DNA from: Thiothrix subterranea
GTDB taxonomy: Bacteria > Pseudomonadota > Gammaproteobacteria > Thiotrichales > Thiotrichaceae
Assembly: GCF_030930995.1 (NCBI RefSeq)
Contig: NZ_CP133217.1
Span: 1,850,001-1,914,000, forward strand
Direction of reading: 5' to 3'
DNA length: 64,000 nt
The position numbers were made by a program, and so were the translations under genes. This document shows, in pieces, positions 1 to 64,000 of the stretch. Within the stretch, counting starts at the first letter, position 1; every line of letters begins with the position of its first letter. The notes under the pieces were generated by a model. That model was not told the origin of the DNA and did no database searches. It saw only the letters and a program-made list of their open reading frames with translations.

Positions 1-1
1 G

Positions 2-592
2 CATTTTTCGATTAATCAAAATCAAGGCAATACCAACCTGCTGGAGGCTCGCTTAATTGCGTTGACCTTGGTGGAAATAAACCGCCAACTAGAGGTAAGT
101 GGGGAATATGGCAAAAATAATAAATTGAAAGTCGGCATAGTCTCTTTCTATCAACCCCAGTGTCGGAGCATTCGTGATGAGATTCGCAGTGTCAATAATC
201 GACAACTGAGCTTCAGTGCTATTGATGTGGAAATCAACACCGTCATTCGTTATCAAGGTAAAGAAAAGCCGATTATCTTGCTCAGTTTGGTGAAAAATAA
301 CGGCGGCGATCTTAACCAAAAATTCCACGCTGGAAGAGCTAACATCGCACGATTTGAATTTATCAATGTGGCAATGTCTCGGGCACAGAATTTGTTGTTG
401 GTGTTTGGGGCAAGAAATATGTTGGAAAATCGGGAAGTGAAATTGCCGAGAATGGATAGACAAGGCTATGACAAGAAAATGGTTTACAAACAAATGTTTG
501 GGTATTTGGAGCATCAAACCGAAACAGGTGGTTTATGCGAAGCCGCAGAATTTGCCCAAACCTTACCAATTTTCAATAACCCGAAAAAATAG
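2..592 (+). CDS. SF1 helicase/ATPase, C-terminal part (partial)
   Basis: The frame is open to the left edge of the window, so only the last 196 residues are seen. The visible part resembles the C-terminal RecA-like lobe of UvrD/Dna2/Nam7-type superfamily 1 helicases (AAA_12). It has a segment 'VGIVSFYQPQ', a motif V-like 'VIRYQGKEKPIILLSLV' that couples nucleotide to substrate binding, and a motif VI-like 'FINVAMSRAQNLLLVFG' carrying the arginine finger. Walker A and B must lie upstream, outside the window. The stop is 9 bases before the next gene, so this is probably the first visible gene of a five-gene operon. Base composition is AT-rich relative to the housekeeping genes further right. 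The helicase assignment is fair; the substrate (RNA or DNA) is unknown. Confidence 0.75.
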   Translation, partial: HFSINQNQGNTNLLEARLIALTLVEINRQLEVSGEYGKNNKLKVGIVSFYQPQCRSIRDEIRSVNNRQLSFSAIDVEINTVIRYQGKEKPIILLSLVKNNGGDLNQKFHAGRANIARFEFINVAMSRAQNLLLVFGARNMLENREVKLPRMDRQGYDKKMVYKQMFGYLEHQTETGGLCEAAEFAQTLPIFNNPKK

Positions 593-601
593 AGATAAGA
601 T

Positions 602-2902
602 ATGACTGATAAAATTTTAAGCCAGTCGACCTTCTTCTATCCGATTCCTCAGGTGACTGCCACTTTCCGTTACCGCAAAGTTGGCACGCCAACGGTATTT
701 GATGAATTGGTAATGAGCCTTGCCAATGATTTTCCGACGCTTACCAACAACAGCCTTGGGCAAATTGCCAAAATGATGCAAATTGATCCGATTTTCTTGC
801 AACACACGTTAAGTACGTTGGTTGACCTTGAAGTATTGGAAAAAAGTTATTTTGATAATAAGCTAGAAAACGTGAAAATATTGGAATTGAAATTAACCAA
901 AGTTGGGCAAGATTTTTATCGCAGAAAACAGATGCCAGGACGTCGTCATAGCAAAAGCGAAATTTTCTTTTTCAATCCCCTAAGTCAAACCTACGAAAAA
1001 CCACCGAAAATCAGTCATTCTGCGGGTAACTTAACCCTGAACGAATCGTTGTTTGCAATAAATGAAGATATGTTGCAGGTATTAAGTTCTCAAGCGGGGG
1101 GGAAATTAACTTGGTTTACTGTAGACGTAGAACTGGAACCAAATGGTATTTCACACAAATTTGACCAAACCCAATGGCAAAGCGTAAAGGTCAAGCTTTC
1201 GCTTGATCAGAATCGTTATTTACATATTTCAAGCGACGACAAGCTATTTGGACAATGGCTAGCCGAACGTTCTGCTAGTGTGCTTCGGGAACACTTGCTT
1301 CGTCCGCTCATGGTGAACGCAGAGCAAGAAATTATAACCAATAAACAGCTTCAGTATGACGATAACGAGCTGCGTTCTTTGGTGCTGGCTGATCAGCTAT
1401 CGGATTTGAGTCCGGTCAAAAATGCGATTGCGGTGAAATTTTCTGATAAGCAAGAAATCAACGAAAATTCTCCTTTTGTGGTGTTTGATGCCTCTCTTGA
1501 TGAAGCTGGATTAAACGGAAAGCATCTTTCTATTCCGTATAAAGAAGATGTTTCGGACTATATAAATCAACTATTTTTCCAATTTCAAAGCCGAAAAGTG
1601 TTTGTAGAATCGAAAGGCTATTTGCTCACTTATTTTGATCATCAACCACAAAATTTACCAGTCAAAATTTTAACAGAATCAGAGTCTGGTTGGATTCAAG
1701 ACTTACTAGCGTTTCAACAGCCAAATTTAGATACTTTGGTCTTTATGGCAAATTTTATCAGTGAAGACGAACTAGTCGCAAAACTGCCAACAATGAGCGT
1801 TACTAAAGCTGATATTTTTCACCAACGTATTCAGGAAACGTGGAATAAGAATTTTGTACCAGAAAGCTGGGCTGAAAAAATCAGTGTGCTGATCAACGAA
1901 GATGAATTAGCAACTTTTACCAAGCTTTTCCCGAAAGTACCACTTCGTTTGTCACGATTTGCCCGAATCTTCCAAGGAAAGCTGTTGGATAATGCCTTAG
2001 AGAATCAGAGTGTACAAGCCGTAAAAGTTTCTGAGTTTGCTGACATATTGAAAGCAACACAGGCGTTGCAAAAATTGGATGCTGGAAAAATTTATCTTAA
2101 TACCGTGAATGTGGAAACATTAACGAAGGTGCAAGCGTGGCAAGCAATCTATGCTGATTTTAACCGGACTGTCTTACAATCATCTAGCGTGTTATCTAAG
2201 AAAGCCGAGAATTTCAGTGATTGGCGGAATCGAGTTAGAGAGCTGTTTGAACCATTCCAGGTAGAGCGGAAATTTGCGGTATTGGATACTAATTTTGTAA
2301 TGAATAAACCCAAAAAATTGGCAGAGATTCAAACACAGCGCACGGTAATTCTGCCAAAAACCGTGATCTATGAGTTAGATAAATTGAAGCAAACCAATCA
2401 GAAAGAAATGAATGAGGCTAAAAATAAATTGGATCAAGTTCAACCGACTGTGGAAGCCGAACAGCAAAAGATGGGTGAACTGACTCGAAATATTATCGCG
2501 ATAAATACCAAGCTGCTAGAGCGAGATCAATTATCCGAAGCTGAAATCAAGGTATTAAAAAATGAAAAAACCGTTTTAGAAAAGCAAAAACAGACAATCG
2601 AGAAAGACTGGATAAAAGCAGAAAACAATCAAACCAAGCTTAGCCAAGACATTGATCAATTGAAAGAAAAAGGCTACAAGATTCGTGAAGCATTACGAAA
2701 AATTGAGGAGTTAAAGCTTGCTGAGCATTCGCAATCAGAAAGTCCTGCAATTTTAGCAATGGTAGTAGAGCAGGAAAAAATGGTGGCAGATGACAAGATT
2801 TTATCGATTGCTGCTCGCTATAAATTAAATGATGTTGTGCTTTATACTGAAGATAGGAATTTAAAAAGCAAAGCAACATCGATTGGGATTAAAACCGCTT
2901 AG
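602..2902 (+). CDS. PIN-domain protein with coiled-coil insertion
   Basis: This is a 766-residue protein. The N-terminal ~120 residues look like a winged-helix-type module (helical, 'NSLGQIAKMMQIDPIFLQHTL'). The middle is of no family I recognise. From about residue 558 a PIN nuclease fold begins with 'FAVLDTNFVMN' (first acidic residue D562) and 'VIYELDKLK'. It is interrupted by a long Glu/Lys/Gln-rich coiled coil (about 595-710) and resumes with 'ILSIAARYKLNDVVLYTEDRNLKSKA' near the C-terminus, which supplies the last conserved Asp residues. PIN domains are metal-dependent RNases; activity here is inferred from the retained acidic residues. The gene sits 9 bases after the helicase gene and 9 before the next, so it is co-transcribed. 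A coiled coil inside a PIN fold is unusual. Confidence 0.7.
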   Translation: MTDKILSQSTFFYPIPQVTATFRYRKVGTPTVFDELVMSLANDFPTLTNNSLGQIAKMMQIDPIFLQHTLSTLVDLEVLEKSYFDNKLENVKILELKLTKVGQDFYRRKQMPGRRHSKSEIFFFNPLSQTYEKPPKISHSAGNLTLNESLFAINEDMLQVLSSQAGGKLTWFTVDVELEPNGISHKFDQTQWQSVKVKLSLDQNRYLHISSDDKLFGQWLAERSASVLREHLLRPLMVNAEQEIITNKQLQYDDNELRSLVLADQLSDLSPVKNAIAVKFSDKQEINENSPFVVFDASLDEAGLNGKHLSIPYKEDVSDYINQLFFQFQSRKVFVESKGYLLTYFDHQPQNLPVKILTESESGWIQDLLAFQQPNLDTLVFMANFISEDELVAKLPTMSVTKADIFHQRIQETWNKNFVPESWAEKISVLINEDELATFTKLFPKVPLRLSRFARIFQGKLLDNALENQSVQAVKVSEFADILKATQALQKLDAGKIYLNTVNVETLTKVQAWQAIYADFNRTVLQSSSVLSKKAENFSDWRNRVRELFEPFQVERKFAVLDTNFVMNKPKKLAEIQTQRTVILPKTVIYELDKLKQTNQKEMNEAKNKLDQVQPTVEAEQQKMGELTRNIIAINTKLLERDQLSEAEIKVLKNEKTVLEKQKQTIEKDWIKAENNQTKLSQDIDQLKEKGYKIREALRKIEELKLAEHSQSESPAILAMVVEQEKMVADDKILSIAARYKLNDVVLYTEDRNLKSKATSIGIKTA

Positions 2903-2911
2903 GAGTAAAAT

Positions 2912-4033
2912 ATGAGTGCTTGGCACGACAGGCAATATCAATTAGCGCGTGAGCGAGAAATTCGAGCAGCGGCTCATCGAGCGAGAGTCGTAGCGGTGGA
3001 AGAAAACAATGAAAGTTTTTTACATCGTTATGAAGATATTCTGAATGATTTGGTTGCTGATGGTCTCGAAGAGTTTATGGCAAGCGAATTTGCTTATGTG
3101 CGCAGTGAGATTCACAGAATTCGCTACGCTAGTGATGCTTTTGCAGCGAGAAATTGGAGCGTACAACTTGGACAGCGAATGCGTACATTACCACGCCAAG
3201 CTCGTGAGCAAAAATGGATTGCAGAAGAACACGAACGCCTACAACGAGAAGAAGCTGCTCATAAAGCAGAACGCCAAGCAGCAAAACTTCAAGCCGAAAA
3301 AGAAACTGCTTGGACGACGGCAACCAGCAACTGGGAAAATAAGTTAGCACGTAACTTGGCATTTAAGGCATTAGCTGAATTGCGTCAGCGAGTATTGATT
3401 GAAAATCTGAGCGTGGCACAGATGCAGCAAGCCATTGCACAAATCAAGCAACAAGCCGAAGTACAAGCAAGGAAAACGCAGCAAGAATTTAACCAAACTG
3501 TGCAAGCGGAAGCAGTGCAAACGGAAAAGGCAGAATTGGTTAAATCTGTGGAATCGGCTAATTTACCGTTGACGCAGACCGAACTAATGAAACAAAAAAT
3601 TGCGGCAGCAAGTTGGGAAAATTTGGCTGAAATCACCCAAGAAACGAATGTGGTGCAAGATGATGCAGTCGAGAACGAAGCCGTTCGCAAAGAGATGGTC
3701 AAAGCCGTGTATCAATCCTTAAAGCAAGCAGGATTTACGGTCTTGCCGCCTGTGAAGCAAACCAACAGCGAAAATGATATTGTATTGATCCAAGCCAGCC
3801 GCCCATCGGGCAATCAAGCGAGATTTCGGATTAAATTAGATGGTTCAGTGCGTTATGAATTTGACAATTACAAAGGACAACATTGTAAAAAAGATATGGA
3901 TCAGGTCTTGCCGAAGTTGTCGGAAATTTATGGGGTAAATTTATCCAAAGAGCGAGTGATTTGGGAAAACCCTGATGATGAAAAAATGGATGCGAAACCA
4001 ATTAGTCCAATTCACACAACACGCGCACGTTAG
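2912..4033 (+). CDS. Coiled-coil protein of unknown function
   Basis: This is a 373-residue protein. Residues ~1-250 are rich in Arg, Glu, Ala and Gln and form long predicted coiled coils ('REREIRAAAHRARVVAVEE', then 'HERLQREEAAHKAERQAAK'). The last ~110 residues are a compact domain containing 'IKLDGSVRYEFDNYKGQHC' and ending near 'ERVIWENPDDE'. I do not recognise the family. No membrane segment or signal peptide is visible, so it is probably cytoplasmic and may act as a scaffold. It lies 9 bases after the PIN gene and 15 before the AAA+ gene in the same operon. Function is unassigned; the coiled-coil call is by composition and heptad appearance. Confidence 0.6.
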   Translation: MSAWHDRQYQLAREREIRAAAHRARVVAVEENNESFLHRYEDILNDLVADGLEEFMASEFAYVRSEIHRIRYASDAFAARNWSVQLGQRMRTLPRQAREQKWIAEEHERLQREEAAHKAERQAAKLQAEKETAWTTATSNWENKLARNLAFKALAELRQRVLIENLSVAQMQQAIAQIKQQAEVQARKTQQEFNQTVQAEAVQTEKAELVKSVESANLPLTQTELMKQKIAAASWENLAEITQETNVVQDDAVENEAVRKEMVKAVYQSLKQAGFTVLPPVKQTNSENDIVLIQASRPSGNQARFRIKLDGSVRYEFDNYKGQHCKKDMDQVLPKLSEIYGVNLSKERVIWENPDDEKMDAKPISPIHTTRAR

Positions 4034-4048
4034 CCGCTAGGAGCAAAA

Positions 4049-5884
4049 ATGAATGAACATGTCAGCAGTTGGCTCGAAAGTTTTGAACGTCAGGCAATGA
4101 TTCGCCGCGCGTTGATGGTCAGCGGTAATATCATTGATTTGGCGTTTAACCGCCATAATCGCTTGATGCCGATTAATCGGGTAATAGAAGACAGTTTAAA
4201 AGCACAAGGCTTTTCACAAGTCGTTTTTTATTCTCGTTTGTCTGGCGTATCGGGTATTACGTCAAATGAATGGAATGATTTAACTCAAATAGGAATCCAA
4301 GGCGAACAAGGCGATTCCTATGATTTTGATGATGATCTCGAAACTCAAAATAGTGTTTCCAATAAGGGAAGGATTCCTATTGAACCGCAAAATTTCTTTG
4401 CTGTTGTGGAACAAGTGATGACCAAGACACAAAAACGAGTAGTGTTTGTGGTAGATTGGTCAAACTACCTGTTTGGACAAGTCAATGCATTAAGCGAAAC
4501 CGAACGAGCTTGGCTGCAACAAATTGCGACGAGTTTGCGGGATGCCGAGCAGACCAGTGGTGTCGAAGCGATGAGCCAACCGCAAAGTCTACTGATTTTC
4601 TTGTGTTCAGGCAATGCAGCCTTGCCGCCGTCTGCTTATTTAAATAATCCGTTGTTTGCAGAAATTTCGATTCCACTGCCAAGTATCCAAGAGCGTGAAG
4701 CAGCGATTTTAGCTCGCTTCATGCAGTTTAATGTGCTCGGTAATTTAAGTGCAGGTAGTAAAGATTTAGCGGATTTTGTTACATTGACCGATACGCTGAC
4801 GCTGCGAGACATTGACAATTTGGCACGCCTGTCTCGACAACAAGAAACGCAATTGAATTTGCAGAATTTGATTTCGCTTTATCGCTTTGGTAAACGCCAA
4901 TCACCGTGGGAAAAATTGAACTACCAACGATTGAAAGAAACAGCCAGCACGTTGCAGAAGCGAGTCAAAGGGCAAGATCAGGCGATTGAAGCAGTCAATA
5001 AAATTTTGATACGTGCTTACACTGGTTTATCAGGTTTGCAGCACTCTATCAAAGCACGCACACCAAAAGGGGCATTGTTTTTCGTTGGGCCAACGGGTGT
5101 AGGCAAAACAGAATTGGCTAAATCCTTGGCGCAGTTCTTATTTGGTGATGAAGATGCTTGTATTCGCTTTGATATGTCGGAATTTAACCACGAACACGCC
5201 GACCAGCGTTTAGTCGGTGCTCCACCTGGATATGTTGGTTTTGAGGAAGGTGGTCAGCTAACAAATGCGGTGAAAAAACGACCATTTTCGTTGCTATTAT
5301 TCGATGAAATTGAAAAGGCACATCCACGCATCTTAGATAAATTCTTGCAGATCTTGGAGGATGGGCGGTTAACTGATGGTAAAGGCGAAACTATTTCCTT
5401 TGCGGACACCTTTATTGTCTTTACATCGAATATCGGTGCGGCACAGATTCAGCCTGACACACATGACACGGTTTCTGAAAAGTTTAAGCAAGCAGTGCAA
5501 AATCATTTTAGAGATGTGTTAAATCGCCCCGAATTACTTGGACGAATTGGCGAAGCTAATATTATTCCGTTTAACTTTATGCAAGACCCTAACGTATTAA
5601 AAGCCATTGCTCGTGCGAAACTCAAACCCTTGACTATACGTTTGAAAGAAAAATGGGGTATTGAGAAACTAGTGTTTGCTGATGAAGAACGTGCGTTAGA
5701 TGTATTGGTGAAGCAAGTTAATCTGCAACACGGTGGTCGTGGTGTGTTAAATGTGTTAACCAAATCTTTATTTGATCCATTGGCTGAATTCTTATTTGAG
5801 CAAGGCGAACAGCCGCAACGCTTAAAAGGACGTACCTTAGTTATCGAGCAAGCGGGAAAAACCTTTGATTTTGAGCTGAACTGA
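4049..5884 (+). CDS. ClpB/ClpA-like AAA+ ATPase
   Basis: This is a 611-residue protein. The C-terminal half is a ClpA/B D2-type AAA+ module. Walker A 'FFVGPTGVGKTEL' lies at about 345-357, followed by the pore-loop region 'GAPPGYVGFEEGG', Walker B 'LLLFDEIEKAHP' at about 411-422, sensor 1 'FTSNIG' and an arginine-finger segment 'NRPELLGRIG' near 490. The N-terminal ~300 residues contain a degenerate AAA-like region ('VVFVVDWSNYLFGQ', 'LLIFLCSGN') without a Walker A, so probably one active ATPase ring. The Clp N-domain and the ClpP-binding loop are not apparent. Family members thread or remodel proteins. The TGA stop overlaps the ATG of the radical SAM gene by one base (TGATG), which indicates translational coupling. 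Confidence 0.8.
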   Translation: MNEHVSSWLESFERQAMIRRALMVSGNIIDLAFNRHNRLMPINRVIEDSLKAQGFSQVVFYSRLSGVSGITSNEWNDLTQIGIQGEQGDSYDFDDDLETQNSVSNKGRIPIEPQNFFAVVEQVMTKTQKRVVFVVDWSNYLFGQVNALSETERAWLQQIATSLRDAEQTSGVEAMSQPQSLLIFLCSGNAALPPSAYLNNPLFAEISIPLPSIQEREAAILARFMQFNVLGNLSAGSKDLADFVTLTDTLTLRDIDNLARLSRQQETQLNLQNLISLYRFGKRQSPWEKLNYQRLKETASTLQKRVKGQDQAIEAVNKILIRAYTGLSGLQHSIKARTPKGALFFVGPTGVGKTELAKSLAQFLFGDEDACIRFDMSEFNHEHADQRLVGAPPGYVGFEEGGQLTNAVKKRPFSLLLFDEIEKAHPRILDKFLQILEDGRLTDGKGETISFADTFIVFTSNIGAAQIQPDTHDTVSEKFKQAVQNHFRDVLNRPELLGRIGEANIIPFNFMQDPNVLKAIARAKLKPLTIRLKEKWGIEKLVFADEERALDVLVKQVNLQHGGRGVLNVLTKSLFDPLAEFLFEQGEQPQRLKGRTLVIEQAGKTFDFELN

Positions 5885-6453
5885 TGCACTGGCTAAATAT
5901 TGCACACATTATCGAAGCAACCCAAGCCGAAGGACCTGGATTGCGTTTTGTGGTGTGGGTACAAGGTTGCTTAAAGCGTTGCAAAGGTTGTTGTAATGTA
6001 AATTTATTACAGATTAAACCTGCTAGTTTAGTGCGTTCAGGGGATATTATTGAGCGGCTAAAAAATGTAGCTCAACAATATGACTTAGAAGGCATAACTT
6101 TTTTAGGGGGTGAACCACTATTGCAAGCTGAAGGGTTAGCTGATATAGCAGAGGCAGCGCAGAAATTAGGCTTATCAGTAATGGTTTTTTCAGGTTATGA
6201 AAAAGTTGAATTAGTCGAAAGCCGATTTATTGGCAGCCAACGACTACTTAATGCGACAGATCTACTGATTGATGGCGAATTTGACAATACGCAAATTGAA
6301 ACCGTGCGAAATTGGGTGGGATCGACTAATCAAAACATTCACTATTTAACTAATCGCTATTCACCCGAAATTGAAATCCGAGAATTAACTGTAACTAATG
6401 AGTGGCGGATTCATTTGCATGGGAGGATTAGTGGAAATGGGCTACCTTTTTAA
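5884..6453 (+). CDS. NrdG-like radical SAM activase
   Basis: This is a 189-residue radical SAM protein of the activating-enzyme type (Fer4_12/NrdG-like). The early motif 'VQGCLKRCKGCCN' gives Cx3Cx2C for a [4Fe-4S] cluster that cleaves S-adenosylmethionine. 'GITFLGGEPLLQ' is the SAM-binding GGEP motif. NrdG enzymes install a glycyl radical on anaerobic ribonucleotide reductase, but no nrdD lies here. The gene is instead translationally coupled to the ClpB-like ATPase gene, so its substrate may be another operon protein or a nucleotide; this is inference. It is the last gene of the operon; a convergent gene ends 58 bases downstream. Confidence 0.8.
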   Translation: MHWLNIAHIIEATQAEGPGLRFVVWVQGCLKRCKGCCNVNLLQIKPASLVRSGDIIERLKNVAQQYDLEGITFLGGEPLLQAEGLADIAEAAQKLGLSVMVFSGYEKVELVESRFIGSQRLLNATDLLIDGEFDNTQIETVRNWVGSTNQNIHYLTNRYSPEIEIRELTVTNEWRIHLHGRISGNGLPF

Positions 6454-6511
6454 GTTAAAAAATAATTGTCATCACTATTGATATAATTAAGCAGTAACAG
6501 ATTTTTACGAA

Positions 6512-7495
6512 TTAAAACTCTATGGATAAATTAGAATATTGAGATATAGTTAATTTATCTAAGTTTACTTTCCTTAATCCAAGATTTAAACATGTTGGCA
6601 ATTCTCCTAATGTAAACTTAACGAGTGGATTTGCTCCGAGATTTAATCTTCTTAGTGCCATAGAATTAACTTCGAACTCTTTAATTTTATTTCTATACAA
6701 TGATAGAACCTCAACATTTTTCGGAATCATATTTGCAGAATTAATATCAATGAAATTTTTGTATAAAAATAGAAACCTCAGTTTAACAAGAGTAGTTATA
6801 AAATCTGGAAAATAATCTAATCGACATGCTGATAGATTAATGCTATCTAAACCCGGTGGTAGACATTCTGCATCGATTTTTATATTTTCACATCCTCTTA
6901 AATCGAGTTTTTTCAAATTTTTAGGCAATCTACTAATTGTTAAGTTATTAAGAAACGGACACTCAATACTTTCTAATTTCTCTATTTCTGCTACTTGAGA
7001 GAAAATATAGTCTATTTCTTTCTTTGTTTTATTTTTCAATATATTTTTTGGGTAAGCTCTACTATCCAAAAAACTGATATGTCGAACATTACTACTAGTA
7101 TCAATGTTTAAATCGACAAGACACATTTTAGGTTGATAGCTAAGTCGATCAATATGCAATGGGGTTTTACAAAAAAAGATATTTCCTTCTCGTATTTTAT
7201 CACCATCATACCAATATATAGTTAAAATCTTATTCTTAGCTAAAAAAGAAATTTCTTTTATCAAATAGTCTCTAACTCTCCACTTATCTAAAGGCAAACC
7301 AACAAGATCCCCAAGAATATATATATTGAATTTCAAGCAATGACTTTGTTCGATTAATTTAAAAACATCCTTCAGATCTACTGGCAATAAATCGTCAGAA
7401 CAAATTGAAATAATCAAATAATCTATTTCACTATCATCATTAATAATAAAATTCATTAGCTTTTTACAACTAATACCTTCATACACCGTTGGCAT
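6512..7495 (-). CDS. Leucine-rich-repeat protein
   Basis: This is a 327-residue AT-rich gene. The first ~150 residues are not recognised. From about residue 180 irregular leucine-rich repeats appear ('LPKNLKKLDLRGCENIKID', 'LPPGLDSINLSACRLDYFP', 'IPKNVEVLSLYRNKIKEFE'). No signal peptide or membrane segment is seen, so it is likely cytosolic. It starts 3 bases after the nucleotidyltransferase stop and is the last gene of the minus-strand RiPP-like cluster. LRR domains bind proteins, so it could recognise a maturase partner or a peptide. Its role in the cluster is inferred only from position. Confidence 0.65.
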   Translation of the reverse strand: MPTVYEGISCKKLMNFIINDDSEIDYLIISICSDDLLPVDLKDVFKLIEQSHCLKFNIYILGDLVGLPLDKWRVRDYLIKEISFLAKNKILTIYWYDGDKIREGNIFFCKTPLHIDRLSYQPKMCLVDLNIDTSSNVRHISFLDSRAYPKNILKNKTKKEIDYIFSQVAEIEKLESIECPFLNNLTISRLPKNLKKLDLRGCENIKIDAECLPPGLDSINLSACRLDYFPDFITTLVKLRFLFLYKNFIDINSANMIPKNVEVLSLYRNKIKEFEVNSMALRRLNLGANPLVKFTLGELPTCLNLGLRKVNLDKLTISQYSNLSIEF

Positions 7496-7498
7496 ACA

Positions 7499-8224
7499 TC
7501 ACACAACTATATAGTTAACAAGTTTAGTCACTACATATTTAAAAGCTTCAATATCTAATATGCCTTGACCATTTATAAAATCTCCGATAATCAAAAATGA
7601 TTCATCAGACGTGTAAGCTGAGAGAGCTTTCAACCCTTCTGTTAACTCTCTCGTAAAAACACCATCGTAAAAAAATATTAACAGACACCCACACCTTGAA
7701 ATTAGTTTTATCAAGTTGTTTACTTTTGCCACCAAAAAATCACAGCTAACCATCTTTAAGTCAAGCCTAAATAAATATTCTGACTTTTTAACAACTAAGT
7801 TTAGATAGTATTGGTAAATAAAATAAACTTCACTAGCACTTAAGTTTATTGGTTTTTCCAGTAGAGATGAATGCTCGCCGCTGATTAACATGCCGTTCAT
7901 TTGTACATTATAGAGCACGAATTTATCTATAACACTATAATGAGTCGAAATAATATGTTTGTCGATATGAGGGTGGTTATTTTTAACAATTTTTTCATTG
8001 AAAGACTGAGTTATATTTTCTAATAATGACAGATTATAGCCGTTAGGCTTTTTCTTGAATAACAAGACCATATCAATATCCCATGGCTTGTAATTTTTGA
8101 TTTCTAAATTTCTACCAGCACTACCCCTGAGATATATTGAAACAACAAAATCATATGAAATATTATTAATACTATCAATGTATTCCCTATATATTTCTTG
8201 ATGCTGATCAAAATAACTAGGCAT
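7499..8224 (-). CDS. MNT-type nucleotidyltransferase
   Basis: This is a 241-residue protein. The segment 'YLRGSAGRNLEIKNYKPWDID' (written here as its key residues G-S, then W-D-I-D) matches the GSx(n)DxD signature of the polymerase-beta-like nucleotidyltransferase superfamily, in which the two Asp residues bind metal and NTP. The remainder is helical and could be a HEPN-like partner region. It overlaps the oxygenase gene by 8 bases and is followed 3 bases later by the LRR gene, so it is co-translated with the RiPP-like cluster. It could nucleotidylate the peptide product or confer immunity; neither role is shown by the sequence. A toxin-antitoxin role is an alternative, but no partner is visible. 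Confidence 0.7.
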   Translation of the reverse strand: MPSYFDQHQEIYREYIDSINNISYDFVVSIYLRGSAGRNLEIKNYKPWDIDMVLLFKKKPNGYNLSLLENITQSFNEKIVKNNHPHIDKHIISTHYSVIDKFVLYNVQMNGMLISGEHSSLLEKPINLSASEVYFIYQYYLNLVVKKSEYLFRLDLKMVSCDFLVAKVNNLIKLISRCGCLLIFFYDGVFTRELTEGLKALSAYTSDESFLIIGDFINGQGILDIEAFKYVVTKLVNYIVV

Positions 8225-9041
8225 TATATTTTTTTTTTATAAAAATCTTAATCATTTCAAATATAGAATCCATTTCAGATATAGATGAAACATTTACTTT
8301 AGCAGCATCTACAGTTAGATATGGTAAGTCAGACCTAAGACTACTATTATACTTAGCCAATTCCTTAATAGATTCATTTATAAATTCGTACACTCTTTGT
8401 CTGTTCACACCAATAGCAATATGTGAAGAGTAGGATTCTGTTGAAACGTCATGCCAGACACCTGGTGGTATATACAAAATGTCTCCAGCTTGTGTCTCTA
8501 TTTCATGGAGAACTTGTCTTGACTTTATGTTCTTATGTCCAAACTCATAAACCGGATTATCCTCTACCATACTACCCAGTTTCCACTTTTTAACTCCTTC
8601 AAGTTGATGAGCAAAAATATGATAGAAATCGTAGTGCTCGCTCGCTCCAAGTGAATCCTGATATGAAAAATAACCATTGATTGTAATAGTTGCTTCAGGG
8701 AAATAATTTAAAAACCATTTTTTTAAGCTTTCAAATTCATTAAAAAACCTCCATATTTCTAAAATCTTAATTGTTTTCCCTTGTAGACTTAAATTATCAA
8801 ACTTTGCTTGATCAATTATCTGAGAAAGTCCTTTCGTATTGGACTCTGTATATAAAAAAGGGTTTATAGATCCTCCACGCTCTACAATCCTAAATTGTGG
8901 GAACTCTATATTACTTTTCAGGATATGCGAGATAGGATCTTTTGGGATGACAATATCCATGTTTGATCTAAATTTGTATGGTTTTTTATTCCAATACTCA
9001 TTAAAGAATTCTGATTTATCTATATGGGATAAATAATCCAT
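8217..9041 (-). CDS. JmjC/cupin-4-like Fe(II)/2-oxoglutarate oxygenase
   Basis: This is a 274-residue protein using the ATG at 9041, which overlaps the maturase TGA stop (TGATG) and has an AGGAAAG site 7-9 bases upstream; a longer in-frame start inside the maturase gene is less likely. The motif 'SEHYDFYHIFAHQLEGVKKW' gives the HxD metal pair, and 'GDILYIPPGVWHDVS' gives the distal His, as in the JmjC/Cupin_4 (YcfD/RoxA) hydroxylases that hydroxylate protein side chains with Fe(II), O2 and 2-oxoglutarate. Its position directly after a radical SAM/SPASM maturase and a precursor peptide suggests it hydroxylates the peptide; this is inference. Confidence 0.8.
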   Translation of the reverse strand: MDYLSHIDKSEFFNEYWNKKPYKFRSNMDIVIPKDPISHILKSNIEFPQFRIVERGGSINPFLYTESNTKGLSQIIDQAKFDNLSLQGKTIKILEIWRFFNEFESLKKWFLNYFPEATITINGYFSYQDSLGASEHYDFYHIFAHQLEGVKKWKLGSMVEDNPVYEFGHKNIKSRQVLHEIETQAGDILYIPPGVWHDVSTESYSSHIAIGVNRQRVYEFINESIKELAKYNSSLRSDLPYLTVDAAKVNVSSISEMDSIFEMIKIFIKKKYNA

Positions 9042-10072
9042 CAAATCTTTCCTTCTGTTATACTCAACAGCGATTTTGATATGATAGGGCAACGAGGATC
9101 GCCTTGAGATAAATAACGTCGATTTATGCCGGGACATCCACCCTGACACATACTAAATACCCTACATTGATAACATATTGAGTTCTTATTGGGTAATATA
9201 TTTAAATTTGATAGAGAACCAGCAATACTTTCATAACTATCAATACTCAAATCTCCAATAATATTTTCTTCCATACATGCGCAAGGGTACACTGTGCCAT
9301 TTGGATTTATATACAATTTTGAACGACCAGTACCACAATTCGTTCCCATTACTGACATTTCTTCATTAGAATATTGTACGACTTTAGTTGACGCTATGCT
9401 TCGTATAGAAAACATTGGTTTTATCGATATTCTCTCATAATTAATGAAACTACCAGCTACAGTCTCACAAAGTACGTTCCAGTCAGTTGAAGAAATATCA
9501 TTACCATCATTGGCTCTTCCATACCCAACAATACGCTTAATTTTCCATGATGAAAATGCTATATCTTCTAGATTTTTATCCAAAAAACTTAGGCTATTGA
9601 CATTCTTATTAGATACTGTAGTTGCAACTACAACAGTAAAACCAATCTCTGATAATTTTGTAATATTCTCAAGAGTCTTCCTGTAAGTTTTGAGACCTCT
9701 TATAGATTCGTGAATCTCTCTATCGCCATCTATAGATACTTGAATTTTAACTTTATCTTTAAGATGTTCTATTTTTTCAAGCTTGTGTAAATTTAACCCA
9801 TTAGTGTTTATCATCACACTATCAAATAGATGATATGCCTTTTGTGAAATTTCAATAAATTTAGGATGTAAAGTAGGTTCACCTCCACTTAAAAGCATCT
9901 GGATTTTTTCTGTTTTCGCCGCGAACTCTGCGAATATCTTTTCGCAGAGTTCTAGAGACATAAACTCAGAAAAACTAGGTTCAGAACTTCGAATACAATG
10001 TGAGCAAGTTAAATTACACTTTCTTGTCAGTAGCAAATAGCACTGCTTTAAGAAAAATCTATTTTCTTTCAC
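9041..10072 (-). CDS. Radical SAM/SPASM peptide maturase
   Basis: This is a 343-residue protein with a GTG start at 10072. The N-terminal radical SAM motif is 'CNLTCSHC' (CxxxCxxC, residues ~19-26), with the SAM-binding motif 'LLSGGEPTLHP' near 61-71. The C-terminal part has the SPASM cysteine pattern ('GTNCGTGRSKLYINPNG', 'VYPCACME', 'CYQCRVFSMCQGGCPG') that binds auxiliary [4Fe-4S] clusters. SPASM maturases cross-link or epimerise ribosomally made peptides. A 47-codon Cys/aromatic-ended peptide gene lies 40 bases upstream on the same strand, and an oxygenase gene overlaps downstream. I call it the maturase of a RiPP-like cluster. The chemistry (thioether, C-C cyclophane or other) cannot be read from the sequence. 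Confidence 0.88.
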   Translation of the reverse strand: MKENRFFLKQCYLLLTRKCNLTCSHCIRSSEPSFSEFMSLELCEKIFAEFAAKTEKIQMLLSGGEPTLHPKFIEISQKAYHLFDSVMINTNGLNLHKLEKIEHLKDKVKIQVSIDGDREIHESIRGLKTYRKTLENITKLSEIGFTVVVATTVSNKNVNSLSFLDKNLEDIAFSSWKIKRIVGYGRANDGNDISSTDWNVLCETVAGSFINYERISIKPMFSIRSIASTKVVQYSNEEMSVMGTNCGTGRSKLYINPNGTVYPCACMEENIIGDLSIDSYESIAGSLSNLNILPNKNSICYQCRVFSMCQGGCPGINRRYLSQGDPRCPIISKSLLSITEGKI

Positions 10073-10112
10073 CTTAGTAGAACCTGTTATGCCAAGTCAT
10101 GGATTTGAAAAA

Positions 10113-10256
10113 TTAACATGCATCGGCTTCAAACCATGAACCGAATGAATCGCAGAACTCTTCATTGTTTTCCTGTGAATCTTGCGAGGCTAATAAATCT
10201 GCCAGCAAATAGTCAAAGTTATTATTTTTTGATTCAGACTTATTGATGATTTCCAT
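10113..10256 (-). CDS. Candidate RiPP precursor peptide, 47 aa
   Basis: This is a short gene with ATG at 10256 and TAA at 10113-10115. It is preceded by a good Shine-Dalgarno (AAGGAA, 6 bases before the ATG) and by an AT-rich promoter-like stretch (TATACT near 10283). The peptide has a polar Asn/Ser/Glu-rich start, an 'FDYLLADLLASQD' helix typical of a leader, and a C-terminal segment 'EFCDSFGSWFEADAC' with two Cys (C35, C47) and four aromatics. It is followed 40 bases later by a radical SAM/SPASM maturase on the same strand. Size, leader/core layout and neighbours fit a radical-SAM RiPP precursor. I do not recognise a named family. The core contains three aromatic-x-x triplets (F-C-D, F-G-S, W-F-E). 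Confidence 0.75.
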   Translation of the reverse strand: MEIINKSESKNNNFDYLLADLLASQDSQENNEEFCDSFGSWFEADAC

Positions 10257-10697
10257 TTTAATTCCTTGCTGTAATTTACAAATTAGTATAATAAATTAAA
10301 TATATAGCACTGCCGTATTTTATTAAAAAACAACGTGAGAACTATGCACTTAAAAACGTCCACGAAATAGATTCCTAAGTTTCTTAGAAGCTAATCCTAG
10401 TGATCGACTGCTGCAAAAAATGTTTAGTACATGTTTCTTAACTAATCGATCAAACTATAACTCAAAAAGGCATCATTGATCAAATAATTTTATTAATCTA
10501 TTGGGAAATTCTGAAGACTTTCAATGTGACAAATTGACCATTTATAAATCAAATACTTAAGAGTTATTGCGGTTACTTTTTATACTATCACTGCTTCGAT
10601 GTTCGCTTCACATGAAGGTATGACTCGCAGCTAAAACCAAGAAATCAGGCAGTTGCAGAGGTCAAATGGTAGTGATTAATTTTTCACCTTGAAAGCC
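10257..10697. other. Gene-free AT-rich stretch upstream of the RiPP-like cluster
   Basis: About 440 bases hold no open frame that I can support. The part next to 10256 probably carries the minus-strand promoter of the precursor operon (AT-rich, TATACT near 10283 on the minus strand). The rest looks like unassigned AT-rich sequence between the cluster and the transposase scar. Confidence 0.4.
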
Positions 10698-10885
10698 CTA
10701 GGGGAAATCCCCCGGCTCTGCCGTGGAGACGTGCGGAACGTGTAGTGAATCGTCCGCACCACAAATCACTGCGCATAAGGTGATGAAAAAATGTCACTCA
10801 ATTTGTGATGCTTGCGACGATCCATGCTTGGGTCTGGGATTGACGCAAAATGGTCAATTATCAATGCGGTCGGGGGGCGTTTCAT
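10698..10885 (-). pseudogene. ISAs1/H-repeat transposase N-terminal remnant, frameshifted
   Basis: From the ATG at 10885 the minus strand reads 'LIIDHFASIPDPSMDRRKHH' and then 'KLSD'. After a single-base frameshift in a T-run near 10790 it continues 'IFFITLCAVICGADD'. This matches the N-terminal domain of ISAs1-family (H-repeat, DDE_Tnp_1-associated) transposases, which carry HFxxIPDPR followed by HKLxDILxxxxCAVxxGA. Only the first ~60 codons remain and the frame closes at 10698, so the element is dead. The bases just upstream (10886-11057) probably belong to the old element end. It abuts the ppk1 fragment, so it may mark an old insertion or rearrangement junction. Confidence 0.7.
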
Positions 10886-11057
10886 GGGGCTACCAAAAGC
10901 CTGATAGGTAACGGATTTACCTTCCTTTTGTCAAGGGCGTTTTAATGCGATTGACCTACCCTATGATCTATCGGGGCTTGACATCTTTCATGTGTTGAGG
11001 CGTAGGTGAATTGTTGCAAATTTACGGGCGTTTAGTAAGGGGGTGTGAACAATTACG

Positions 11058-11171
11058 TACACGCGGGTCTTGCGCCAGCTCCATGACGCGGCGGTTAAAG
11101 GCTAGCAGACTGAGTTCACGATTGAGGTAGTAATCGGGGTTATTCAGGTCGGGTGCAGCATTTTCCTGCAT
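11058..11171 (-). pseudogene. 5' fragment of polyphosphate kinase gene (ppk1)
   Basis: Starting at the ATG at 11171, the minus-strand frame reads a short leader and then 'YYLNRELSLLAFNRRVMELA' followed by 'QDPRV'. This is the conserved start of Ppk1, the inner-membrane-associated polyphosphate kinase (normally ~690 residues). After ~38 residues similarity ends abruptly ('RNCSHPLTKRP') and the frame stops at 11022. The rest of the gene is absent to the left, where the ISAs1 remnant begins, so this is a truncation at a mobile-element junction. A complete copy may exist elsewhere. Confidence 0.75.
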
Positions 11172-11448
11172 GATAACATCCTGTTCCGTGTTCGGTAGTG
11201 TTGGTGATGGCGTGCAACCATAGCTGCAAGGTGTGACAGTTTGATGACAGCCTATGCGTATATGGTCATCTTCGCCCAAACGCCAAAAATAGCGTAACGG
11301 TAACGGCGGCAGGTTGATAGGGGCAGTTGTTGTTATTCTCATGATCGACAGTACACTGTGTAATGGTTTTATTGGTATAGTTATACAAGACAGTCACCGA
11401 TCATACACCATGTGGGCTGAATCATAAAAAAATGAGGCATGATTAGAT

Positions 11449-12183
11449 ATGTTTGAATTAGTCAAATCTGGCGGGATTATGATGTTCCCCCTGATTCTGA
11501 GTTCGATTATTGCGTTAGCGATTATTATTGAGCGTTTTTTATCGTTGCGCGTCAGTAAAGTTGTGCCTTCCAGCGATATTGAACGCGCCCGCAAACTCGC
11601 CGGTATTAATAAGCTGGCGGATGTGCAAGTCGATGAATTACGCAATGGTTCTTTGTTGGGGCGTGTATTAGCGACAGGGTTGGAAAGCCGTGAATTGCCG
11701 CGTCACATTATGAAAGAAAATGTCGAAGAAGCCGGACGGCACGTGGTGCAAGAATTAGAGCGTTACCTGCCAGCCTTGGGTACGATCATTACGATTGCGC
11801 CGATGATGGGTTTGTTAGGAACCGTGTTGGGGATGATCGGGGTTTTCAGTGCGATCAATACTGCCGGGGTAGGTAATCCACAGCAGATGGCGGGTGGCAT
11901 TTCTGAGGCATTGGTGACAACGGTGGTCGGCTTGTTGATTGCGATTACTACCTTGGTATTCGAGCGTTATTTCAAAGCCAAAGTTGATGGCTATGTGGCG
12001 ATTATGGAGCGTGAAGCTTTACGTTTGATTGAAATTGCCAATTCCAGCCGCAAAACCTTACCGTCTGCAACTTCTGCGCCTGCACCAGCCGTAGCACGTC
12101 CAGCCGCCAGTGCACCTGCCGCGTCGCCAGCACGCCCAGCACCTGCGCAAGCACCGCTGCCTCGCGGGGGTAAGCCTGCATGA
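11449..12183 (+). CDS. exbB: ExbB/TolQ-family proton channel protein
   Basis: This is a 244-residue inner-membrane protein of the MotA/TolQ/ExbB family. Three transmembrane segments are visible: ~10-30, ~108-132 ('LGTIITIAPMMGLLGTVLGM') and ~155-175 ('ALVTTVVGLLIAITTLVFE'). With ExbD it forms a proton-driven motor that energises outer-membrane transport. The last ~35 residues are an Ala/Pro-rich tail, longer than usual. It overlaps exbD by 4 bases (ATGA) and heads the order exbB-exbD-msbA-lpxK-Trm112-kdsB, common in gammaproteobacteria without TonB alongside. In this setting the pair often serves envelope maintenance, so a TolQ-like or lipid-related role is possible. Confidence 0.9.
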   Translation: MFELVKSGGIMMFPLILSSIIALAIIIERFLSLRVSKVVPSSDIERARKLAGINKLADVQVDELRNGSLLGRVLATGLESRELPRHIMKENVEEAGRHVVQELERYLPALGTIITIAPMMGLLGTVLGMIGVFSAINTAGVGNPQQMAGGISEALVTTVVGLLIAITTLVFERYFKAKVDGYVAIMEREALRLIEIANSSRKTLPSATSAPAPAVARPAASAPAASPARPAPAQAPLPRGGKPA

Positions 12184-12614
12184 AATTCCGTACCCGTGAA
12201 CGCAGTGAAAGCAAGGTGGACTTGACTTCGTTGATTGATGTGGTGTTCATGCTGTTGATTTTTTTCATGGTCACGACTACCTTTGACAAGAATGCTGAAC
12301 TCAAAATTGAGTTACCGACCGCCAGTAATGTGGCGGCGGCTTCCCCGGAAGATAAGCTGGAACTGCTGATCGACGGGCAAGGGCGTTACTACATTAATGG
12401 GCGTGAAGTGCTGAATAATCAGCCTGAAACGCTGTTTCAAGCCATGAGCATGACCTTGGAAGAAATGGGGAATAATACCCCGCCACTGGTCATTTCGGCG
12501 GATGCAAGTGTTAATTATCAAGCAGTCGTGACGGCAATGGACATCGCCGGGCGGTTGGGGTTGACCAATTTCTCCATGGCAACCTCACAATCGACCCGCA
12601 AACCACAGGAATAG
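12180..12614 (+). CDS. exbD: ExbD/TolR-family protein
   Basis: This is a 144-residue protein with one N-terminal transmembrane helix ('LTSLIDVVFMLLIFFMVTTT', ~15-35). The conserved Asp in that helix (LIDVVFML) is the protonatable residue of the ExbB-ExbD motor. The periplasmic domain follows (~45-140). The start overlaps the exbB stop by 4 bases, and msbA begins one base after its stop, so the three are translated together. Confidence 0.92.
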   Translation: MKFRTRERSESKVDLTSLIDVVFMLLIFFMVTTTFDKNAELKIELPTASNVAAASPEDKLELLIDGQGRYYINGREVLNNQPETLFQAMSMTLEEMGNNTPPLVISADASVNYQAVVTAMDIAGRLGLTNFSMATSQSTRKPQE

Positions 12615-12615
12615 G

Positions 12616-14367
12616 ATGACAATATCACGCACGACGGGCTGGCAGGTTTATCGCCGACTGATTGCTTATTCACTGTGCTACTGGCATTACTTAGCGCTGG
12701 CCGCAGTGGGGTTGGTTATTAGTGCCGCTACTCAGCCATTTTTTGCGTGGGGTCTGAAGCCCTTGCTGGATAAGGCAATTATCCAACGTGACCCTGATAC
12801 CATTTTGTGGTTGCCCGTCGGTATTCTCGGGCTATTTTTATTGCGCGGTGCTGCCATGTTTTTGTCGGGTTATTACATCGGCATGATTGGGCGGCAAGTG
12901 ACCAAGACTTTGCGCAATCAGGTGTTTAACCAGTTATTGCGGATGCCGGTCAGCTTTTTTGAGAATACCCAAGCGGGCAAATTATTGGCTTACGTCAGTT
13001 ATTACATTGATCAAGTGGCGAATGCCAGCATTCGCGGCATGACGACGTTGGTGCAAGATTCGGTCACTATCCTCGGCTTGTTGGGCTTAATGTTGGTGTA
13101 TAGCTGGCAATTAACCTTGGGTATCTTGGTGATTGTGCCGGTCATTGCGCTGATTGTGGTGTATGCCACGCGCCGGTTGCGCCGTTTGAGCCATAAAGTG
13201 CAGGATTCAGTGGGGGATGTGACCCAGATTGCCAATGAAATGATCCGTGGTTACAAAGTTGTGCGGATTTTCAATGGTGAACCGTATGAAGAACGCCGCT
13301 TTGGTGCTGCCAATGAACAAAATATTGACCTGCACATGAAACGCATGGTGACAGAATTGCTCAGTACACCGTTGGTGCAATTCATGGTGGCGGTGGCACT
13401 CGCCGCGATTGTCTTCATGGCGACCCGTGAATCGACGCTGGAAACTTTGTCGCCGGGAACGTTTATCTCCTTCATTATGGCGATGATTCTGATGCTTACC
13501 CCCATCCGCAATTTGACGCAGTTGAATGCGCAATTGCAAACCGCGATTGCGGCGGGTGAGGGCATTTTTGAGTTGTTGGATAGCCCCACCGAAGCCGATA
13601 CCGGCAAGCAAACGCTGACTCAATGCCGGGGTGAAGTGCTGTTTCAAAACGTTTCCTTCCGTTACCCGAATACCGATAAGTGGGTGTTGCGTGATATTGA
13701 TTTGCGCGTGAATCCCGGTGAAAAAATTGCCTTGGTGGGCAAGTCAGGCAGTGGCAAAACCACACTGGTGAACTTATTGCCGCGTTTTTACGATGTGCAA
13801 CAGGGCGAAATCTTGCTCGATGGCGTGCGTTTAGCCGAATTAAGTTTGTACAACTTGCGCAGTCATATTGCGTATGTCGGGCAGGATGTGGTGCTGTTTA
13901 ACGATAGCGTGCGGAATAATATTGCTTACGGCGATATGCGCGGCATGGATGATGCACAAATTCGTGCCGCCGCTGAAGCCGCGTTCGCCTTGGAATTCAT
14001 CGAAAAGTTGCCGCACGGTTTCGATACGCTGATTGGCGACAATGGGGTGATGTTATCCGGCGGGCAGCGTCAACGTTTGTCGATTGCGCGGGCGATTCTC
14101 TCGAATGCGCCGGTGTTGATTTTGGATGAGGCAACGTCGGCGCTGGATACGGAATCCGAGCGCCATATTCAAGCGGCGTTGGATAATTTGCTCAGTAACC
14201 GCACCACGTTCATGATTGCGCACCGTTTGTCGACGATTGAGAATGCTGACCGCATTTTGGTGATGCAAGACGGTGAAATCATTGAATCCGGCAAGCATGG
14301 TGAATTGCTGGCGCTGAATGGGCAGTATGCACGCTTGCACGCGCTGCAATTTCACGATGAAACTTGA
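12616..14367 (+). CDS. msbA: Lipid A export ATP-binding/permease MsbA
   Basis: This is a 583-residue ABC half-transporter that flips lipid A-core across the inner membrane. The N-terminal ~310 residues hold six transmembrane helices. The ATPase domain has Walker A 'GKSGSGKTT' (~374-382), signature 'LSGGQRQR' (~480-487), Walker B 'VLILDEATSALD' and the H-loop 'IAHRLSTI'. Length matches the family. Neighbours lpxK and kdsB act in lipid A and KDO synthesis. It overlaps lpxK by 11 bases. Confidence 0.95.
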   Translation: MTISRTTGWQVYRRLIAYSLCYWHYLALAAVGLVISAATQPFFAWGLKPLLDKAIIQRDPDTILWLPVGILGLFLLRGAAMFLSGYYIGMIGRQVTKTLRNQVFNQLLRMPVSFFENTQAGKLLAYVSYYIDQVANASIRGMTTLVQDSVTILGLLGLMLVYSWQLTLGILVIVPVIALIVVYATRRLRRLSHKVQDSVGDVTQIANEMIRGYKVVRIFNGEPYEERRFGAANEQNIDLHMKRMVTELLSTPLVQFMVAVALAAIVFMATRESTLETLSPGTFISFIMAMILMLTPIRNLTQLNAQLQTAIAAGEGIFELLDSPTEADTGKQTLTQCRGEVLFQNVSFRYPNTDKWVLRDIDLRVNPGEKIALVGKSGSGKTTLVNLLPRFYDVQQGEILLDGVRLAELSLYNLRSHIAYVGQDVVLFNDSVRNNIAYGDMRGMDDAQIRAAAEAAFALEFIEKLPHGFDTLIGDNGVMLSGGQRQRLSIARAILSNAPVLILDEATSALDTESERHIQAALDNLLSNRTTFMIAHRLSTIENADRILVMQDGEIIESGKHGELLALNGQYARLHALQFHDET

Positions 14368-15283
14368 GCGCTGGCTGTTAAACGTTTGGTATGGCAATGA
14401 TTGGCTGGGCAAGTACCTGCTGTTGCCGCTGACGGGGGTGTTTTGCGTCTTAGCGGCGTTGAGGCGGTGGCAGCATAAACGCCAACAAGTGAAACATGCC
14501 GTGCCGGTCATCGTCGTTGGGAATATTTCGGTGGGTGGCACGGGAAAAACGCCGTTGGTCATTTGGTTGGTGGAACGGCTGCGCGAGGCGGAATTTAAGC
14601 CGGGGGTGGTGAGTCGGGGGTATCAACGTCAAGCGGGGGATATTGGTGATGAACCGACGCTGATTAAGCAACGCACTCAAGTTCCTATCGCGATTGGCAG
14701 CGACCGTAACCAAGCGATTGCCACTTTGCTGCAACAACACACTTGCGACATCATCATTGCCGATGACGGCTTGCAGCATTACCGCATGGGGCGTGACGTG
14801 GAAATCTGTGTGGTGGATGGGCAACGGCGTTTTGGTAACGGTTATTGCTTGCCCGCAGGCCCATTACGCGAATCTATCTCGCGTTTGCAATCCTGCGATT
14901 TTGTGATCGTCAATGGCGATACCATGCAAATGCGTGGTGATACCTTGGTGAATTTGGCAACAGATGAAACGCAATTGTTAATGACATGGGGAGACAAAAC
15001 CGTGCATGTTGTTACTGGCATCGGCAATCCGCAACGCTTCCTCCAGTCGCTTAAACAGGCGGGTTTGCAGGTCATTCCTCACCTTTACCCCGACCATCAC
15101 GCCTTTACTGGCACAGAATTATGCTTTGACGACACACATCCCATCATCATGACGGAAAAAGATGCGGTAAAATGCCGTCAATTCGCTGGGCAAAACGCTT
15201 GGTATCTGCCGATTGAGGCAGTGCTGGATGCGACGCTTGCTCACGCTTTGCTCACCCGTTTACAAGGATTCAAACATGGATAA
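14357..15283 (+). CDS. lpxK: Tetraacyldisaccharide 4'-kinase
   Basis: This is a 308-residue enzyme that phosphorylates the 4' position of the lipid A precursor at the inner membrane. The start ATG at 14357 lies inside the msbA end and gives '[15 protein letters not shown]', a typical LpxK N-terminus with a membrane-binding helix. The P-loop is '[15 protein letters not shown]' (~50-64). The catalytic region includes '[15 protein letters not shown]'. It overlaps the Trm112-like gene by 8 bases. Confidence 0.95.
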
Positions 15284-15467
15284 GAAATTGCTGGAAATTT
15301 TGGCCTGCCCCGTCACCAAAGGGCCGCTGATTTACGACAAGGCTAAACAAGAGCTGGTGTCGAAATCAGCGCGGTTGGCTTACCCGATTCGGGATGGCAT
15401 TCCGGTGATGTTGGAGGAAGAAGCCCGCCCGTTGACTCAAGAAGAAGTGGAAGCATTGCACGAATGA
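15276..15467 (+). CDS. Trm112-family small protein (YcaR-like)
   Basis: This is a 63-residue protein using ATG 15276, inside the lpxK end; a longer frame reading is just overlap. '[17 protein letters not shown]' and '[18 protein letters not shown]' are hallmarks of the Trm112p/YcaR family. Only one Cys of the usual zinc-binding pair is present, as in other proteobacterial YcaR proteins. Its cellular job in bacteria is unclear; the gene almost always sits between lpxK and kdsB, as here. It overlaps kdsB by 4 bases. Confidence 0.9.
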
Positions 15468-16207
15468 ATACAGTGTTGGTGATTCCGGCGCGTTATGCTT
15501 CGTCACGCTTGCCGGGCAAACCGTTGCGCGAATTGGCGGGTAAGCCTTTGATTCAGCATGTCCACGAGCGGGCAATGGCAGCCGGTTTTGCTACGGTGCT
15601 AGTGGCGACGGATGATGAGCGTATCCAGCGCGTGTGCAGCGATTTTGGGGCGCAAGTTGCCATGACTGCCAGTGCGCACGAAACCGGCAGCGATCGTCTC
15701 GCCGAAGTGGTGCAACAACAAGGTTGGGCAGATGACACCATCGTGGTGAATTTGCAGGGGGATGAGCCGCTCACGCCTGTGGCAAATTTGCATCAATTGG
15801 CGCGTAATTTGGCGAAATACCCGCAAGCGAGCATGGCAACCTTGGCGACGCCGATTTTCAGCGAAACGGAATTCCTTAACCCTAATGTTGTGAAAGTTGT
15901 GCGCGATGCGCAGGGCATGGCATTGTATTTCAGCCGTGCGCCGATCCCGTTGCAGCGCGATACAGGCGTTGCATTAGAGGATTATGCGTTGCGGCACATT
16001 GGGATGTACGCCTACCGTGCGGGCTTCTTGAGAGCATTTGCAGGGATGCAGCCCGCGCAAATCGAGCAGTTGGAAAAGCTGGAACAGTTGCGTGCATTGG
16101 CGCATGGCTATCGAATTCACGTTGATATTGCAGCGGAAATTCCGGGGGCGGGGGTGGATACCGAAGACGACGCGCTGAGAGTTGCCGCCATCCTCAGTGA
16201 TCAATAA
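15464..16207 (+). CDS. kdsB: CMP-KDO synthetase
   Basis: This is a 247-residue 3-deoxy-manno-octulosonate cytidylyltransferase that activates KDO with CTP for attachment to lipid A. The N-terminal nucleotide-binding signature '[16 protein letters not shown]' is clear, as are 'NLQGDEPL' and '[12 protein letters not shown]'. It starts with an ATGA overlap on the Trm112-like gene and ends the operon. An AT-rich imperfect hairpin follows (16230-16275). Confidence 0.95.
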
Positions 16208-16355
16208 GTGTCTATTTATAAAGTTGAATATTATTATATTATAATAAGCTATTGTTTTGCTTAATAATAAGCATTTGACAGCTTAATACTCCTCTGTCAC
16301 TATTTCGCAACAAAAGTTGAGAAATCGCAAAAGTATAATGGAGGAGTGATTATTT

Positions 16356-17657
16356 ATGTTCAGAAAAACTACCCTTGCCGTGTCGGTGTTATTGGCATTA
16401 GGCGCTCAATCAGCATTCGCAACCAACGGTCTTGCGCCGACTGGCTTGGGGCAAACTCATAAAGCCATGGGTGGCGCGGCGGCTGGTTTTGCTACAAGCC
16501 CCATGAGTATGGCGACTAACCCAGCGGCAGCGTCTTTTGCGCCAGATGGCTATGATGTGGGCTTGGAAATTTTTAAGCCCAATCGTACCGCTACTTTGAA
16601 AGCACCTTTTTCTTCGACGGGTGCTGACGCAGAAGCTGACGGTAATGGTGATGAAATGTTCCTCATTCCTGAGGCCGGTTATAAGCGCGATATGAAAGGC
16701 GGCTTGTCGCTAGGGGTAGTGCTTTACGGTAATGGCGGCATGAACAGCGCGTATGACCAAGGTGTGCCATTTGATTCACCATTAGGTGCTGGTTCTTTCG
16801 GCGGATTGCCCGGAACTTCTACCGGTATTGACCTTAAGCAAGTGTTTATTGCGCCTACAGCCAGCTACAAAATCAATGACAATGTTGCGGTTGGTGCATC
16901 CGTCAATTTGGTGGCGCAGCGCTTTGAAGCAGAAGGTTTGGGTGCATTCGGACCAAGCCCATTAAGTGCGACTGGTTTCAGTATTGATCCCACTAAGTTA
17001 ACCGACAACGGTGGTTCTAAGTCGACAGGTATTGGCGCGACCATTGGTATTCAAGGTAAATTGTCAGAAAAATTATCAGCTGGTCTTTCTTATCGCTCTA
17101 AAGTCAGCATGGGTAAGTTGGATGAATACAGTGGTTTATTCCCTAATGGCGGCGAGTTTGACGTGCCTGCATCCACAACAGCGGGTATTGCTTATCAAGC
17201 TACTCCACAAACATTAATTGCGGCGGATGTGCAACAAATTGAGTATGCGGACATCGCTGCAATCGGTAATTCACCTAGTATTCCGCTTCCGTTTGGTGCA
17301 GATGGTGGCCCTGGTTTTGGTTGGGAAGATCAGACGGTCTATAAAATTGGTGTGAAACATCAGTTGAACGATGGTTTAGCACTTATGGCTGGTTATAATC
17401 ATGCGGAAAATCCACTTTCTAGTGAAATAACCACGCTCAATGTACTTGCCCCTGCTGTGGTAGAAGGACACCTTTCCTTGGGTTTGGAAAAAAAGCTTAC
17501 CCCAAAATCTAAGTTGACCGGTACATATGTACATGCGTTTGAAAATACCGTAGAAGGAGCAGCAACTTTGCCACCACCAGGCCCCATTCCAATGGATGCG
17601 TATGACCTGACGATGGAGCAGGACTCAATAGGTGTTGCCTACAGTGTAGAGTTCTGA
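16356..17657 (+). CDS. OmpP1/FadL-family outer-membrane transporter
   Basis: This is a 433-residue protein with a clear signal peptide ('TTLAVSVLLALGAQSAFA', cleavage after ~23) and a mature N-terminus 'TNGLAPTGLGQTHKAMGGAA', as in FadL/TodX hydrophobic-compound channels. The body is β-strand-like and ends with an aromatic residue (VEF), as required for barrel insertion. A strong ribosome site (GGAGGAG) precedes the ATG. A TTGACA box at 16275 could be a -35 element, with only a weak -10. A terminator follows at 17684. The substrate could be long-chain fatty acids or other hydrophobic molecules. Confidence 0.88.
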   Translation: MFRKTTLAVSVLLALGAQSAFATNGLAPTGLGQTHKAMGGAAAGFATSPMSMATNPAAASFAPDGYDVGLEIFKPNRTATLKAPFSSTGADAEADGNGDEMFLIPEAGYKRDMKGGLSLGVVLYGNGGMNSAYDQGVPFDSPLGAGSFGGLPGTSTGIDLKQVFIAPTASYKINDNVAVGASVNLVAQRFEAEGLGAFGPSPLSATGFSIDPTKLTDNGGSKSTGIGATIGIQGKLSEKLSAGLSYRSKVSMGKLDEYSGLFPNGGEFDVPASTTAGIAYQATPQTLIAADVQQIEYADIAAIGNSPSIPLPFGADGGPGFGWEDQTVYKIGVKHQLNDGLALMAGYNHAENPLSSEITTLNVLAPAVVEGHLSLGLEKKLTPKSKLTGTYVHAFENTVEGAATLPPPGPIPMDAYDLTMEQDSIGVAYSVEF

Positions 17658-17683
17658 TTAGAGAGGATCGGTAGGAGGAATTG

Positions 17684-17715
17684 AAAAGCGGGGCTAAGCC
17701 CCGCTTTTCTTTTTA
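17684..17715 (+). terminator. Rho-independent terminator after the FadL-type gene
   Basis: A perfect 11-base stem (AAAAGCGGGGC / GCCCCGCTTTT) with a 3-base loop (TAA) is followed by CTTTTTAT. The A-tract on the other side lets it also stop minus-strand transcription of the 101-aa gene at 17833. Confidence 0.9.
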
Positions 17716-17832
17716 TGCCTTGAAACGAACAACCAAGCAAGCCCGAACGTGATTGTTCATGATGACCTAACTACCAGCCCTTTAAATAGGTAGATCATCA
17801 TCCCAAGGTTTTTTTTGACCGAGTAAATAAGC

Positions 17833-18138
17833 TTATATCAATGGGTGTTCATAAGTCCCAAAGGTATGTGATGGCAAGCGAATCCGCAACAGGGATGACG
17901 CCGTTGCCAACGAAATCGCCCCGTGCGCTACGCTATCGTTAGGGGAGATAATGTAATCCGGTACGCCGCACAATGTGTCGCTACTGGCATGGTATGCCCG
18001 ATCAATATCATTGCCTGCTTCAAACACCGTGAAGTAAGCGTTCTGGTAGCGCTCAGCTTGGATGCGTGCGTTACGACAGGCTTCCGCAAAAGTCTTATGT
18101 GTTGAGTGATAAGTGCCATCAAGAAAAACCTTGAACAT
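17833..18138 (-). CDS. Small paralogous protein A, 101 aa, unknown function
   Basis: The ATG at 18138 is preceded by AGGAG at ideal spacing; a 7-codon longer frame has no such site. The first ~65 residues parallel the gene at 18442: both begin MFKV, then (D/N)G, then STH, AC, AR, QA, AY-TVF-AG and GVP-YII-P. The C-terminal third is unrelated between the two. There is no signal peptide or membrane helix, so it is probably cytosolic. I do not recognise the family. Both copies have exactly 101 codons and share the same promoter layout with a CRP-like site. Confidence 0.7.
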   Translation of the reverse strand: MFKVFLDGTYHSTHKTFAEACRNARIQAERYQNAYFTVFEAGNDIDRAYHASSDTLCGVPDYIISPNDSVAHGAISLATASSLLRIRLPSHTFGTYEHPLI

Positions 18139-18171
18139 GTGAAAACTCCTGTCTGCCATTCATGTTGCTAT

Positions 18172-18221
18172 GAGATGAAGAATAGGGGAATTGTTTGCGT
18201 CGATATGTGACAGCAAACACA
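18172..18221 (-). promoter_or_regulatory. CRP-like class II promoter of small protein A
   Basis: On the minus strand, TGTGT-N6-TCACA (18206-18221) is close to the CRP/Vfr consensus TGTGA-N6-TCACA. A -10-like TATTCT lies at 18179-18184. With transcription starting near 18172, the site centre is at about -41.5, the class II activation position. The same spacing occurs upstream of the paralog. Confidence 0.6.
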
Positions 18222-18311
18222 CAATAGGAAAAACATCGATCAAATATTTTTTGTTTATTTTTGTTTTTATTTATGATGTTTGAGGTTTTGCAGCGGTGAA
18301 GCGTACCCAAA

Positions 18312-18336
18312 GAAAAAGCGGGGACATGCCCCGCTT
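18312..18336 (-). terminator. Terminator after small protein B
   Basis: An 8-base stem (AAGCGGGG / CCCCGCTT) with a 5-base loop is followed on the minus strand by TTTCTTT. It lies about 105 bases downstream of the 18442 gene stop. Confidence 0.7.
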
Positions 18337-18441
18337 GAAGATGCTTTGTGTATTCAGCAGGTAGCCCCATCTGCTGAACACGCAAAGACTGTTTAACGAA
18401 CAACCTACTGCTCGTTTAGCCCTATTTTTATTGAGTTGTTT

Positions 18442-18747
18442 TTAGAAGCCCCTGGCGATCCCGACTGAATGGCGGGCGGCGGCCGCGACCAAATTACCGA
18501 TGCCTGCACTGCGCTGTTCTTCACGGTTCTCGGTGATAGCACGCGCATGAGGGGTGATGATGTAGGCCGGTACACCTTTCATCATGGCTTTTTCAGTATC
18601 CAGCCCTGGCTTGGTGGTTTTACCTGCTGCAAATACCGTGACGTAGGCGCGTTGATCAAGAATGGCTTGCGTCCGTGCATAGCGGCAAGCACTGCTGAGT
18701 GTCTCGTGTGTGGAGTCAAAACTCCCGTTAATATAGACTTTAAACAT
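18442..18747 (-). CDS. Small paralogous protein B, 101 aa, unknown function
   Basis: The ATG at 18747 is preceded by GGGAG. The N-terminal 65 residues match protein A, including the shared motifs 'STHETLSSACRYAR', 'AYVTVFAAGK' and 'GVPAYIITP'. The C-terminus is Ala/Gly-rich and different. No family is recognised. The duplicated gene with preserved regulation but diverged tail suggests a modular protein whose N-terminal domain is the conserved part. The upstream CRP-like site and the minus-strand terminator make it a single-gene unit. Confidence 0.7.
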   Translation of the reverse strand: MFKVYINGSFDSTHETLSSACRYARTQAILDQRAYVTVFAAGKTTKPGLDTEKAMMKGVPAYIITPHARAITENREEQRSAGIGNLVAAAARHSVGIARGF

Positions 18748-18776
18748 CGTGTTAGCTCCCGTCGTGTCGTTTCCTG

Positions 18777-18826
18777 TAGGTGCAGAATAGGTAAAAAACC
18801 GCCGCTAGAATGTGATAGCGAACACA
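18777..18826 (-). promoter_or_regulatory. CRP-like class II promoter of small protein B
   Basis: The minus strand carries TGTGT-N6-TCACA (18811-18826) and TATTCT (18784-18789). The distance between the two blocks is the same as upstream of protein A, so both genes likely share one activator. The assignment to CRP rather than another CRP/FNR-family member is inference. Confidence 0.6.
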
Positions 18827-19110
18827 CTTTTTCTTTTTTTACTCAAAAGTTTTTTATTCTCTATTTTCTTGGTTTATTAATAATAATTTAATTGATTTGA
18901 TAATTAAATTTTATGATGATGCGCGAATGTGTGCAAAAAATATTTCATTCAGGTAAAATGCTGCAATGCCGCATCACACCTCACTTTGTCGGTCGCTTTC
19001 GGCAAGATTGTCGACAATCTTATGAAAAATCGGTTAAGCACCGCTAGAAATGACCGACCTTCCCGTTCTATTATCTGCACTTCCTTATCCTTAGCTCTTT
19101 GAAGGTGAAT
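18827..19110. promoter_or_regulatory. Intergenic region with 18-bp palindrome upstream of mqo
   Basis: This divergent intergenic region is AT-rich on its left side. At 19004-19021 it holds a perfect 18-base palindrome centred on TTGTCGACAA, about 90 bases before the mqo ATG, so it could be an operator. The core TTGTCGACA recurs at 20572 (inside the mqo end) and at 20646 (between mqo and aceA). No small gene is supported here. Confidence 0.45.
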
Positions 19111-20613
19111 ATGGTTGCGAAGAATGTAAACGTGGTGCTGGTAGGCGCAGGCACAATGAGTGCTACCTTGGGCGTGTTGCTGAAACAGCTAAACCCATTG
19201 TTGACAATCAGCATCATTGAGCGTCTGGATGATGTGGCGATGGAAAGCACCAGCGGCTGGAATAATGCCGGTACGGGTCACGCCGCCTATTGTGAATTGA
19301 ATTACACCCCAGAGAAAGCCGATGGCTCGGTAGACGCGAGTAAAGCGTTTGCAATCAACGAGTCATTTGAGCGTACCCTGCAATTTTGGTCGTATTTGGT
19401 GCAGCAAGAAGCCTTGCCAGAGCCGCCATCCTTCATTAATCCGACCCCGCACTTGAGCTTTGTGTGGGGTGAAAAAAACGTTGATTTTTTACGCAAACGC
19501 TTTGAGGTGCTGAGCCAACACCCGATGTTCGCAGGCATGGAATACAGTGAAGACCCTGCTGTCTTGAAAGTTTGGATGCCACTGGTGATGAACGGGCGCG
19601 ATCCCAACCAGCGCGTCGCCGGAACACGGGTGCTGCACGGTTCGGATGTGAATTTCGGCTCATTGACGCGCAGCATGATCGGCTATTTGCAGAACTTTGA
19701 TAACGTTGACGTTCTTGTCAAGCACGAGGTGAAAAGCCTGCGCAAACAAGCCGATGGCAAATGGCGCATTATGACCCAAGAAACCGATAGCATTTTAGAC
19801 ACGCTGACCCTGACGGCAGATTTTGTGTTTTTAGGCGCTGGCGGTGGTGCTTTGCCATTGTTGCAAAAATCCGGCATTGAAGAGGGTAAGGGTTATGGTG
19901 GTTTTCCTGTTAGTGGTCAATGGTTGGTCTGTAAAAAGCCAGAAATTGTGAGCCAACACTTTGCCAAGGTCTACGGCAAAGCGTCGATTGGTGCGCCGCC
20001 AATGTCAGTGCCGCATTTGGATACGCGCATTATTGATGGTGAAAAAGCGTTGTTGTTTGGGCCGTTTGCCGGTTTCACCACCAAATTCCTCAAAGAAGGT
20101 TCGGTGTTGGATTTGGTCGAGTCGATCAAGCCGAACAATTTATTGCCAATGGCAAAGGTGGGTTTGAGCAGTTTTGACCTGATTCGCTACTTGGTGTCGG
20201 AAGTGATGCAGAACCATGATTCACGCATGGACGCTTTGCGCGAATATTATCCCGAAGCACGTGATGAAGACTGGACATTGGCGAGTGCCGGTCAACGGGT
20301 ACAAATCATTAAAAAAGACCCCGTGAAAGGCGGCAAGTTGGAATTCGGTACCGAGGTTATCACCGCTGCCGATGGCTCACTGGCAGGATTGCTGGGTGCG
20401 TCTCCCGGTGCGTCGGTCACGGTGACGGCAATGTTGCAAGTGTTGGAGAAATGTTTTGCGACAGAAATGGCATCCGCTGCGTGGAAAACCAAGCTGAAGG
20501 CGATGATTCCCTCTTATGGCGAGTCGTTGGTGAATAACACCGCGTTGCTCCAAGAAGTGCGTGCATCCACATTGTCGACATTGGGTTTAATCAAATTAGC
20601 GTCTGATCATTGA
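19111..20613 (+). CDS. mqo: Malate:quinone oxidoreductase
   Basis: This is a 500-residue FAD-dependent peripheral membrane enzyme that oxidises malate to oxaloacetate and passes electrons to quinone. The ATG at 19111 has GAAGGTG upstream; a TTG four codons earlier is less likely. The FAD-binding N-terminus 'VVLVGAGTMSATLGVLLKQL' and the family motif 'STSGWNNAGTGHAAYCELNY' are present. It is followed by aceA, so TCA and glyoxylate-cycle flux genes are adjacent. A palindromic operator-like sequence lies upstream. Confidence 0.95.
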   Translation: MVAKNVNVVLVGAGTMSATLGVLLKQLNPLLTISIIERLDDVAMESTSGWNNAGTGHAAYCELNYTPEKADGSVDASKAFAINESFERTLQFWSYLVQQEALPEPPSFINPTPHLSFVWGEKNVDFLRKRFEVLSQHPMFAGMEYSEDPAVLKVWMPLVMNGRDPNQRVAGTRVLHGSDVNFGSLTRSMIGYLQNFDNVDVLVKHEVKSLRKQADGKWRIMTQETDSILDTLTLTADFVFLGAGGGALPLLQKSGIEEGKGYGGFPVSGQWLVCKKPEIVSQHFAKVYGKASIGAPPMSVPHLDTRIIDGEKALLFGPFAGFTTKFLKEGSVLDLVESIKPNNLLPMAKVGLSSFDLIRYLVSEVMQNHDSRMDALREYYPEARDEDWTLASAGQRVQIIKKDPVKGGKLEFGTEVITAADGSLAGLLGASPGASVTVTAMLQVLEKCFATEMASAAWKTKLKAMIPSYGESLVNNTALLQEVRASTLSTLGLIKLASDH

Positions 20614-20837
20614 CTCAGGCAATGATAAGGATTGAATTAATTTTATTGTCGACAGATTGCCGGTTCATTACTATCCAATCAGCGGATAATTTTAATGGTT
20701 GTCCGACATTCTATAGAAAAAGCAAGATTCGCAGCAGCGAGCAAAGAGATGAACAACGGCTTGTCTTAGGTAACTAAGCACAAATTGCCGACATTTTACC
20801 GGTTTCGTTTACTTTTATTGATTCTGAGGAACACTAC

Positions 20838-22148
20838 ATGACAACTCGTGAAGCACAGATTGCAGCTCTGGAAAAAGACTGGGCAGAAAATCCACGTTGG
20901 GCAAGCGTTAAGCGCACTTACAGTGCGGCTGACGTAGTACGCCTGCGTGGTTCTTTGCAAGTTGATCACACGCTGGCAAAGCGTGGTGCTGCTAAGCTGT
21001 GGGATCTGGTTAACGGCGGCGCGAAAAAAGGCTACGTTAATGCTTTCGGCGCAATCAGCGCGGGTCAAGCGATGCAACAAGCTAAAGCAGGTTTGGAAGC
21101 GGTTTACCTGTCCGGCTGGCAAGTTGCGGCTGACGGCAACACCTCAGAAACCATGTACCCTGACCAATCCCTGTACGCATACGATTCCGTACCAACCATG
21201 GTTCGCCGTATCAACAATACCTTCAAGCGTGCCGACGAAATCCAATGGGGTCGTGGCATCAGCCCAACTGACGAAGGCGGTATCGACTACTTCCTACCTA
21301 TCGTGGCTGACGCAGAAGCCGGTTTCGGTGGCGTGCTGAACGCATTTGAACTGATGAAGAACATGATCACCGCAGGCGCGGCTGGCGTTCACTTTGAAGA
21401 CCAATTGGCAGCAGTAAAGAAATGCGGTCACATGGGCGGCAAAGTATTGGTTCCAACCTCTGAAGCGGTTGAAAAGCTGATTTCTGCACGTTTCGCGGCT
21501 GACGTAATGGGCGTTCCTACCGTTATCTTGGCGCGTACTGACGCTGAAGCGGCTAACCTGATCACGTCTAACCACGATGCCAACGATCAGCCGTTCCTGA
21601 CTGGCGAGCGTACTGCTGAAGGTTTCTACCGCGTCAAGAACGGTCTGGAACAGTCCATCAGCCGTGGCGTGGCTTATGCGCCTTACGCTGACATGGTGTG
21701 GTGCGAAACCGGCAAGCCTGACCTTGGCTTTGCGCGTGAATTCGCTCAAGCGGTACAAGCAGCTTGCCCAGGTCAGTTGTTGTCTTACAACTGCTCACCA
21801 TCTTTCAACTGGAAGAAAAACCTGTCTGACTCACAAATCGCTTCTTTCCAAGAAGATTTGGCAGCAATGGGTTACAAATACCAGTTCATCACTTTGGCGG
21901 GTATCCACGTCAACTGGTACAACACCTTCAAGTTCGCACACGCTTATGCTCGCGGCGAAGGCATGAAGCACTACGTCAACATGGTTCAGGAACCAGAATT
22001 TGCTGCCCGTGAAGAAGGTTACACCTTCGTTTCTCACCAGCAAGAAGTGGGCGTTGGCTACTTCGATGACGTTACTACCGTAATCCAAGGTGGTTCTTCA
22101 TCCGTCACAGCGTTGACTGGCTCTACTGAAGAAGAGCAATTCCATTAA
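20838..22148 (+). CDS. aceA: Isocitrate lyase
   Basis: This is a 436-residue cytosolic enzyme of the glyoxylate cycle that cleaves isocitrate to succinate and glyoxylate. The signature 'KKCGHMGGKVLVPT' holds the catalytic Cys, and 'YNCSPSFNWKKNL' is also typical. The length fits the short bacterial type. A GAGGAA site precedes the ATG. Codons are strongly biased to C/G-ending forms, more than its neighbours, suggesting high expression. No malate synthase gene is in the window. Confidence 0.96.
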   Translation: MTTREAQIAALEKDWAENPRWASVKRTYSAADVVRLRGSLQVDHTLAKRGAAKLWDLVNGGAKKGYVNAFGAISAGQAMQQAKAGLEAVYLSGWQVAADGNTSETMYPDQSLYAYDSVPTMVRRINNTFKRADEIQWGRGISPTDEGGIDYFLPIVADAEAGFGGVLNAFELMKNMITAGAAGVHFEDQLAAVKKCGHMGGKVLVPTSEAVEKLISARFAADVMGVPTVILARTDAEAANLITSNHDANDQPFLTGERTAEGFYRVKNGLEQSISRGVAYAPYADMVWCETGKPDLGFAREFAQAVQAACPGQLLSYNCSPSFNWKKNLSDSQIASFQEDLAAMGYKYQFITLAGIHVNWYNTFKFAHAYARGEGMKHYVNMVQEPEFAAREEGYTFVSHQQEVGVGYFDDVTTVIQGGSSSVTALTGSTEEEQFH

Positions 22149-22156
22149 TTAAGTCA

Positions 22157-22262
22157 GGGGAAACCTCTCCCCGACCCTCCCCTTATCAGGGAAGGGAGTA
22201 AGAATGGAACGCCCCTCTTGTTCCTCCCCTGATAAGGGGAGGTTAAGAGGGGTTTCTTTTTT
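22157..22262. repeat. Imperfect long inverted repeat (REP/terminator-like)
   Basis: Two arms of about 35 bases, containing CCTCCCCTTATCAGGG and CCCCTGATAAGGGGAGG, can form a long hairpin followed by a T-run (TTTCTTTTTTT). It can terminate aceA transcription. Its C/G-block style resembles intergenic repetitive elements, and a similar CCCCTC...GAGGGG element sits at 24908. Confidence 0.65.
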
Positions 22263-22276
22263 TAAGGAGATGAAAT

Positions 22277-22765
22277 ATGACATTTAAAACAGCCGACCTC
22301 TTAGACGACAACGAAGACAAGCCACTGCAAGTGGTGCAACCGGGTTTCAACAACTACGGTGGTCGTTCTAAATTTGCAGGCGAAATCGTCACCATCAAGA
22401 TTTACGAAGACAATTCGCTGGTACGTGAGCTGGTTGCCGAAGATGGCAAAGGCAAAGTATTGGTGGTTGATGGCGGTGGTTCTACCCGTTGCGCTCTGCT
22501 GGGCGATATGCTCGCTGAAAAAGCGGTGAAAAACGGTTGGAACGGCATTGTTGTTTACGGTCTGATCCGCGATTCCGTCGACATTGGGCAGATGGACATT
22601 GGTGTAAAAGCCCTCGGCACTTTGCCGCTGAAGAGCGTCAAGCGTGGTGTCGGTTTGCGTAACGAAGTGGTGCGTTTCCACGACGTGACGTTCACACCCG
22701 GTCAATACCTGTATTCGGATGAGGACGGGATGATCGTGTCTCCCGTCCCCTTACTCGGCGAATAA
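22277..22765 (+). CDS. rraA: RraA-family protein
   Basis: This is a 162-residue RraA fold protein. The segment '[20 protein letters not shown]' and '[12 protein letters not shown]' match RraA, which in E. coli binds and inhibits RNase E. Related proteins are aldolases (HMG aldolase/oxaloacetate decarboxylase) with the motif GGGxxR and Asp. AAGGAG precedes the ATG. Its place after aceA may reflect only gene order. Confidence 0.9.
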
Positions 22766-22775
22766 GCGGAATAAA

Positions 22776-24368
22776 CTACTTATCCAACTGGAAATTCAGC
22801 TCATTACTGTCTTTTTTGGCTGGCTCTGGTGGTTTTGCCGGAGCTTGCCCATCCAGATTAAACTGCAATTCATTACTGCCTGAACTCGCTGCCGGTTTGC
22901 TGCTGCTTTCCATCTGGAAATTGATTTCTTGACCCTTCGGCGCAGGTGCATGACCCTTATCCAGCAAGGTTGTCACCAACCCCGGTGAGAACATCACGAT
23001 CAACGTCATGATCATTTGCAGCCCGACCCACGGCAATGCTCCCCAGTAAATATCGCTGCTTTTCACCTCTTTCGGCGCAACCCCGCGCAAATAGAACAGC
23101 GCAAACCCAAACGGCGGGTGCATGAACGAGGTCTGGATATTCACGCTCAAGGTAATCCCGAACCAGATCAACGCGCCCGTTGCTGCTGCCTGTTCATTGC
23201 CGCCAAAACTTGCCAGTAACACGGGGGTGAGAATCTTCTGCGCAACAGGTGCAAGCAACGGCACGAGAATGAACACGATCTCAAAAAAGTCTAGGAAGAA
23301 CGCGAGGAAGAAAATAAACAGGTTGACGATCAGCATGAAACTGACCCAGCCACCGGGCAAATCCGAAAACAGGCTTTCCACCCAATGCCCACCATCTACG
23401 CCCTGGAAGACTACCGAAAACGTGGTTGCGCCGATTAGGATGAAGATGACCATTGAAGTAATGCGTGCGGTATTTTTGTAGGCTTGCTTAATCAGACTCC
23501 ACCATTCTGCCGTACCGCCCAACTGTTTACGTCGCAGGTAGGCCAGAAAGACAGCACCCATTGCACCCATTGCACCGGATTCGGTTGGGGTGGCAATGCC
23601 CAGCATGATCGTCCCCAACACCAAGAAAATCAGCACGGCGGTCGGAATAATGCCGCGCAAGGCTTTCTTCCACAGGGCTGAACCTTTCAGTGTAATTTCA
23701 TTTTCAGGAATGCCGGGCAACCATTCGGGTTTGATGCGCGTGAGGAAAAACGTGTAGAGCATGAACAAGCCGATTTGCATGGCAGCCGGAATCCACGCGC
23801 CCAGATACATGCTGCCCACGTCGGCACTCGCGGTCGGTGTTTTCAACTGGTCAGCTAAAATAATCAGTACCAACGACGGTGGGACAATCTGCGCAATTGT
23901 GCCCGAAGCCGCCAATACGCCCGTGGTGTAGCGCATGTTGTAGCCATAACGCATCATCACCGGCAGTGAAATCATCGCCATGGCAATCACTTGCGCCGCG
24001 ACCGTGCCAGTAATTGCCCCCAGCACAAAACTCACCAGAATCACCGAATAACCCAAGCCGCCGCGCACCCGTCCGAACAATTGCCCCATTGAGTCGAGCA
24101 TGTCTTCGGCAAGGCGGCTACGTTCCAGCACCGCGCCCATGAAGGTAAAAAACGGTATCGCCAGCAACAATTCGTTGGCAATGACACTGCCAAAAATCCG
24201 CTGTGGAATCGCTTGCAAAAAAGACAGGGTGAAAAAGCCCATTTCAATCGAAATAAAGCCAAAAAACAGCCCGACCGCCATCAAGGAAAAGGCGACAGGG
24301 AAGCCGACCAGCATGAACAACACCAGCCCCGCAAACATTAGCAGGGGCATCATTTCCAAGGTAATCAT
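22776..24368 (-). CDS. dctM: TRAP transporter large permease DctM with repeat tail
   Basis: This is a 530-residue inner-membrane protein with about 12 transmembrane helices, the ion-coupled channel subunit of a TRAP transporter. Typical segments are 'FFTFMGAVLERSRLAEDML' and 'GTIAQIVPPSLVLIILADQL'. Most DctM proteins are ~430-450 residues. This one has a cytosolic or periplasmic tail (~475-530) in which a short motif occurs three times: EINFQME, NELQFNLD and NELNFQLD. The start overlaps dctQ by 4 bases. Confidence 0.93.
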   Translation of the reverse strand: MITLEMMPLLMFAGLVLFMLVGFPVAFSLMAVGLFFGFISIEMGFFTLSFLQAIPQRIFGSVIANELLLAIPFFTFMGAVLERSRLAEDMLDSMGQLFGRVRGGLGYSVILVSFVLGAITGTVAAQVIAMAMISLPVMMRYGYNMRYTTGVLAASGTIAQIVPPSLVLIILADQLKTPTASADVGSMYLGAWIPAAMQIGLFMLYTFFLTRIKPEWLPGIPENEITLKGSALWKKALRGIIPTAVLIFLVLGTIMLGIATPTESGAMGAMGAVFLAYLRRKQLGGTAEWWSLIKQAYKNTARITSMVIFILIGATTFSVVFQGVDGGHWVESLFSDLPGGWVSFMLIVNLFIFFLAFFLDFFEIVFILVPLLAPVAQKILTPVLLASFGGNEQAAATGALIWFGITLSVNIQTSFMHPPFGFALFYLRGVAPKEVKSSDIYWGALPWVGLQMIMTLIVMFSPGLVTTLLDKGHAPAPKGQEINFQMESSSKPAASSGSNELQFNLDGQAPAKPPEPAKKDSNELNFQLDK

Positions 24369-24901
24369 TGTTCTGGCCTCTCGTAGTGAGTATCAAGCTG
24401 GATCTCGCCTTTGAGCGCGGCGAAGCGTTTCACCAGTTCCGATAAGCCTTGCAGGACTAGTAAGCCGAAGCCTAGGGGGAGCATGAGTTTGATGGGGTAG
24501 CGCGGTAAGCCGCCGGAATTGCTGGAATGTTCCATGATGTCCCATGACGGTAAAAACAGCGTTTTCCATGACAGCCATGCGAACAGGGTGCAGGCGGGGA
24601 GCAGGAATAGCAGTAGGCCGAAAATGTCGATCCACAAGCGGGTGCGGTCGGAAACGTTGCCGTAAATAATGTCAACGCGCACATGCCCGTTTTGCGCGAG
24701 TGTGTAAGATGCGCCTAGCATGACGGCTGCACCGAACAAATACCACTGCAATTCCAGCGGCCAGTTGTCGCTGATGTCGAGGCTGTAGCGGAGTAGGGCG
24801 TTGCCTGCACTGACGACGCAGGCGAGCAGAATTAAGACGTTGGCGAGTTGCCCGAACTTGTCGTTCATCGCGTCAACGGCACGTGAAAAGGTTAGTAGCA
24901 T
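24365..24901 (-). CDS. dctQ: TRAP transporter small permease DctQ
   Basis: This is a 178-residue protein with four predicted transmembrane helices ('LANVLILLACVVSAGNALLR', 'LQWYLFGAAVMLGASYTLA' and two more). It has the DctQ family pattern, where it pairs with DctM. It overlaps dctM by 4 bases. Confidence 0.9.
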   Translation of the reverse strand: MLLTFSRAVDAMNDKFGQLANVLILLACVVSAGNALLRYSLDISDNWPLELQWYLFGAAVMLGASYTLAQNGHVRVDIIYGNVSDRTRLWIDIFGLLLFLLPACTLFAWLSWKTLFLPSWDIMEHSSNSGGLPRYPIKLMLPLGFGLLVLQGLSELVKRFAALKGEIQLDTHYERPEQ

Positions 24902-24907
24902 GAAGAG

Positions 24908-24948
24908 TTCCCCTCACCCCAACCCCTCTCCCTCAAGGGGCGAGGGGC
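24908..24948. repeat. C/G-block inverted repeat between dctP and dctQ
   Basis: CCCCTC with CCTCTCCCTC pairs with AAGGGGCGAGGGG. It may be a REP-like element or an mRNA processing hairpin that lets dctP be expressed above dctQM. Confidence 0.5.
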
Positions 24949-24962
24949 TAAGATGCCAATCG

Positions 24963-26075
24963 TTAGAGTTTTTTGGCGAATGCGAATTTGGCGTAGGATT
25001 GTTCTGCCACGCTAAACCATTGTGCTTGGTTATTGCGGAACACTTTCCAATCATCGTAAATCTTTTTGAACTTGGGGTTGGCTTTGGATTCTTCTTCGTA
25101 AGTTTCCACGGTGGCTTTGAAGCAGGCTTCCATGATTTCGTCGTTGAACTGGCGCAATTTCACATCACCTTGCAACAAGTTAGCGAGGGCTTGCGGGTTA
25201 TTCGCGTCGTACTTCGCCTGCATGTCGTTGTGGGCTTGTTGGCAAGCGGCTTCCCACGCGGCTTTGTAGGCATCCGGCAATTTTTCCCACTGCTCTTTAT
25301 TAACGTAGAACGACATTTGCGGGCCTGCTTCCCACCAACCCGGTGTGTAGTAGTTTTTGACGATTTTGGCGAAACCGAGTTTTTCGTCGTCGTAAGGGCC
25401 GACCCATTCCGCCGCGTCAATCGTGCCTTTTTCCAATGCGGGGTAAATTTCGCCACCGGGTAATTGCTGTGGCACAACGCCGAGTTTGCTCAAGACGCGC
25501 CCTGCAAAACCACCGACGCGGAATTTCAAGCCTTCCAAGTCTTTGACCGTGTTGATTTCTTTGTTGAACCAGCCGCCCATTTGCACGCCGGTATTGCCGC
25601 CCATGAAATTGACGACGTTGTATTCGGCGAAGAGTTCGCGCATTAATTTCATGCCATTGCCGTGCAACATCCATGCGGTTTGTTGACGCGAGGTCAGGCC
25701 GAAGGGTACGGCGCAATCGAAGGCGAGGGCAGGATTTTTGCCGAAATAATAGTAAGAGGCTGTATGACCTGCTTCGACCGTGCCGTTTTGGATGGCATCC
25801 AACACTTGCAGGCCGGGAACAATTTCGCCCGCTGCAAACACTTTGAGGGTGAATTTGCCGCCCGTGATTTTAGCCAGTGCCGTTGCGAGTACGTCGGATG
25901 CGCCGAAAATGGTGTCAAGTGATTTGGGGAAGCTAGAGGTTAAGCGCCAACTGACGGTGGGTAAATCGGCAGTAATCGCTTTTGCCGCTTCATCAGCAGC
26001 CAAAGCAGCACCAGAGGCCGCCACCAGTGCCGCAGCACCCGCAGCGGTTTGTTTCAGAAATGAACGACGTTCCAT
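24963..26075 (-). CDS. dctP: TRAP substrate-binding protein DctP, Tat-exported
   Basis: This is a 370-residue periplasmic binding protein. The ATG at 26075 has AGGAG upstream and gives a twin-arginine signal 'MERRSFLKQTAAGAAALVAA', so it is probably exported folded. The mature part has DctP/TakP features ('GGEIYPALEKGTIDAAEWVG'), the helix-connected region that binds the carboxylate. Tat-dependent binding proteins of this shape often take 2-oxo acids; the ligand is not known from sequence. A repeat hairpin separates it from dctQ. Confidence 0.93.
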   Translation of the reverse strand: MERRSFLKQTAAGAAALVAASGAALAADEAAKAITADLPTVSWRLTSSFPKSLDTIFGASDVLATALAKITGGKFTLKVFAAGEIVPGLQVLDAIQNGTVEAGHTASYYYFGKNPALAFDCAVPFGLTSRQQTAWMLHGNGMKLMRELFAEYNVVNFMGGNTGVQMGGWFNKEINTVKDLEGLKFRVGGFAGRVLSKLGVVPQQLPGGEIYPALEKGTIDAAEWVGPYDDEKLGFAKIVKNYYTPGWWEAGPQMSFYVNKEQWEKLPDAYKAAWEAACQQAHNDMQAKYDANNPQALANLLQGDVKLRQFNDEIMEACFKATVETYEEESKANPKFKKIYDDWKVFRNNQAQWFSVAEQSYAKFAFAKKL

Positions 26076-26122
26076 AGTTTCTCCTCTTTCTCGTTTGTAG
26101 TGCAAGGTGTGAGTGTAGCGCA

Positions 26123-26128
26123 TATAAT
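26123..26128 (+). promoter_or_regulatory. Candidate -10 box of argG
   Basis: TATAAT lies 38 bases upstream of the argG ATG; no good -35 box is seen at 17 bases. The region is a short divergent spacer with dctP. Confidence 0.4.
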
Positions 26129-26165
26129 GCGCGGTTTCGATTACCACAACGGGAACACTTAAAAC

Positions 26166-27386
26166 ATGGCACAGTCTGTCAACAAAGTCGTGTTAGCCTA
26201 CTCCGGCGGCTTGGATACCTCCATCATCGTGCGGTGGCTGCAAGAAAATTACGGGTGCGAAATCGTCACCTTCACGGCTGACATCGGTCAGGGCGAAGAA
26301 GTCGAGCCAGCCCGCTCCAAAGCCTTGGCAATGGGCATTAAGCCGGAAGAAATCTTCATCGAAGACCTGCGCGAAGAATTCGTGCGCGACTACGTGTTCC
26401 CAATGTTCCGCGCCAACACCATTTACGAAGGCGAATACCTGCTGGGTACATCCATCGCTCGCCCGTTGATCGCTAAGCGTTTGATTGAAATTGCTAACGA
26501 AACCGGCGCGGATGCGATTTCCCACGGAGCAACAGGCAAAGGCAACGACCAAGTGCGCTTTGAACTCGGTGCTTACGCGCTAAAACCGGGTGTAAAAGTG
26601 ATTGCCCCTTGGCGCGAATGGGACATGAATTCCCGCGCTGATTTGATGGCGTATGCTGAAAAGCACAATATTCCGGTCGATTTCAAAAAAGCGGGCAAGA
26701 AATCCCCGTACTCGATGGATGCTAACCTGCTGCACATTTCTTACGAAGGCGGCCCGTTGGAAGATCCGTGGTTTGAAGCCGAAGAAGACATGTGGCGTTG
26801 GAGCGTTTCCCCTGAAACTGCGCCAGACAAGCCTACCTACGTCGAAATCACCTTTGAAGGTGGCGATGCCGTCGCCTTGGATGGCGTGCGTTTGTCCGCT
26901 GCCACCATCCTCGAAACGTTGAACAAACTGGGTGGTGCAAACGGTATCGGTCGTTTGGATTTAGTGGAAAACCGCTACGTCGGCATGAAATCACGCGGCT
27001 GCTACGAAACCCCCGGCGGCACGATTTTGTTGCCTGCGCACCGTGCCATTGAATCACTCACCCTTGACCGCGAAGTCGCGCACCTGAAAGACAGCCTGAT
27101 GCCCAAGTACGCCGAATTGGTTTACAACGGTTACTGGTGGAGTCCTGAGCGCAAAATGATGCAAACCATGATCGACGCATCGCAAGCCTTCGTGAACGGC
27201 ACAGTGCGCATGAAGTTGTACAAAGGTGCGGTCACGGTTGCTGGTCGCAAATCCGACGACAGCTTGTTCGACGCACGCATTGCCACCTTTGACGATGATG
27301 GCGGCGCGTACAATCAGAAAGACGCGGAAGGTTTCATCAAACTGAATGCGCTGCGGATGCGAATTGCTGCGGTCAAAGGTCGTTAA
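26166..27386 (+). CDS. argG: Argininosuccinate synthase
   Basis: This is a 406-residue cytosolic enzyme that joins citrulline and aspartate with ATP in arginine synthesis. The PP-loop '[16 protein letters not shown]' (~10-25) binds ATP. '[16 protein letters not shown]' and '[15 protein letters not shown]' are signature regions. Length is standard. Confidence 0.97.
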
Positions 27387-27392
27387 TTCCTG

Positions 27393-27596
27393 ATGGAAGC
27401 ACGCTTGGAAAAATTGGAACTCCTGTTCATGGAACAGGAGCAAACCCTTGAAGCCTTAAGTCGCCAGATTTACCTGCAACAAAAAGACATTACTTCGGCG
27501 TTGCTGGAAATCGAACGGCTTAACGAAAAGCTCAAATCCATCACCCCATCTGCCGTCGGTAGTCAGGCGGATGAAACTCCACCCCCGCATTATTGA
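27393..27596 (+). CDS. slyX: SlyX-family protein
   Basis: This is a 67-residue coiled-coil protein: 'RLEKLELLFMEQEQTLEALS' is the SlyX opening, and it ends near 'DETPPPHY', the conserved Pro-Pro-His-Tyr tail. Its function is unknown. It is 6 bases after argG. Confidence 0.9.
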   Translation: MEARLEKLELLFMEQEQTLEALSRQIYLQQKDITSALLEIERLNEKLKSITPSAVGSQADETPPPHY

Positions 27597-27611
27597 AAAG
27601 GAGATATTCAA

Positions 27612-29033
27612 ATGCTGACACATCTTCGTATCAAAAACTTCAAAGCATGGGAAGATACCGGCGACATACGGCTTGCGCCCTTAACAGTCATTTTTGGTGC
27701 GAATAGTGCGGGGAAAAGCAGCATGGGACACTTGCTTTTAGCACTTAAACAAACTGCGCTGTCTGTAGATAGACGTAAAGCACTACATTTAGGATTAGGA
27801 GATACTAATTCTCTTATTAATTTAGGTACGTATGAGGAATGTGTACATCAACATGATACTCAGAAAAGTATTGGAATTGAAATGGCATGGAATACTTCAA
27901 ATGAACTCATTGCAGAAAGCACACAGCATAATTCCGAATTTAAGGGAAGCAAACTTGAAATAAACGTTGAATTTGAACATGCTAAGAAAAATCAACATAC
28001 AACTGTAAAATCACTTTCGTATACCCTTGATAAAAACAAAGAAAGTGAGTTAGATGTTACTTTTTCAAAAAAAAGAAAAAGCACTAATGAATTTGAATTG
28101 TCTTCAAAAAAATACCCACTTAAAAGGACTCAAGGTCGAGTGTGGCCATTATATGAGCCTGAAAAGTTTTATCACATAACTGAACAAACACGGTCTAAGT
28201 TTCAAAATGCATCATTTTTAGGTGATTTCGCATTAGAAACAGAAGCGACTCTAAAAAACATATATTATCTTGGTCCACTGAGAGGTTATCCAGAACGTTT
28301 TTATCAATGGGCAGGTGATACCCCAGAAGATGTGGGAAACAAGGGAGAAAAGGTTATTGCGGCTTTATTGGCAGCAAAAAATCGAAATTTACATCAAAAG
28401 TATATAAAAAGAGAGAAGCAAGAAGCAAAAGATAAGAAGACATTTTCATTTCCTCATTTGATTGCAAAATGGCTAAAAGACATTGGGCTTATAGAGGAGT
28501 TTTCTATTCATCCAATTGCAGAAGGGAGAAATGAACACGAAGTTCTCATTCGTACTAGTCCGAACGCAAGTACTGTAAAAATTACTGATGTTGGCTTCGG
28601 CGTTTCTCAAGTTTTACCTGCATTGGTACAAGCATTTTATACACCAAGAAATTCAACAGTGCTTATGGAGCAACCTGAAATACACTTACATCCACAGGTG
28701 CAAGCAGGTCTTGCAGATGCATTTATCGAAGCAATCCACATTCATGAAGATAAAATACCACGTAATGTACAATTGATAATAGAAAGTCATTCAGAGCATT
28801 TTCTAACACGTTTGCAACGTAGAATAGCAGAAGAAAAAATAAAACCTGAAGAGGTGGCCATTTATTTTATTGATAATAAAGAGGGTAAAGCCACCATCGA
28901 AGAACTTTGTATCAACGAGTACGGTGAAATTGAGAACTGGCCTGAGAACTTCTTTGGTGATGAAATGGGTGATCTTGCAGCTCAAGCACTTGCAGCTATT
29001 GAACGCCGTCAACGAAATCAAGCAAAAGGATAA
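27612..29033 (+). CDS. AAA15/DUF3696 ATPase (OLD/SMC-like)
   Basis: This is a 473-residue ATPase. The N-terminus 'LRIKNFKAWEDTG' and Walker A 'VIFGANSAGKSSMGHLLLAL' (~29-48) match the AAA_15/OLD-type ABC-ATPases. Signature and Walker B lie in 'GFGVSQVLPALVQAF' and 'STVLMEQPEIHLHPQVQAGL'. The H-switch is 'LIIESHSEHFLTRLQRRI', and the C-terminus is DUF3696-like. The TOPRIM domain of OLD nucleases is absent. It overlaps the PIN gene by one base (TAATG). The block is AT-rich against argG and rsmJ on its two sides, so it was likely acquired. Such ATPases act as sensors in several phage-defence systems. Confidence 0.85.
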   Translation: MLTHLRIKNFKAWEDTGDIRLAPLTVIFGANSAGKSSMGHLLLALKQTALSVDRRKALHLGLGDTNSLINLGTYEECVHQHDTQKSIGIEMAWNTSNELIAESTQHNSEFKGSKLEINVEFEHAKKNQHTTVKSLSYTLDKNKESELDVTFSKKRKSTNEFELSSKKYPLKRTQGRVWPLYEPEKFYHITEQTRSKFQNASFLGDFALETEATLKNIYYLGPLRGYPERFYQWAGDTPEDVGNKGEKVIAALLAAKNRNLHQKYIKREKQEAKDKKTFSFPHLIAKWLKDIGLIEEFSIHPIAEGRNEHEVLIRTSPNASTVKITDVGFGVSQVLPALVQAFYTPRNSTVLMEQPEIHLHPQVQAGLADAFIEAIHIHEDKIPRNVQLIIESHSEHFLTRLQRRIAEEKIKPEEVAIYFIDNKEGKATIEELCINEYGEIENWPENFFGDEMGDLAAQALAAIERRQRNQAKG

Positions 29034-29557
29034 TGGCAATAATGAATTGCATCATTATCGACACTAACGTTATCTTAGTTGCCAGTGGTCAACATCAAGA
29101 TATTTCCTTAGAATGCCATAAAAATTGCATACTGCAACTTCAGTTAATTGAAAAGCATGGACATGTTGTCATTGATGATGGTTATCGAATTCTTCAGGAA
29201 TACAGTAATAAAACCACGCCAAATCGCCCAAAGAATTTAGGCGATGCATTTGTGAAGTGGCTACAACGCAATAAAGGAAATGCCTCACGATGCACTCAAA
29301 TATCAATTACAGAACATCATGAACGAGGTTTTGAGAGTTTTCCTGATGACCCTGAGTTGCATAGTTTTGATCCACCAGATCGCAAGTTTGTTGCAGTATC
29401 CGCAGCGCATCCTGAAAAACCTCCAATCCTGCAAGCTGCTGATTGCAAGTGGCTTGATTGGAAACTAGCCTTAAATAGACAAGGTATCAACGTAGAATTT
29501 ATCTGCAAAGATGATATTGAGCGCTTCCATAAGAAGAAGTTCGGCAGTAATGGATAA
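29033..29557 (+). CDS. PIN-domain nuclease
   Basis: This is a 174-residue protein. 'CIIIDTNVILVASGQ' gives the first PIN Asp (D11, counting from the ATG at 29033). A central acidic region follows, and 'PDRKFVAVSAAHP' and 'ILQAADCKWLDW' supply later Asp residues. PIN domains are Mg-dependent RNases, often attacking tRNA or mRNA. It overlaps the ATPase gene by one base and the RNA ligase gene by 8 bases, so the three are made in fixed ratio. No VapB-like antitoxin is present. Confidence 0.75.
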   Translation: MAIMNCIIIDTNVILVASGQHQDISLECHKNCILQLQLIEKHGHVVIDDGYRILQEYSNKTTPNRPKNLGDAFVKWLQRNKGNASRCTQISITEHHERGFESFPDDPELHSFDPPDRKFVAVSAAHPEKPPILQAADCKWLDWKLALNRQGINVEFICKDDIERFHKKKFGSNG

Positions 29558-30260
29558 GTTTTTCCGTTTTCCGCACACTCCACATATCGCTTGGCTAGGC
29601 AAAGATGAGCCGCGTAGCGATAAAGTACTGTCACAAGAAGAAGTTAATGCATTTCTAATAAATGAAGTGATTGTCGAGGAAAAACTGGATGGCGCAAATC
29701 TGGGAATTTCTTTCAATAAGGCAGGTGAAGTACAACTGCAAAATCGTGGATCGTACCTTCTTCCCCCTTATAGTGGACAGTTTTTGAAACTTGGGCAATG
29801 GCTTGATATTCACTTAGATAAATTGTTTGACTATCTGGAAGATCATCACATTCTATTCGGCGAATGGTGTGCAGCTAAACATTCCCTTTCCTATGAAAAT
29901 TTACCTGATTGGTTTATGGCTTTTGATGTTTATGACAAAATTCAGCAGCAATTTTGGTCTACGTCGCGCCGAAACCATTTGGCTAAATCTATCGGTATAT
30001 CTCACATTCCCTGTATTCAACAAGGTCGTCTTAGCCTAGATGATTTAAAACAGATTGTTATGACCCAACCCAGTCAGTTTCGCCAAGGAATCATGGAAGG
30101 AATCATTATCCGTAAAGAATCTGCTGACTGGATATTGGATAGAGCAAAACTAGTACGCCCAGATTTTCTGCAAACGATTGATTCACATTGGAGGGGGCGG
30201 CTTATTGAGTGGAATCAAGTATTACCCCCTTTTACAACAAACGTTGTTATTCAAAATTAG
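29550..30260 (+). CDS. Rnl2-like RNA ligase
   Basis: This is a 236-residue protein that uses ATG 29550 inside the end of the PIN gene; the upstream frame extension is overlap. The nucleotidyl-transfer motif I is 'EEKLDGANLGIS' with the AMP-accepting Lys at K45. 'GEWCAAKHSL' and 'AFDVYDK' are motif III-like, 'MEGIIIRKE' is motif IV and 'DRAKLVRPDF' is motif V. All motifs are intact, so an active ATP-dependent ligase is expected (PF09414). T4 Rnl2 relatives seal nicks in RNA. Together with a PIN nuclease it suggests a cut-and-reseal module. rsmJ begins 5 bases downstream. Confidence 0.85.
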   Translation: MDKFFRFPHTPHIAWLGKDEPRSDKVLSQEEVNAFLINEVIVEEKLDGANLGISFNKAGEVQLQNRGSYLLPPYSGQFLKLGQWLDIHLDKLFDYLEDHHILFGEWCAAKHSLSYENLPDWFMAFDVYDKIQQQFWSTSRRNHLAKSIGISHIPCIQQGRLSLDDLKQIVMTQPSQFRQGIMEGIIIRKESADWILDRAKLVRPDFLQTIDSHWRGRLIEWNQVLPPFTTNVVIQN

Positions 30261-30265
30261 GCATA

Positions 30266-30994
30266 ATGACTGGCGAAACACTTCAAGTAGAGCAATTATC
30301 TCGCTATCAACTGGTGCAAACCCCTGCACGGCTGGAACTACACGATACCCACGACCCCAAAGTGGGTGCTGTGTACGTCGATTTCGTGGAAGGCAAAGCC
30401 CAATACCGCCGTAAATTCGGTGGCGGCAAAGGGCAGGACATTGCCAAAGCGATTGGCTTACACAAATTCAAACATCCCCATGTGATTGACGCGACCGCTG
30501 GTTTAGGGCGCGAATCCTTCGTGCTGGCGACCTTGGGTTGCACGGTGACGTTGCTGGAACGTTCGCCGGTGGTTCACGCCTTGCTTGCCGATGGTTTGAA
30601 ACGGGCGCTGGCGAGTGATGATCAGGAAACGCTGGAAATTGCTTCGCGCATGACCTTGTATCCGGCAGATGCGCACGTATGGCTAACAGAACTTCCGGCA
30701 GTGGCATGGCCTGATGTAATTTATCTCGACCCCATGTTTCCCGATCGGCAGAAGTCCGCTTTGGTGCAAAAAGAGATGCGTTTTTTTCACGAAGTAGTGG
30801 GAGCCGATCCCGACAGTGATGGATTGTTAGCATTGGCTCAGGAACGCGCTAAGCGGCGGGTCGTCGTTAAGCGCCCACGTCACGCGCCTGAATTACACGG
30901 CTGTAAACCGGCTTTTGTCATCAGTGGTAAAACCGTGCGTTATGATGTTTATTTAGGCAAGGCAACTGCGCAAGAACACGCCCATCAGGAATAA
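30266..30994 (+). CDS. rsmJ: 16S rRNA m2G1516 methyltransferase
   Basis: This is a 242-residue SAM-dependent methyltransferase that modifies G1516 of 16S rRNA. The ATG at 30266 removes a 19-codon overlap with the RNA ligase gene. Motif I is 'VIDATAGLGRESFVLATLG', and the catalytic region includes 'VIYLDPMFP'. Its end overlaps the 3' part of a convergent small gene. Confidence 0.93.
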   Translation: MTGETLQVEQLSRYQLVQTPARLELHDTHDPKVGAVYVDFVEGKAQYRRKFGGGKGQDIAKAIGLHKFKHPHVIDATAGLGRESFVLATLGCTVTLLERSPVVHALLADGLKRALASDDQETLEIASRMTLYPADAHVWLTELPAVAWPDVIYLDPMFPDRQKSALVQKEMRFFHEVVGADPDSDGLLALAQERAKRRVVVKRPRHAPELHGCKPAFVISGKTVRYDVYLGKATAQEHAHQE

Positions 30995-31060
30995 AATACC
31001 GACCCATGCCATGACTCTGAGAATGACGCGGTATAATTGACGTTTTTCATGTGTATTCAT
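30953..31060 (-). CDS. Small membrane protein, 35 aa
   Basis: This is a minus-strand frame with ATG at 31060. It has a basic N-terminus 'MNTHEKRQLYRVILRV' and one hydrophobic helix 'MAWVGILFLMGVFLRSC'. It overlaps the rsmJ 3' end by 42 bases in convergent orientation. No good ribosome site is seen. It resembles single-span small proteins near ygdD in other gammaproteobacteria, but I cannot name it. Confidence 0.4.
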   Translation of the reverse strand: MNTHEKRQLYRVILRVMAWVGILFLMGVFLRSCLA

Positions 31061-31074
31061 AAGGTCGTGTCGTT

Positions 31075-31464
31075 GTGAAAAAAGATCATTTTCTGTTAAT
31101 CGCCAGTGTGTCAGGAATGCTCGCAGTTGCATTAGGGGCATTTGGTGCACACGGTTTGGAAAAATTAGTCGATGCGAGGATGTTGCAACGTTTTCATACC
31201 GGTGTCGAGTACCAGTTTTACCATTCCTTGGCATTATTATTGATTAGTATTTTATATAAACAGATAAAAAATAAGTATGTTTATTATGCCGGTTATGCAT
31301 TTTTGTTAGGCATTGTGTTGTTCTCTGGTAGTCTCTATCTGTATGTTTTAACAGAAATTAAAGCATTAGTACTGGTAACGCCCCTAGGTGGACTTAGCTT
31401 TATTGTGGGCTGGGTGCTACTGGCTTTTTCTGCAAAAAACAGTGCCTATTCAGAGAAAAGATAA
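31075..31464 (+). CDS. DUF423 membrane protein (YgdD-like)
   Basis: This is a 129-residue inner-membrane protein with four predicted helices and a GTG start. 'VSGMLAVALGAFGAHGLEK' is the hallmark of DUF423. Its function is unknown. Confidence 0.9.
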   Translation: MKKDHFLLIASVSGMLAVALGAFGAHGLEKLVDARMLQRFHTGVEYQFYHSLALLLISILYKQIKNKYVYYAGYAFLLGIVLFSGSLYLYVLTEIKALVLVTPLGGLSFIVGWVLLAFSAKNSAYSEKR

Positions 31465-31552
31465 GATAAATTTATTTCTTATTGCCATCAATTGCGTTAT
31501 GATTTTTTTAGGATGGGTGCTGGTAGCGTGGGTGTCACAACGAAATAGATAA
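31442..31552 (+). CDS. Possible 36-aa membrane peptide overlapping DUF423
   Basis: A GTG-started frame overlapping the last 23 bases of the DUF423 gene ends at TAA 31550-31552. It has a basic start, one hydrophobic helix ('INLFLIAINCVMIFLGWVLV') and a basic end 'QRNR'. There is no clear ribosome site, so it is only a suggestion. Confidence 0.3.
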   Translation: MPIQRKDKINLFLIAINCVMIFLGWVLVAWVSQRNR

Positions 31553-31600
31553 GCAAACCCTATACTAACTGGCTAACTGTAGTTAGGTTATTCTTGGAAT

Positions 31601-32359
31601 ATGACCATGAGTTATACACCTTTTAAATTTTTTGGTAAAAATTCACGCGGGCGCGATTTTGTCGTCGGTGATATTCATGGCTCCTTTTCAGCACTAGAAC
31701 GGCTGTTGCAGCGTATTGATTTTGATCCTGAGGCTGATCGGGTGTTTTCGGTCGGGGATCTGATTGATCGTGGTGCGGAGTCGCATCGCGTGATTGAGTT
31801 TCTCAACCACAGTTGGTTTCATTCAATCATGGGAAATCATGAACGCATGTTGCTGGACTCAGAATACAACGCCGCAGTGTTGGAAAACTGGACACGCTAC
31901 AACGGCGGTGCTTGGTGGAAGCGTGTCCCTGAGCATATTCGACCGCGCATTCGCAATGTGTTGGCGCAATTGCCACTGGCCTTTGAGGTATCGACGGCGA
32001 ACGGGCATATTGGCATTGTTCATGCTGATATTCCGACGGGGATTCCTTGGCATCAATTCATCCGTTCGTTGGAATCAGACCCGGATATGGAAGAATACGC
32101 GCTGTGGTCGCGCAATCGCTACAAACATTTCAAGATGATGGGGCGCACTGTACCGGTCGATGGCATTGACTTGGTGGTATTTGGGCATACGCCAGTCAGT
32201 AAGCCGTTACACACCGCGAATTTCTATTATATTGACACCGGTGCTGCGTTGTTAGATGACAAAGCTTTAGGCACATTAACCTTGTTGCAAATTCATCCGG
32301 TGATGGCGTTGCATCAATTGGATGTGCGCACTGAGGAAGATGTTCACGCTCCGGCGTGA
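31601..32359 (+). CDS. PrpA/PrpE-like metallophosphatase
   Basis: This is a 252-residue PPP-family serine/threonine phosphatase. It has the three calcineurin-like motifs GDIHG ('VVGDIHGSFSALERLL'), GDxxDRG ('VFSVGDLIDRGAES') and GNHE ('IMGNHERML'), which bind two metals. 'VFGHTPVSKP' supplies the last His. The role may be protein dephosphorylation or dinucleotide hydrolysis. Confidence 0.9.
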   Translation: MTMSYTPFKFFGKNSRGRDFVVGDIHGSFSALERLLQRIDFDPEADRVFSVGDLIDRGAESHRVIEFLNHSWFHSIMGNHERMLLDSEYNAAVLENWTRYNGGAWWKRVPEHIRPRIRNVLAQLPLAFEVSTANGHIGIVHADIPTGIPWHQFIRSLESDPDMEEYALWSRNRYKHFKMMGRTVPVDGIDLVVFGHTPVSKPLHTANFYYIDTGAALLDDKALGTLTLLQIHPVMALHQLDVRTEEDVHAPA

Positions 32360-32378
32360 TTATTAACCGAACCGGTAC

Positions 32379-32409
32379 AAAAAAGGGCGGATGATATTCC
32401 GCCCTTTTT
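32379..32409. terminator. Bidirectional terminator
   Basis: A 12-base stem (AAAAAGGGCGGA / TCCGCCCTTTTT) lies between the convergent phosphatase and iscR genes; A- and T-tracts on both sides let it work both ways. Confidence 0.9.
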
Positions 32410-32440
32410 CGCATTTACCGTTACCCAACACATTCACCTC

Positions 32441-32944
32441 TCAGCAACTAGCGCTTACGGCTGCACCAATTGTGGGACGTGGAGGGAACATCGTGGCAAT
32501 CCGGCTGGCAATCGTGTCTTGACGGCGCGACACTTCGCGGATTTCAGGGCGATTGATGAAACTGGCTAAGGTCAGATTATCCAAAAATTCATACAAACGT
32601 CCGCTCAAATCTTCCCACAGTTGATGGGTTAAGCATTTCTCACCACCGTGGCAATCTTTAGTGCCAAGGCAACGGGTTACGTCAATGTTTTCGTCTACCG
32701 CATTAATGATTTCCGCGATGCTGATCTGGCTGGAAGGGCGGCCTAAACGATAACCACCACCTGGGCCGCGCACCCCTTCCACTAAACCTTCTTTACGCAA
32801 CTTTGCAAACAATTGCTCAAGATAAGACAAAGAAATGCCTTGGCATTGTGAAATATCTGCCAGCGTGACAGGGCCTTGATGATCGTGAATCGCCAGATCC
32901 ATCATGGCAGTGACCGCGTACCGACCTTTTGTTGACAGTTTCAT
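32441..32944 (-). CDS. iscR: Rrf2-family regulator IscR
   Basis: This is a 167-residue winged-helix repressor. The N-terminus '[20 protein letters not shown]' is standard. The cysteines of '[20 protein letters not shown]' (Cx5Cx5C) match the [2Fe-2S] ligands of IscR. No iscS, iscU or iscA follows; the gene stands alone before a terminator, so it is an orphan relative to the usual isc operon. Confidence 0.92.
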
Positions 32945-33141
32945 GGAGATGCTCCTTAGCAGTGTGACTGCGTTTTAAATCCCGACTGAATTACTCAGTA
33001 TCTTAAATAAACCTAGCGCATTAGTCAAGAATATTTGTACGTTTAAGTTATACAAAATATAGACTGTGTTAAGTAGCATTAGTATAGGTATGCGCAACAA
33101 ATATTGCAAAAGCTGTACACGGTTGTTTCACAGTATTAACC

Positions 33142-33591
33142 CTAGGTGAAACAGTGCCCCTGTCGGCGTAAGTAATTTGTCCACTTGTACAAGAATCTGT
33201 TCATGCGCCACCGACACAGTAGCATCGTGTCTAACTCTTTATTCCAATACTGTACAGGGTCTTCGGTCAGTCGGCAGCGGTGACTCACCACCTCAGCTTG
33301 GCGCGAATCGTGGTAAACCCGAATCAGCATATCCGGGCGGTTGTCTTTGGCATTATGGCTTTCGTCAAACAAATACGTCAGCATCAACGTGCTGGTATGA
33401 GACGTGTGATCGAGAATCGTGAGTGAAACCGGAATGCCGTTTGCCACCCGTGATACCGTTGCTTGCGGTAAGATACGTATGTCGCCGCACAATAGACGCA
33501 ACTGGATATAATTTATTTCGTACATTTCCATCAGCGCGGCGAAAGATTTTGGGCGTGGCGCGAAGGTGGCGGGTTGTTCTTTGACTAACAT
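33142..33591 (-). CDS. DUF1249 protein (YqiB-like)
   Basis: This is a 149-residue protein; ATG 33591 gives 'MLVKEQPATFAPRPKSFAAL', and an upstream in-frame extension overlaps the pgm start region and is not supported. 'MEMYEINYIQLRLLC' and the Trp/Arg-rich end 'LCRWRMNRFLYKWTNYL' match DUF1249. Its function is unknown. Confidence 0.88.
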   Translation of the reverse strand: MLVKEQPATFAPRPKSFAALMEMYEINYIQLRLLCGDIRILPQATVSRVANGIPVSLTILDHTSHTSTLMLTYLFDESHNAKDNRPDMLIRVYHDSRQAEVVSHRCRLTEDPVQYWNKELDTMLLCRWRMNRFLYKWTNYLRRQGHCFT

Positions 33592-33612
33592 AAATCCATA
33601 ATGACTAAATGA

Positions 33613-35319
<1,707 letters not shown>

Positions 35320-35322
<3 letters not shown>

Positions 35323-35347
35323 TATTTGATATTTGATATTTGATATT
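35320..35347. repeat. Heptanucleotide tandem repeat (TGATATT)x4
   Basis: Four perfect copies of TGATATT start at the pgm stop codon and lie between the convergent pgm and mnmH genes. Confidence 0.95.
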
Positions 35348-35351
35348 TTAT

Positions 35352-36482
35352 TTATTGAATGCCTTGTGCGTTAAGGTAATCCCGCACCTCGGCTGGTGAA
35401 CCCGTAAACACCAGCCGATCCTGCTTCTTACTGATCTGGTAATCGTACATCGGGTCGTAATAATCCAACAAAATGAGGCGCACCACATCATAATGCCCCT
35501 CGGTTTGCCCCGTCCGTTCTTGATGTGCCAACGCCGCCTGCATCGTCTGGCGTACTTGTTGGTAACGAACCCCGCCCAAGCGTCGCTGAATTTTATCCAA
35601 ACTGCCCAGCAAGTACGCACTAAACGCGGCAAAACCTGTGGCTTCATCACCGTTATGCAGCGTGATGAAAGCTTGCAAATTATCCAGCACATACTCCTGA
35701 TAACTGATTTCTACCCGTTCCTCATCCGGCACTTGCATCAAGATCACCGGCGCTTCCGAGAGCCGCTTGAAAAACGTTTCGGGTAAATGTACCGAGCCGA
35801 TACTGCGGCTTTCATCTTCAAATAATAGGGTGGTTTGCTCTTGGCTAACCTTGCGCAGTAAGGCAATGCTCAGGGTGTTTTCAAACTGGATTTGCGTCGG
35901 TTGACGCTGTGCTTGTGAGCCGAATGCTGAGCCGCGATGGTTCGCTGTTCCCTCCAAATCAATCATTTGAGTGATGGTTTGCAGAAAACGGGTTTTGCCA
36001 GAACCCGTGCGTCCGCTGAGAATAATAGGCTGTAGTCGGTTCGGTAAACTGTCCAATTGTTCCCGCAAGAACTGCCGCATCTGCTTATAGCCACCCTCAA
36101 CACGCGGGTATTCGATGCCTGTGTATTCGTACAGCAATTGCTGCGAGATGCGCGAGCGCAAACCGCCGCGAAAGCAGTACAACACACCATCAGGGTGCTC
36201 ACGGGCGAAGGCTGCCCACGCCGCTACCCGTGCATCCTTAATATCACCGCTGACTCGTTGCATCCCCAAGGCAATCGCCGCATCTTGCCCTTGCTGTTTA
36301 TAGCAGGTGCCGATGGCTTCGCGATCCGCGTCATCCATCAGCGGGTGATTGACAGCGTTAGGAAATGCCCCTTCCAGAAATTCCACGGGGGCGCGAACAT
36401 CCAACAATGGTCGGTCGGATAGGAACAGGCTGTGCAAATCGTCAATCAGCGGTAGATGCTTACCAAGGTCTTTGGGATTCAT
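35352..36482 (-). CDS. mnmH: tRNA 2-selenouridine synthase
   Basis: This is a 376-residue SelU/MnmH enzyme. An N-terminal rhodanese domain with catalytic Cys in 'YCFRGGLRSR' (~97) is followed by a P-loop domain 'LSGRTGSGKTRFL' (~155-167). It replaces sulfur by selenium in the wobble 2-thiouridine of tRNAs, via geranylation, using selenophosphate from SelD. selD lies 5 bases upstream and is co-transcribed. Confidence 0.95.
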   Translation of the reverse strand: MNPKDLGKHLPLIDDLHSLFLSDRPLLDVRAPVEFLEGAFPNAVNHPLMDDADREAIGTCYKQQGQDAAIALGMQRVSGDIKDARVAAWAAFAREHPDGVLYCFRGGLRSRISQQLLYEYTGIEYPRVEGGYKQMRQFLREQLDSLPNRLQPIILSGRTGSGKTRFLQTITQMIDLEGTANHRGSAFGSQAQRQPTQIQFENTLSIALLRKVSQEQTTLLFEDESRSIGSVHLPETFFKRLSEAPVILMQVPDEERVEISYQEYVLDNLQAFITLHNGDEATGFAAFSAYLLGSLDKIQRRLGGVRYQQVRQTMQAALAHQERTGQTEGHYDVVRLILLDYYDPMYDYQISKKQDRLVFTGSPAEVRDYLNAQGIQ

Positions 36483-36487
36483 GATGC

Positions 36488-37528
36488 TTATTCCAACGTA
36501 ATCAGCGCGTTACCGGCAACGGGTTCGCGTAAGTAGCCAATCGGTTGCAAGTCCAAGCCCGCCTGCTGGCACACGGCTAAGAATTCCGCTTCGCCTTCGG
36601 GTGCAAGCGCGACCAGCAAGCCACCGCTGGTTTGGGGGTCGCAAATGATTTGCCGCTGGCGTTCTGTCATTGCCCCCAGCGCATAACCGTAGCTGTCGAA
36701 ATTGCGTTGTGCGCCGCCCGGTGAGCAATCCATGTCTAAATATTGGGGGATGTGTGGCAATACCGGCACTTGGTCGAACTGAATAACTGCTTGCAAGCCG
36801 CTGCCTTCGCACATTTCGCGCAAATGTCCGCCCAGCCCAAAGCCGGTGACATCGGTGAGCGCGGTGACGGCTGGTATTTCGCCAAATTGTGCGCCGATGC
36901 TATTCATACGGCACATGGTATCAATGGCGAGATTGCTGTGTTCGGGCAAGAGCACTTTGCGTTTTTGCGCGGTGGTGAGGATGCCGATACCCAGCGGTTT
37001 AGTGAGATAGAGTTTGCATCCCGCTTGCGCAGTGCTGTTTTGCTTGAGGTGGCGGGTTTGCACAATGCCCGTGACCGCCAAGCCGAAAATGGGTTCGGGT
37101 GCGTCGATGCTGTGACCGCCTGCGAGGGGAATGCCCGCATCCTGACAGGCTTTGCGCCCGCCTTCGACCACTTCACGCCCGACTTCCGGCGGTAATTTGT
37201 CGAGCGGCCAGCCGAAAATCGCAATCGCCATGATCGGTTTACCGCCCATTGCGTAGACATCGCTGATGGCATTGGTGGCGGCAATGCGCCCAAACGTGAA
37301 CGGATCATCGACAATCGGCATGAAAAAATCGGTGGTGCTGATAACCGCCTTGCCATTACCTAAATCGTAAACGGCGGCATCATCGCGGGAACTGTTACCG
37401 ACCAATAAGGCATCGCAAACATCGGGTGGCAGTTGGCTGTGTAAGATGACATCCAGTACGGCAGGGGCAATTTTACAGCCACAACCGGAGCCGTGGCTGT
37501 ATTCGGTCATGCGGATGGGGGTTTCCAT
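36488..37528 (-). CDS. selD: Selenide, water dikinase
   Basis: This is a 346-residue enzyme making selenophosphate from selenide and ATP. The active-site loop is '[16 protein letters not shown]', with Cys in the place that is Sec in some species, and no in-frame UGA. ATG 37528 was chosen over one 8 codons upstream and one 6 codons downstream because an AAGGA-like site lies before it. The pairing with mnmH and the lack of selA/selB nearby suggest selenium goes to tRNA. Confidence 0.95.
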
Positions 37529-37568
37529 GTACGGCAATCCTTGGCAAAGCAAAGGACTGCATCATACA

Positions 37569-38222
37569 TCACACCCCTTGACCCGTCAGCACGACCCGCA
37601 CGGTATCGAACAGAATCCGCATATCCAGCCACACGCTTTGATGCTTGATGTACTCCATATCGTAACGGTGTTTGTGTTTGGCATCTTCCACCGATGCGCC
37701 ATAGGTGTAGCTGACTTGCGCCAATCCAGTCACACCGGGCTTGACGCTGTGGCGCACGCGGTAAAACGGGATATGTTTTTCCAAGTCATGGATAAACACC
37801 TCACGTTCTGGGCGCGGCCCAACCAGCGACATATCGCCTTTGAGTACATTGAGCAGTTGCGGCAATTCATCAATGCGGGTTTTGCGGATGAATTTGCCGA
37901 CCCGTGTAATGCGGCTGTCATTTTTAGAAGCCCAGCGTGCGCCATCTTTTTCGGCATCTTCACACATTGAGCGAAACTTGAAGATGTTAAATTCTTGATT
38001 AAACAAGCCGGTGCGCCGTTGTTTGAAAAAGACTGCGCCGGGCGATTCGCATTTGATCGCGATAGCCGTGATCAGCCAAAGGGGTAATGTCATGATTAAC
38101 AGCAATAAGGATACGCCCACATCCAGCCCGCGCTTCAGGAATGGGTGGTAACTGCTTGTATGCTGCCGTTTGCCACTGTCTTTTAGTAAGTCAACCCTAC
38201 TAGGTACATACACATATGTCAT
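37569..38222 (-). CDS. Bacterial sugar transferase (WcaJ-like catalytic domain)
   Basis: This is a 217-residue membrane enzyme with one hydrophobic segment ('VGVSLLLLIMTLPLWLITAI') and the phosphoglycosyl transferase pattern 'FKQRRTGLFNQEFNIFKFRS', then 'TRIDELPQLLNVLKGDMSLV' and 'GPRPE'. The Asp-Glu pair is catalytic. It adds a sugar phosphate to undecaprenyl phosphate to start a polysaccharide. The N-terminal CoA-binding-like half of WcaJ is absent, so it is a short type. ATG 38222 has GGAG upstream. Confidence 0.92.
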   Translation of the reverse strand: MTYVYVPSRVDLLKDSGKRQHTSSYHPFLKRGLDVGVSLLLLIMTLPLWLITAIAIKCESPGAVFFKQRRTGLFNQEFNIFKFRSMCEDAEKDGARWASKNDSRITRVGKFIRKTRIDELPQLLNVLKGDMSLVGPRPEREVFIHDLEKHIPFYRVRHSVKPGVTGLAQVSYTYGASVEDAKHKHRYDMEYIKHQSVWLDMRILFDTVRVVLTGQGV

Positions 38223-38407
38223 GACGCTTGCTCCACAAAGACCGTGCGGGGACACTTTTCCACAGGCCATTATTTTTAATATTGGTTAGAATGAAATATT
38301 TATTGCTTGTGGATACTATGCGACGGGCGCAGGTGTGCCTCAACGCCACGACCTATAATCGCGGCTATTTAGCTGACGAAATGCTTAATCAGAAAAATGA
38401 ATGGAAA

Positions 38408-39628
38408 TTAACGCATGATCTGCGACATGCCACCCATGACCGGGAGCATGATAGAAAGGACAATTAAAGTAACGATACCGCCCATCACCAAAATTAAGCC
38501 GGGTTCGAGCAAACTGAGCATGGTGGCAATTTTGGTTTGCACTTCGCGCTCTTGCTGGATGGCGGCGCGTTCCAGCATTTCATCGAGTTTGCCACTGCCT
38601 TCGCCACTGGCGATCAGGTAGACCATCATCGGCGGGAAATAGCCGGAACGTTCCAGCGCTTTGTGAATCGGCATCCCTTCGCGCACTTTTTCGGCTGCTT
38701 CCAGCACCGAGCGGCGCATGGGAATGCTGATGACGACTTCCGCAGAAATTTTCATCGCGTCCAATACCGTTACGCCACTGCTGCTGAGGATGCTGAAGGT
38801 GCGGGCAAAGTTTTCGGTGTTAATGCCACGGGTAATGCGTCCGATGACCGGCAGGCGCAATAACAGGCGGTGGTAACGCGCTTTCCACAGCGGGCGTTGC
38901 AATAGCCACACGATTCCCGCAATCACCAAAATAATGCCAATGAGCAAGGTCAAACCGTGATTTTGCAGGAATTCGCTGGCAGCAATCAGCATTCGCGTGA
39001 GCAGTGGTAGCTCAATATCCAACGTCGAAAACGCTTCCACGACTTTGGGGACAACAAAGCGCAGCAAGGCGGATACCACGCCAATCGCAACTAGCAATAA
39101 AATCAAGGGGTAAGCCAGCGCTGTGGTGACTTTTTGCTGGTTGTGCTGGCGATTTTCGGTGTAATCCGCCAAGCGTTCCAACACTTCGGACAAATGCCCA
39201 GATTGTTCGCCCGCGCCCACGGTAGCGCGATACAACACCGGAAACGCACCGGGGAATAAGCCTAATGCGCCTGCCAGCGTGTGACCTTCCATAACCCGTG
39301 AGCGTATTGCAGAAAAAATGCGGCGTGAGGAATTGCGTTCGGTTTGGCGCACCACCGCACCCAAAGCTTCCTCAATCGGCGAACCTGCGCGTACCAATGT
39401 GGCAAGTTGGCGTGTCATCAGCGCAAGATCGGCGGGATTGAGTCGCCCGCCACCGAATAGGGAACGACCTTCGGTTTTTTTCTGTTTTTGCGCGACTTCA
39501 TTGACTTCCAGCGGAATCAAATCGCCATTGCGCAATAACTGGCGTATCTGACGCGGGGTATCCGCTTCCATAATGCCGCGCTCTTCTTTACCGGCGGCAT
39601 TCAGGGCGAGGTATTCAAACGCGGGCAT
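38408..39628 (-). CDS. gspF: Type II secretion inner-membrane protein GspF
   Basis: This is a 406-residue platform protein with two repeated T2SSF domains (~70-190 and ~270-395), each with helices. It assembles the pseudopilus together with GspE. The start shares one base with the gspE stop (TGATG). Confidence 0.94.
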   Translation of the reverse strand: MPAFEYLALNAAGKEERGIMEADTPRQIRQLLRNGDLIPLEVNEVAQKQKKTEGRSLFGGGRLNPADLALMTRQLATLVRAGSPIEEALGAVVRQTERNSSRRIFSAIRSRVMEGHTLAGALGLFPGAFPVLYRATVGAGEQSGHLSEVLERLADYTENRQHNQQKVTTALAYPLILLLVAIGVVSALLRFVVPKVVEAFSTLDIELPLLTRMLIAASEFLQNHGLTLLIGIILVIAGIVWLLQRPLWKARYHRLLLRLPVIGRITRGINTENFARTFSILSSSGVTVLDAMKISAEVVISIPMRRSVLEAAEKVREGMPIHKALERSGYFPPMMVYLIASGEGSGKLDEMLERAAIQQEREVQTKIATMLSLLEPGLILVMGGIVTLIVLSIMLPVMGGMSQIMR

Positions 39629-41145
39629 TACTGCGCATCCTCACGGGTAACGCGCAAGACTTCATCCAGCGAAGTGCGACCTTCCAAGACCAAGCGAATA
39701 CCGTCTTCGCGAATGCTGGGGCTGTGTTGGCGGGCGTAAGCTTCGAGTTGCATTTCGCTTTTGTGGTCGTGGATCATTTGACGCAAACCGTCATCCAACG
39801 CCACCAGTTCGTAAATCCCCAAGCGCCCGACGAAACCGCGATGGTTACAGGCAGGGCATCCGACCGGCTTGTACAGAATCGGGCGGGCAGTGTGCGGGTC
39901 GGCACGGAGGATTTGCATTTCACCGTCATCAGCAGGCGAAGCTTGTTTGCATTCAGGGCAAAGCACCCGTACCAGCCGTTGCGCGACCACACCGAGCAAG
40001 CTGGAAGCGAGCAAATAAGGTTCGACGCCCATGTCCTGCATACGGGTGACAGCACCCACAGCAGTATTGGTATGCAGGGTGGAGAACACCAAATGCCCGG
40101 TTAAACTGGCTTGTACCGCAATTTCAGCGGTTTCCAGATCGCGGATTTCGCCGACCATGACCACATCCGGGTCTTGGCGCAAAATGGCGCGTAAGCCGCG
40201 TGCGAAGGTCATGTCGACTTTGCTATTGACTTGGGTTTGACCAATGCCGTCAATGTAATATTCGATCGGGTCTTCGACGGTGAGGATATTGCGGCGTTGG
40301 TCGTTTAAGTGCGTCAGACCCGCGTACAGCGTGGTGGTTTTCCCTGAACCCGTAGGACCGGTGACGAGAATAATGCCGTGTGGCTTTTCGATCAGGGCTT
40401 GCAGGCGGTCATAAATTTTCGGATCCATGCCCAGATGTGACAGATTCAAGCGTCCGGCTTGCTTGTCCAATAAGCGCAATACCACTCGTTCGGTGTGACC
40501 GGAGGGCAGGGTGGAAACCCGCACGTCGACGCCGCGTCCGGCAACGCGCAGGGAGATGCGTCCGTCTTGCGGCAGGCGTTTTTCGGCAATATCCAAGCGG
40601 GCCATGACTTTGATCCGCGAAATAATCACCGGCGCGAGTTTGCGCGGTGGTTCGATGATTTCGCGCAAAATCCCATCGACACGCATTCGTACCGACATAC
40701 GGGTTTCAAAGGTTTCGATGTGGATGTCGGATGCGCCTTCTTTTACCGCTTGGGTCAACAATGCGTTGATCAGGCGGATAATCGGGGCATCGTCTTCGGA
40801 TTCCAGCAAATCTTCCGGTTCGGGTAATGAACCGGCAATGTCTTGCAAATCGGCATCATCACCGATGTCTTGCATCATCGACGCGCCGACTTGGCTACGG
40901 TCATAATGCGCTGCCAGCAAGCGGTCGAAAGTAGCATTGTCAACCGTTTGAAATTGCAAATCGGCTGGGCTTAGACGTTGCACTTCTGCCAAGGCTAACG
41001 GCGTGACCCCAGTTCGGCAAAGCACCAGCGGTTGTTGCCCGCTGGTTTGCAGCAAGATGCCGTGACGTTTGGCGAAGCTGTACGGCAAGCTCAGCGCGAG
41101 GCTCAGCGGCTCGTCGGCAGTGGCTAATGCATCCTGCCCGCTCAT
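39628..41145 (-). CDS. gspE: Type II secretion ATPase GspE
   Basis: This is a 505-residue hexameric ATPase. Walker A is 'VTGPTGSGKTTTLYAG' (~261-276), the Asp box region 'TVEDPIEYYIDGIGQTQVN', and Walker B 'DPDVVMVGEIRDLETAEIA'. The zinc domain uses 'CPECKQ' (~392) and 'CPACNHRG' (~428). It is overlapped by gspD by 4 bases and coupled to gspF. Confidence 0.96.
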   Translation of the reverse strand: MSGQDALATADEPLSLALSLPYSFAKRHGILLQTSGQQPLVLCRTGVTPLALAEVQRLSPADLQFQTVDNATFDRLLAAHYDRSQVGASMMQDIGDDADLQDIAGSLPEPEDLLESEDDAPIIRLINALLTQAVKEGASDIHIETFETRMSVRMRVDGILREIIEPPRKLAPVIISRIKVMARLDIAEKRLPQDGRISLRVAGRGVDVRVSTLPSGHTERVVLRLLDKQAGRLNLSHLGMDPKIYDRLQALIEKPHGIILVTGPTGSGKTTTLYAGLTHLNDQRRNILTVEDPIEYYIDGIGQTQVNSKVDMTFARGLRAILRQDPDVVMVGEIRDLETAEIAVQASLTGHLVFSTLHTNTAVGAVTRMQDMGVEPYLLASSLLGVVAQRLVRVLCPECKQASPADDGEMQILRADPHTARPILYKPVGCPACNHRGFVGRLGIYELVALDDGLRQMIHDHKSEMQLEAYARQHSPSIREDGIRLVLEGRTSLDEVLRVTREDAQ

Positions 41146-43241
41146 AATGCCCCGCTACAGAATGGGTCGGATTTGTTGCAGGTGCCTTGACCTTGTGTCA
41201 CTTTTTTCACGGGAGCAGGAGGGCGTGGCGGCGGATTATGCAAGCTATCCGCTGAGCCATTGATGACGCGATTCATATCCGGTGGCAGGGTGGAAGCACC
41301 TTCGGAGAGGCGATCACGTTGCAATACTTTACTGCGCTGCTGCTGTTGCTGCATGGTTTGGTATTTCATGCGGGTGTAAGCATCGGCGGATTTGCCATCC
41401 GGCATAATAATCGGGTGGATGAACACCATCAGGTTGTTTTTGGTTTTATTGGTGGTGTTATTGCGGAAAGCGCCACCTATCACGGGTATATCGCCCAATA
41501 ACGGCACTTTGCTTTCGGAATCGCGGTAATTGTCTTCGATCAAGCCGCCCAGTACCAGAATTTGCCCGTCTTCGACCATAACATTGGTGGTAATGCGGCG
41601 TTTGTTGGTGATCAAATCGGATGCGCCCGAACTGCTGGAGGCGACGTTGGATGTTTCCTGTTCAATTTTGAGATTAACGGTTTCACCCCGGTTGATTTGC
41701 GGCGTGATTTTGAATTTCAAACCGACATCTTTACGTTCAATCGTGGTAAACGGGTTAGTGGTGTCGTTAGCCGCATTGGTGGAACGTCCGGTGATGAAGG
41801 GGACTTCTTGCCCGACGGTGATTTCGGCTTCTTCGTTATCCATCGTCACCAGCGTTGGGGTGGAAAGGATATTGGTGGCAGCATCGCCTTTAAGCGCTTC
41901 GACAATCGCGCCGAAACTGTTGTTACCTCCAGCAAGCAGTAAGCCATTAGGAATACTGGGGATGGTATTGGTTTGCACTGCGCCGACAATGCCCGCGAGT
42001 GTGCCAATGCCACCAAAATTGCTGTAGCCAACCGGGCCGCTGCCGTCATTGGCACCATTAGCCAGCAGGGTTGCGCCAAGCTTGTTAGAGAGGTCGGTGG
42101 AAACTTCGGCAATGACGGCTTCGACCAAGACTTGGGCGCGGCGGCGGTCGAGCTGATTGATCACGGCAATCATGTTTTTCTGCATGGTGGGGGGACCGCT
42201 GATGATAATCGAATTGCTGCTTTTGTCAGCTAGGACTTTGACATTGCTAGTGCCGCTACCGGCATTTTGTGTGCCATCGGCGGAGACCCCTCCCTCTGAA
42301 CCGGGGGGCACATAACCGTAGTAAGTACTCCCGCCGTATTGCTGGAGATTGGGTGCAACGCCATTGAGCACGTTGACAACATCTTCAGCTTTGGCGTAGC
42401 GCAGTTGGATGACTCTGGTGTCACCTTCAATGGCACGTTTGACATCCAGTTTGGCGATGGCGCTTTTCATGCGTTCACGGGTTTGACGGTCGCCGGAAAT
42501 CAATACACTGTTGGTACGTTCATCGGCTGAAATTTTGCCACCCGCAGGCATCATCCCACCCGCTGCGGCAGCAGCGTTACCACCGACTAAGCCCTGTAAG
42601 GTGGAGGCAACTTGAGAAGCCACCGCGTATTCGAGTGGCACAAGTTCAAAGTCTTCGTTATTGGGTTTGTCGACGCTGGCAATCACTTCCATCAGGCGGG
42701 CAACGTTTTGGGCTTTGCCTTTTAAGGCGATAGTGTTACTCGCTTGGTTGGGCAGAATACTGGTTTCGCCCTGACCGCTGAGTGGCATCAGGGTTTGAAT
42801 CGCGGTGGTAACGGGGATGTATTCCAGTTTAACCACTTGGGAAATCGTCGCATCGGCATCACTTTCTGCCGGGTTGGCGACCATTGGCGCGACATTGCCA
42901 CGCGCTTTTCCGGCAGGAATAATTTTGATGAGATCGCCGGTCTCTACTGCTTCAAAACCGTGAACTTGCAGCACCGAAAGGAATGCTTCGTATAGCCCGT
43001 CTTTATCCAAGCCTCGCCCAGATACGAAGGTGACTTTGCCACGTACTTGCTGATCTACAATGAAATTTTTGCCAGTGGTTTTGGCGACGATCTCAATCAA
43101 TTGACGGATTTCGGTGTCTTGCAAATTAATGCGGGCAGCTTCTTCGGCATTTAAAGCAGCACTGGTGCTTAATAGCCACAGCGAGCAAGCCAGTAAGCTG
43201 CTGGAAAAAAGGGAACTGCGTTTGTTGTTGTGCGATTTCAT
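41142..43241 (-). CDS. gspD: Type II secretion outer-membrane secretin GspD
   Basis: This is a 699-residue secretin. ATG 43241 starts a signal peptide ('LLACSLWLLSTSAALNAEEA'). The N0-N3 domains (~40-340) precede the β-barrel domain with 'VPFITGRSTN', 'ERKDVGLKFKITPQI' and 'PLLGDIPVIGGAF'. It heads gspD-E-F. Genes gspC and gspG-N are not in the window, so the T2SS loci are split. Confidence 0.95.
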   Translation of the reverse strand: MKSHNNKRSSLFSSSLLACSLWLLSTSAALNAEEAARINLQDTEIRQLIEIVAKTTGKNFIVDQQVRGKVTFVSGRGLDKDGLYEAFLSVLQVHGFEAVETGDLIKIIPAGKARGNVAPMVANPAESDADATISQVVKLEYIPVTTAIQTLMPLSGQGETSILPNQASNTIALKGKAQNVARLMEVIASVDKPNNEDFELVPLEYAVASQVASTLQGLVGGNAAAAAGGMMPAGGKISADERTNSVLISGDRQTRERMKSAIAKLDVKRAIEGDTRVIQLRYAKAEDVVNVLNGVAPNLQQYGGSTYYGYVPPGSEGGVSADGTQNAGSGTSNVKVLADKSSNSIIISGPPTMQKNMIAVINQLDRRRAQVLVEAVIAEVSTDLSNKLGATLLANGANDGSGPVGYSNFGGIGTLAGIVGAVQTNTIPSIPNGLLLAGGNNSFGAIVEALKGDAATNILSTPTLVTMDNEEAEITVGQEVPFITGRSTNAANDTTNPFTTIERKDVGLKFKITPQINRGETVNLKIEQETSNVASSSSGASDLITNKRRITTNVMVEDGQILVLGGLIEDNYRDSESKVPLLGDIPVIGGAFRNNTTNKTKNNLMVFIHPIIMPDGKSADAYTRMKYQTMQQQQQRSKVLQRDRLSEGASTLPPDMNRVINGSADSLHNPPPRPPAPVKKVTQGQGTCNKSDPFCSGAL

Positions 43242-43258
43242 TAAAAACCTGTATCCGT

Positions 43259-44026
43259 TTACGATCGGCTGGCGGCAATGTCCCGCAAGGTTGGTACGGC
43301 AAGCCCCGCAGTATCCGCAATTTCTAAGGCACGTTGCAAGCGTGCAGGAGCGCTGCGCCCCATGCATTGGTGTTCGGGGTCGCCTGCAAATGCGACCAGC
43401 ATGGCTTGTAACAGTTCCGCATGATCCAAGGTGTTGCCCGTTAGGTATTCTTGCAGGGCATGTACATCACGCGCCACCGCTTCAACCAGGGCGGGGTGTT
43501 GCGCCCAGAGTGCGCTGACTGTTCCGCCAACACGTAGCCCCGCAATGTTGCTAACAAGAATATAGTAGTTTTTGCGTACCAGCTCGAATAATAATTCCGC
43601 GTGATCATGCACCAGATAATGGGGAATATCCAGCGCATTCAGGCTGTCGGCCAATAATGCGGCATTATGCCCGTATAGCGGGGAAGGCACGACAATTTTG
43701 ACGGTTTGCCCCCGCTTTTTTTCAAACCAGACGGAAATCACGGTGGGGTCGGGTAAATGATGCCGTTCCCAGTCTGGGGGTAACAGTTCGTTTTGGAGCA
43801 GGGCTACTCGCGTTTTCCAAGCGTCTGGGAGTTGTGCCAAGGTGGGGTGTAAATCGGCTTCGCCCACGGCAATGATGACCAGTGCGGGTTCGGGGATTTG
43901 TGCGGCTGCTGCCTGCATATCCATGCTGCGGGTGATCGGGTAAACCGGATGCCCTTGGCGCAGTAAACCTTGCGCGAAAACACTGCCGATTTCGCCGATT
44001 CCGATAATGACAATAGGTTGTTTCAC
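43259..44026 (-). CDS. PanE/ApbA-like dehydrogenase
   Basis: This is a 255-residue Rossmann protein with a GTG start at 44026 after GAGG; an ATG 10 codons upstream is possible but has no ribosome site. 'PIVIIGIGEIGSVFAQGLLR' is the NAD(P)-binding loop. It resembles ketopantoate reductase, but the catalytic Lys of PanE is not obvious, so the substrate is uncertain. It lies 17 bases before gspD. Confidence 0.7.
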   Translation of the reverse strand: MKQPIVIIGIGEIGSVFAQGLLRQGHPVYPITRSMDMQAAAAQIPEPALVIIAVGEADLHPTLAQLPDAWKTRVALLQNELLPPDWERHHLPDPTVISVWFEKKRGQTVKIVVPSPLYGHNAALLADSLNALDIPHYLVHDHAELLFELVRKNYYILVSNIAGLRVGGTVSALWAQHPALVEAVARDVHALQEYLTGNTLDHAELLQAMLVAFAGDPEHQCMGRSAPARLQRALEIADTAGLAVPTLRDIAASRS

Positions 44027-44192
44027 CCCTGTGTTCCTCAATCCGGTCAAATCCATAAGATAAGCGCCAGAGTCTAGCCAACCTGATGGATAGCCTCAAG
44101 TGAAATGACGGTAACGTTGCGATTGCATAGCCGCCATTGGCAATGACCGTTATAATGCGGCGATCTTTTAGCGTTGTAGGAAATGTTCCAAC

Positions 44193-45413
44193 ATGAATCT
44201 GATTTCGCCATTTAAAGGCTTGCGTCCTGCTCCGGGGCGAGCTGCTGAAGTAATTGCACCACCGTATGATGTGTTGAATTCTGCGGAAGCGCGGGAGCGG
44301 GCAGCAGGCAAGCCTTGGAGTTTTTTGCATATTTCCAAGCCGGAAATTGATTTGCCGGAAGATACCGACCCGTATAGCCCGGTAGTGTACGCCAAAGCCG
44401 CCGAGAATCTGGCGCGTACTATCGACGCGGGCTTGTTGGTGCGGGACGAGCAGCCGTGTTACTACGCTTACCGCTTGATTATGAACGGGCATTCGCAAAC
44501 CGGTTTGGTGGCAGGTGCGTCGGTGGCGGATTACGATACCAACCGAATTCGCAAGCACGAATTTACCCGCCCGGTGAAAGAAGATGACCGCGTGCGCCAG
44601 ATTGATGCGGTGAATGCACAAACCGGGCCGGTATTGCTGGCATACCCCGATACGCCTGCCGTGGATGCAATTTTGGCAGCGGCTTCGCAAGCGGAACCGG
44701 CGTTGGATGTGACGGCTGATGATGGTATTCAACACACGTTGTGGGTGATTGAGGATGCGGCGAGTATTGCGCAATTGACGGCGGCGTTTAATGCGATGCC
44801 CGCGATCTACATTGCCGATGGGCATCACCGTTCGGCGGCGGCGTCGCGGATTGCGAAGATGCGGGATAATCAGCACGGGTCTGATTTTTTCCTTTCGGTG
44901 ATTTTCCCGGCGCATGAGATGAAAATCTTTGACTACAACCGCGTGATTAAGGATTTGCACGGGCTTGACCCCACGCAATTCCTCGCGGCGGTTGAGGAAC
45001 ATTTTGCGCTAGAGCCTTCTGCCACGCCGGTTAAACCGGATGCACCCGGTATTTTTGGGATGTACATGGATGGGCAGTGGTTCAAATTGACCCTGAATCC
45101 CGAACTGATGCCGAATGATGACCCGGTAGCGCGTTTGGACGTGAGCCGTTTGGCGCGTTATTTGATCGAGCCGATCTTGGGCATTAGCGATCCGCGTCGT
45201 GATGACCGCATTGATTTTGTGGGCGGAATTCGCGGTTTGGCGGGCTTGGAAAAGCGCGTGGATAGCGGTGAAATGGCCGTCGCGTTCTCGCTTTATGCCA
45301 CCAGTATGCAAGACCTGATGTCGGTGGCGGATAACAACGATGTGATGCCGCCGAAGTCCACTTGGTTTGAGCCGAAACTGGCAGATGGCGTGGTGTCTTA
45401 CTTGCTGGACTAA
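44193..45413 (+). CDS. DUF1015 family protein
   Basis: This is a 406-residue protein with 'ISPFKGLRPAPGRAAEVIAP' and 'PYDVLNSAEARERA' at the start, and 'IADGHHRSAAASRIAKM' in the middle; the His pair is conserved. DUF1015 proteins are uncharacterised and often lie near serine metabolism genes, which are not present here. A terminator follows. Confidence 0.9.
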   Translation: MNLISPFKGLRPAPGRAAEVIAPPYDVLNSAEARERAAGKPWSFLHISKPEIDLPEDTDPYSPVVYAKAAENLARTIDAGLLVRDEQPCYYAYRLIMNGHSQTGLVAGASVADYDTNRIRKHEFTRPVKEDDRVRQIDAVNAQTGPVLLAYPDTPAVDAILAAASQAEPALDVTADDGIQHTLWVIEDAASIAQLTAAFNAMPAIYIADGHHRSAAASRIAKMRDNQHGSDFFLSVIFPAHEMKIFDYNRVIKDLHGLDPTQFLAAVEEHFALEPSATPVKPDAPGIFGMYMDGQWFKLTLNPELMPNDDPVARLDVSRLARYLIEPILGISDPRRDDRIDFVGGIRGLAGLEKRVDSGEMAVAFSLYATSMQDLMSVADNNDVMPPKSTWFEPKLADGVVSYLLD

Positions 45414-45425
45414 GCCTACGCCTGA

Positions 45426-45452
45426 CAGAGTGGGCTAAATTTGCCCGCTCTG
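45426..45452 (+). terminator. Terminator after the DUF1015 gene
   Basis: A 10-base stem with one mismatch (CAGAGTGGGC / GCCCGCTCTG) and a 7-base loop is followed by TTGCTTGTG. Confidence 0.6.
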
Positions 45453-45491
45453 TTGCTTGTGTGTATCAGTATCCACTTATATACTTGTGGC

Positions 45492-46280
45492 ATGAAACAT
45501 ACTAACACCAAGAGCAAATCGGCTCACCACGTGAACGTTGGACTGGATGTCTTCGGCAATGCCATCCCTGAAATAAAATCTGCACAGGTGGAGGGGACGG
45601 GTAAAGCCATCGCACTGCGCATTGTGAAACGCCATGACACGGTGCTGAAGCCTAGCCCGAAACGGGTACGCGCGGCGACGCGGGTAAAAAAATCCACATC
45701 CAAAGCCTTGAGCGCTGTTACCCCCAATTTGTTAGAACGCTTAGTGCCTTGGTGGACGCAAGCCAAGCCAGCGCTTGAACATCCGCCAGCGGTCGATGGC
45801 GTAAGCGAACGTTTGGAACACGCTTTTAAGCGCTTACACCACGAATTCAATGAACGTGAGCAAAAACTCGAAGCCAAAATGCACGAGTTGCAGCACGCGC
45901 AGCAAACCTTGGCAGCGACCAAAACCAAACGCCAAGTCTGGTTAGTGCCGATGATTGTGGTGGCGGGGGCGGCAGGTGGCTATATGATGTACATCATGAG
46001 CAGTATGCAAGCTTCGATGATCACCATGTCAGGCAATATCAACACCATGAACGGTCACATCGGCACGATGGCAACCGATACGCAAACCATGGCGTACAGC
46101 ACCCAGTCGATGAACCAGTCCATGTATTACATGAATAATAATGTCGCCTACATGAGCGGCAATGTGGCGCAAATGAACCAAAAAGTGGGCACATTGGCGC
46201 AAGCTGCCGCGCCGATGGGGGAAGCTGCTGCGACGGTCAGCCCGTTTATGAATATGTTTAAGTCGTTCATGCCGTTTTAA
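45492..46280 (+). CDS. Single-span membrane protein with Met-rich heptads
   Basis: This is a 262-residue protein using ATG 45492. A basic N-terminal ~100 residues are followed by a coiled coil (~110-150, 'LHHEFNEREQKLEAKMHELQ'), a membrane helix (~155-178, 'VWLVPMIVVAGAAGGYMMYI') and a C-terminal ~85 residues with Met, Asn and Ser at regular 3-4 and 7-residue spacing ('SMNQSMYYMNNNVAYMSGNV'). I do not recognise a family. The periodic Met suggests a coiled coil with a Met core. It ends 4 bases into the lepB 3' end, convergently. Confidence 0.7.
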   Translation: MKHTNTKSKSAHHVNVGLDVFGNAIPEIKSAQVEGTGKAIALRIVKRHDTVLKPSPKRVRAATRVKKSTSKALSAVTPNLLERLVPWWTQAKPALEHPPAVDGVSERLEHAFKRLHHEFNEREQKLEAKMHELQHAQQTLAATKTKRQVWLVPMIVVAGAAGGYMMYIMSSMQASMITMSGNINTMNGHIGTMATDTQTMAYSTQSMNQSMYYMNNNVAYMSGNVAQMNQKVGTLAQAAAPMGEAAATVSPFMNMFKSFMPF

Positions 46281-47185
46281 TGGAGCGCTGTGCCGATGCG
46301 TTCCCAGCGTATCGTGTTACCTTCGGCTGAAAACCATATTTGCCGCGCTTTGCCGATTACGTCCTGCAAGGGGATTGTGCCGAAAAAGCGTGAATCGTTG
46401 CTATCCGTGCGATTATCCCCCATCATGAACACTTGCCCGTGCGGAACTGTTATATCCGTTTGGGGCAGTTGCGCTTGTTGATTATTCCAGAAAACTTGCC
46501 ACGTGCGTTCACCGCTGGTTTCGGTGACGAGTAAACCGTGTGCGCCCGTCGTAGTTTGTTGACGCAGGGATTTGCCGTTGATGGAAACATCCGCGCCTTT
46601 GATTTTCACCTTATCCCCCGGTAGCCCGATAATGCGTTTGATGAAATAGGTATTGCGGCTGTCGGGGTAGATGAAAATCGCAATATCGCCGCGTTGCACG
46701 GGGTGCGTTGCACCGATGCGGTTGTAGCGCTTGTCGGCAAACAATAGATCGTATTTCAGCACAGTGGGATTCATGCTGTTAGAGGGGACAAGGAAAGCTT
46801 CGACGCGGTGTCGTTGCACGTAATCACTGAGCATTGGCAGGGCGATTAGGCTGCACACCACCCACACCAAACCGTATACGCCTGCGCTTTGCCAGCTTTT
46901 GAGGGTGTATTCACGCTGACGGCGAGCGCTGCGAAAAGCTTGTGTCACGCTATAGAGCCAGAGTATTAGCAGCAAAAATACCCCGATGATGAGCGCGGGC
47001 AGTGTCCAACTGATGGGCAGGTATAGTCCGATTACCACAATGCCCAACACACTTAGCAGCCCGAAACCTAGCAATAACCAGATGGTTTTTCGCCATTCGC
47101 CGTTATAAAGCTGCCCTAAGCCGGGTAATAGCAGGGATAAGAGTGCGGCGAGGAGGGGTTTGCGGAGTTTGTAGGGGGGTTGCAT
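46277..47185 (-). CDS. lepB: Signal peptidase I with N-terminal membrane extension
   Basis: This is a 302-residue protease that removes signal peptides at the periplasmic face. The catalytic Ser is in 'VPSNSMNPT' and the Lys in 'YFIKRIIGLPGDKV'; 'GDNRTDSNDSRFFG' is the last box. The first ~105 residues hold four hydrophobic helices, starting with 'LLAALLSLLLPGLGQLYNGE', a motif typical of TM2/DUF5683 proteins. This extra module is unlike E. coli LepB, which has two helices. An S26 fold with a TM2-like fusion also occurs in other bacteria. Confidence 0.9.
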   Translation of the reverse strand: MQPPYKLRKPLLAALLSLLLPGLGQLYNGEWRKTIWLLLGFGLLSVLGIVVIGLYLPISWTLPALIIGVFLLLILWLYSVTQAFRSARRQREYTLKSWQSAGVYGLVWVVCSLIALPMLSDYVQRHRVEAFLVPSNSMNPTVLKYDLLFADKRYNRIGATHPVQRGDIAIFIYPDSRNTYFIKRIIGLPGDKVKIKGADVSINGKSLRQQTTTGAHGLLVTETSGERTWQVFWNNQQAQLPQTDITVPHGQVFMMGDNRTDSNDSRFFGTIPLQDVIGKARQIWFSAEGNTIRWERIGTALH

Positions 47186-47346
47186 GGGGGATTCCTGTTT
47201 TGTTGGGTGGAGTGTAGATGGTTTTGGCGGGGGATTGGGGATTTTTGGCTGGACGGTGACGGGTGGTTAATTTTTGTTGAATGTCGGGTGTTTAGCGTTA
47301 ATAATCGGTTTGTTAGGGCTATTTTTGCAAGTTATGGGGCTGGAGA

Positions 47347-50007
47347 ATGGATGTTAAGCCGTATTTTCGGTATTGGGGTAAGGCGAAGCCGGGGCTGGAT
47401 GAGGCGGAGGCGCAATGGCATTTGTTGCCGTTTCATTCGTTGGATGTGGCTGCGGTCGCCAGCGTTTGGTGGGACGAAAGCCCCGCAATCCAACACAGCT
47501 TCATGCAACACGGCGGTAAACTTTCCACTAAACAGATGAAAGCATGGGTGATTTTTTTCATTGCCTTGCATGACTACGGCAAGTTCGACATTCGTTTCCA
47601 GCGTAAAGCTTCGCGTGTATGGGAGGCTTTGCAACCAAATTTAGCCAAAAATGTTGCGCGTATGCCAACGATTGAAGCCTGTAAAGGTTACGATCATGGC
47701 AGTGCTGGGCTGTATTGGTTTGAGCAAGATCGTGTTGAGGAGGACTCAGCTTCTGAGCTTGACTGGATGTTACATATTGTTGATCTGGTCAATGTGGTCG
47801 ATGATGCTCAACAAACATGGATGGCTTGGATTAAACCCGTTACAGGACATCACGGTTTTGTTTACGCGCTGGATCACCCAACGCCCGAAAGGTCACTGCA
47901 TAGCACGGTTGATAAACCGATTGCGCAACAGGACAAAACGGCTCGGTTGGCATGGCTGGATGAACTGGAAAGGCTGTTCCTGAAACCTGTTGGCTTGAGT
48001 TTGCAAGATACCCCACCCACACCATCGCCTCTGCTTGCTGGTTTTTGCTCGGTAGCGGATTGGTTGGGTTCGCGTTCCGATGAAGTCAATTTCTGCTACA
48101 AGGCTGACCCCGTTGACGATCTCCGTGATTACTTTGATCAGAAATGTCGTGAGGATGCCCAGCGAGTATTGGTGTTAGCAGGGATTAACGGTAAAGCAAA
48201 GCCTTTCCTTGGTGTGCAAGCCTTATTGAAGCGGGATTATCAGCCGCGTCAATTGCAAACCCTCGTTGATGATTTACCCGTTACGCCGGGGCTAACGATT
48301 GTTGAAGCCCCTACAGGTTCGGGAAAAACCGAAATGGCATTGGCTTATGCGTGGCGTTTGTTGGCAGCGAATCACGCGGACAGCATTGTATTTGCCATGC
48401 CGACACAAGCAACTGCCAATGCCATGTTGCAACGGCTGGAAAAAATCGCCACGACCTTGTTTGAGGATAAGCCCAATCTGATTTTGGCGCATGGTCATGC
48501 CCGTTTTAACGATAACTTCCTCAAACTCAAACAGATAGGCAAGACGGTTCAGGAAAATGAAGAGGCTTGGGTGCAGTGCAATGAATGGCTGGGGCAAAGC
48601 CGCAAACGTATCTTTCTGGGGCAAATCGGTATTTGTACGGTTGACCAAGTATTGGTGTCGGTCTTGCCCGTCAAACACCGTTTTGTGCGCGGCTTTGGGG
48701 TAGGGCGTAGCGTACTAATTGTGGACGAAGTTCACGCCTATGATGCGTATATGTACGGTTTGCTGGAAGCGGTGCTAAAGGCGCAGCATGAGGTGGGAGG
48801 TTCGAGCATTCTGCTATCCGCGACCTTGCCGCAATCGCTGAAAAATCAATTATTGGCAACCAGCGGTAAGGCGATTGAAACCGCTCAAACCCATGCCCCC
48901 TATCCGCTGATTTCATGGTCAGATGGTAAAGCAAACCATGCTTTCACGTTGCCTGACAATGAACAGCCGCCTTTGCGTCAAGTGCAGGTTGAATGCCATG
49001 AAAGTGAGGATTTGTTGCCAGATGCCGCACTTCGCCAGCGGATTATTGATGCTGCGGAACAGGGGGCGCAGGTAGCCATTATTTGCAATTTGGTTGATGT
49101 TGCCCAGCAACTGGCGCGTGATTTACAAAAGCTCACGGCGTTACCCGTTGATATTTTTCATGCCCGTTATTGCTTGCATGATCGTCAGAAAAAAGAAGAT
49201 ACGGTACTCAAACATTATGGAGCAGAAGGCAAGCGTGCCAGTGGACGGATATTGGTGGCGACTCAAGTGATTGAACAGTCGCTGGACGTTGATTTCGATT
49301 GGCTCATTACTCAGTTATGCCCAGTGGATTTGTTATTCCAGCGTATGGGGCGTTTGCATCGGCATGAGCGTTCCCGCCCGACAGGGTTTGAATCAGCACG
49401 TTGCACGGTTTTGCTACCGATGGGCAATGACTACGGTACGCATGGTTTGATTTATAGAAATACCCGCGTGATGTGGCGGACAGCACAAAAGCTGCAAACG
49501 TGCCCTGATCAGATTATTGATTTTCCAGCGGCTTACCGTGACTGGATTGAGCCGATTTATAGTGAAGAGGCTTGGGGAACTGAACCAGAGGTCATTGAAA
49601 CAGGTTTTGCTTTGTTTGAAGAAAAATTGGCGGAAAAACGGATTCTGGCAAGGCAGATGCTCAAATGGGCGGAAGATGTGGCTTTGATGGATGACGATGA
49701 AAATGTTCGCGCTGTTACCCGTGATGGTGAGTTCAATGTCAGCGTTATCCCTTATCTGGATACTGCTCGCGGCAAGCAATTGCTGGATTCAAGCATTCTG
49801 GATTCTCTGAGTGAATGGCAACAAGCCGAGGCACTAGCGATGAATATCGTCGGTGTACCTAAAAGCTGGGGGAAACTGTTGCCTGAGAAGGATAAAGAAG
49901 GGCGCGTTTGGCTTGCCATGCAGCAGGGTGGTGAGTTTTGGAAAGCCTGTAGCAAAGAGATTTGGTTTACCTATCACCCCGTCTGGGGCATGGAGAAGAC
50001 GGTATGA
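47347..50007 (+). CDS. cas3: CRISPR-associated helicase/nuclease Cas3 (type I-E)
   Basis: This is an 886-residue protein. The HD nuclease domain has 'FHSLDVAAV' and 'ALHDYGKFD' (~78-86). The helicase has Walker A 'EAPTGSGKTEM' (~320), a DEAD-type box 'IVDEVHAYD' and motif VI 'QRMGRLHRHER'. It unwinds and degrades target DNA after recruitment by Cascade. It overlaps cse1 by 4 bases (ATGA), heading the cas operon. Confidence 0.96.
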   Translation: MDVKPYFRYWGKAKPGLDEAEAQWHLLPFHSLDVAAVASVWWDESPAIQHSFMQHGGKLSTKQMKAWVIFFIALHDYGKFDIRFQRKASRVWEALQPNLAKNVARMPTIEACKGYDHGSAGLYWFEQDRVEEDSASELDWMLHIVDLVNVVDDAQQTWMAWIKPVTGHHGFVYALDHPTPERSLHSTVDKPIAQQDKTARLAWLDELERLFLKPVGLSLQDTPPTPSPLLAGFCSVADWLGSRSDEVNFCYKADPVDDLRDYFDQKCREDAQRVLVLAGINGKAKPFLGVQALLKRDYQPRQLQTLVDDLPVTPGLTIVEAPTGSGKTEMALAYAWRLLAANHADSIVFAMPTQATANAMLQRLEKIATTLFEDKPNLILAHGHARFNDNFLKLKQIGKTVQENEEAWVQCNEWLGQSRKRIFLGQIGICTVDQVLVSVLPVKHRFVRGFGVGRSVLIVDEVHAYDAYMYGLLEAVLKAQHEVGGSSILLSATLPQSLKNQLLATSGKAIETAQTHAPYPLISWSDGKANHAFTLPDNEQPPLRQVQVECHESEDLLPDAALRQRIIDAAEQGAQVAIICNLVDVAQQLARDLQKLTALPVDIFHARYCLHDRQKKEDTVLKHYGAEGKRASGRILVATQVIEQSLDVDFDWLITQLCPVDLLFQRMGRLHRHERSRPTGFESARCTVLLPMGNDYGTHGLIYRNTRVMWRTAQKLQTCPDQIIDFPAAYRDWIEPIYSEEAWGTEPEVIETGFALFEEKLAEKRILARQMLKWAEDVALMDDDENVRAVTRDGEFNVSVIPYLDTARGKQLLDSSILDSLSEWQQAEALAMNIVGVPKSWGKLLPEKDKEGRVWLAMQQGGEFWKACSKEIWFTYHPVWGMEKTV

Positions 50008-51533
50008 ATTTATTGACTGATAGTTGGATACCCGTGCGACCACAAGCAGGTGGAGCAGGGCAACAAATCAGCCTGCCAGCGTTGTTGTGTGGTAGTGAAC
50101 GCTGGGAACTGGCATTGCCGCGTGATGATATGGAACTGGCGGCGTTGCAATTGTTGATTTCTCTGGTGCAAGTGTTACTGCCACCGACTGATAAGAAGCA
50201 ATGGGCAGAACGGGTTGCAAAGCCGCTATCCGTGGAGGCAGTAAATGCCGCAACGAAAGACTATCAGGAATGGTTTCAGCTTGATCATCCCGAATATCCA
50301 TTTATGCAGGTCAAGAAGGTTGCAGCTAAAGACCCAACGCCGATGGATAAGCTGTTAGCGGGTTTGAACAGTTCGACCAATAGCCGTTTTGTGAATGAGC
50401 CGGATTTGGCAAAAGGCTTGTGCTTCGGCTGTGTGGCGGTTGCCTTGTATAACCTTGCTAACAACGCGCCCAGTTTTGGCGGTGGTTTCAAATACGGTGT
50501 CCGTGGCAGTTGTCCGGTTTCTACGTTTGCCCAAGGGACTGATTTACGTTCGACTATCTGGCTGAATGTGTTGAGCCAAGAATCATTGGATGAATACATT
50601 CCCGACTGGAAAGCGCAAGCAGCCCAGCCGCCAACATGGGTTGAGCCAATCAAGGAAAAAGCCACGATTCCAGCACACAGTATTGGTTTCTTGCGTGGTT
50701 TGTTGTGGCAACCGGGGCATACGGTGTTGTCTCCGCCGGAAAAATCAGGGCAATGCAGTTGTTGTGGTCACGAAGTTGATAAATTATTTACCAGCTTCAA
50801 CAAGGCGAAATTTAACTACACCATCGACGGGTTGTGGGAACATCCGCACTCTCCGCAGGTGTTGACCTTGAAGCAGGGTAATACCGAAACCCGTTATGTG
50901 AGTTTTACGCAGCCCATTCCAGCATGGACTCAATTGAGTCGTTATGTCGTCAAGCGCGAAGTTGGCAAGGGCGAACAAGGTCAAAAACCGGCAATGGTCA
51001 TCCAACAGTTGCAGAAGTATTTGCAAAACCATGCAGGTAAATTTGAGTTACTGGTCGGCGGTTATCGCAACAATCAGGCAGCTATTATCGAGCGTCGCCA
51101 CGAAGTTTTGACCCTGAGTCAGGGCTGGGAAACCCACGCGAAAGACGTGCATGAATTGGTTGCTCACGGGCTGAAATATAAAACGGCCTTACGCAAAGTC
51201 TTGTTTGTCTGCTCGGAAGGCATCAAGGAAAAAGACCGCAAGCTCAAAGGTACGGGTTTGAAGTTACAAGAAGTCGGTGAAACCCAATTTTACCGTCGTT
51301 CAGAACACCTGATGACTAAGGCTTTAGCAGACATTGATTTCAGCAATACGTTGCCCACCTTTGTGATGCTGGATAAAGGGCTGAAGAAAATCTGTGAGGC
51401 TGTTTTTACCGAACTGACCACACCTTATGAGCATGATCCAGAACTGTTTCGCACACTTGCCATTACACGCCGTAGCTTACAAAAGCACATCAGGGAAATC
51501 CGCATCAATCCACCTCAAGAGGATGCAGCATGA
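50004..51533 (+). CDS. casA: Cascade large subunit Cse1 (CasA/Cas8e)
   Basis: This is a 509-residue protein; ATG 50004 overlaps the cas3 stop and gives 'MNLLTDSWIPVRPQ', typical of Cse1. It recognises the PAM and recruits Cas3. A 'CSCCGHEVD' segment may bind zinc. It overlaps cse2 by 4 bases. Confidence 0.95.
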   Translation: MNLLTDSWIPVRPQAGGAGQQISLPALLCGSERWELALPRDDMELAALQLLISLVQVLLPPTDKKQWAERVAKPLSVEAVNAATKDYQEWFQLDHPEYPFMQVKKVAAKDPTPMDKLLAGLNSSTNSRFVNEPDLAKGLCFGCVAVALYNLANNAPSFGGGFKYGVRGSCPVSTFAQGTDLRSTIWLNVLSQESLDEYIPDWKAQAAQPPTWVEPIKEKATIPAHSIGFLRGLLWQPGHTVLSPPEKSGQCSCCGHEVDKLFTSFNKAKFNYTIDGLWEHPHSPQVLTLKQGNTETRYVSFTQPIPAWTQLSRYVVKREVGKGEQGQKPAMVIQQLQKYLQNHAGKFELLVGGYRNNQAAIIERRHEVLTLSQGWETHAKDVHELVAHGLKYKTALRKVLFVCSEGIKEKDRKLKGTGLKLQEVGETQFYRRSEHLMTKALADIDFSNTLPTFVMLDKGLKKICEAVFTELTTPYEHDPELFRTLAITRRSLQKHIREIRINPPQEDAA

Positions 51534-51997
51534 GTAATGAACACCCCAATTTCGCAGGCTTTTATGCTGCGTGGGAATCACTGAACAAAAAACCGGGGGC
51601 AACCGCTGATATTCGGCGGGTTTCGTCAATGGATGAACTGCTGGATTTGCCTGCTTTTTATCGCTTGGTCGAGCCGTTTGGTTGGCACGCTGATTTGAAA
51701 CCTTGGGATAAAGAACGTTGGCAGCGGCTAGTTTTCTTCGTCAATCAGGTGACAGATAAAGGCGAAAACTCATTGGGAAAAGCCTTGGCACTATCCGGCA
51801 AAATCAGTGATAAACGCTTGTTCCAGATTGTTCGCGCTGATTCGCCTAACGACATTACCCAGCTTCGCCGCTTGTTGAAACAGGCAGAACCGGAAGTAAG
51901 CTGGCAAAAAATGGCTACACAATTGTGGTATTGGGATCTCCGCCAAAAGCGCAGCTTGCTGGAAGATTTCGTACTGAACCAAAAGACCAAAGATTAA
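51530..51997 (+). CDS. casB: Cascade small subunit Cse2 (CasB/Cas11)
   Basis: This is a 155-residue helical protein that forms a dimer in the belly of Cascade. 'PAFYRLVEPFGWH' and the Arg/Lys-rich helices fit. ATGA overlap with cse1. Confidence 0.93.
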   Translation: MSNEHPNFAGFYAAWESLNKKPGATADIRRVSSMDELLDLPAFYRLVEPFGWHADLKPWDKERWQRLVFFVNQVTDKGENSLGKALALSGKISDKRLFQIVRADSPNDITQLRRLLKQAEPEVSWQKMATQLWYWDLRQKRSLLEDFVLNQKTKD

Positions 51998-52015
51998 CGT
52001 ATTCGAGGATTTATC

Positions 52016-53110
52016 ATGTCACACAACTTCATCAATTTTCATGTGCTGATTTCCCATAGCCCATCCTGCTTGAACCGGGATGATATGAATATGCAGAAGA
52101 ACGCGGTGTTTGGCGGCAAACGTCGGGTGCGTGTTTCCAGCCAAAGCCTGAAACGGGCGATGCGTAAAAGCGATTACTACCAAGCCAATGTGGGGCAAAG
52201 CAGCATCCGCACCAAACACATTGCCGATCTGAACAAGCAGGCGATTGAATACTTGAACGGGCGTTACGATGCCGCGCTGGTGACGCAGACCATTGGTTTG
52301 ATTGCCGGTAAGGATTTGAACGCGGGCGATGAAAAAGGCGATGCAGTTGCGCCGTGGGCATTGGAAGAAATTGCGTGGTTCTGTGAACAGGTGAAGCAAG
52401 CACAGGACAAGGGTGAAGACGAAAAAGCTATCAAGAAAAAACTGAAAGACTCCACCGAAGCGATGCGCCAAGCATTAGCCAGTTGCGTTGATATTGCCTT
52501 GTCGGGGCGTATGGCTACATCCGGTTTGATGAGTGAGTTCGGTAAGGTCGATGGTGCATTAGCCGTGGCTCACGCGATTACTACCCATGAAGTCAGCGAT
52601 TCGGATATTGATTGGTTTACGGCAGTAGATGACTTGCAAGAACTGGGATCAGGTCATTTGGATACTCAAGAATTTTCCAGCGGCGTGTTCTACCGTTATG
52701 CCAGCTTGAACATTGGACAGCTACAGGAAAACATGGGTGGCGCAAGCCGCGAACAGGTTTTGGAGATTGCGGTACACGTTCTGCATATGCTGGCAACGGT
52801 TGTGCCATCCGCTAAACAACAAACCTTTGCGGCGCACAATCTGGCAGATTTGGCGTTGGTGTCCTTCTCTGATTTGCCGGTTTCGTTGGCGAATGCGTTT
52901 GAAAGCCCGGTTAGACAGAAAGGGGATGGTTTCCTCAAACCATCATTGGAATATCTGAACAATTACTGGAGCAAGATTCACAAAGGCTACGGTCTGAATG
53001 AACGCTGTGCTGAATTTACCTTGGCGGATGATCTGACGATTCCGGCGGGTATGATCAAACAGGATTCACTCGATGCACTGAAAAACTGGGTACGCCAGAA
53101 CGGGGAATGA
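52016..53110 (+). CDS. casC: Cascade backbone subunit Cas7e (CasC)
   Basis: This is a 364-residue RAMP protein forming the crRNA-binding backbone in six copies. '[20 protein letters not shown]' and '[15 protein letters not shown]' are hallmark sequences. Confidence 0.96.
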
Positions 53111-53112
53111 TC

Positions 53113-53787
53113 ATGCGTGACTATTTGATCCTGAAATTGCAGGGAGTCATGCAGGCATGGGGGGAACATACCTTTGAAGGTTTGCGCCCTTCCACCAACT
53201 TCCCGACCCGTAGTGCATTGACCGGTTTATTGGCGGCTTGTCTGGGGATTGACCGTAATGACCGCCAGCAACAACAAGCCTTGGCAAACAGTTTTCTGTA
53301 TGCCGTGCGGCAAGATGAAACTGAGCATAGTGTCATCAAAATGACGGATTACCACACGGTCAAAGATGCGCGGGAAGATTACGTTGGCTTGAAGTCTCAT
53401 GACACCATCATTACCCAGCGGGAATATTTGCTGGATGCTGCGTTCACAGTGGCTATCTGGAATACCGAAGGTGCGGAATATTCGCTTGAGCAGTTAAAGG
53501 CGGCGGTATGCCAACCCCGTTACACACCGTTTTTGGGGAGGCGCAGTTGCCCGATTACGCGCCCCTTGTATGAAAGCCGTGTACAGGCGATTAATTCCGA
53601 TGAGGCTTTGAAGCTGATTGAACCCGTCGCCGGTGTGATTTACAGCGAAGAAGACTTGCCCGATGTGATAGGCAGAAACAAGCATCGCCATCGTGTGCGG
53701 GATATGCCGTTACCGAATCAGCCGCGCCAATTTGCCAGCCGTATGGTGTACGTCTACGGAAAGGAAAATGCCGATGTATCTGAGTAG
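53113..53787 (+). CDS. casD: Cascade subunit Cas5e (CasD)
   Basis: This is a 224-residue RAMP protein that binds the 5' handle of the crRNA. ATG 53113 gives 'MRDYLILKLQGVMQAWGEHT', matching CasD starts, with GGGGA 6 bases upstream; the ATG at 53107 is too close to that site. 'FLGRRSCPIT' is typical. It overlaps the Cas7 stop region closely. Confidence 0.94.
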   Translation: MRDYLILKLQGVMQAWGEHTFEGLRPSTNFPTRSALTGLLAACLGIDRNDRQQQQALANSFLYAVRQDETEHSVIKMTDYHTVKDAREDYVGLKSHDTIITQREYLLDAAFTVAIWNTEGAEYSLEQLKAAVCQPRYTPFLGRRSCPITRPLYESRVQAINSDEALKLIEPVAGVIYSEEDLPDVIGRNKHRHRVRDMPLPNQPRQFASRMVYVYGKENADVSE

Positions 53788-54373
53788 ATTGTTACTAACG
53801 GGTGAGCAATTGCATAACCCTTATGAAATTCACCGTACCTTGTGGTTGGCTTTCCCGGATGCGGCGGAACAGTCACGCGATTTTTTGTTTCGTGTAGAAC
53901 AACGCACATCCAGACAAGTACAGGTGTTGGTGCAGTCACAACGGCAACCCACCGCTAATGTTGAAAATGCCCGTTTGTTGGCAAGCAAGGCACTGGAGTT
54001 GAATTTACTCGAAGGTAGCCAGTTGCGTTTTATGCTGATGGCTAACCCAGTCAAAACCATTGCGGACGAGCAAGGGCGATTGGATAGCAAGGGCGAAGTG
54101 AAAAAGTGCCGTGTTCCACTGATTAAGGAAGAGGAACAGATTGCATGGCTGAAACGCAAGCTGGAAGGGGCGGCATTGGTTAACATCGTGGAAATCGAGA
54201 AACAGTTGCCACTCCATTTCCGCAAGGGTAGTAAGCCGGGGAAAATCCAGCCGTATGCCTTCAAAGGGGTGTTGCAGGTGGCAGATGCGCAAGGTTTGCA
54301 GGATTTATTGCAACAGGGAATTGGTCACGCAAAGGCATTCGGGTGTGGTCTATTATCATTGGCTCGAACCTGA
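53774..54373 (+). CDS. casE: crRNA endoribonuclease Cas6e (CasE)
   Basis: This is a 199-residue endonuclease that cuts the repeat hairpin. ATG 53774 gives 'MYLSRLLLTGEQLHNPYEIH', matching CasE, with AAGGA 8 bases upstream and inside the casD end. The His of 'PYEIHRTLWLAFP' is the catalytic region, and the Gly-rich loop is 'GIGHAKAFGCGLLSLA'. Confidence 0.94.
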   Translation: MYLSRLLLTGEQLHNPYEIHRTLWLAFPDAAEQSRDFLFRVEQRTSRQVQVLVQSQRQPTANVENARLLASKALELNLLEGSQLRFMLMANPVKTIADEQGRLDSKGEVKKCRVPLIKEEEQIAWLKRKLEGAALVNIVEIEKQLPLHFRKGSKPGKIQPYAFKGVLQVADAQGLQDLLQQGIGHAKAFGCGLLSLART

Positions 54374-54393
54374 TTTTTCAGAGGTAACGCATC

Positions 54394-54843
54394 ATGAGTA
54401 CCAAATCCACCATCGCCCACGGCGAAACCTTCCACCTTTACGATGAAGTCATTGACGGCGGTATTTATCTGGAATTGGATACGGATGATGTTTCGCTGGA
54501 CTACGGCAAATACCTTAAGCAGCCGCGCTTGCGGGTGCGGTTGCCCAAGGCGTTGCTGGATCGGTTGACCTTGGATGGCAAGCCATTGGTGGAGCAACCC
54601 GGTTGGGCGGATGATGAAAAGCAATGTGCAGAAACTCAAGATGCGGCGGAAATCGCCATAGCGCGGCGGCAAAAGCAGCTTTGGCGTGACAGTGGCTTTA
54701 TTGGTGTAGAGCCAAACCAAAAGTTATTGAATCACTTGGGGGGAATCGTTGATTCTACGGAAGATGGTTCAGTGAACTACAAAAAATACATTGCTGAGTA
54801 TCTCGATAAGAAATTCCCCCAACATCCACTGCCTGAAGAGTAA
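54394..54843 (+). CDS. Unknown 149-aa protein inside the cas operon
   Basis: This gene sits between cas6e and cas1, where no gene lies in the E. coli type I-E operon. It has AGAGGTAA upstream of ATG and ends 5 bases before cas1, so it is co-expressed. The protein is soluble-looking. An acidic N-terminus ('YLELDTDDVSLDYGKYLKQP') precedes 'LRVRLPKALLDRLTLDGKPL', then a helical middle ('AEIAIARRQKQLWRDS') and an acidic, Lys-rich end. I do not recognise a family. A role with Cas6e, adaptation or regulation is possible only by position. Confidence 0.7.
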   Translation: MSTKSTIAHGETFHLYDEVIDGGIYLELDTDDVSLDYGKYLKQPRLRVRLPKALLDRLTLDGKPLVEQPGWADDEKQCAETQDAAEIAIARRQKQLWRDSGFIGVEPNQKLLNHLGGIVDSTEDGSVNYKKYIAEYLDKKFPQHPLPEE

Positions 54844-54848
54844 CGGAC

Positions 54849-56079
<1,231 letters not shown>

Positions 56080-56161
56080 CAATGTAGTAAAAATAAGCGA
56101 AGTAATCGGTAGATTTTGGAGGGCTGCTTTTTCTTTTGTGATTCAATGAAGTATGATTGGT
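56080..56161 (+). promoter_or_regulatory. CRISPR leader
   Basis: About 80 AT-rich bases lie between cas2 and the first repeat, with T-runs (CTTTTTCTTTTG). Position at the undamaged end of the array, next to cas1-cas2, fits the leader that starts transcription and directs new spacer insertion. Confidence 0.75.
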
Positions 56162-59100
56162 GTGTTCCCCGCGTCTGTGGGGATGAACCGCTGATGAATG
56201 CGGTACTCACTTTTTTGGCAGAGTGTTCCCCGCGTCTGTGGGGATGAACCGCCTCCTGCCTCACGGCAGTAGTGTTGTTGAATGTGTTCCCCGCGTCTGT
56301 GGGGATGAACCGCACACGGCATCCAGCACGTCGTTGGGTTGGGTGTGTTCCCCGCGTCTGTGGGGATGAACCGGCAGGAGATTTGTTGCGTGCTTTGCTG
56401 TGATAGTGTTCCCCGCGTCTGTGGGGATGAACCGCCACGCTGTCAGAGCGTCAACGGGTGTTGGGCGTGTTCCCCGCGTCTGTGGGGATGAACCGCGAGT
56501 GATCTCAGAGATTACCGTATCCGCAAAGTGTTCCCCGCGTCTGTGGGGATGAACCGTACCGGGGCGTATTGGTGCACTCGGCCTGTTTGTGTTCCCCGCG
56601 TCTGTGGGGATGAACCGCCAGCCCCGCAACGCACCAGCCAAGCCGAAACGTGTTCCCCGCGTCTGTGGGGATGAACCGTTCTGCCGTTGACGTAGTAGCC
56701 AATTTCAGTTGTGTTCCCCGCGTCTGTGGGGATGAACCGTGGTCATAAATGCGGTTGTAGCGGATTTTCTCGTGTTCCCCGCGTCTGTGGGGATGAACCG
56801 TATTTGAAGAATCAGGCTGTGGAGCCGCATAAGTGTTCCCCGCGTCTGTGGGGATGAACCGAGGTTGACCGCATCAAAGACAGCCGCGACCGCATGTTCC
56901 CCGCGTCTGTGGGGATGAACCGCCAGTGTCTGACATCGACTACAGCGAGTTCCTGTGTTCCCCGCGTCTGTGGGGATGAACCGCCTTTGAATACCTTCCT
57001 GGCATGAGCAGCAAAGTGTTCCCCGCGTCTGTGGGGATGAACCGCTCTTCCATGAGCTTTTTTTGTGTTGACTTGTGTGTTCCCCGCGTCTGTGGGGATG
57101 AACCGTCCAGAAACTCACCCAACGTTGGCAGGAAAGAGTGTTCCCCGCGTCTGTGGGGATGAACCGGGTCGGTTGAAATCGTGGCGGAATCAATTGCTAC
57201 GTGTTCCCCGCGTCTGTGGGGATGAACCGTAGCTACCCAGAGATTCGCTGAGATTATGGGCGTGTTCCCCGCGTCTGTGGGGATGAACCGCCAATCACGC
57301 TGGAAGACTATAGAAAGCACCTGTGTTCCCCGCGTCTGTGGGGATGAACCGGGCTTGGCGTTATTGTAAGTGCGACGTTGGCTGTGTTCCCCGCGTCTGT
57401 GGGGATGAACCGGTCACTGAGATTTCACAGGAAGACTTATGGAAGTGTTCCCCGCGTCTGTGGGGATGAACCGAGCAGCTTAGGCGTCATGCTGCACCAA
57501 AATTTGTGTTCCCCGCGTCTGTGGGGATGAACCGTGACCGCACCTAAATAAATCAACCGCTGCCAAGTGTTCCCCGCGTCTGTGGGGATGAACCGGTCAT
57601 CTCAATATCCGACGATAATGCAGGGTTGTGTTCCCCGCGTCTGTGGGGATGAACCGCAAATTGGTATAAAGGTTCAGTCTGTGCAGCAGTGTTCCCCGCG
57701 TCTGTGGGGATGAACCGAAAACGAGCTTGCTGATTTGGAAGTGCAGGCTGTGTTCCCCGCGTCTGTGGGGATGAACCGACATTGGGCATGATCGCCAAGG
57801 TATATACCAAGTGTTCCCCGCGTCTGTGGGGATGAACCGTCGGCTATCGGGTCGGCAGTGGGAACGGCGGCGTGTTCCCCGCGTCTGTGGGGATGAACCG
57901 TCATGGGGCGAACCATGCCACGCCACCATCTTGTGTTCCCCGCGTCTGTGGGGATGAACCGAGGATTTTTAGGCTCATTTTAAGTACCCCCAAGTGTTCC
58001 CCGCGTCTGTGGGGATGAACCGCCGTTCGTCGGCTGCAACAATGCTCCAATAATGTGTTCCCCGCGTCTGTGGGGATGAACCGTTTGATAACCTCTTCAT
58101 GTGCGTGTTTGTGGAGTGTTCCCCGCGTCTGTGGGGATGAACCGTCACTACCGCTAACCTGATTAGCAATAACACCGTGTTCCCCGCGTCTGTGGGGATG
58201 AACCGTAATCACGCCACAGAACCAGCCAAGGAAAAGCGTGTTCCCCGCGTCTGTGGGGATGAACCGTCACTACCGCTAACCTGATTAGCAATAACACCGT
58301 GTTCCCCGCGTCTGTGGGGATGAACCGATGCTGGCAGACACCACGCTGGAAACCAACCAGTGTTCCCCGCGTCTGTGGGGATGAACCGCATTTATAGGTG
58401 TTTTTGCCGTTGCGCACCGTGTGTTCCCCGCGTCTGTGGGGATGAACCGGCTGGCGAGGGGCAGGCGGGCGGAAAATTGAAGTGTTCCCCGCGTCTGTGG
58501 GGATGAACCGAGCTAGGATTTTGTTGTGCTTCTTGAATGTTTGTGTTCCCCGCGTCTGTGGGGATGAACCGAATTGGAGGCGCATCATGTCTGCCGCTTG
58601 TTCGTGTTCCCCGCGTCTGTGGGGATGAACCGTGCATCAGGTTGCTACGCATGATTTCCTTACTGTGTTCCCCGCGTCTGTGGGGATGAACCGACAAAGC
58701 GGCACTGGATGGCATGAAGCAGAGCGTGTTCCCCGCGTCTGTGGGGATGAACCGGGGTATTCGGCGGATGCGTTGAATGCGTTTAGGTGTTCCCCGCGTC
58801 TGTGGGGATGAACCGCCAAACTGGTGCGCGGCGCAGCCATTGGCCTAGTGTTCCCCGCGTCTGTGGGGATGAACCGATCAGCGAATCCGGCAAGAGACAG
58901 CGGCAATGGTGTTCCCCGCGTCTGTGGGGATGAACCGGATGCGGATCAACTGTGATGCGCATACCTAACGTGTTCCCCGCGTCTGTGGGGATGAACCGAC
59001 GCGGACAAACAAGACGAAGCCGGTGGCATCGTGTTCCCCGCGTCTGTGGGGATGAACCGCCGTCATCAAAACCGAAAGCGGTTGGCGCGTGGTGTTCCCC

Positions 59101-59608
59101 GCGTCTGTGGGGATGAACCGGACGGCACGCACAGCGAAATGACGTTTAACAAGTGTTCCCCGCGTCTGTGGGGATGAACCGGTTACGCTGGGTGCAATCG
59201 TTACCCAGATTGCGTGTTCCCCGCGTCTGTGGGGATGAACCGCGTTCCGAAACCTTCAACGGCATTATGTCGAAGTGTTCCCCGCGTCTGTGGGGATGAA
59301 CCGGCTTTCCCGCTGCACGGCTGTATTACCGTGCCGTGTTCCCCGCGTCTGTGGGGATGAACCGACCGCAGGACGTAAACTCGCCAATAACAAGCAGTGT
59401 TCCCCGCGTCTGTGGGGATGAACCGGGTTCGACTCCCTTATCGTCCACCATAAACATGTGTTCCCCACGTCTGTGGGGATGAACCGGCGTTCGTTTTCAC
59501 CCATCACCGCATCCGCCAGTGTTCCCCGCGTCTGTGGGGATGAACCGCTGCCGTCAGGTGTTTTAATGAACTCTGTCATGTGTTCCCCGCGTCTGTGGGG
59601 ATGAGCCG
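56162..59608 (+). CRISPR. Type I-E CRISPR array, 57 repeats / 56 spacers
   Basis: The 29-base repeat begins GTGTTCCCCGCG, ends GGGGATGAACCG, and forms the hairpin CCCCGC/GTGGGG cut by Cas6e. The period is 61 bases, with spacers of 32 and one of 34 (57167-57200). Variants are a first-base G-to-A at 56894, a base change (CCCCACG) at 59458, and a GAGCCG end in the last repeat (59580-59608). Decay at the right end shows it is the old end, so the leader is on the left. One spacer occurs twice (58145-58176 and 58267-58298). Confidence 0.98.
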
Positions 59609-59760
59609 TTGTCCTTACCAGATTGTTAAACCGCCAAACCACAAGGCAATAAAATCCAATTCCTTCGCGCTTACGTATCCTTCTGTGATGAGCAAGTTGC
59701 AGGTATGTGAATGCTGCGCTTGACTCCCTGTTTCCCAATTTCAATCACAATAGGTGGAGA

Positions 59761-60201
59761 ATGAAGATGAATACGAAGTTTATCGCTTTTGCTTTTACCA
59801 CCGCGCTGGCGGCTTCTGGTGTTGCCTTCGCTGCGGAGCAAGAAAAAATGGACATGGCTGATCTGTCGGTTTCTGCCAAAGATCAGGATACATCCGGCGG
59901 CACGGTAACGGCTGACAAGATCATGGCAGCGGCGAATGGTTGGCTGGTCGTGCACCGTACTGATGCTGAGATGAAGCCCGGCCCCGTCATTGCGTATGCT
60001 CCCTTGAAAAAGGGTGAGAACAATGAAGTGAGCGCAATCCTGACCGAGCCAGTCGCAAAAGGCGACAAGTTGATGTTCATGCTGCACGGTGAAGAGGGTG
60101 GCATGAAAACGGGCATATTTGAATACACGCTTGGAGCCAAGGAGGATGGCCCGGTGAAAGTTGATGGCAAACTGGTCATGACCGTCATTAACGCCGAATA
60201 A
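59761..60201 (+). CDS. Secreted DUF7282 domain protein
   Basis: This is a 146-residue protein with ATG 59761 after AGGTGGAGA. The signal peptide 'FIAFAFTTALAASGVAFA' ends near 23. The mature part has 'VSAKDQDTSGGTVTADKIMA', 'GWLVVHRTDAEMKPGPVIAY' and a β-rich body as in DUF7282, a domain of secreted and archaeal surface proteins. Its function is not known. A hairpin follows at 60219. Confidence 0.8.
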   Translation: MKMNTKFIAFAFTTALAASGVAFAAEQEKMDMADLSVSAKDQDTSGGTVTADKIMAAANGWLVVHRTDAEMKPGPVIAYAPLKKGENNEVSAILTEPVAKGDKLMFMLHGEEGGMKTGIFEYTLGAKEDGPVKVDGKLVMTVINAE

Positions 60202-60218
60202 TCCTGTTGTTTTCAGCG

Positions 60219-60243
60219 TTGGCGGGGCTGCTTACCCCGCCAA
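60219..60243 (+). terminator. Hairpin after the DUF7282 gene
   Basis: A perfect 9-base stem (TTGGCGGGG / CCCCGCCAA) with a 7-base loop. No T-run follows, so termination may be weak. Confidence 0.5.
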
Positions 60244-60315
60244 TACTGCGGTCAAGCTTGCCGTTCTTGTGCATAATGCAGCCATCCAAACCTTAACCGC
60301 CATGACATTGCCGCT

Positions 60316-61923
60316 ATGCAAGAATTACCCACCACCGCCAGCGAACAACGCCTGCAAGATAACCAACTCCCGCAGCGTTGGCGGGGCAAATCCCAATTCA
60401 CCATCGCCGCCCCCCGCTTCGGCACGGGCGTAGACTTCCTCACCACTTGGCAAGCATGGCAAGCCGACCCGCAACGTTGCGCCCGCCTGCATTTCATTGC
60501 TATCGAACCGCACCCCCTTCAACCCGCGACCTTGCGTGAGTTATTGGCAAATTACGCGGAATTGCAACCCTTAGCCGCTGAACTCATCGCTCATTACCCC
60601 CCGCTGCTCGACGGATTCCACCGCCTGACGTTCGCCCAAGGCCGCCTCACCCTGACCCTGTGCTTCATGGCTGTGCCAACCGCCCTCGCCGAACTCGTCG
60701 CCCGCGTCGATGTCTGGTATTCGCCTGAACACCTCATCCCTGCGCTGGAACCCTGGTATGCCTTGCCAGCACCTTCCCCCGTGACACACGCCAACGTCAT
60801 CGGCGGCGGCATCGCAGGTTGCCAAATCGCGCACGCGCTGGCAAAACGCGGCTGGGAAGTCACCTTGTACGAACGCCACACCCGCCTTGCGATGGAAGCA
60901 TCCGGCAACCGTGCGGGCGTGCTTATCCCGAAAATGACATCAGAAGCAGGCTGGGGTGAAACTTTTTATCGCCAAGCGTTCTGGTTTGCCGTGCAGCAAA
61001 TCCGCCAACTGCAAGCAGCGGGGCAGGTGATCGACTGGGCGCAATGCGGCGCGTTGCAACTGGCACACGAGCCGCGTGAAGCCGCCCGTCAGCAAGCGCT
61101 TCGGGCGCGTGAGTTGCCTGCCGATTTCATCCAGATTCTCGATCAGGCGGAGGCTTCCGCCGTAGCGGGAATTCCGTTACCGAGCGGCGCGAGTTATTTC
61201 CCGCAAGCAGGTTGGCTGAACCCTGCCAGTTGGTGTACGGCGTTGGTGGCGCAGGCCAATATCGAAGTGCGCACGCTGACAGATGCGAGCGTTTTGCCGG
61301 TGGATGGTGTGACGATTATTGCCAGCGGACGCGAGGCGGATCGGTTTGCCGCGAGTCAGTTCCTGCCCTTTATGCCGGTATTGGGGCAAACCAGTGTGGC
61401 GAGCGCTTCGGCGTTTAGCGAGCAACTGAAGACAACCTTAGGACACGAAGGCTATCTGACCCCAGCGCTGGCGGGGCAACACATTTTCGGCGCAACGTTT
61501 GTGCGTAATAAGCGTGAACCCACGCTGGATGCCGCCACCGATACCGTGAATCACCAGCAATTGGCGCAATACCTGCCCGATTTTGCGGCCTCATTCGGCA
61601 CGGTGGCGTCCAGCCACGCGGCGATTCGCATGACAACGCCGGATCGCTATCCGGTGGTGGGGGCGCTGCCGGATGTCGCATTTTTCCAGCAAGCCTACGC
61701 CGAATTGCGGCATGGTCGCGCAAACCAGCCGTTTCCACTGGCGCATTATCAGCCGGGTGTGTGGATAGCGGCGGGTTTCGGTTCACGTGGGCTTACCACC
61801 AGCGGTTTGTGTGCGGAATTGCTGGCGGCGTTGCTGACAGGGGAACCGTTGCCGGTGCAGGCGACCTTGTATCGCCATTTGCATCCGGCACGGTTTCTGA
61901 TTCGTCAGCTTAAGCGCGGTTAG
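60316..61923 (+). CDS. mnmC: MnmC FAD-oxidoreductase with shortened methyltransferase domain
   Basis: This is a 535-residue protein; full MnmC is ~660. The C-terminal FAD domain (~165-530) has 'VIGGGIAGCQIAHALAKRGW', 'SGNRAGVLIPK' and the end 'GFGSRGLTTSGLCAELLAAL'. The N-terminal part keeps SAM-binding motif I ('RFGTGVDFLTTWQAWQ') and the next strands ('LHFIAIEPHPLQP'). After 'ARVDVWYSPEHLIPALEPW' it jumps straight to the FAD domain. The DGFxPxxNPxxW motif and following ~75 residues of the methyltransferase core are missing. MnmC makes mnm5s2U34 in tRNA in two steps: the oxidation step seems kept and the methylation step lost. Confidence 0.85.
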   Translation: MQELPTTASEQRLQDNQLPQRWRGKSQFTIAAPRFGTGVDFLTTWQAWQADPQRCARLHFIAIEPHPLQPATLRELLANYAELQPLAAELIAHYPPLLDGFHRLTFAQGRLTLTLCFMAVPTALAELVARVDVWYSPEHLIPALEPWYALPAPSPVTHANVIGGGIAGCQIAHALAKRGWEVTLYERHTRLAMEASGNRAGVLIPKMTSEAGWGETFYRQAFWFAVQQIRQLQAAGQVIDWAQCGALQLAHEPREAARQQALRARELPADFIQILDQAEASAVAGIPLPSGASYFPQAGWLNPASWCTALVAQANIEVRTLTDASVLPVDGVTIIASGREADRFAASQFLPFMPVLGQTSVASASAFSEQLKTTLGHEGYLTPALAGQHIFGATFVRNKREPTLDAATDTVNHQQLAQYLPDFAASFGTVASSHAAIRMTTPDRYPVVGALPDVAFFQQAYAELRHGRANQPFPLAHYQPGVWIAAGFGSRGLTTSGLCAELLAALLTGEPLPVQATLYRHLHPARFLIRQLKRG

Positions 61924-62366
61924 GGTTCGGCAGGCTGGGCGACGTGTTGCGGAGGGCGCAATTTGTCGATTTCAGTGTCGAGCGCTTGATTGCTGGCGTT
62001 GCCTTGGGTGAGGGTTTGTTGCAGGCGAGTATTTTCTTGCTCCAAGGCTTGTACTTGTTGCACCACGTGTTGCAGGGATTCGCGCATCTTGTCGTAGCGG
62101 GTGCGTTCGTCTGGGGTCAGCTTTGCCAATTCCTCCGGTGTCAGTTCGGGTGCGCTGAAGGGGGATTCGGTGGGTGGCTCCGCCGCGACTGCCGGTTCGG
62201 GTGCTGGCTTGGGGGGAGCTTCCAATTCTTTGAATGGGCTGGTTAACGTCAAGGTTTGTTCTTGAGGTGCTTGCGCGGCAGGTGTCAAATAAAGCATGAC
62301 TCCCCCAGCAATCAGCATAAGCGAAGCCAGTGCGCCAATGGCAGTAATCGGGTCTTTAGTAGGCAT
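61920..62366 (-). CDS. Membrane-anchored coiled-coil protein
   Basis: This is a 148-residue protein; ATG 62366. One membrane helix (~9-27, 'IGALASLMLIAGGVMLYL') is followed by a Pro/Ala/Glu-rich linker (~30-75), then a coiled coil (~85-135, 'MRESLQHVVQQVQALEQENT'). No family is recognised. The 3' end overlaps mnmC by 4 bases, convergently. Confidence 0.65.
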   Translation of the reverse strand: MPTKDPITAIGALASLMLIAGGVMLYLTPAAQAPQEQTLTLTSPFKELEAPPKPAPEPAVAAEPPTESPFSAPELTPEELAKLTPDERTRYDKMRESLQHVVQQVQALEQENTRLQQTLTQGNASNQALDTEIDKLRPPQHVAQPAEP

Positions 62367-62553
62367 GTGTAAGTCGTGCGCCAAAAATTCATGAGCATAA
62401 TTCGCTGGCACGCGATACTCAAGCCAGAAAGCGTTTTTGAGTGTACTTAATTGACATCGTTATAGGCGTCTATTACGATGCCTGCCCATTGATATTCCTT
62501 CCACAATAATGTAATTCAAAGTCCGATAGGACACATCCAGGAGATAGTTAGTC

Positions 62554-63249
62554 ATGAAAAAAATTACCGTTAGTATTTCTGCTTTGTTCTTAGCGCTGGG
62601 CGTTCTGAGCGGCTGCGGCGAGAAAAAAGAAGAAGCGCCGAAAGCGGAAGCACCTGCTGCTGAGCAAAAGCCTGCTGAACAAGTTGCTCAACCCGCAGCG
62701 CCCGCCGCAGAACCTGCACCAGCCGCTACCCCAGCAGTAGCAGCGGCTGACCCAGCCGTGATGCCTAACCCAATGACGGCGATGACCGATGCGGCTAAAG
62801 CTGCCGGTGATGCGGTTGCACAAGCGGCTGATTCCACCACGCAAGCAGTGGGTGATGCAGCCAAAGCCGTGGGCGATACCGCTACTAAAGCGGCGGATGC
62901 TACCACGCAGGCAGTAGGCGATGCGGCTCAAGCCGTGGGCGATACTGCTGCTAAAGCGGCGGATGCGACCACTGAAGCGGCAGCAGGCGCAGTAGCAGCG
63001 GCTGGCGCGGTTGACGGCGAAAAAGTTTACAAAGGTCTGTGCTTCAGTTGCCATGACATGGGGATTGCTGGTTCACCTAAGTTGGGTGATAAAGCGGCAT
63101 GGGCGCCACGTATCGCAACCGGTATGGACGCTTTGTACACCTCTTCTTTGAATGGTAAAGGTGCGATGCCAGCAAAAGGCGGCAACCCAGCACTGGCTGA
63201 TGCAGAAGTGAAAGCAGCCGTTGATTGGATGGTTGCCCAAGCAAAGTAA
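62554..63249 (+). CDS. Lipoprotein cytochrome c with LEA-like repeats
   Basis: This is a 231-residue protein. The lipobox 'LGVLSGCGEKK' gives lipidated C21. A Pro/Ala/Glu linker (~25-75) precedes a stretch (~82-145) of 22-residue Ala-rich repeats, each two 11-mers ('TTQAVGDAAKAVGDTATKAA'), as in LEA or apolipoprotein-like amphipathic helices. The cytochrome c5-type domain has the heme motif CFSCH at 163-167, with a distal Met likely in 'GAMPAKGGNPAL'. It is an electron carrier on the membrane, perhaps on the periplasmic face of the outer or inner membrane. A terminator follows. Confidence 0.88.
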   Translation: MKKITVSISALFLALGVLSGCGEKKEEAPKAEAPAAEQKPAEQVAQPAAPAAEPAPAATPAVAAADPAVMPNPMTAMTDAAKAAGDAVAQAADSTTQAVGDAAKAVGDTATKAADATTQAVGDAAQAVGDTAAKAADATTEAAAGAVAAAGAVDGEKVYKGLCFSCHDMGIAGSPKLGDKAAWAPRIATGMDALYTSSLNGKGAMPAKGGNPALADAEVKAAVDWMVAQAK

Positions 63250-63269
63250 GCGCTTATTTGCTTTGCCAT

Positions 63270-63300
63270 AAAAAAAGCCCCATTACGGGGCTTTTTTTAT
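63270..63300 (+). terminator. Terminator after the cytochrome gene
   Basis: A long stem (AAAAAAAGCCCC / GGGGCTTTTTTT) with a short ATTAC loop and a T-run. Confidence 0.93.
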
Positions 63301-63314
63301 GGGTGGCGTGATGC

Positions 63315-63395
63315 CTAAATGAGGTGATATGCCGTCATTAGATTGATCATTGCCACTGAGATTAGTATCAAGATAAATTTATATTCAATATCCAT
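63315..63395 (-). CDS. 26-aa membrane peptide
   Basis: Minus-strand ATG at 63395 is preceded by GGAGGT at good spacing. The peptide is 'MDIEYKFILILISVAMINLM' and then 'TAYHLI', one hydrophobic helix with an acidic start. Its stop is TAG at 63315-63317. The strong ribosome site makes translation plausible. No family is recognised; the length is like small membrane regulators such as those of oxidases. Confidence 0.55.
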   Translation of the reverse strand: MDIEYKFILILISVAMINLMTAYHLI

Positions 63396-63604
63396 AACGA
63401 TACCTCCGATTGTTTTTATTGATTAATTTCCCTGTGCCCGTGCAGTGATAGGTGGATCACTTCTCTCCATTAGTGCGGAATAGTTTAGCACCAGCTTAAT
63501 TAATAAACGCTTAATAATTGCCTGTTTTGTGGTCACGGTAGGTGTATCTTCTCCTCTCTTTTTCACCGTTGATCAGCTAAATCGGTGCGATCTTACGGAA
63601 CTGC

Positions 63605-63633
63605 ATGACACTTGCTGTATCAAGCCGTATAAT
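63605..63633 (+). promoter_or_regulatory. σ70 promoter of ssrA
   Basis: ATGACA (63605-63610), 17 bases, then TATAAT (63628-63633). One base off the consensus -35 and a perfect -10. Transcription would start near 63640, 23 bases before the mature tmRNA 5' end, the usual short precursor. Confidence 0.8.
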
Positions 63634-63662
63634 CGTGAGTCCAGCAACTTTTGCAGGATTCC

Positions 63663-64000
63663 GGGGGCGACTTGGCTTCGACGTGGATCACAAAGTCTGG
63701 GGAGCATGTAGTGGATGTGGTGACCACTTAAATTCTAGTCACAAACAATAGTCGCAAACGACGACTCTTACGCTCTCGCCGCTTAATAACCGGTAGTTAG
63801 CTGTCTGATCGCTACTGTGCTTATGCAGTACGAATATTCAGGCATCATCCAATCATAAGATCGTGCGGGAGGCTCGCCCAAGGCCAAACCACTAAACAGT
63901 ATTGGGACAGCCTGTGAGCAGCCTGTCAGTTGGCGGCAATCGGGTTAAATAAACGACTGACTAAACATGTAGTAGCCTTCAGATGGAGGGTTTGCGGACG
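63663..64000 (+). ncRNA. ssrA: tmRNA (ssrA), partial at 3' end
   Basis: The 5' end 'GGGGGCGACTTGGCTTCGAC' is the tRNA-like acceptor. The tag frame starts at the GCA resume codon 63754 and encodes ANDDSYALAA before TAA TAA (63784-63789), very close to the E. coli tag ANDENYALAA. The 3' portion (ACTAAACATGTAGTA...) reaches the window end; about 25-30 bases with the CCA end are missing. tmRNA with SmpB frees stalled ribosomes and tags the product for ClpXP. Confidence 0.97.

Follow-up and report, generated by a model that had tools for sequence, protein, structure and literature searches.

The 64,000 nucleotides of the Thiothrix subterranea genome analyzed here, referred to below as the window (NZ_CP133217.1, positions 1,850,001 to 1,914,000), carry a short open reading frame followed by genes for putative peptide-modifying enzymes. 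Five genes are arranged head to tail on the minus strand between positions 10256 and 6512. The first (10113..10256) encodes the precursor peptide of 47 aa and is followed by a radical SAM/SPASM peptide maturase of 343 aa with a GTG start (9041..10072), a JmjC_2 (PF08007) Fe(II)/2-oxoglutarate-type oxygenase of 274 aa (8217..9041), a nucleotidyltransferase (NTase) of 241 aa with an AadA/ANT-like predicted fold (7499..8224), and a leucine-rich-repeat (LRR) protein of 327 aa (6512..7495). An initial annotation of this DNA had recognized the first four genes, all of which are present on this strand, but had left out the LRR gene. It had also described a good ribosome site in front of the 47-aa gene, seen here as AAGGA upstream of the ATG, and intact motifs in the three enzymes, which were recovered as CNLTCSHC with a full set of SPASM cysteines, HxD...H and GS...DxD. 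The ATG of the oxygenase at 9041 overlaps the maturase stop codon (TGATG), is preceded by a AAGGAAAG site and matches the start in the relatives; the 310-aa oxygenase frame originally listed (9149-8217) starts too early and was discarded. The oxygenase and NTase genes overlap by 8 nt, and the LRR gene starts 3 bp past the NTase stop. Pfam matches were obtained for Radical_SAM (E-value 1.6e-20), SPASM (5.8e-06), JmjC_2 (9.9e-21) and LRR_4 (2.6e-06), while Pfam and NCBIfam searches with the NTase and the precursor gave no family at cut-off, and the maturase, the NTase and the precursor are not covered by any curated family. No PqqD/RRE-like leader-recognition element was found among the Pfam/NCBIfam matches listed for the cluster proteins.

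Scanning 84,980 species genomes for the maturase gave two loci, one in Shewanella sp. SG41-4 (64% identity) and one in Colwellia ponticola (46%), both with precursor, maturase, oxygenase, NTase and LRR genes in the same order as in the window; the Shewanella LRR frame is cut by the contig end. When relatives were searched with the oxygenase, a further cluster was identified in G289, a genome from another genus of the window's family, where the order is precursor, LRR, oxygenase, maturase and the NTase is missing. This brings the total to four clusters. Only the window's own cluster was found among 369 genomes of the class and 398 of the phylum, and the cluster occurs in two of 63 family genomes. 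As these searches gave no others, the cluster appears rare, although this is an impression and not a census, since the scan of the whole collection used exact 8-residue patterns and has low sensitivity. Plasmid searches by tblastn gave no true relatives, either with the NTase or with three of the maturases (those of the window, Colwellia and G289). The two Actinobacteria matches in these searches were rejected; they are 27% identical, and one is annotated as a mycofactocin maturase. Viral contigs searched with the maturase alignment yielded none, and G052, tried as a route to the Colwellia family, led to an unrelated small family.

The four precursors, of 47, 51, 56 and 53 aa, end in FGSWFEADAC, FGSWFEADAC, FGSWREWD and FGSWREAD, respectively, and each start is preceded by a purine-rich ribosome site. 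Their N-terminal leaders diverge, whereas the C-terminal core FGSWxExD is common to all four, with F38, G39, S40, W41, E43 and D45 as the invariant residues in the window. Over 11 core codons, pairwise comparisons gave 4-5 synonymous versus 1-4 non-synonymous differences, the latter all outside the fixed positions of FGSWxExD; the excess of synonymous differences is the pattern of a protein sequence under selection. When ~850,000 residues translated from the loci were scanned, FGSWxExD was seen in the four precursors alone, which is beyond what chance would give, and a search of the available literature for FGSW together with radical SAM returned nothing. The initial annotation had read the locus as RiPP-like and had proposed a neighbourhood search for a short open reading frame beside related maturases. 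Such a frame, carrying FGSWxExD, is conserved next to the maturases of the three relatives, which supports that reading. The description of the C-terminus as Cys/aromatic did not hold: two cysteines flank the core in the window (C35 and C47) and Shewanella precursors, but those of Colwellia and G289 have no Cys in or beside it, while F, S, W, E and D are kept. Cys was accordingly dropped as a core-defining residue. The core is instead marked by F-G-S and W-x-E, a tandem pair of aromatic-x-acceptor triads.

We consider it probable, at roughly 60%, that the locus is a rare five-gene RiPP-type cluster in which the core would be cross-linked, hydroxylated and, where the NTase is present, nucleotidylated. 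The maturase, which would act first, has the cysteines C19, C23 and C26 of its CxxxCxxC motif and C246, C264, C266, C300, C303, C309, C313 and C328 of the SPASM region invariant in the four homologues, and with PF04055 and PF13186 above cut-off and the cysteine set complete it belongs to the SPASM maturases. Its best profile and structure matches are SkfB, the closest solved structure, and PapB, and the PqqE and mycofactocin profiles are also among the matches, although none of the NCBIfam models listed reached its cut-off (SkfB 106.9 of 300 bits, PapB 96.8 of 340). The scores lie nearer to the SkfB, PapB and mycofactocin profiles than to those of cyclophane maturases, and the enzyme falls outside the curated families YhhB, AmcB, FxsB, GrrM and DynA (DynA 60.9 bits, cut-off 450). 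For this reason we propose that it works like a cyclophane maturase and refrain from calling it one.

The similarity to PqqE and mycofactocin profiles bears on another explanation, in which the peptide is a PqqA-like scaffold for an excised redox cofactor or signal, with W or F linked to E and the pair hydroxylated and used in the cell. PQQ is cut from PqqA, and in having a precursor, a SPASM enzyme, a non-heme iron oxygenase and no exporter the present cluster resembles the layouts of PQQ and mycofactocin. However, the cluster includes no dehydrogenase or other user of a cofactor, six core residues are conserved and not a single pair, and the NTase and LRR protein are without counterpart in PQQ or mycofactocin systems, which makes a cofactor origin unlikely. 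Slightly more doubtful is a SkfB- or PapB-like maturase that forms a thioether or another non-cyclophane modification through C35 and C47 of the window precursor. That SkfB and PapB are the best matches and that the two flanking cysteines recur in Shewanella would agree with this, but the Colwellia and G289 maturases are homologous and their cores, being Cys-free, offer no core Cys as thioether donor, which speaks against a sactipeptide or ranthipeptide. The fixed core could alternatively be bound or cleaved, and not cross-linked.

Cross-linking of the core remains our preferred reading, and a likely form of it is suggested by published cyclophanes. Three-residue cyclophane enzymes join residue i to the beta carbon of residue i+2; MscB forms a Phe C4-Ser C-beta cyclophane, OscB and XncB form Trp-C-beta links, with Asn or Asp as the partner of Trp in the case of OscB (PMC11002830). 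The present cluster is like these triceptide systems (XncB, OscB, MscB; PMC11002830) in pairing a SPASM radical SAM enzyme with a short precursor containing aromatic-x-acceptor triads, and differs from them in that no NCBIfam cyclophane model is matched at cut-off and in its JmjC_2, NTase and LRR partners. Because the F-G-S and W-x-E triads share the i,i+2 spacing of the published cyclophanes, the maturase is expected to make one or two links, each from an aromatic ring to the beta carbon of the residue at i+2 (F38-S40 and/or W41-E43). This is the step of the proposed pathway in which we have most confidence.

The best solved relative of the oxygenase is MINA53. The residues H136, D138 and H197 of the HxD...H motif, together with Y124 and K151, are invariant in the four homologues and align with MINA53, and we take them to be the iron and 2-oxoglutarate ligands, respectively, by equivalence with that protein. 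With HxD...H and the 2-oxoglutarate-binding residues kept in all four, the enzyme belongs to the JmjC_2 family (PF08007). It shares fold family, motif and 2-oxoglutarate residues with the ribosomal oxygenases MINA53, NO66 and RoxA, but is shorter, at 274 aa (the solved chains of MINA, NO66 and L16-hydroxylase have 373-489 aa), and is encoded together with a RiPP precursor. A second, weaker relative of the oxygenase occurs elsewhere in the genome of the window. Following the maturase, the JmjC_2 enzyme would hydroxylate a core side chain with Fe(II) and 2-oxoglutarate, which we rank second in confidence; cross-linking and hydroxylation would both fit the SPASM and JmjC active sites, intact as judged from their residues.

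There are precedents for each enzyme pairing, but not for the whole combination. In TvgA-C, a radical SAM enzyme is paired with a 2-oxoglutarate enzyme (TvgB/TvgC; PMC11002830). As described in PMC11002830, the poly-cyclopropylglycine cluster TvgABC (PMC9062424) has in common with the present cluster a precursor, a radical SAM enzyme and an Fe/2-oxoglutarate enzyme, and differs in the oxygenase family (IPR018724), the Val-Gly-Gly repeats and the dedicated transporters. In the biphenomycin cluster a JmjC hydroxylase and a radical SAM cross-linker likewise act on one RiPP precursor, with the hydroxylase, BipG, acting at gamma-Orn, but the radical SAM enzyme is B12-dependent, a MNIO and a dedicated protease are present, the core is another, and the description names no NTase or LRR protein (PMC12707348). 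RiPP-like contexts are also reported for the nearest bacterial homologues of PF08007 proteins fused to an RRE (PMC12710340). NTase-like tailoring genes are known from RiPP clusters as well, namely pseudomycoidin PsmN (PMC9266682) and the daptide NTases (PMC10036551), although these belong to lasso peptide and daptide pathways, and PsmN appears to add hexoses to phosphorylated Ser (PMC9266682).

In the NTase, R33-G34-S35, D49, D51, H86 and D88, which include the GS...DxD motif, are invariant in the three homologues. Its AlphaFold model has a mean pLDDT of 66, and Foldseek aligned it over its full length to AAD(9) (E-value 2.7e-06) and, more weakly, to AadA, with TM-scores of ~0.55. At the modest confidence of this model, the predicted fold of an NTase domain and a helical domain resembles that of AadA/ANT adenylyltransferases, and the GS...DxD motif is shared with AadA and ANT(3'')(9); the NTase differs from these in its peptide-cluster setting, its lack of a Pfam match and an identity of only 11-15% in the fold alignments. 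The earlier suggestion that the peptide is perhaps nucleotidylated is thus favored by the catalytic residues kept in three of four clusters and the AadA/ANT-like model, and weakened by the G289 cluster, from which the NTase is missing and which marks it as accessory. Where present, the enzyme may use an NTP to nucleotidylate a hydroxyl of the product, for tailoring or self-protection, a step that we place third in confidence. The LRR gene is present in all four clusters. In its product, an N-terminal alpha/beta domain whose fold is unknown, modelled at low confidence, precedes the LRR fold. The protein might bind the peptide or the target of the peptide, the least confident of the four steps. 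As no protease or exporter was found within the cluster, the peptide may be cleaved by host enzymes, or the product may stay in the cell.

A 15.1-kb island (G000:C2:1845963-1861056) brought the cluster into the ppk locus together with a helicase/PIN/ClpB-like/NrdG-like module. The ppk 5' end bounds the island on either side as a direct repeat of 384 bp, with the right copy at 11057..11440 and the left copy outside the window (G000:C2:1845579-1845962), the two being 97.4% identical. The five sibling genomes examined have one copy, with ppk joined to the downstream flank; in one of them (G277, L037) ~1 kb of other sequence lies further along. On the left side ppk is intact, and no recognizable integrase was observed in the island, where the RiPP cluster and the five-gene module are the only recognizable coding content. 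All module genes are on the plus strand: an SF1-type helicase of 1474 aa, of which the 3' end (1..592) is in the window and the start outside it (L027:11168), a PIN-domain protein (602..2902, Pfam), a 373-aa protein of unknown function (2912..4033) conserved in position in L024, L025, L030-L032, L052 and L053, a ClpB-like AAA+ ATPase (4049..5884), and, as the last gene and convergent with the RiPP cluster, an NrdG-like single-cluster radical SAM protein (5884..6453), the last two assigned by Pfam/NCBIfam. At its start, the helicase frame has some two dozen TSQQP repeats in tandem. Also on L027 (932-6097), an SbcC-like 1721-aa gene contains large, nearly identical internal duplications (~590 bp, 89-91% identity).

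The module adjoins the cluster in Shewanella (L024; co-directional) and Colwellia (L025; convergent) as well, with its outer genes beyond those loci. A strong NrdG-like match was obtained in only three of 369 genomes, the window's own being one and the other two lying on short contigs where the module is not visible; given this rarity, it is unlikely by chance that all three clusters with an NTase adjoin the module, as they do in two orientations. Copies of the module, including the ClpB-like gene, were also found on plasmids of Acinetobacter, Photobacterium, Moellerella, Polaromonas and Leisingera. That the peptide and the module make up one conflict or defence system, with the modified peptide as effector or signal, is nevertheless improbable, for although they share one island and the Acinetobacter and Photobacterium modules (two of five) have other radical SAM genes next to them, the G289 cluster is without the module, those of Polaromonas, Moellerella and Leisingera have no radical SAM neighbour besides their own NrdG-like gene, and PADLOC holds no close model for the module. 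Neither cluster nor module thus needs the other. With the cluster of G289 lying by itself, their pairing is accounted for no less well by a common mobile location than by a common function. Equally improbable is the most far-reaching version of our own reading, a new RiPP class of hydroxylated and nucleotidylated peptides with a bicyclic F-G-S and W-x-E cyclophane, acting inside the cell with the conflict module and read or guarded by the LRR protein.

By itself, the module (window 1-6453 and L027:11168-15592) resembles a conflict or maintenance system that has not been described. On the Photobacterium toruni plasmid (L031, 1446-3679, minus strand), two adjacent radical SAM genes follow a Cys-containing 33-aa frame, MENDKLDDDLIIDEIELTDTAMSCAPGDCNPVN, and these three genes resemble a second, different RiPP-like cluster beside the module. 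On the Acinetobacter plasmid (L030, 14724-16706), the module is followed by genes for a dTMP-kinase-like protein, a MoaA-like radical SAM protein and a 162-aa protein; the radical SAM gene, as annotated, is without an N-terminal CxxxCxxC.

One short, sharply conserved core appears to be the substrate of a SPASM cross-linker, a hydroxylase of the ribosomal-oxygenase type and an enzyme of the antibiotic-nucleotidyltransferase type. If the proposed chemistry is true, genome mining would gain FGSWxExD as a new core motif, PF08007 oxygenases would be tied to the tailoring of peptides in clusters small enough to test, and each enzyme would have a simple 8-residue substrate. That the cluster travels with a rare mobile module also raises the question of whether bacterial conflict systems make use of modified peptides.

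Follow-up and report, generated by a model that had tools for sequence, protein, structure and literature searches.

An ATPase, a predicted PIN-fold nuclease and an RNA ligase form a candidate immune cassette related to HEC-03 in Thiothrix subterranea

The genome of Thiothrix subterranea contains a compact cassette of three overlapping genes that encode an ABC-type ATPase, a predicted PIN-fold nuclease, and an RNA ligase. It lies at positions 27612-30260 of the window, by which we mean the whole 64,000-nt stretch of DNA analysed here (NZ_CP133217.1, positions 1,850,001-1,914,000). The ATPase and the PIN protein correspond to HEC-03, a catalogued candidate defence system, and sequence comparisons suggest that the ligase belongs to this system as an old third component. 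In our estimate the chances are even that HEC-03 and its dedicated ligase constitute a mobile, operon-like immune cassette, in which the PIN protein would cut RNA and the ligase would reseal it. RNA cutting with a built-in repair enzyme, as proposed in an earlier sequence-only reading of this DNA, stays the best interpretation, albeit one that we infer.

The cassette is inserted between slyX and rsmJ (Table 1), and its context in the window, argG-slyX-rsmJ, is not that of a defence operon. In 13 of 16 congeners argG, slyX, and rsmJ are contiguous and the site is empty; in the closest cassette-free congener (G001) the stop codon of slyX and the start codon of rsmJ overlap as TGATG. Compared with G001, the inserted segment substitutes for 7 bp of the slyX/rsmJ junction, and through the codons at its right end rsmJ acquires a new N-terminus. 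The G+C content of the cassette is approximately 0.33-0.42, as opposed to 0.52-0.55 in the flanks. Within the cassette, the ATPase and PIN genes overlap by 1 nt and the PIN and ligase genes by 8 nt. The ligase reading frame could also open at 29511, but this longer version is a mechanical extension, and the ATG at 29550 was taken as the start. A sister genome (G006) carries the same cassette with ~96% identity, and the distribution within the genus is patchy (2/16 genomes). Reading frames, base composition, and empty sites all agree with the sequence-only reading, which had described three overlapping genes in an AT-rich insertion at this site, and its assignment of the products as ATPase, PIN protein, and RNA ligase was borne out by Pfam, PADLOC, and the predicted structures.

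Table 1. Features of the window, with positions counted from its first nucleotide
Feature	Position	Strand	Evidence and remarks
AT-rich block, possible defence or conflict operon	62..6453		
Very AT-rich block	6512..10072	-	
slyX	27393..27596	+	Left flank; Pfam SlyX, E=5.4e-17; adjoins rsmJ in congeners
Inserted segment, ~2.7 kb	27597..30300	+	Defined against the empty G001 site; AT-rich
AAA_15/DUF3696 ABC-type ATPase, HEC-03B family	27612..29033	+	473 aa; PADLOC, Pfam, motif conservation
PIN-fold nuclease (predicted), HEC-03A family	29033..29557	+	174 aa; PADLOC, AlphaFold model
ATP-dependent RNA ligase (PF09414), nucleotidyltransferase domain only	29550..30260	+	236 aa; Pfam, AlphaFold model
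rsmJ	30266..30994	+	Right flank; Pfam SAM_MT, E=3.5e-88
Type I-E CRISPR-Cas operon	47347..59500		Cas3e, E=9e-184; Cas7e, E=6e-102
tmRNA gene	63663..64000		Cut off by the window end

Other parts of the window also contain genes of interest. The type I-E CRISPR-Cas operon is located ~17 kb from the cassette, and its array has a 61-nt period with 55 copies in the stretch searched. The first AT-rich block (G+C 0.39-0.44), a possible defence or conflict operon, contains a fragment resembling the C-termini of MkoA/MkoC, two proteins that match nothing in PADLOC, an ATPase similar to PDC-M37B/DolB, and, as judged by eye, a radical-SAM activase-like protein. The second block (G+C 0.28-0.33) codes for a radical-SAM protein with weak resemblance to viperin models (E=4e-17), which likely reflects general radical-SAM kinship, and for a protein that looks by eye like a nucleotidyltransferase.

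The ATPase matches the PADLOC model HEC-03B over residues 1-469 (E=1.1e-135). It contains the Pfam domains AAA_15 (3.5e-27) and, at the C-terminus, DUF3696 (7.3e-14), and it has a Walker A motif (GANSAGKSS) and a Walker B-type motif (MEQPEIHLH). Weaker kinship in PADLOC extends to NsnB, PDC-M55A, and AriA (2e-29), and the profiles of OLD/GajA and AbiL are matched as well, in line with the earlier suggestion that the protein is akin to the sensor ATPases of defence systems. The PIN protein matches HEC-03A (E=1.9e-24, residues 5-160). Taken alone it has no match in Pfam; four members of its family match PIN_3 (best 3.7e-5). In structural comparisons of its AlphaFold model (pLDDT 95), the closest structures are VapC PIN toxins (Z 10.1, 124 residues, 3.0 Å). 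Foldseek alone returned nothing under E=0.001 with this model, and a sequence search of the PDB gave nothing with the PIN protein alone and only chance matches with the PIN profile. Four acidic residues, D10, E56, D116, and D137, lie where PIN proteins usually have them and are conserved in 87-88 of the 88 sequences; the first of them had been miscounted as D11. No relatives of the PIN protein were found in phage records. The HEC-03B and HEC-03A genes stand side by side, which is the arrangement by which HEC-03 is recognised. This part of the cassette, which the sequence-only reading could not tie to a named defence system, thus has a name.

The ligase is a member of PF09414 (E=3.5e-33; 115.6 bits vs a 27-bit cut-off), and none of the PADLOC models matches it. 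Its motifs include K45-L-D-G, where the lysine number given earlier is correct when counted from the ATG at 29550, as well as FGEW, EGIIIR, and RAKLVR. The K, D, and G of the K-x-D-G motif are invariant in all 84 sequences. The AlphaFold model (pLDDT 92) matches the nucleotidyltransferase (NTase) domains of the Naegleria RNA ligase (Z 16.6) and of T4 Rnl2 (Z 16.0). It aligns to the NTase domain only, and neither an OB-fold nor an Rnl2-type C-terminal domain is present in the 236 residues. T4 Rnl2 requires its C-terminal domain for full nick sealing, and the sealing competence of the NTase-only cassette ligase is therefore uncertain. No second PF09414 ligase was found in the genome that contains the window. 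Phages commonly encode ligases of this superfamily.

The conservation of the gene set was assessed by scanning a PIN alignment against 84,980 species genomes; the best 80 of 151 matches were analysed, and the ATPase and ligase were sought at these loci by profile search. Among these best 80 of 151 matches, the order ATPase-PIN-ligase is complete at 70 loci and the ligase adjoins the PIN gene at 77. PIN and ligase occur without a detected ATPase at seven of the 80 (six Aquabacterium loci and one contig edge), PIN and ATPase without a ligase at two (L044 and L069), and at one (L085) the contig stops after the PIN gene. The sequence-only reading had depended on the three genes being found together elsewhere, as they are at the 70 complete loci. 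Junctions between the genes are mostly 4-nt overlaps in the relatives. As a safeguard against a bias toward close relatives, one set of 398 genomes of the phylum was searched with the HEC-03A model and, in a separate run, with the ligase profile. HEC-03A was detected in 15 of these unselected genomes, with an adjacent ligase in 11; those lacking it are G249 and G071, which are the best matches to the PADLOC A model, G131, and G403. In the PIN tree, a quick reconstruction with many weak forks, the simplest history places the ligase at the base of the main clade, which has 90 sequences, with single losses in L007, L044, L069, and L131. Relatives of the cassette, several of them in metagenome bins, span about nine phyla (Pseudomonadota, Myxococcota, Acidobacteriota, Verrucomicrobiota, Nitrospirota, Thermodesulfobacteriota, Cyanobacteriota, Spirochaetota, and Actinomycetota). 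Plasmid-borne copies occur in Aeromonas, Azotobacter, Tistrella, and Rhodococcus, and the Aeromonas triad has no close DNA relative in E. coli genomes.

From these proteins and their joint inheritance we infer a trigger, an RNA target, an end chemistry, and a repair step. The AriA/OLD-like ATPase would be the sensor and would keep the PIN nuclease inactive, until infection, signalled perhaps by an inhibitor of the enclosing restriction or BREX system, frees it. The released nuclease would cut RNA, most likely structured host RNA such as tRNA or rRNA. From what is generally known of the fold, metal-dependent cleavage by PIN enzymes should leave 5'-phosphate and 3'-hydroxyl ends. If the cassette nuclease hydrolyses RNA in this manner, it would create precisely the ends that the ligase would require, and the ligase could reseal the cuts. 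Leaky cutting would then be tolerated, and the arrest would be reversible if the cell survives. By analogy, a trigger logic like that of PARIS or PrrC is suggested by the relatedness of HEC-03B to AriA and by the placement of relatives inside restriction-modification (R-M) and BREX operons. The resealing of the PIN protein's own cuts would follow as a step from joint inheritance to joint function.

This joint inheritance is closest between nuclease and ligase. Their pairwise distances correlate with r=0.75, a value reached in 0 of 2000 permutations, and with 0.62 when the ATPase is held constant; the correlations are 0.64 for PIN and ATPase and 0.55 for ligase and ATPase. Between the window and G006, dN/dS is 0.07 for the ATPase, 0.10 for the PIN protein, and 0.53 for the ligase, the last value being imprecise because it derives from only 15 changes. 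In Aquabacterium, PIN and ligase genes without the ATPase are found at six loci (L058, L074, L075, L081, L083, and L091). They occupy one chromosomal site, beside an ExeA-like gene and with other housekeeping genes around, and are under purifying selection (dN/dS 0.04-0.18). It is possible that they represent a domesticated RNA cut-and-seal pair.

Intact PIN and ATPase genes with a lost or broken ligase gene were found at four loci (L005, L044, L069, and L131). On an Aeromonas plasmid, an IS256 element splits the ligase gene, and the PIN and ATPase genes are identical to those of an intact copy. A further plasmid, from Acinetobacter soli (L007:6639-9296), carries an HEC-03 ATPase split into two reading frames and an intact PIN gene, has no ligase, and shows an HNH nuclease downstream in the setting of a helicase and N6-methylase operon. 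The ligase was considered as an essential antidote and rejected in this role: it is not indispensable, because at four loci the PIN and ATPase genes persist although the ligase is lost or broken. The tolerated loss speaks for repair after activation over an antidote that is needed constantly. It would also fit a different and unlikely scenario, in which the ligase takes part in the attack and, with the PIN protein, cuts and mis-joins, circularises, or adenylates RNA ends of the phage or host. In its favour, PIN and ligase are the tightest pair and persist without the ATPase, an NTase-only ligase could adenylate ends without sealing them, and resting cells can do without the ligase as an antidote. 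However, all ligase motifs are conserved, including those for sealing, and we know of no precedent in defence for a ligase as part of the attack.

Relatives of the ligase also exist apart from PIN genes. In seven records (G136, G249, G275, G387, G062, and plasmids of Pseudomonas and Variovorax) they adjoin a protein with HD and AAA_33 domains, which on the basis of sequence is read as a phosphatase plus kinase that would heal RNA ends. Two further PIN-less ligase matches, G042 (a fragment) and G247 (weak), have neither a PIN nor an HD-AAA_33 partner. Two-gene pairs of ligase and HD-AAA_33 protein, as seen at L138, L139, L140, L162, and L163, on chromosomes and plasmids, are each likely an RNA end-healing and sealing unit. 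The HD-AAA_33 profile, which finds this protein in the seven records, had no match at any of 94 PIN/ligase loci with flanks of varying length, and no HD-AAA_33 relative was found in the genome that contains the window. At PIN/ligase loci a healing partner would not be required, because PIN cuts should leave 5'-phosphate and 3'-hydroxyl ends that such a ligase can join. The ligase family appears to have switched partners, exchanging an end-healing enzyme for a nuclease.

It is improbable, in our view, that the cassette combines two separate functions, with the ATPase and PIN protein as the effector and a ligase that repairs RNA cut by phage nucleases, colicins, or other tRNA-cutting defences. 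Ligases of the superfamily are indeed widespread as stand-alone repair enzymes, phages included, and in pairs with HD-kinase proteins, and a two-gene HEC-03 without the ligase exists (G249 and G071). A separate function is at odds, however, with the co-diversification of PIN and ligase beyond the share of the ATPase, with the ATPase-less pairs, and with the absence of an end-healing partner, which most ribotoxin cuts would require. The repair of RNA cut by phage, which the sequence-only reading had offered as its alternative, is the weaker reading, since the ligase still comes after the PIN gene at loci that lack the ATPase.

In relatives, the triad recurs inside defence operons with touching gene ends. 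The neighbours scanned were hand-picked, large, and co-directional, so that this nesting is a matter of examples and not of measured enrichment. In BREX operons, PglX is located directly upstream in G151 and BrxHI directly downstream in G139 (both E=0 to BREX models). Three loci of one clade (L031, L043, and L051) have a type I HsdS upstream and HsdR downstream. At L135 the triad is flanked by an HmaB-like methylase and a PLD-helicase, and at L015 by a type IIG enzyme and a DruE-like helicase; it follows a type IIG-like enzyme at L046 and L078, and by sequence similarity also at L055, and precedes PsyrT at L020 and L063. Similarity-linked methylases are present at 12 loci and the same HNH nuclease at eight. 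Most related loci have no obvious defence neighbour, and some have housekeeping neighbours. A protein of ~660 residues, of which the tested copy matched nothing in Pfam or PADLOC, is encoded upstream of the triad at six loci (L033:3574-5568, L039:3592-5571, L080, L069, L026, and L019).

These neighbourhoods weigh on the question whether the cassette serves immunity at all. It might instead process RNA or arrest the cell under stress, as a controlled toxin whose cuts are resealed, and be a frequent passenger of mobile or defence regions. This is quite unlikely, even though the PIN and ligase pair is chromosomally fixed at one site in Aquabacterium and housekeeping genes neighbour the cassette in the window and at other loci. 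The repeated nesting in BREX, R-M, Hma-like, and Druantia-like operons, the plasmid locations, the patchiness within the genus, and the kinship of the ATPase with AriA and OLD all argue against it. FEN-type DNA nucleases belong to the PIN-like folds, and ligases of the nucleotidyltransferase type are able to join mixed ends, but a DNA or RNA-DNA hybrid substrate that the PIN protein nicks and the ligase seals is very unlikely, as the best structural matches are VapC RNases and, ahead of DNA ligases, RNA ligases.

An immune cassette that cuts and reseals RNA would resemble several known systems in part. The closest is HEC-03 (Hma-embedded candidate 3; PADLOC-DB 2.0.0), whose models A and B are matched over nearly their full length. 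Relatives of the cassette, though not the cassette in the window, occur inside methylase/helicase defence operons as well. The difference is the ligase, which is missing from the PADLOC models: the closest A-model matches, G249 and G071, are ligase-free, in contrast to the large clade that had a ligase ancestrally. PMC12988326, which cites the source preprint (Payne et al. 2024), describes several HECs as active in assays; the part considered here does not name HEC-03. In PARIS, the tRNase AriB is restrained by AriA and set free by a phage protein such as Ocr; this metal-dependent enzyme cuts tRNA with a demonstrated 3'-hydroxyl and an expected 5'-phosphate end (PMC12409363). The cassette shares with PARIS an ATPase related to AriA (E=2e-29, although HEC-03B fits far better), a separate small RNase effector, and the expected 5'-phosphate/3'-hydroxyl ends, but AriB is a Toprim protein, whereas the cassette effector has a PIN fold and is accompanied by a ligase.

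PrrC is silenced by the type I R-M system in which it is encoded, and phage inhibition of this system sets it free; phages bring an RNA ligase against PrrC, and RloC excises a base to defeat ligation (PMC3710099). Common to PrrC/RloC and the cassette are an ATPase-controlled RNase, for PrrC in or near R-M systems, and RNA ligation as the opposing reaction. In PrrC and RloC, however, a HEPN nuclease is fused to the ATPase and the ligase is that of the phage, whereas the cassette has separate proteins, a PIN nuclease, and a ligase encoded by the host. VapC PIN toxins share the fold and the four-acid active site. In place of a VapB-type antitoxin the cassette has the ATPase gene upstream of the PIN gene, and the PIN protein is presumably controlled by the ATPase instead of an antitoxin. 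The ligases of the plasmid-borne HD-AAA_33 pairs belong to the same family (~30% identity). These pairs and the Pnkp-Rnl-Hen1 RNA repair systems carry end-healing enzymes, whereas the PIN-linked ligases carry a nuclease, and the additional C-terminal domain of T4 Rnl2 sets Rnl2-type ligases apart from the cassette ligase.

RNA-cutting defences are generally viewed as one-way, in that the cell stops or dies and an RNA ligase is supplied by the phage. It is as likely as not that a host cassette here both cuts RNA and undoes the damage, as a reversible immunity at the RNA level that has taken over the repair step of phages, or, alternatively, includes the ligase in the attack. The joint inheritance of nuclease and ligase in a widespread cassette would make reversible, self-repairing immunity directly testable. 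The catalogued two-gene HEC-03 is a three-gene system in many genomes, and current detection misses the third part. The open literature that we found, which did not extend to Burroughs and Aravind 2016 and Payne et al. 2024, describes no defence composed of an ATPase, a PIN protein, and an RNA ligase. The system is not categorically new, since its ATPase and PIN protein are an already catalogued candidate; within the literature covered, what appears to be new is the ligase as its third component, the PIN and ligase pairs without an ATPase, and the exchange of partners within the ligase family.
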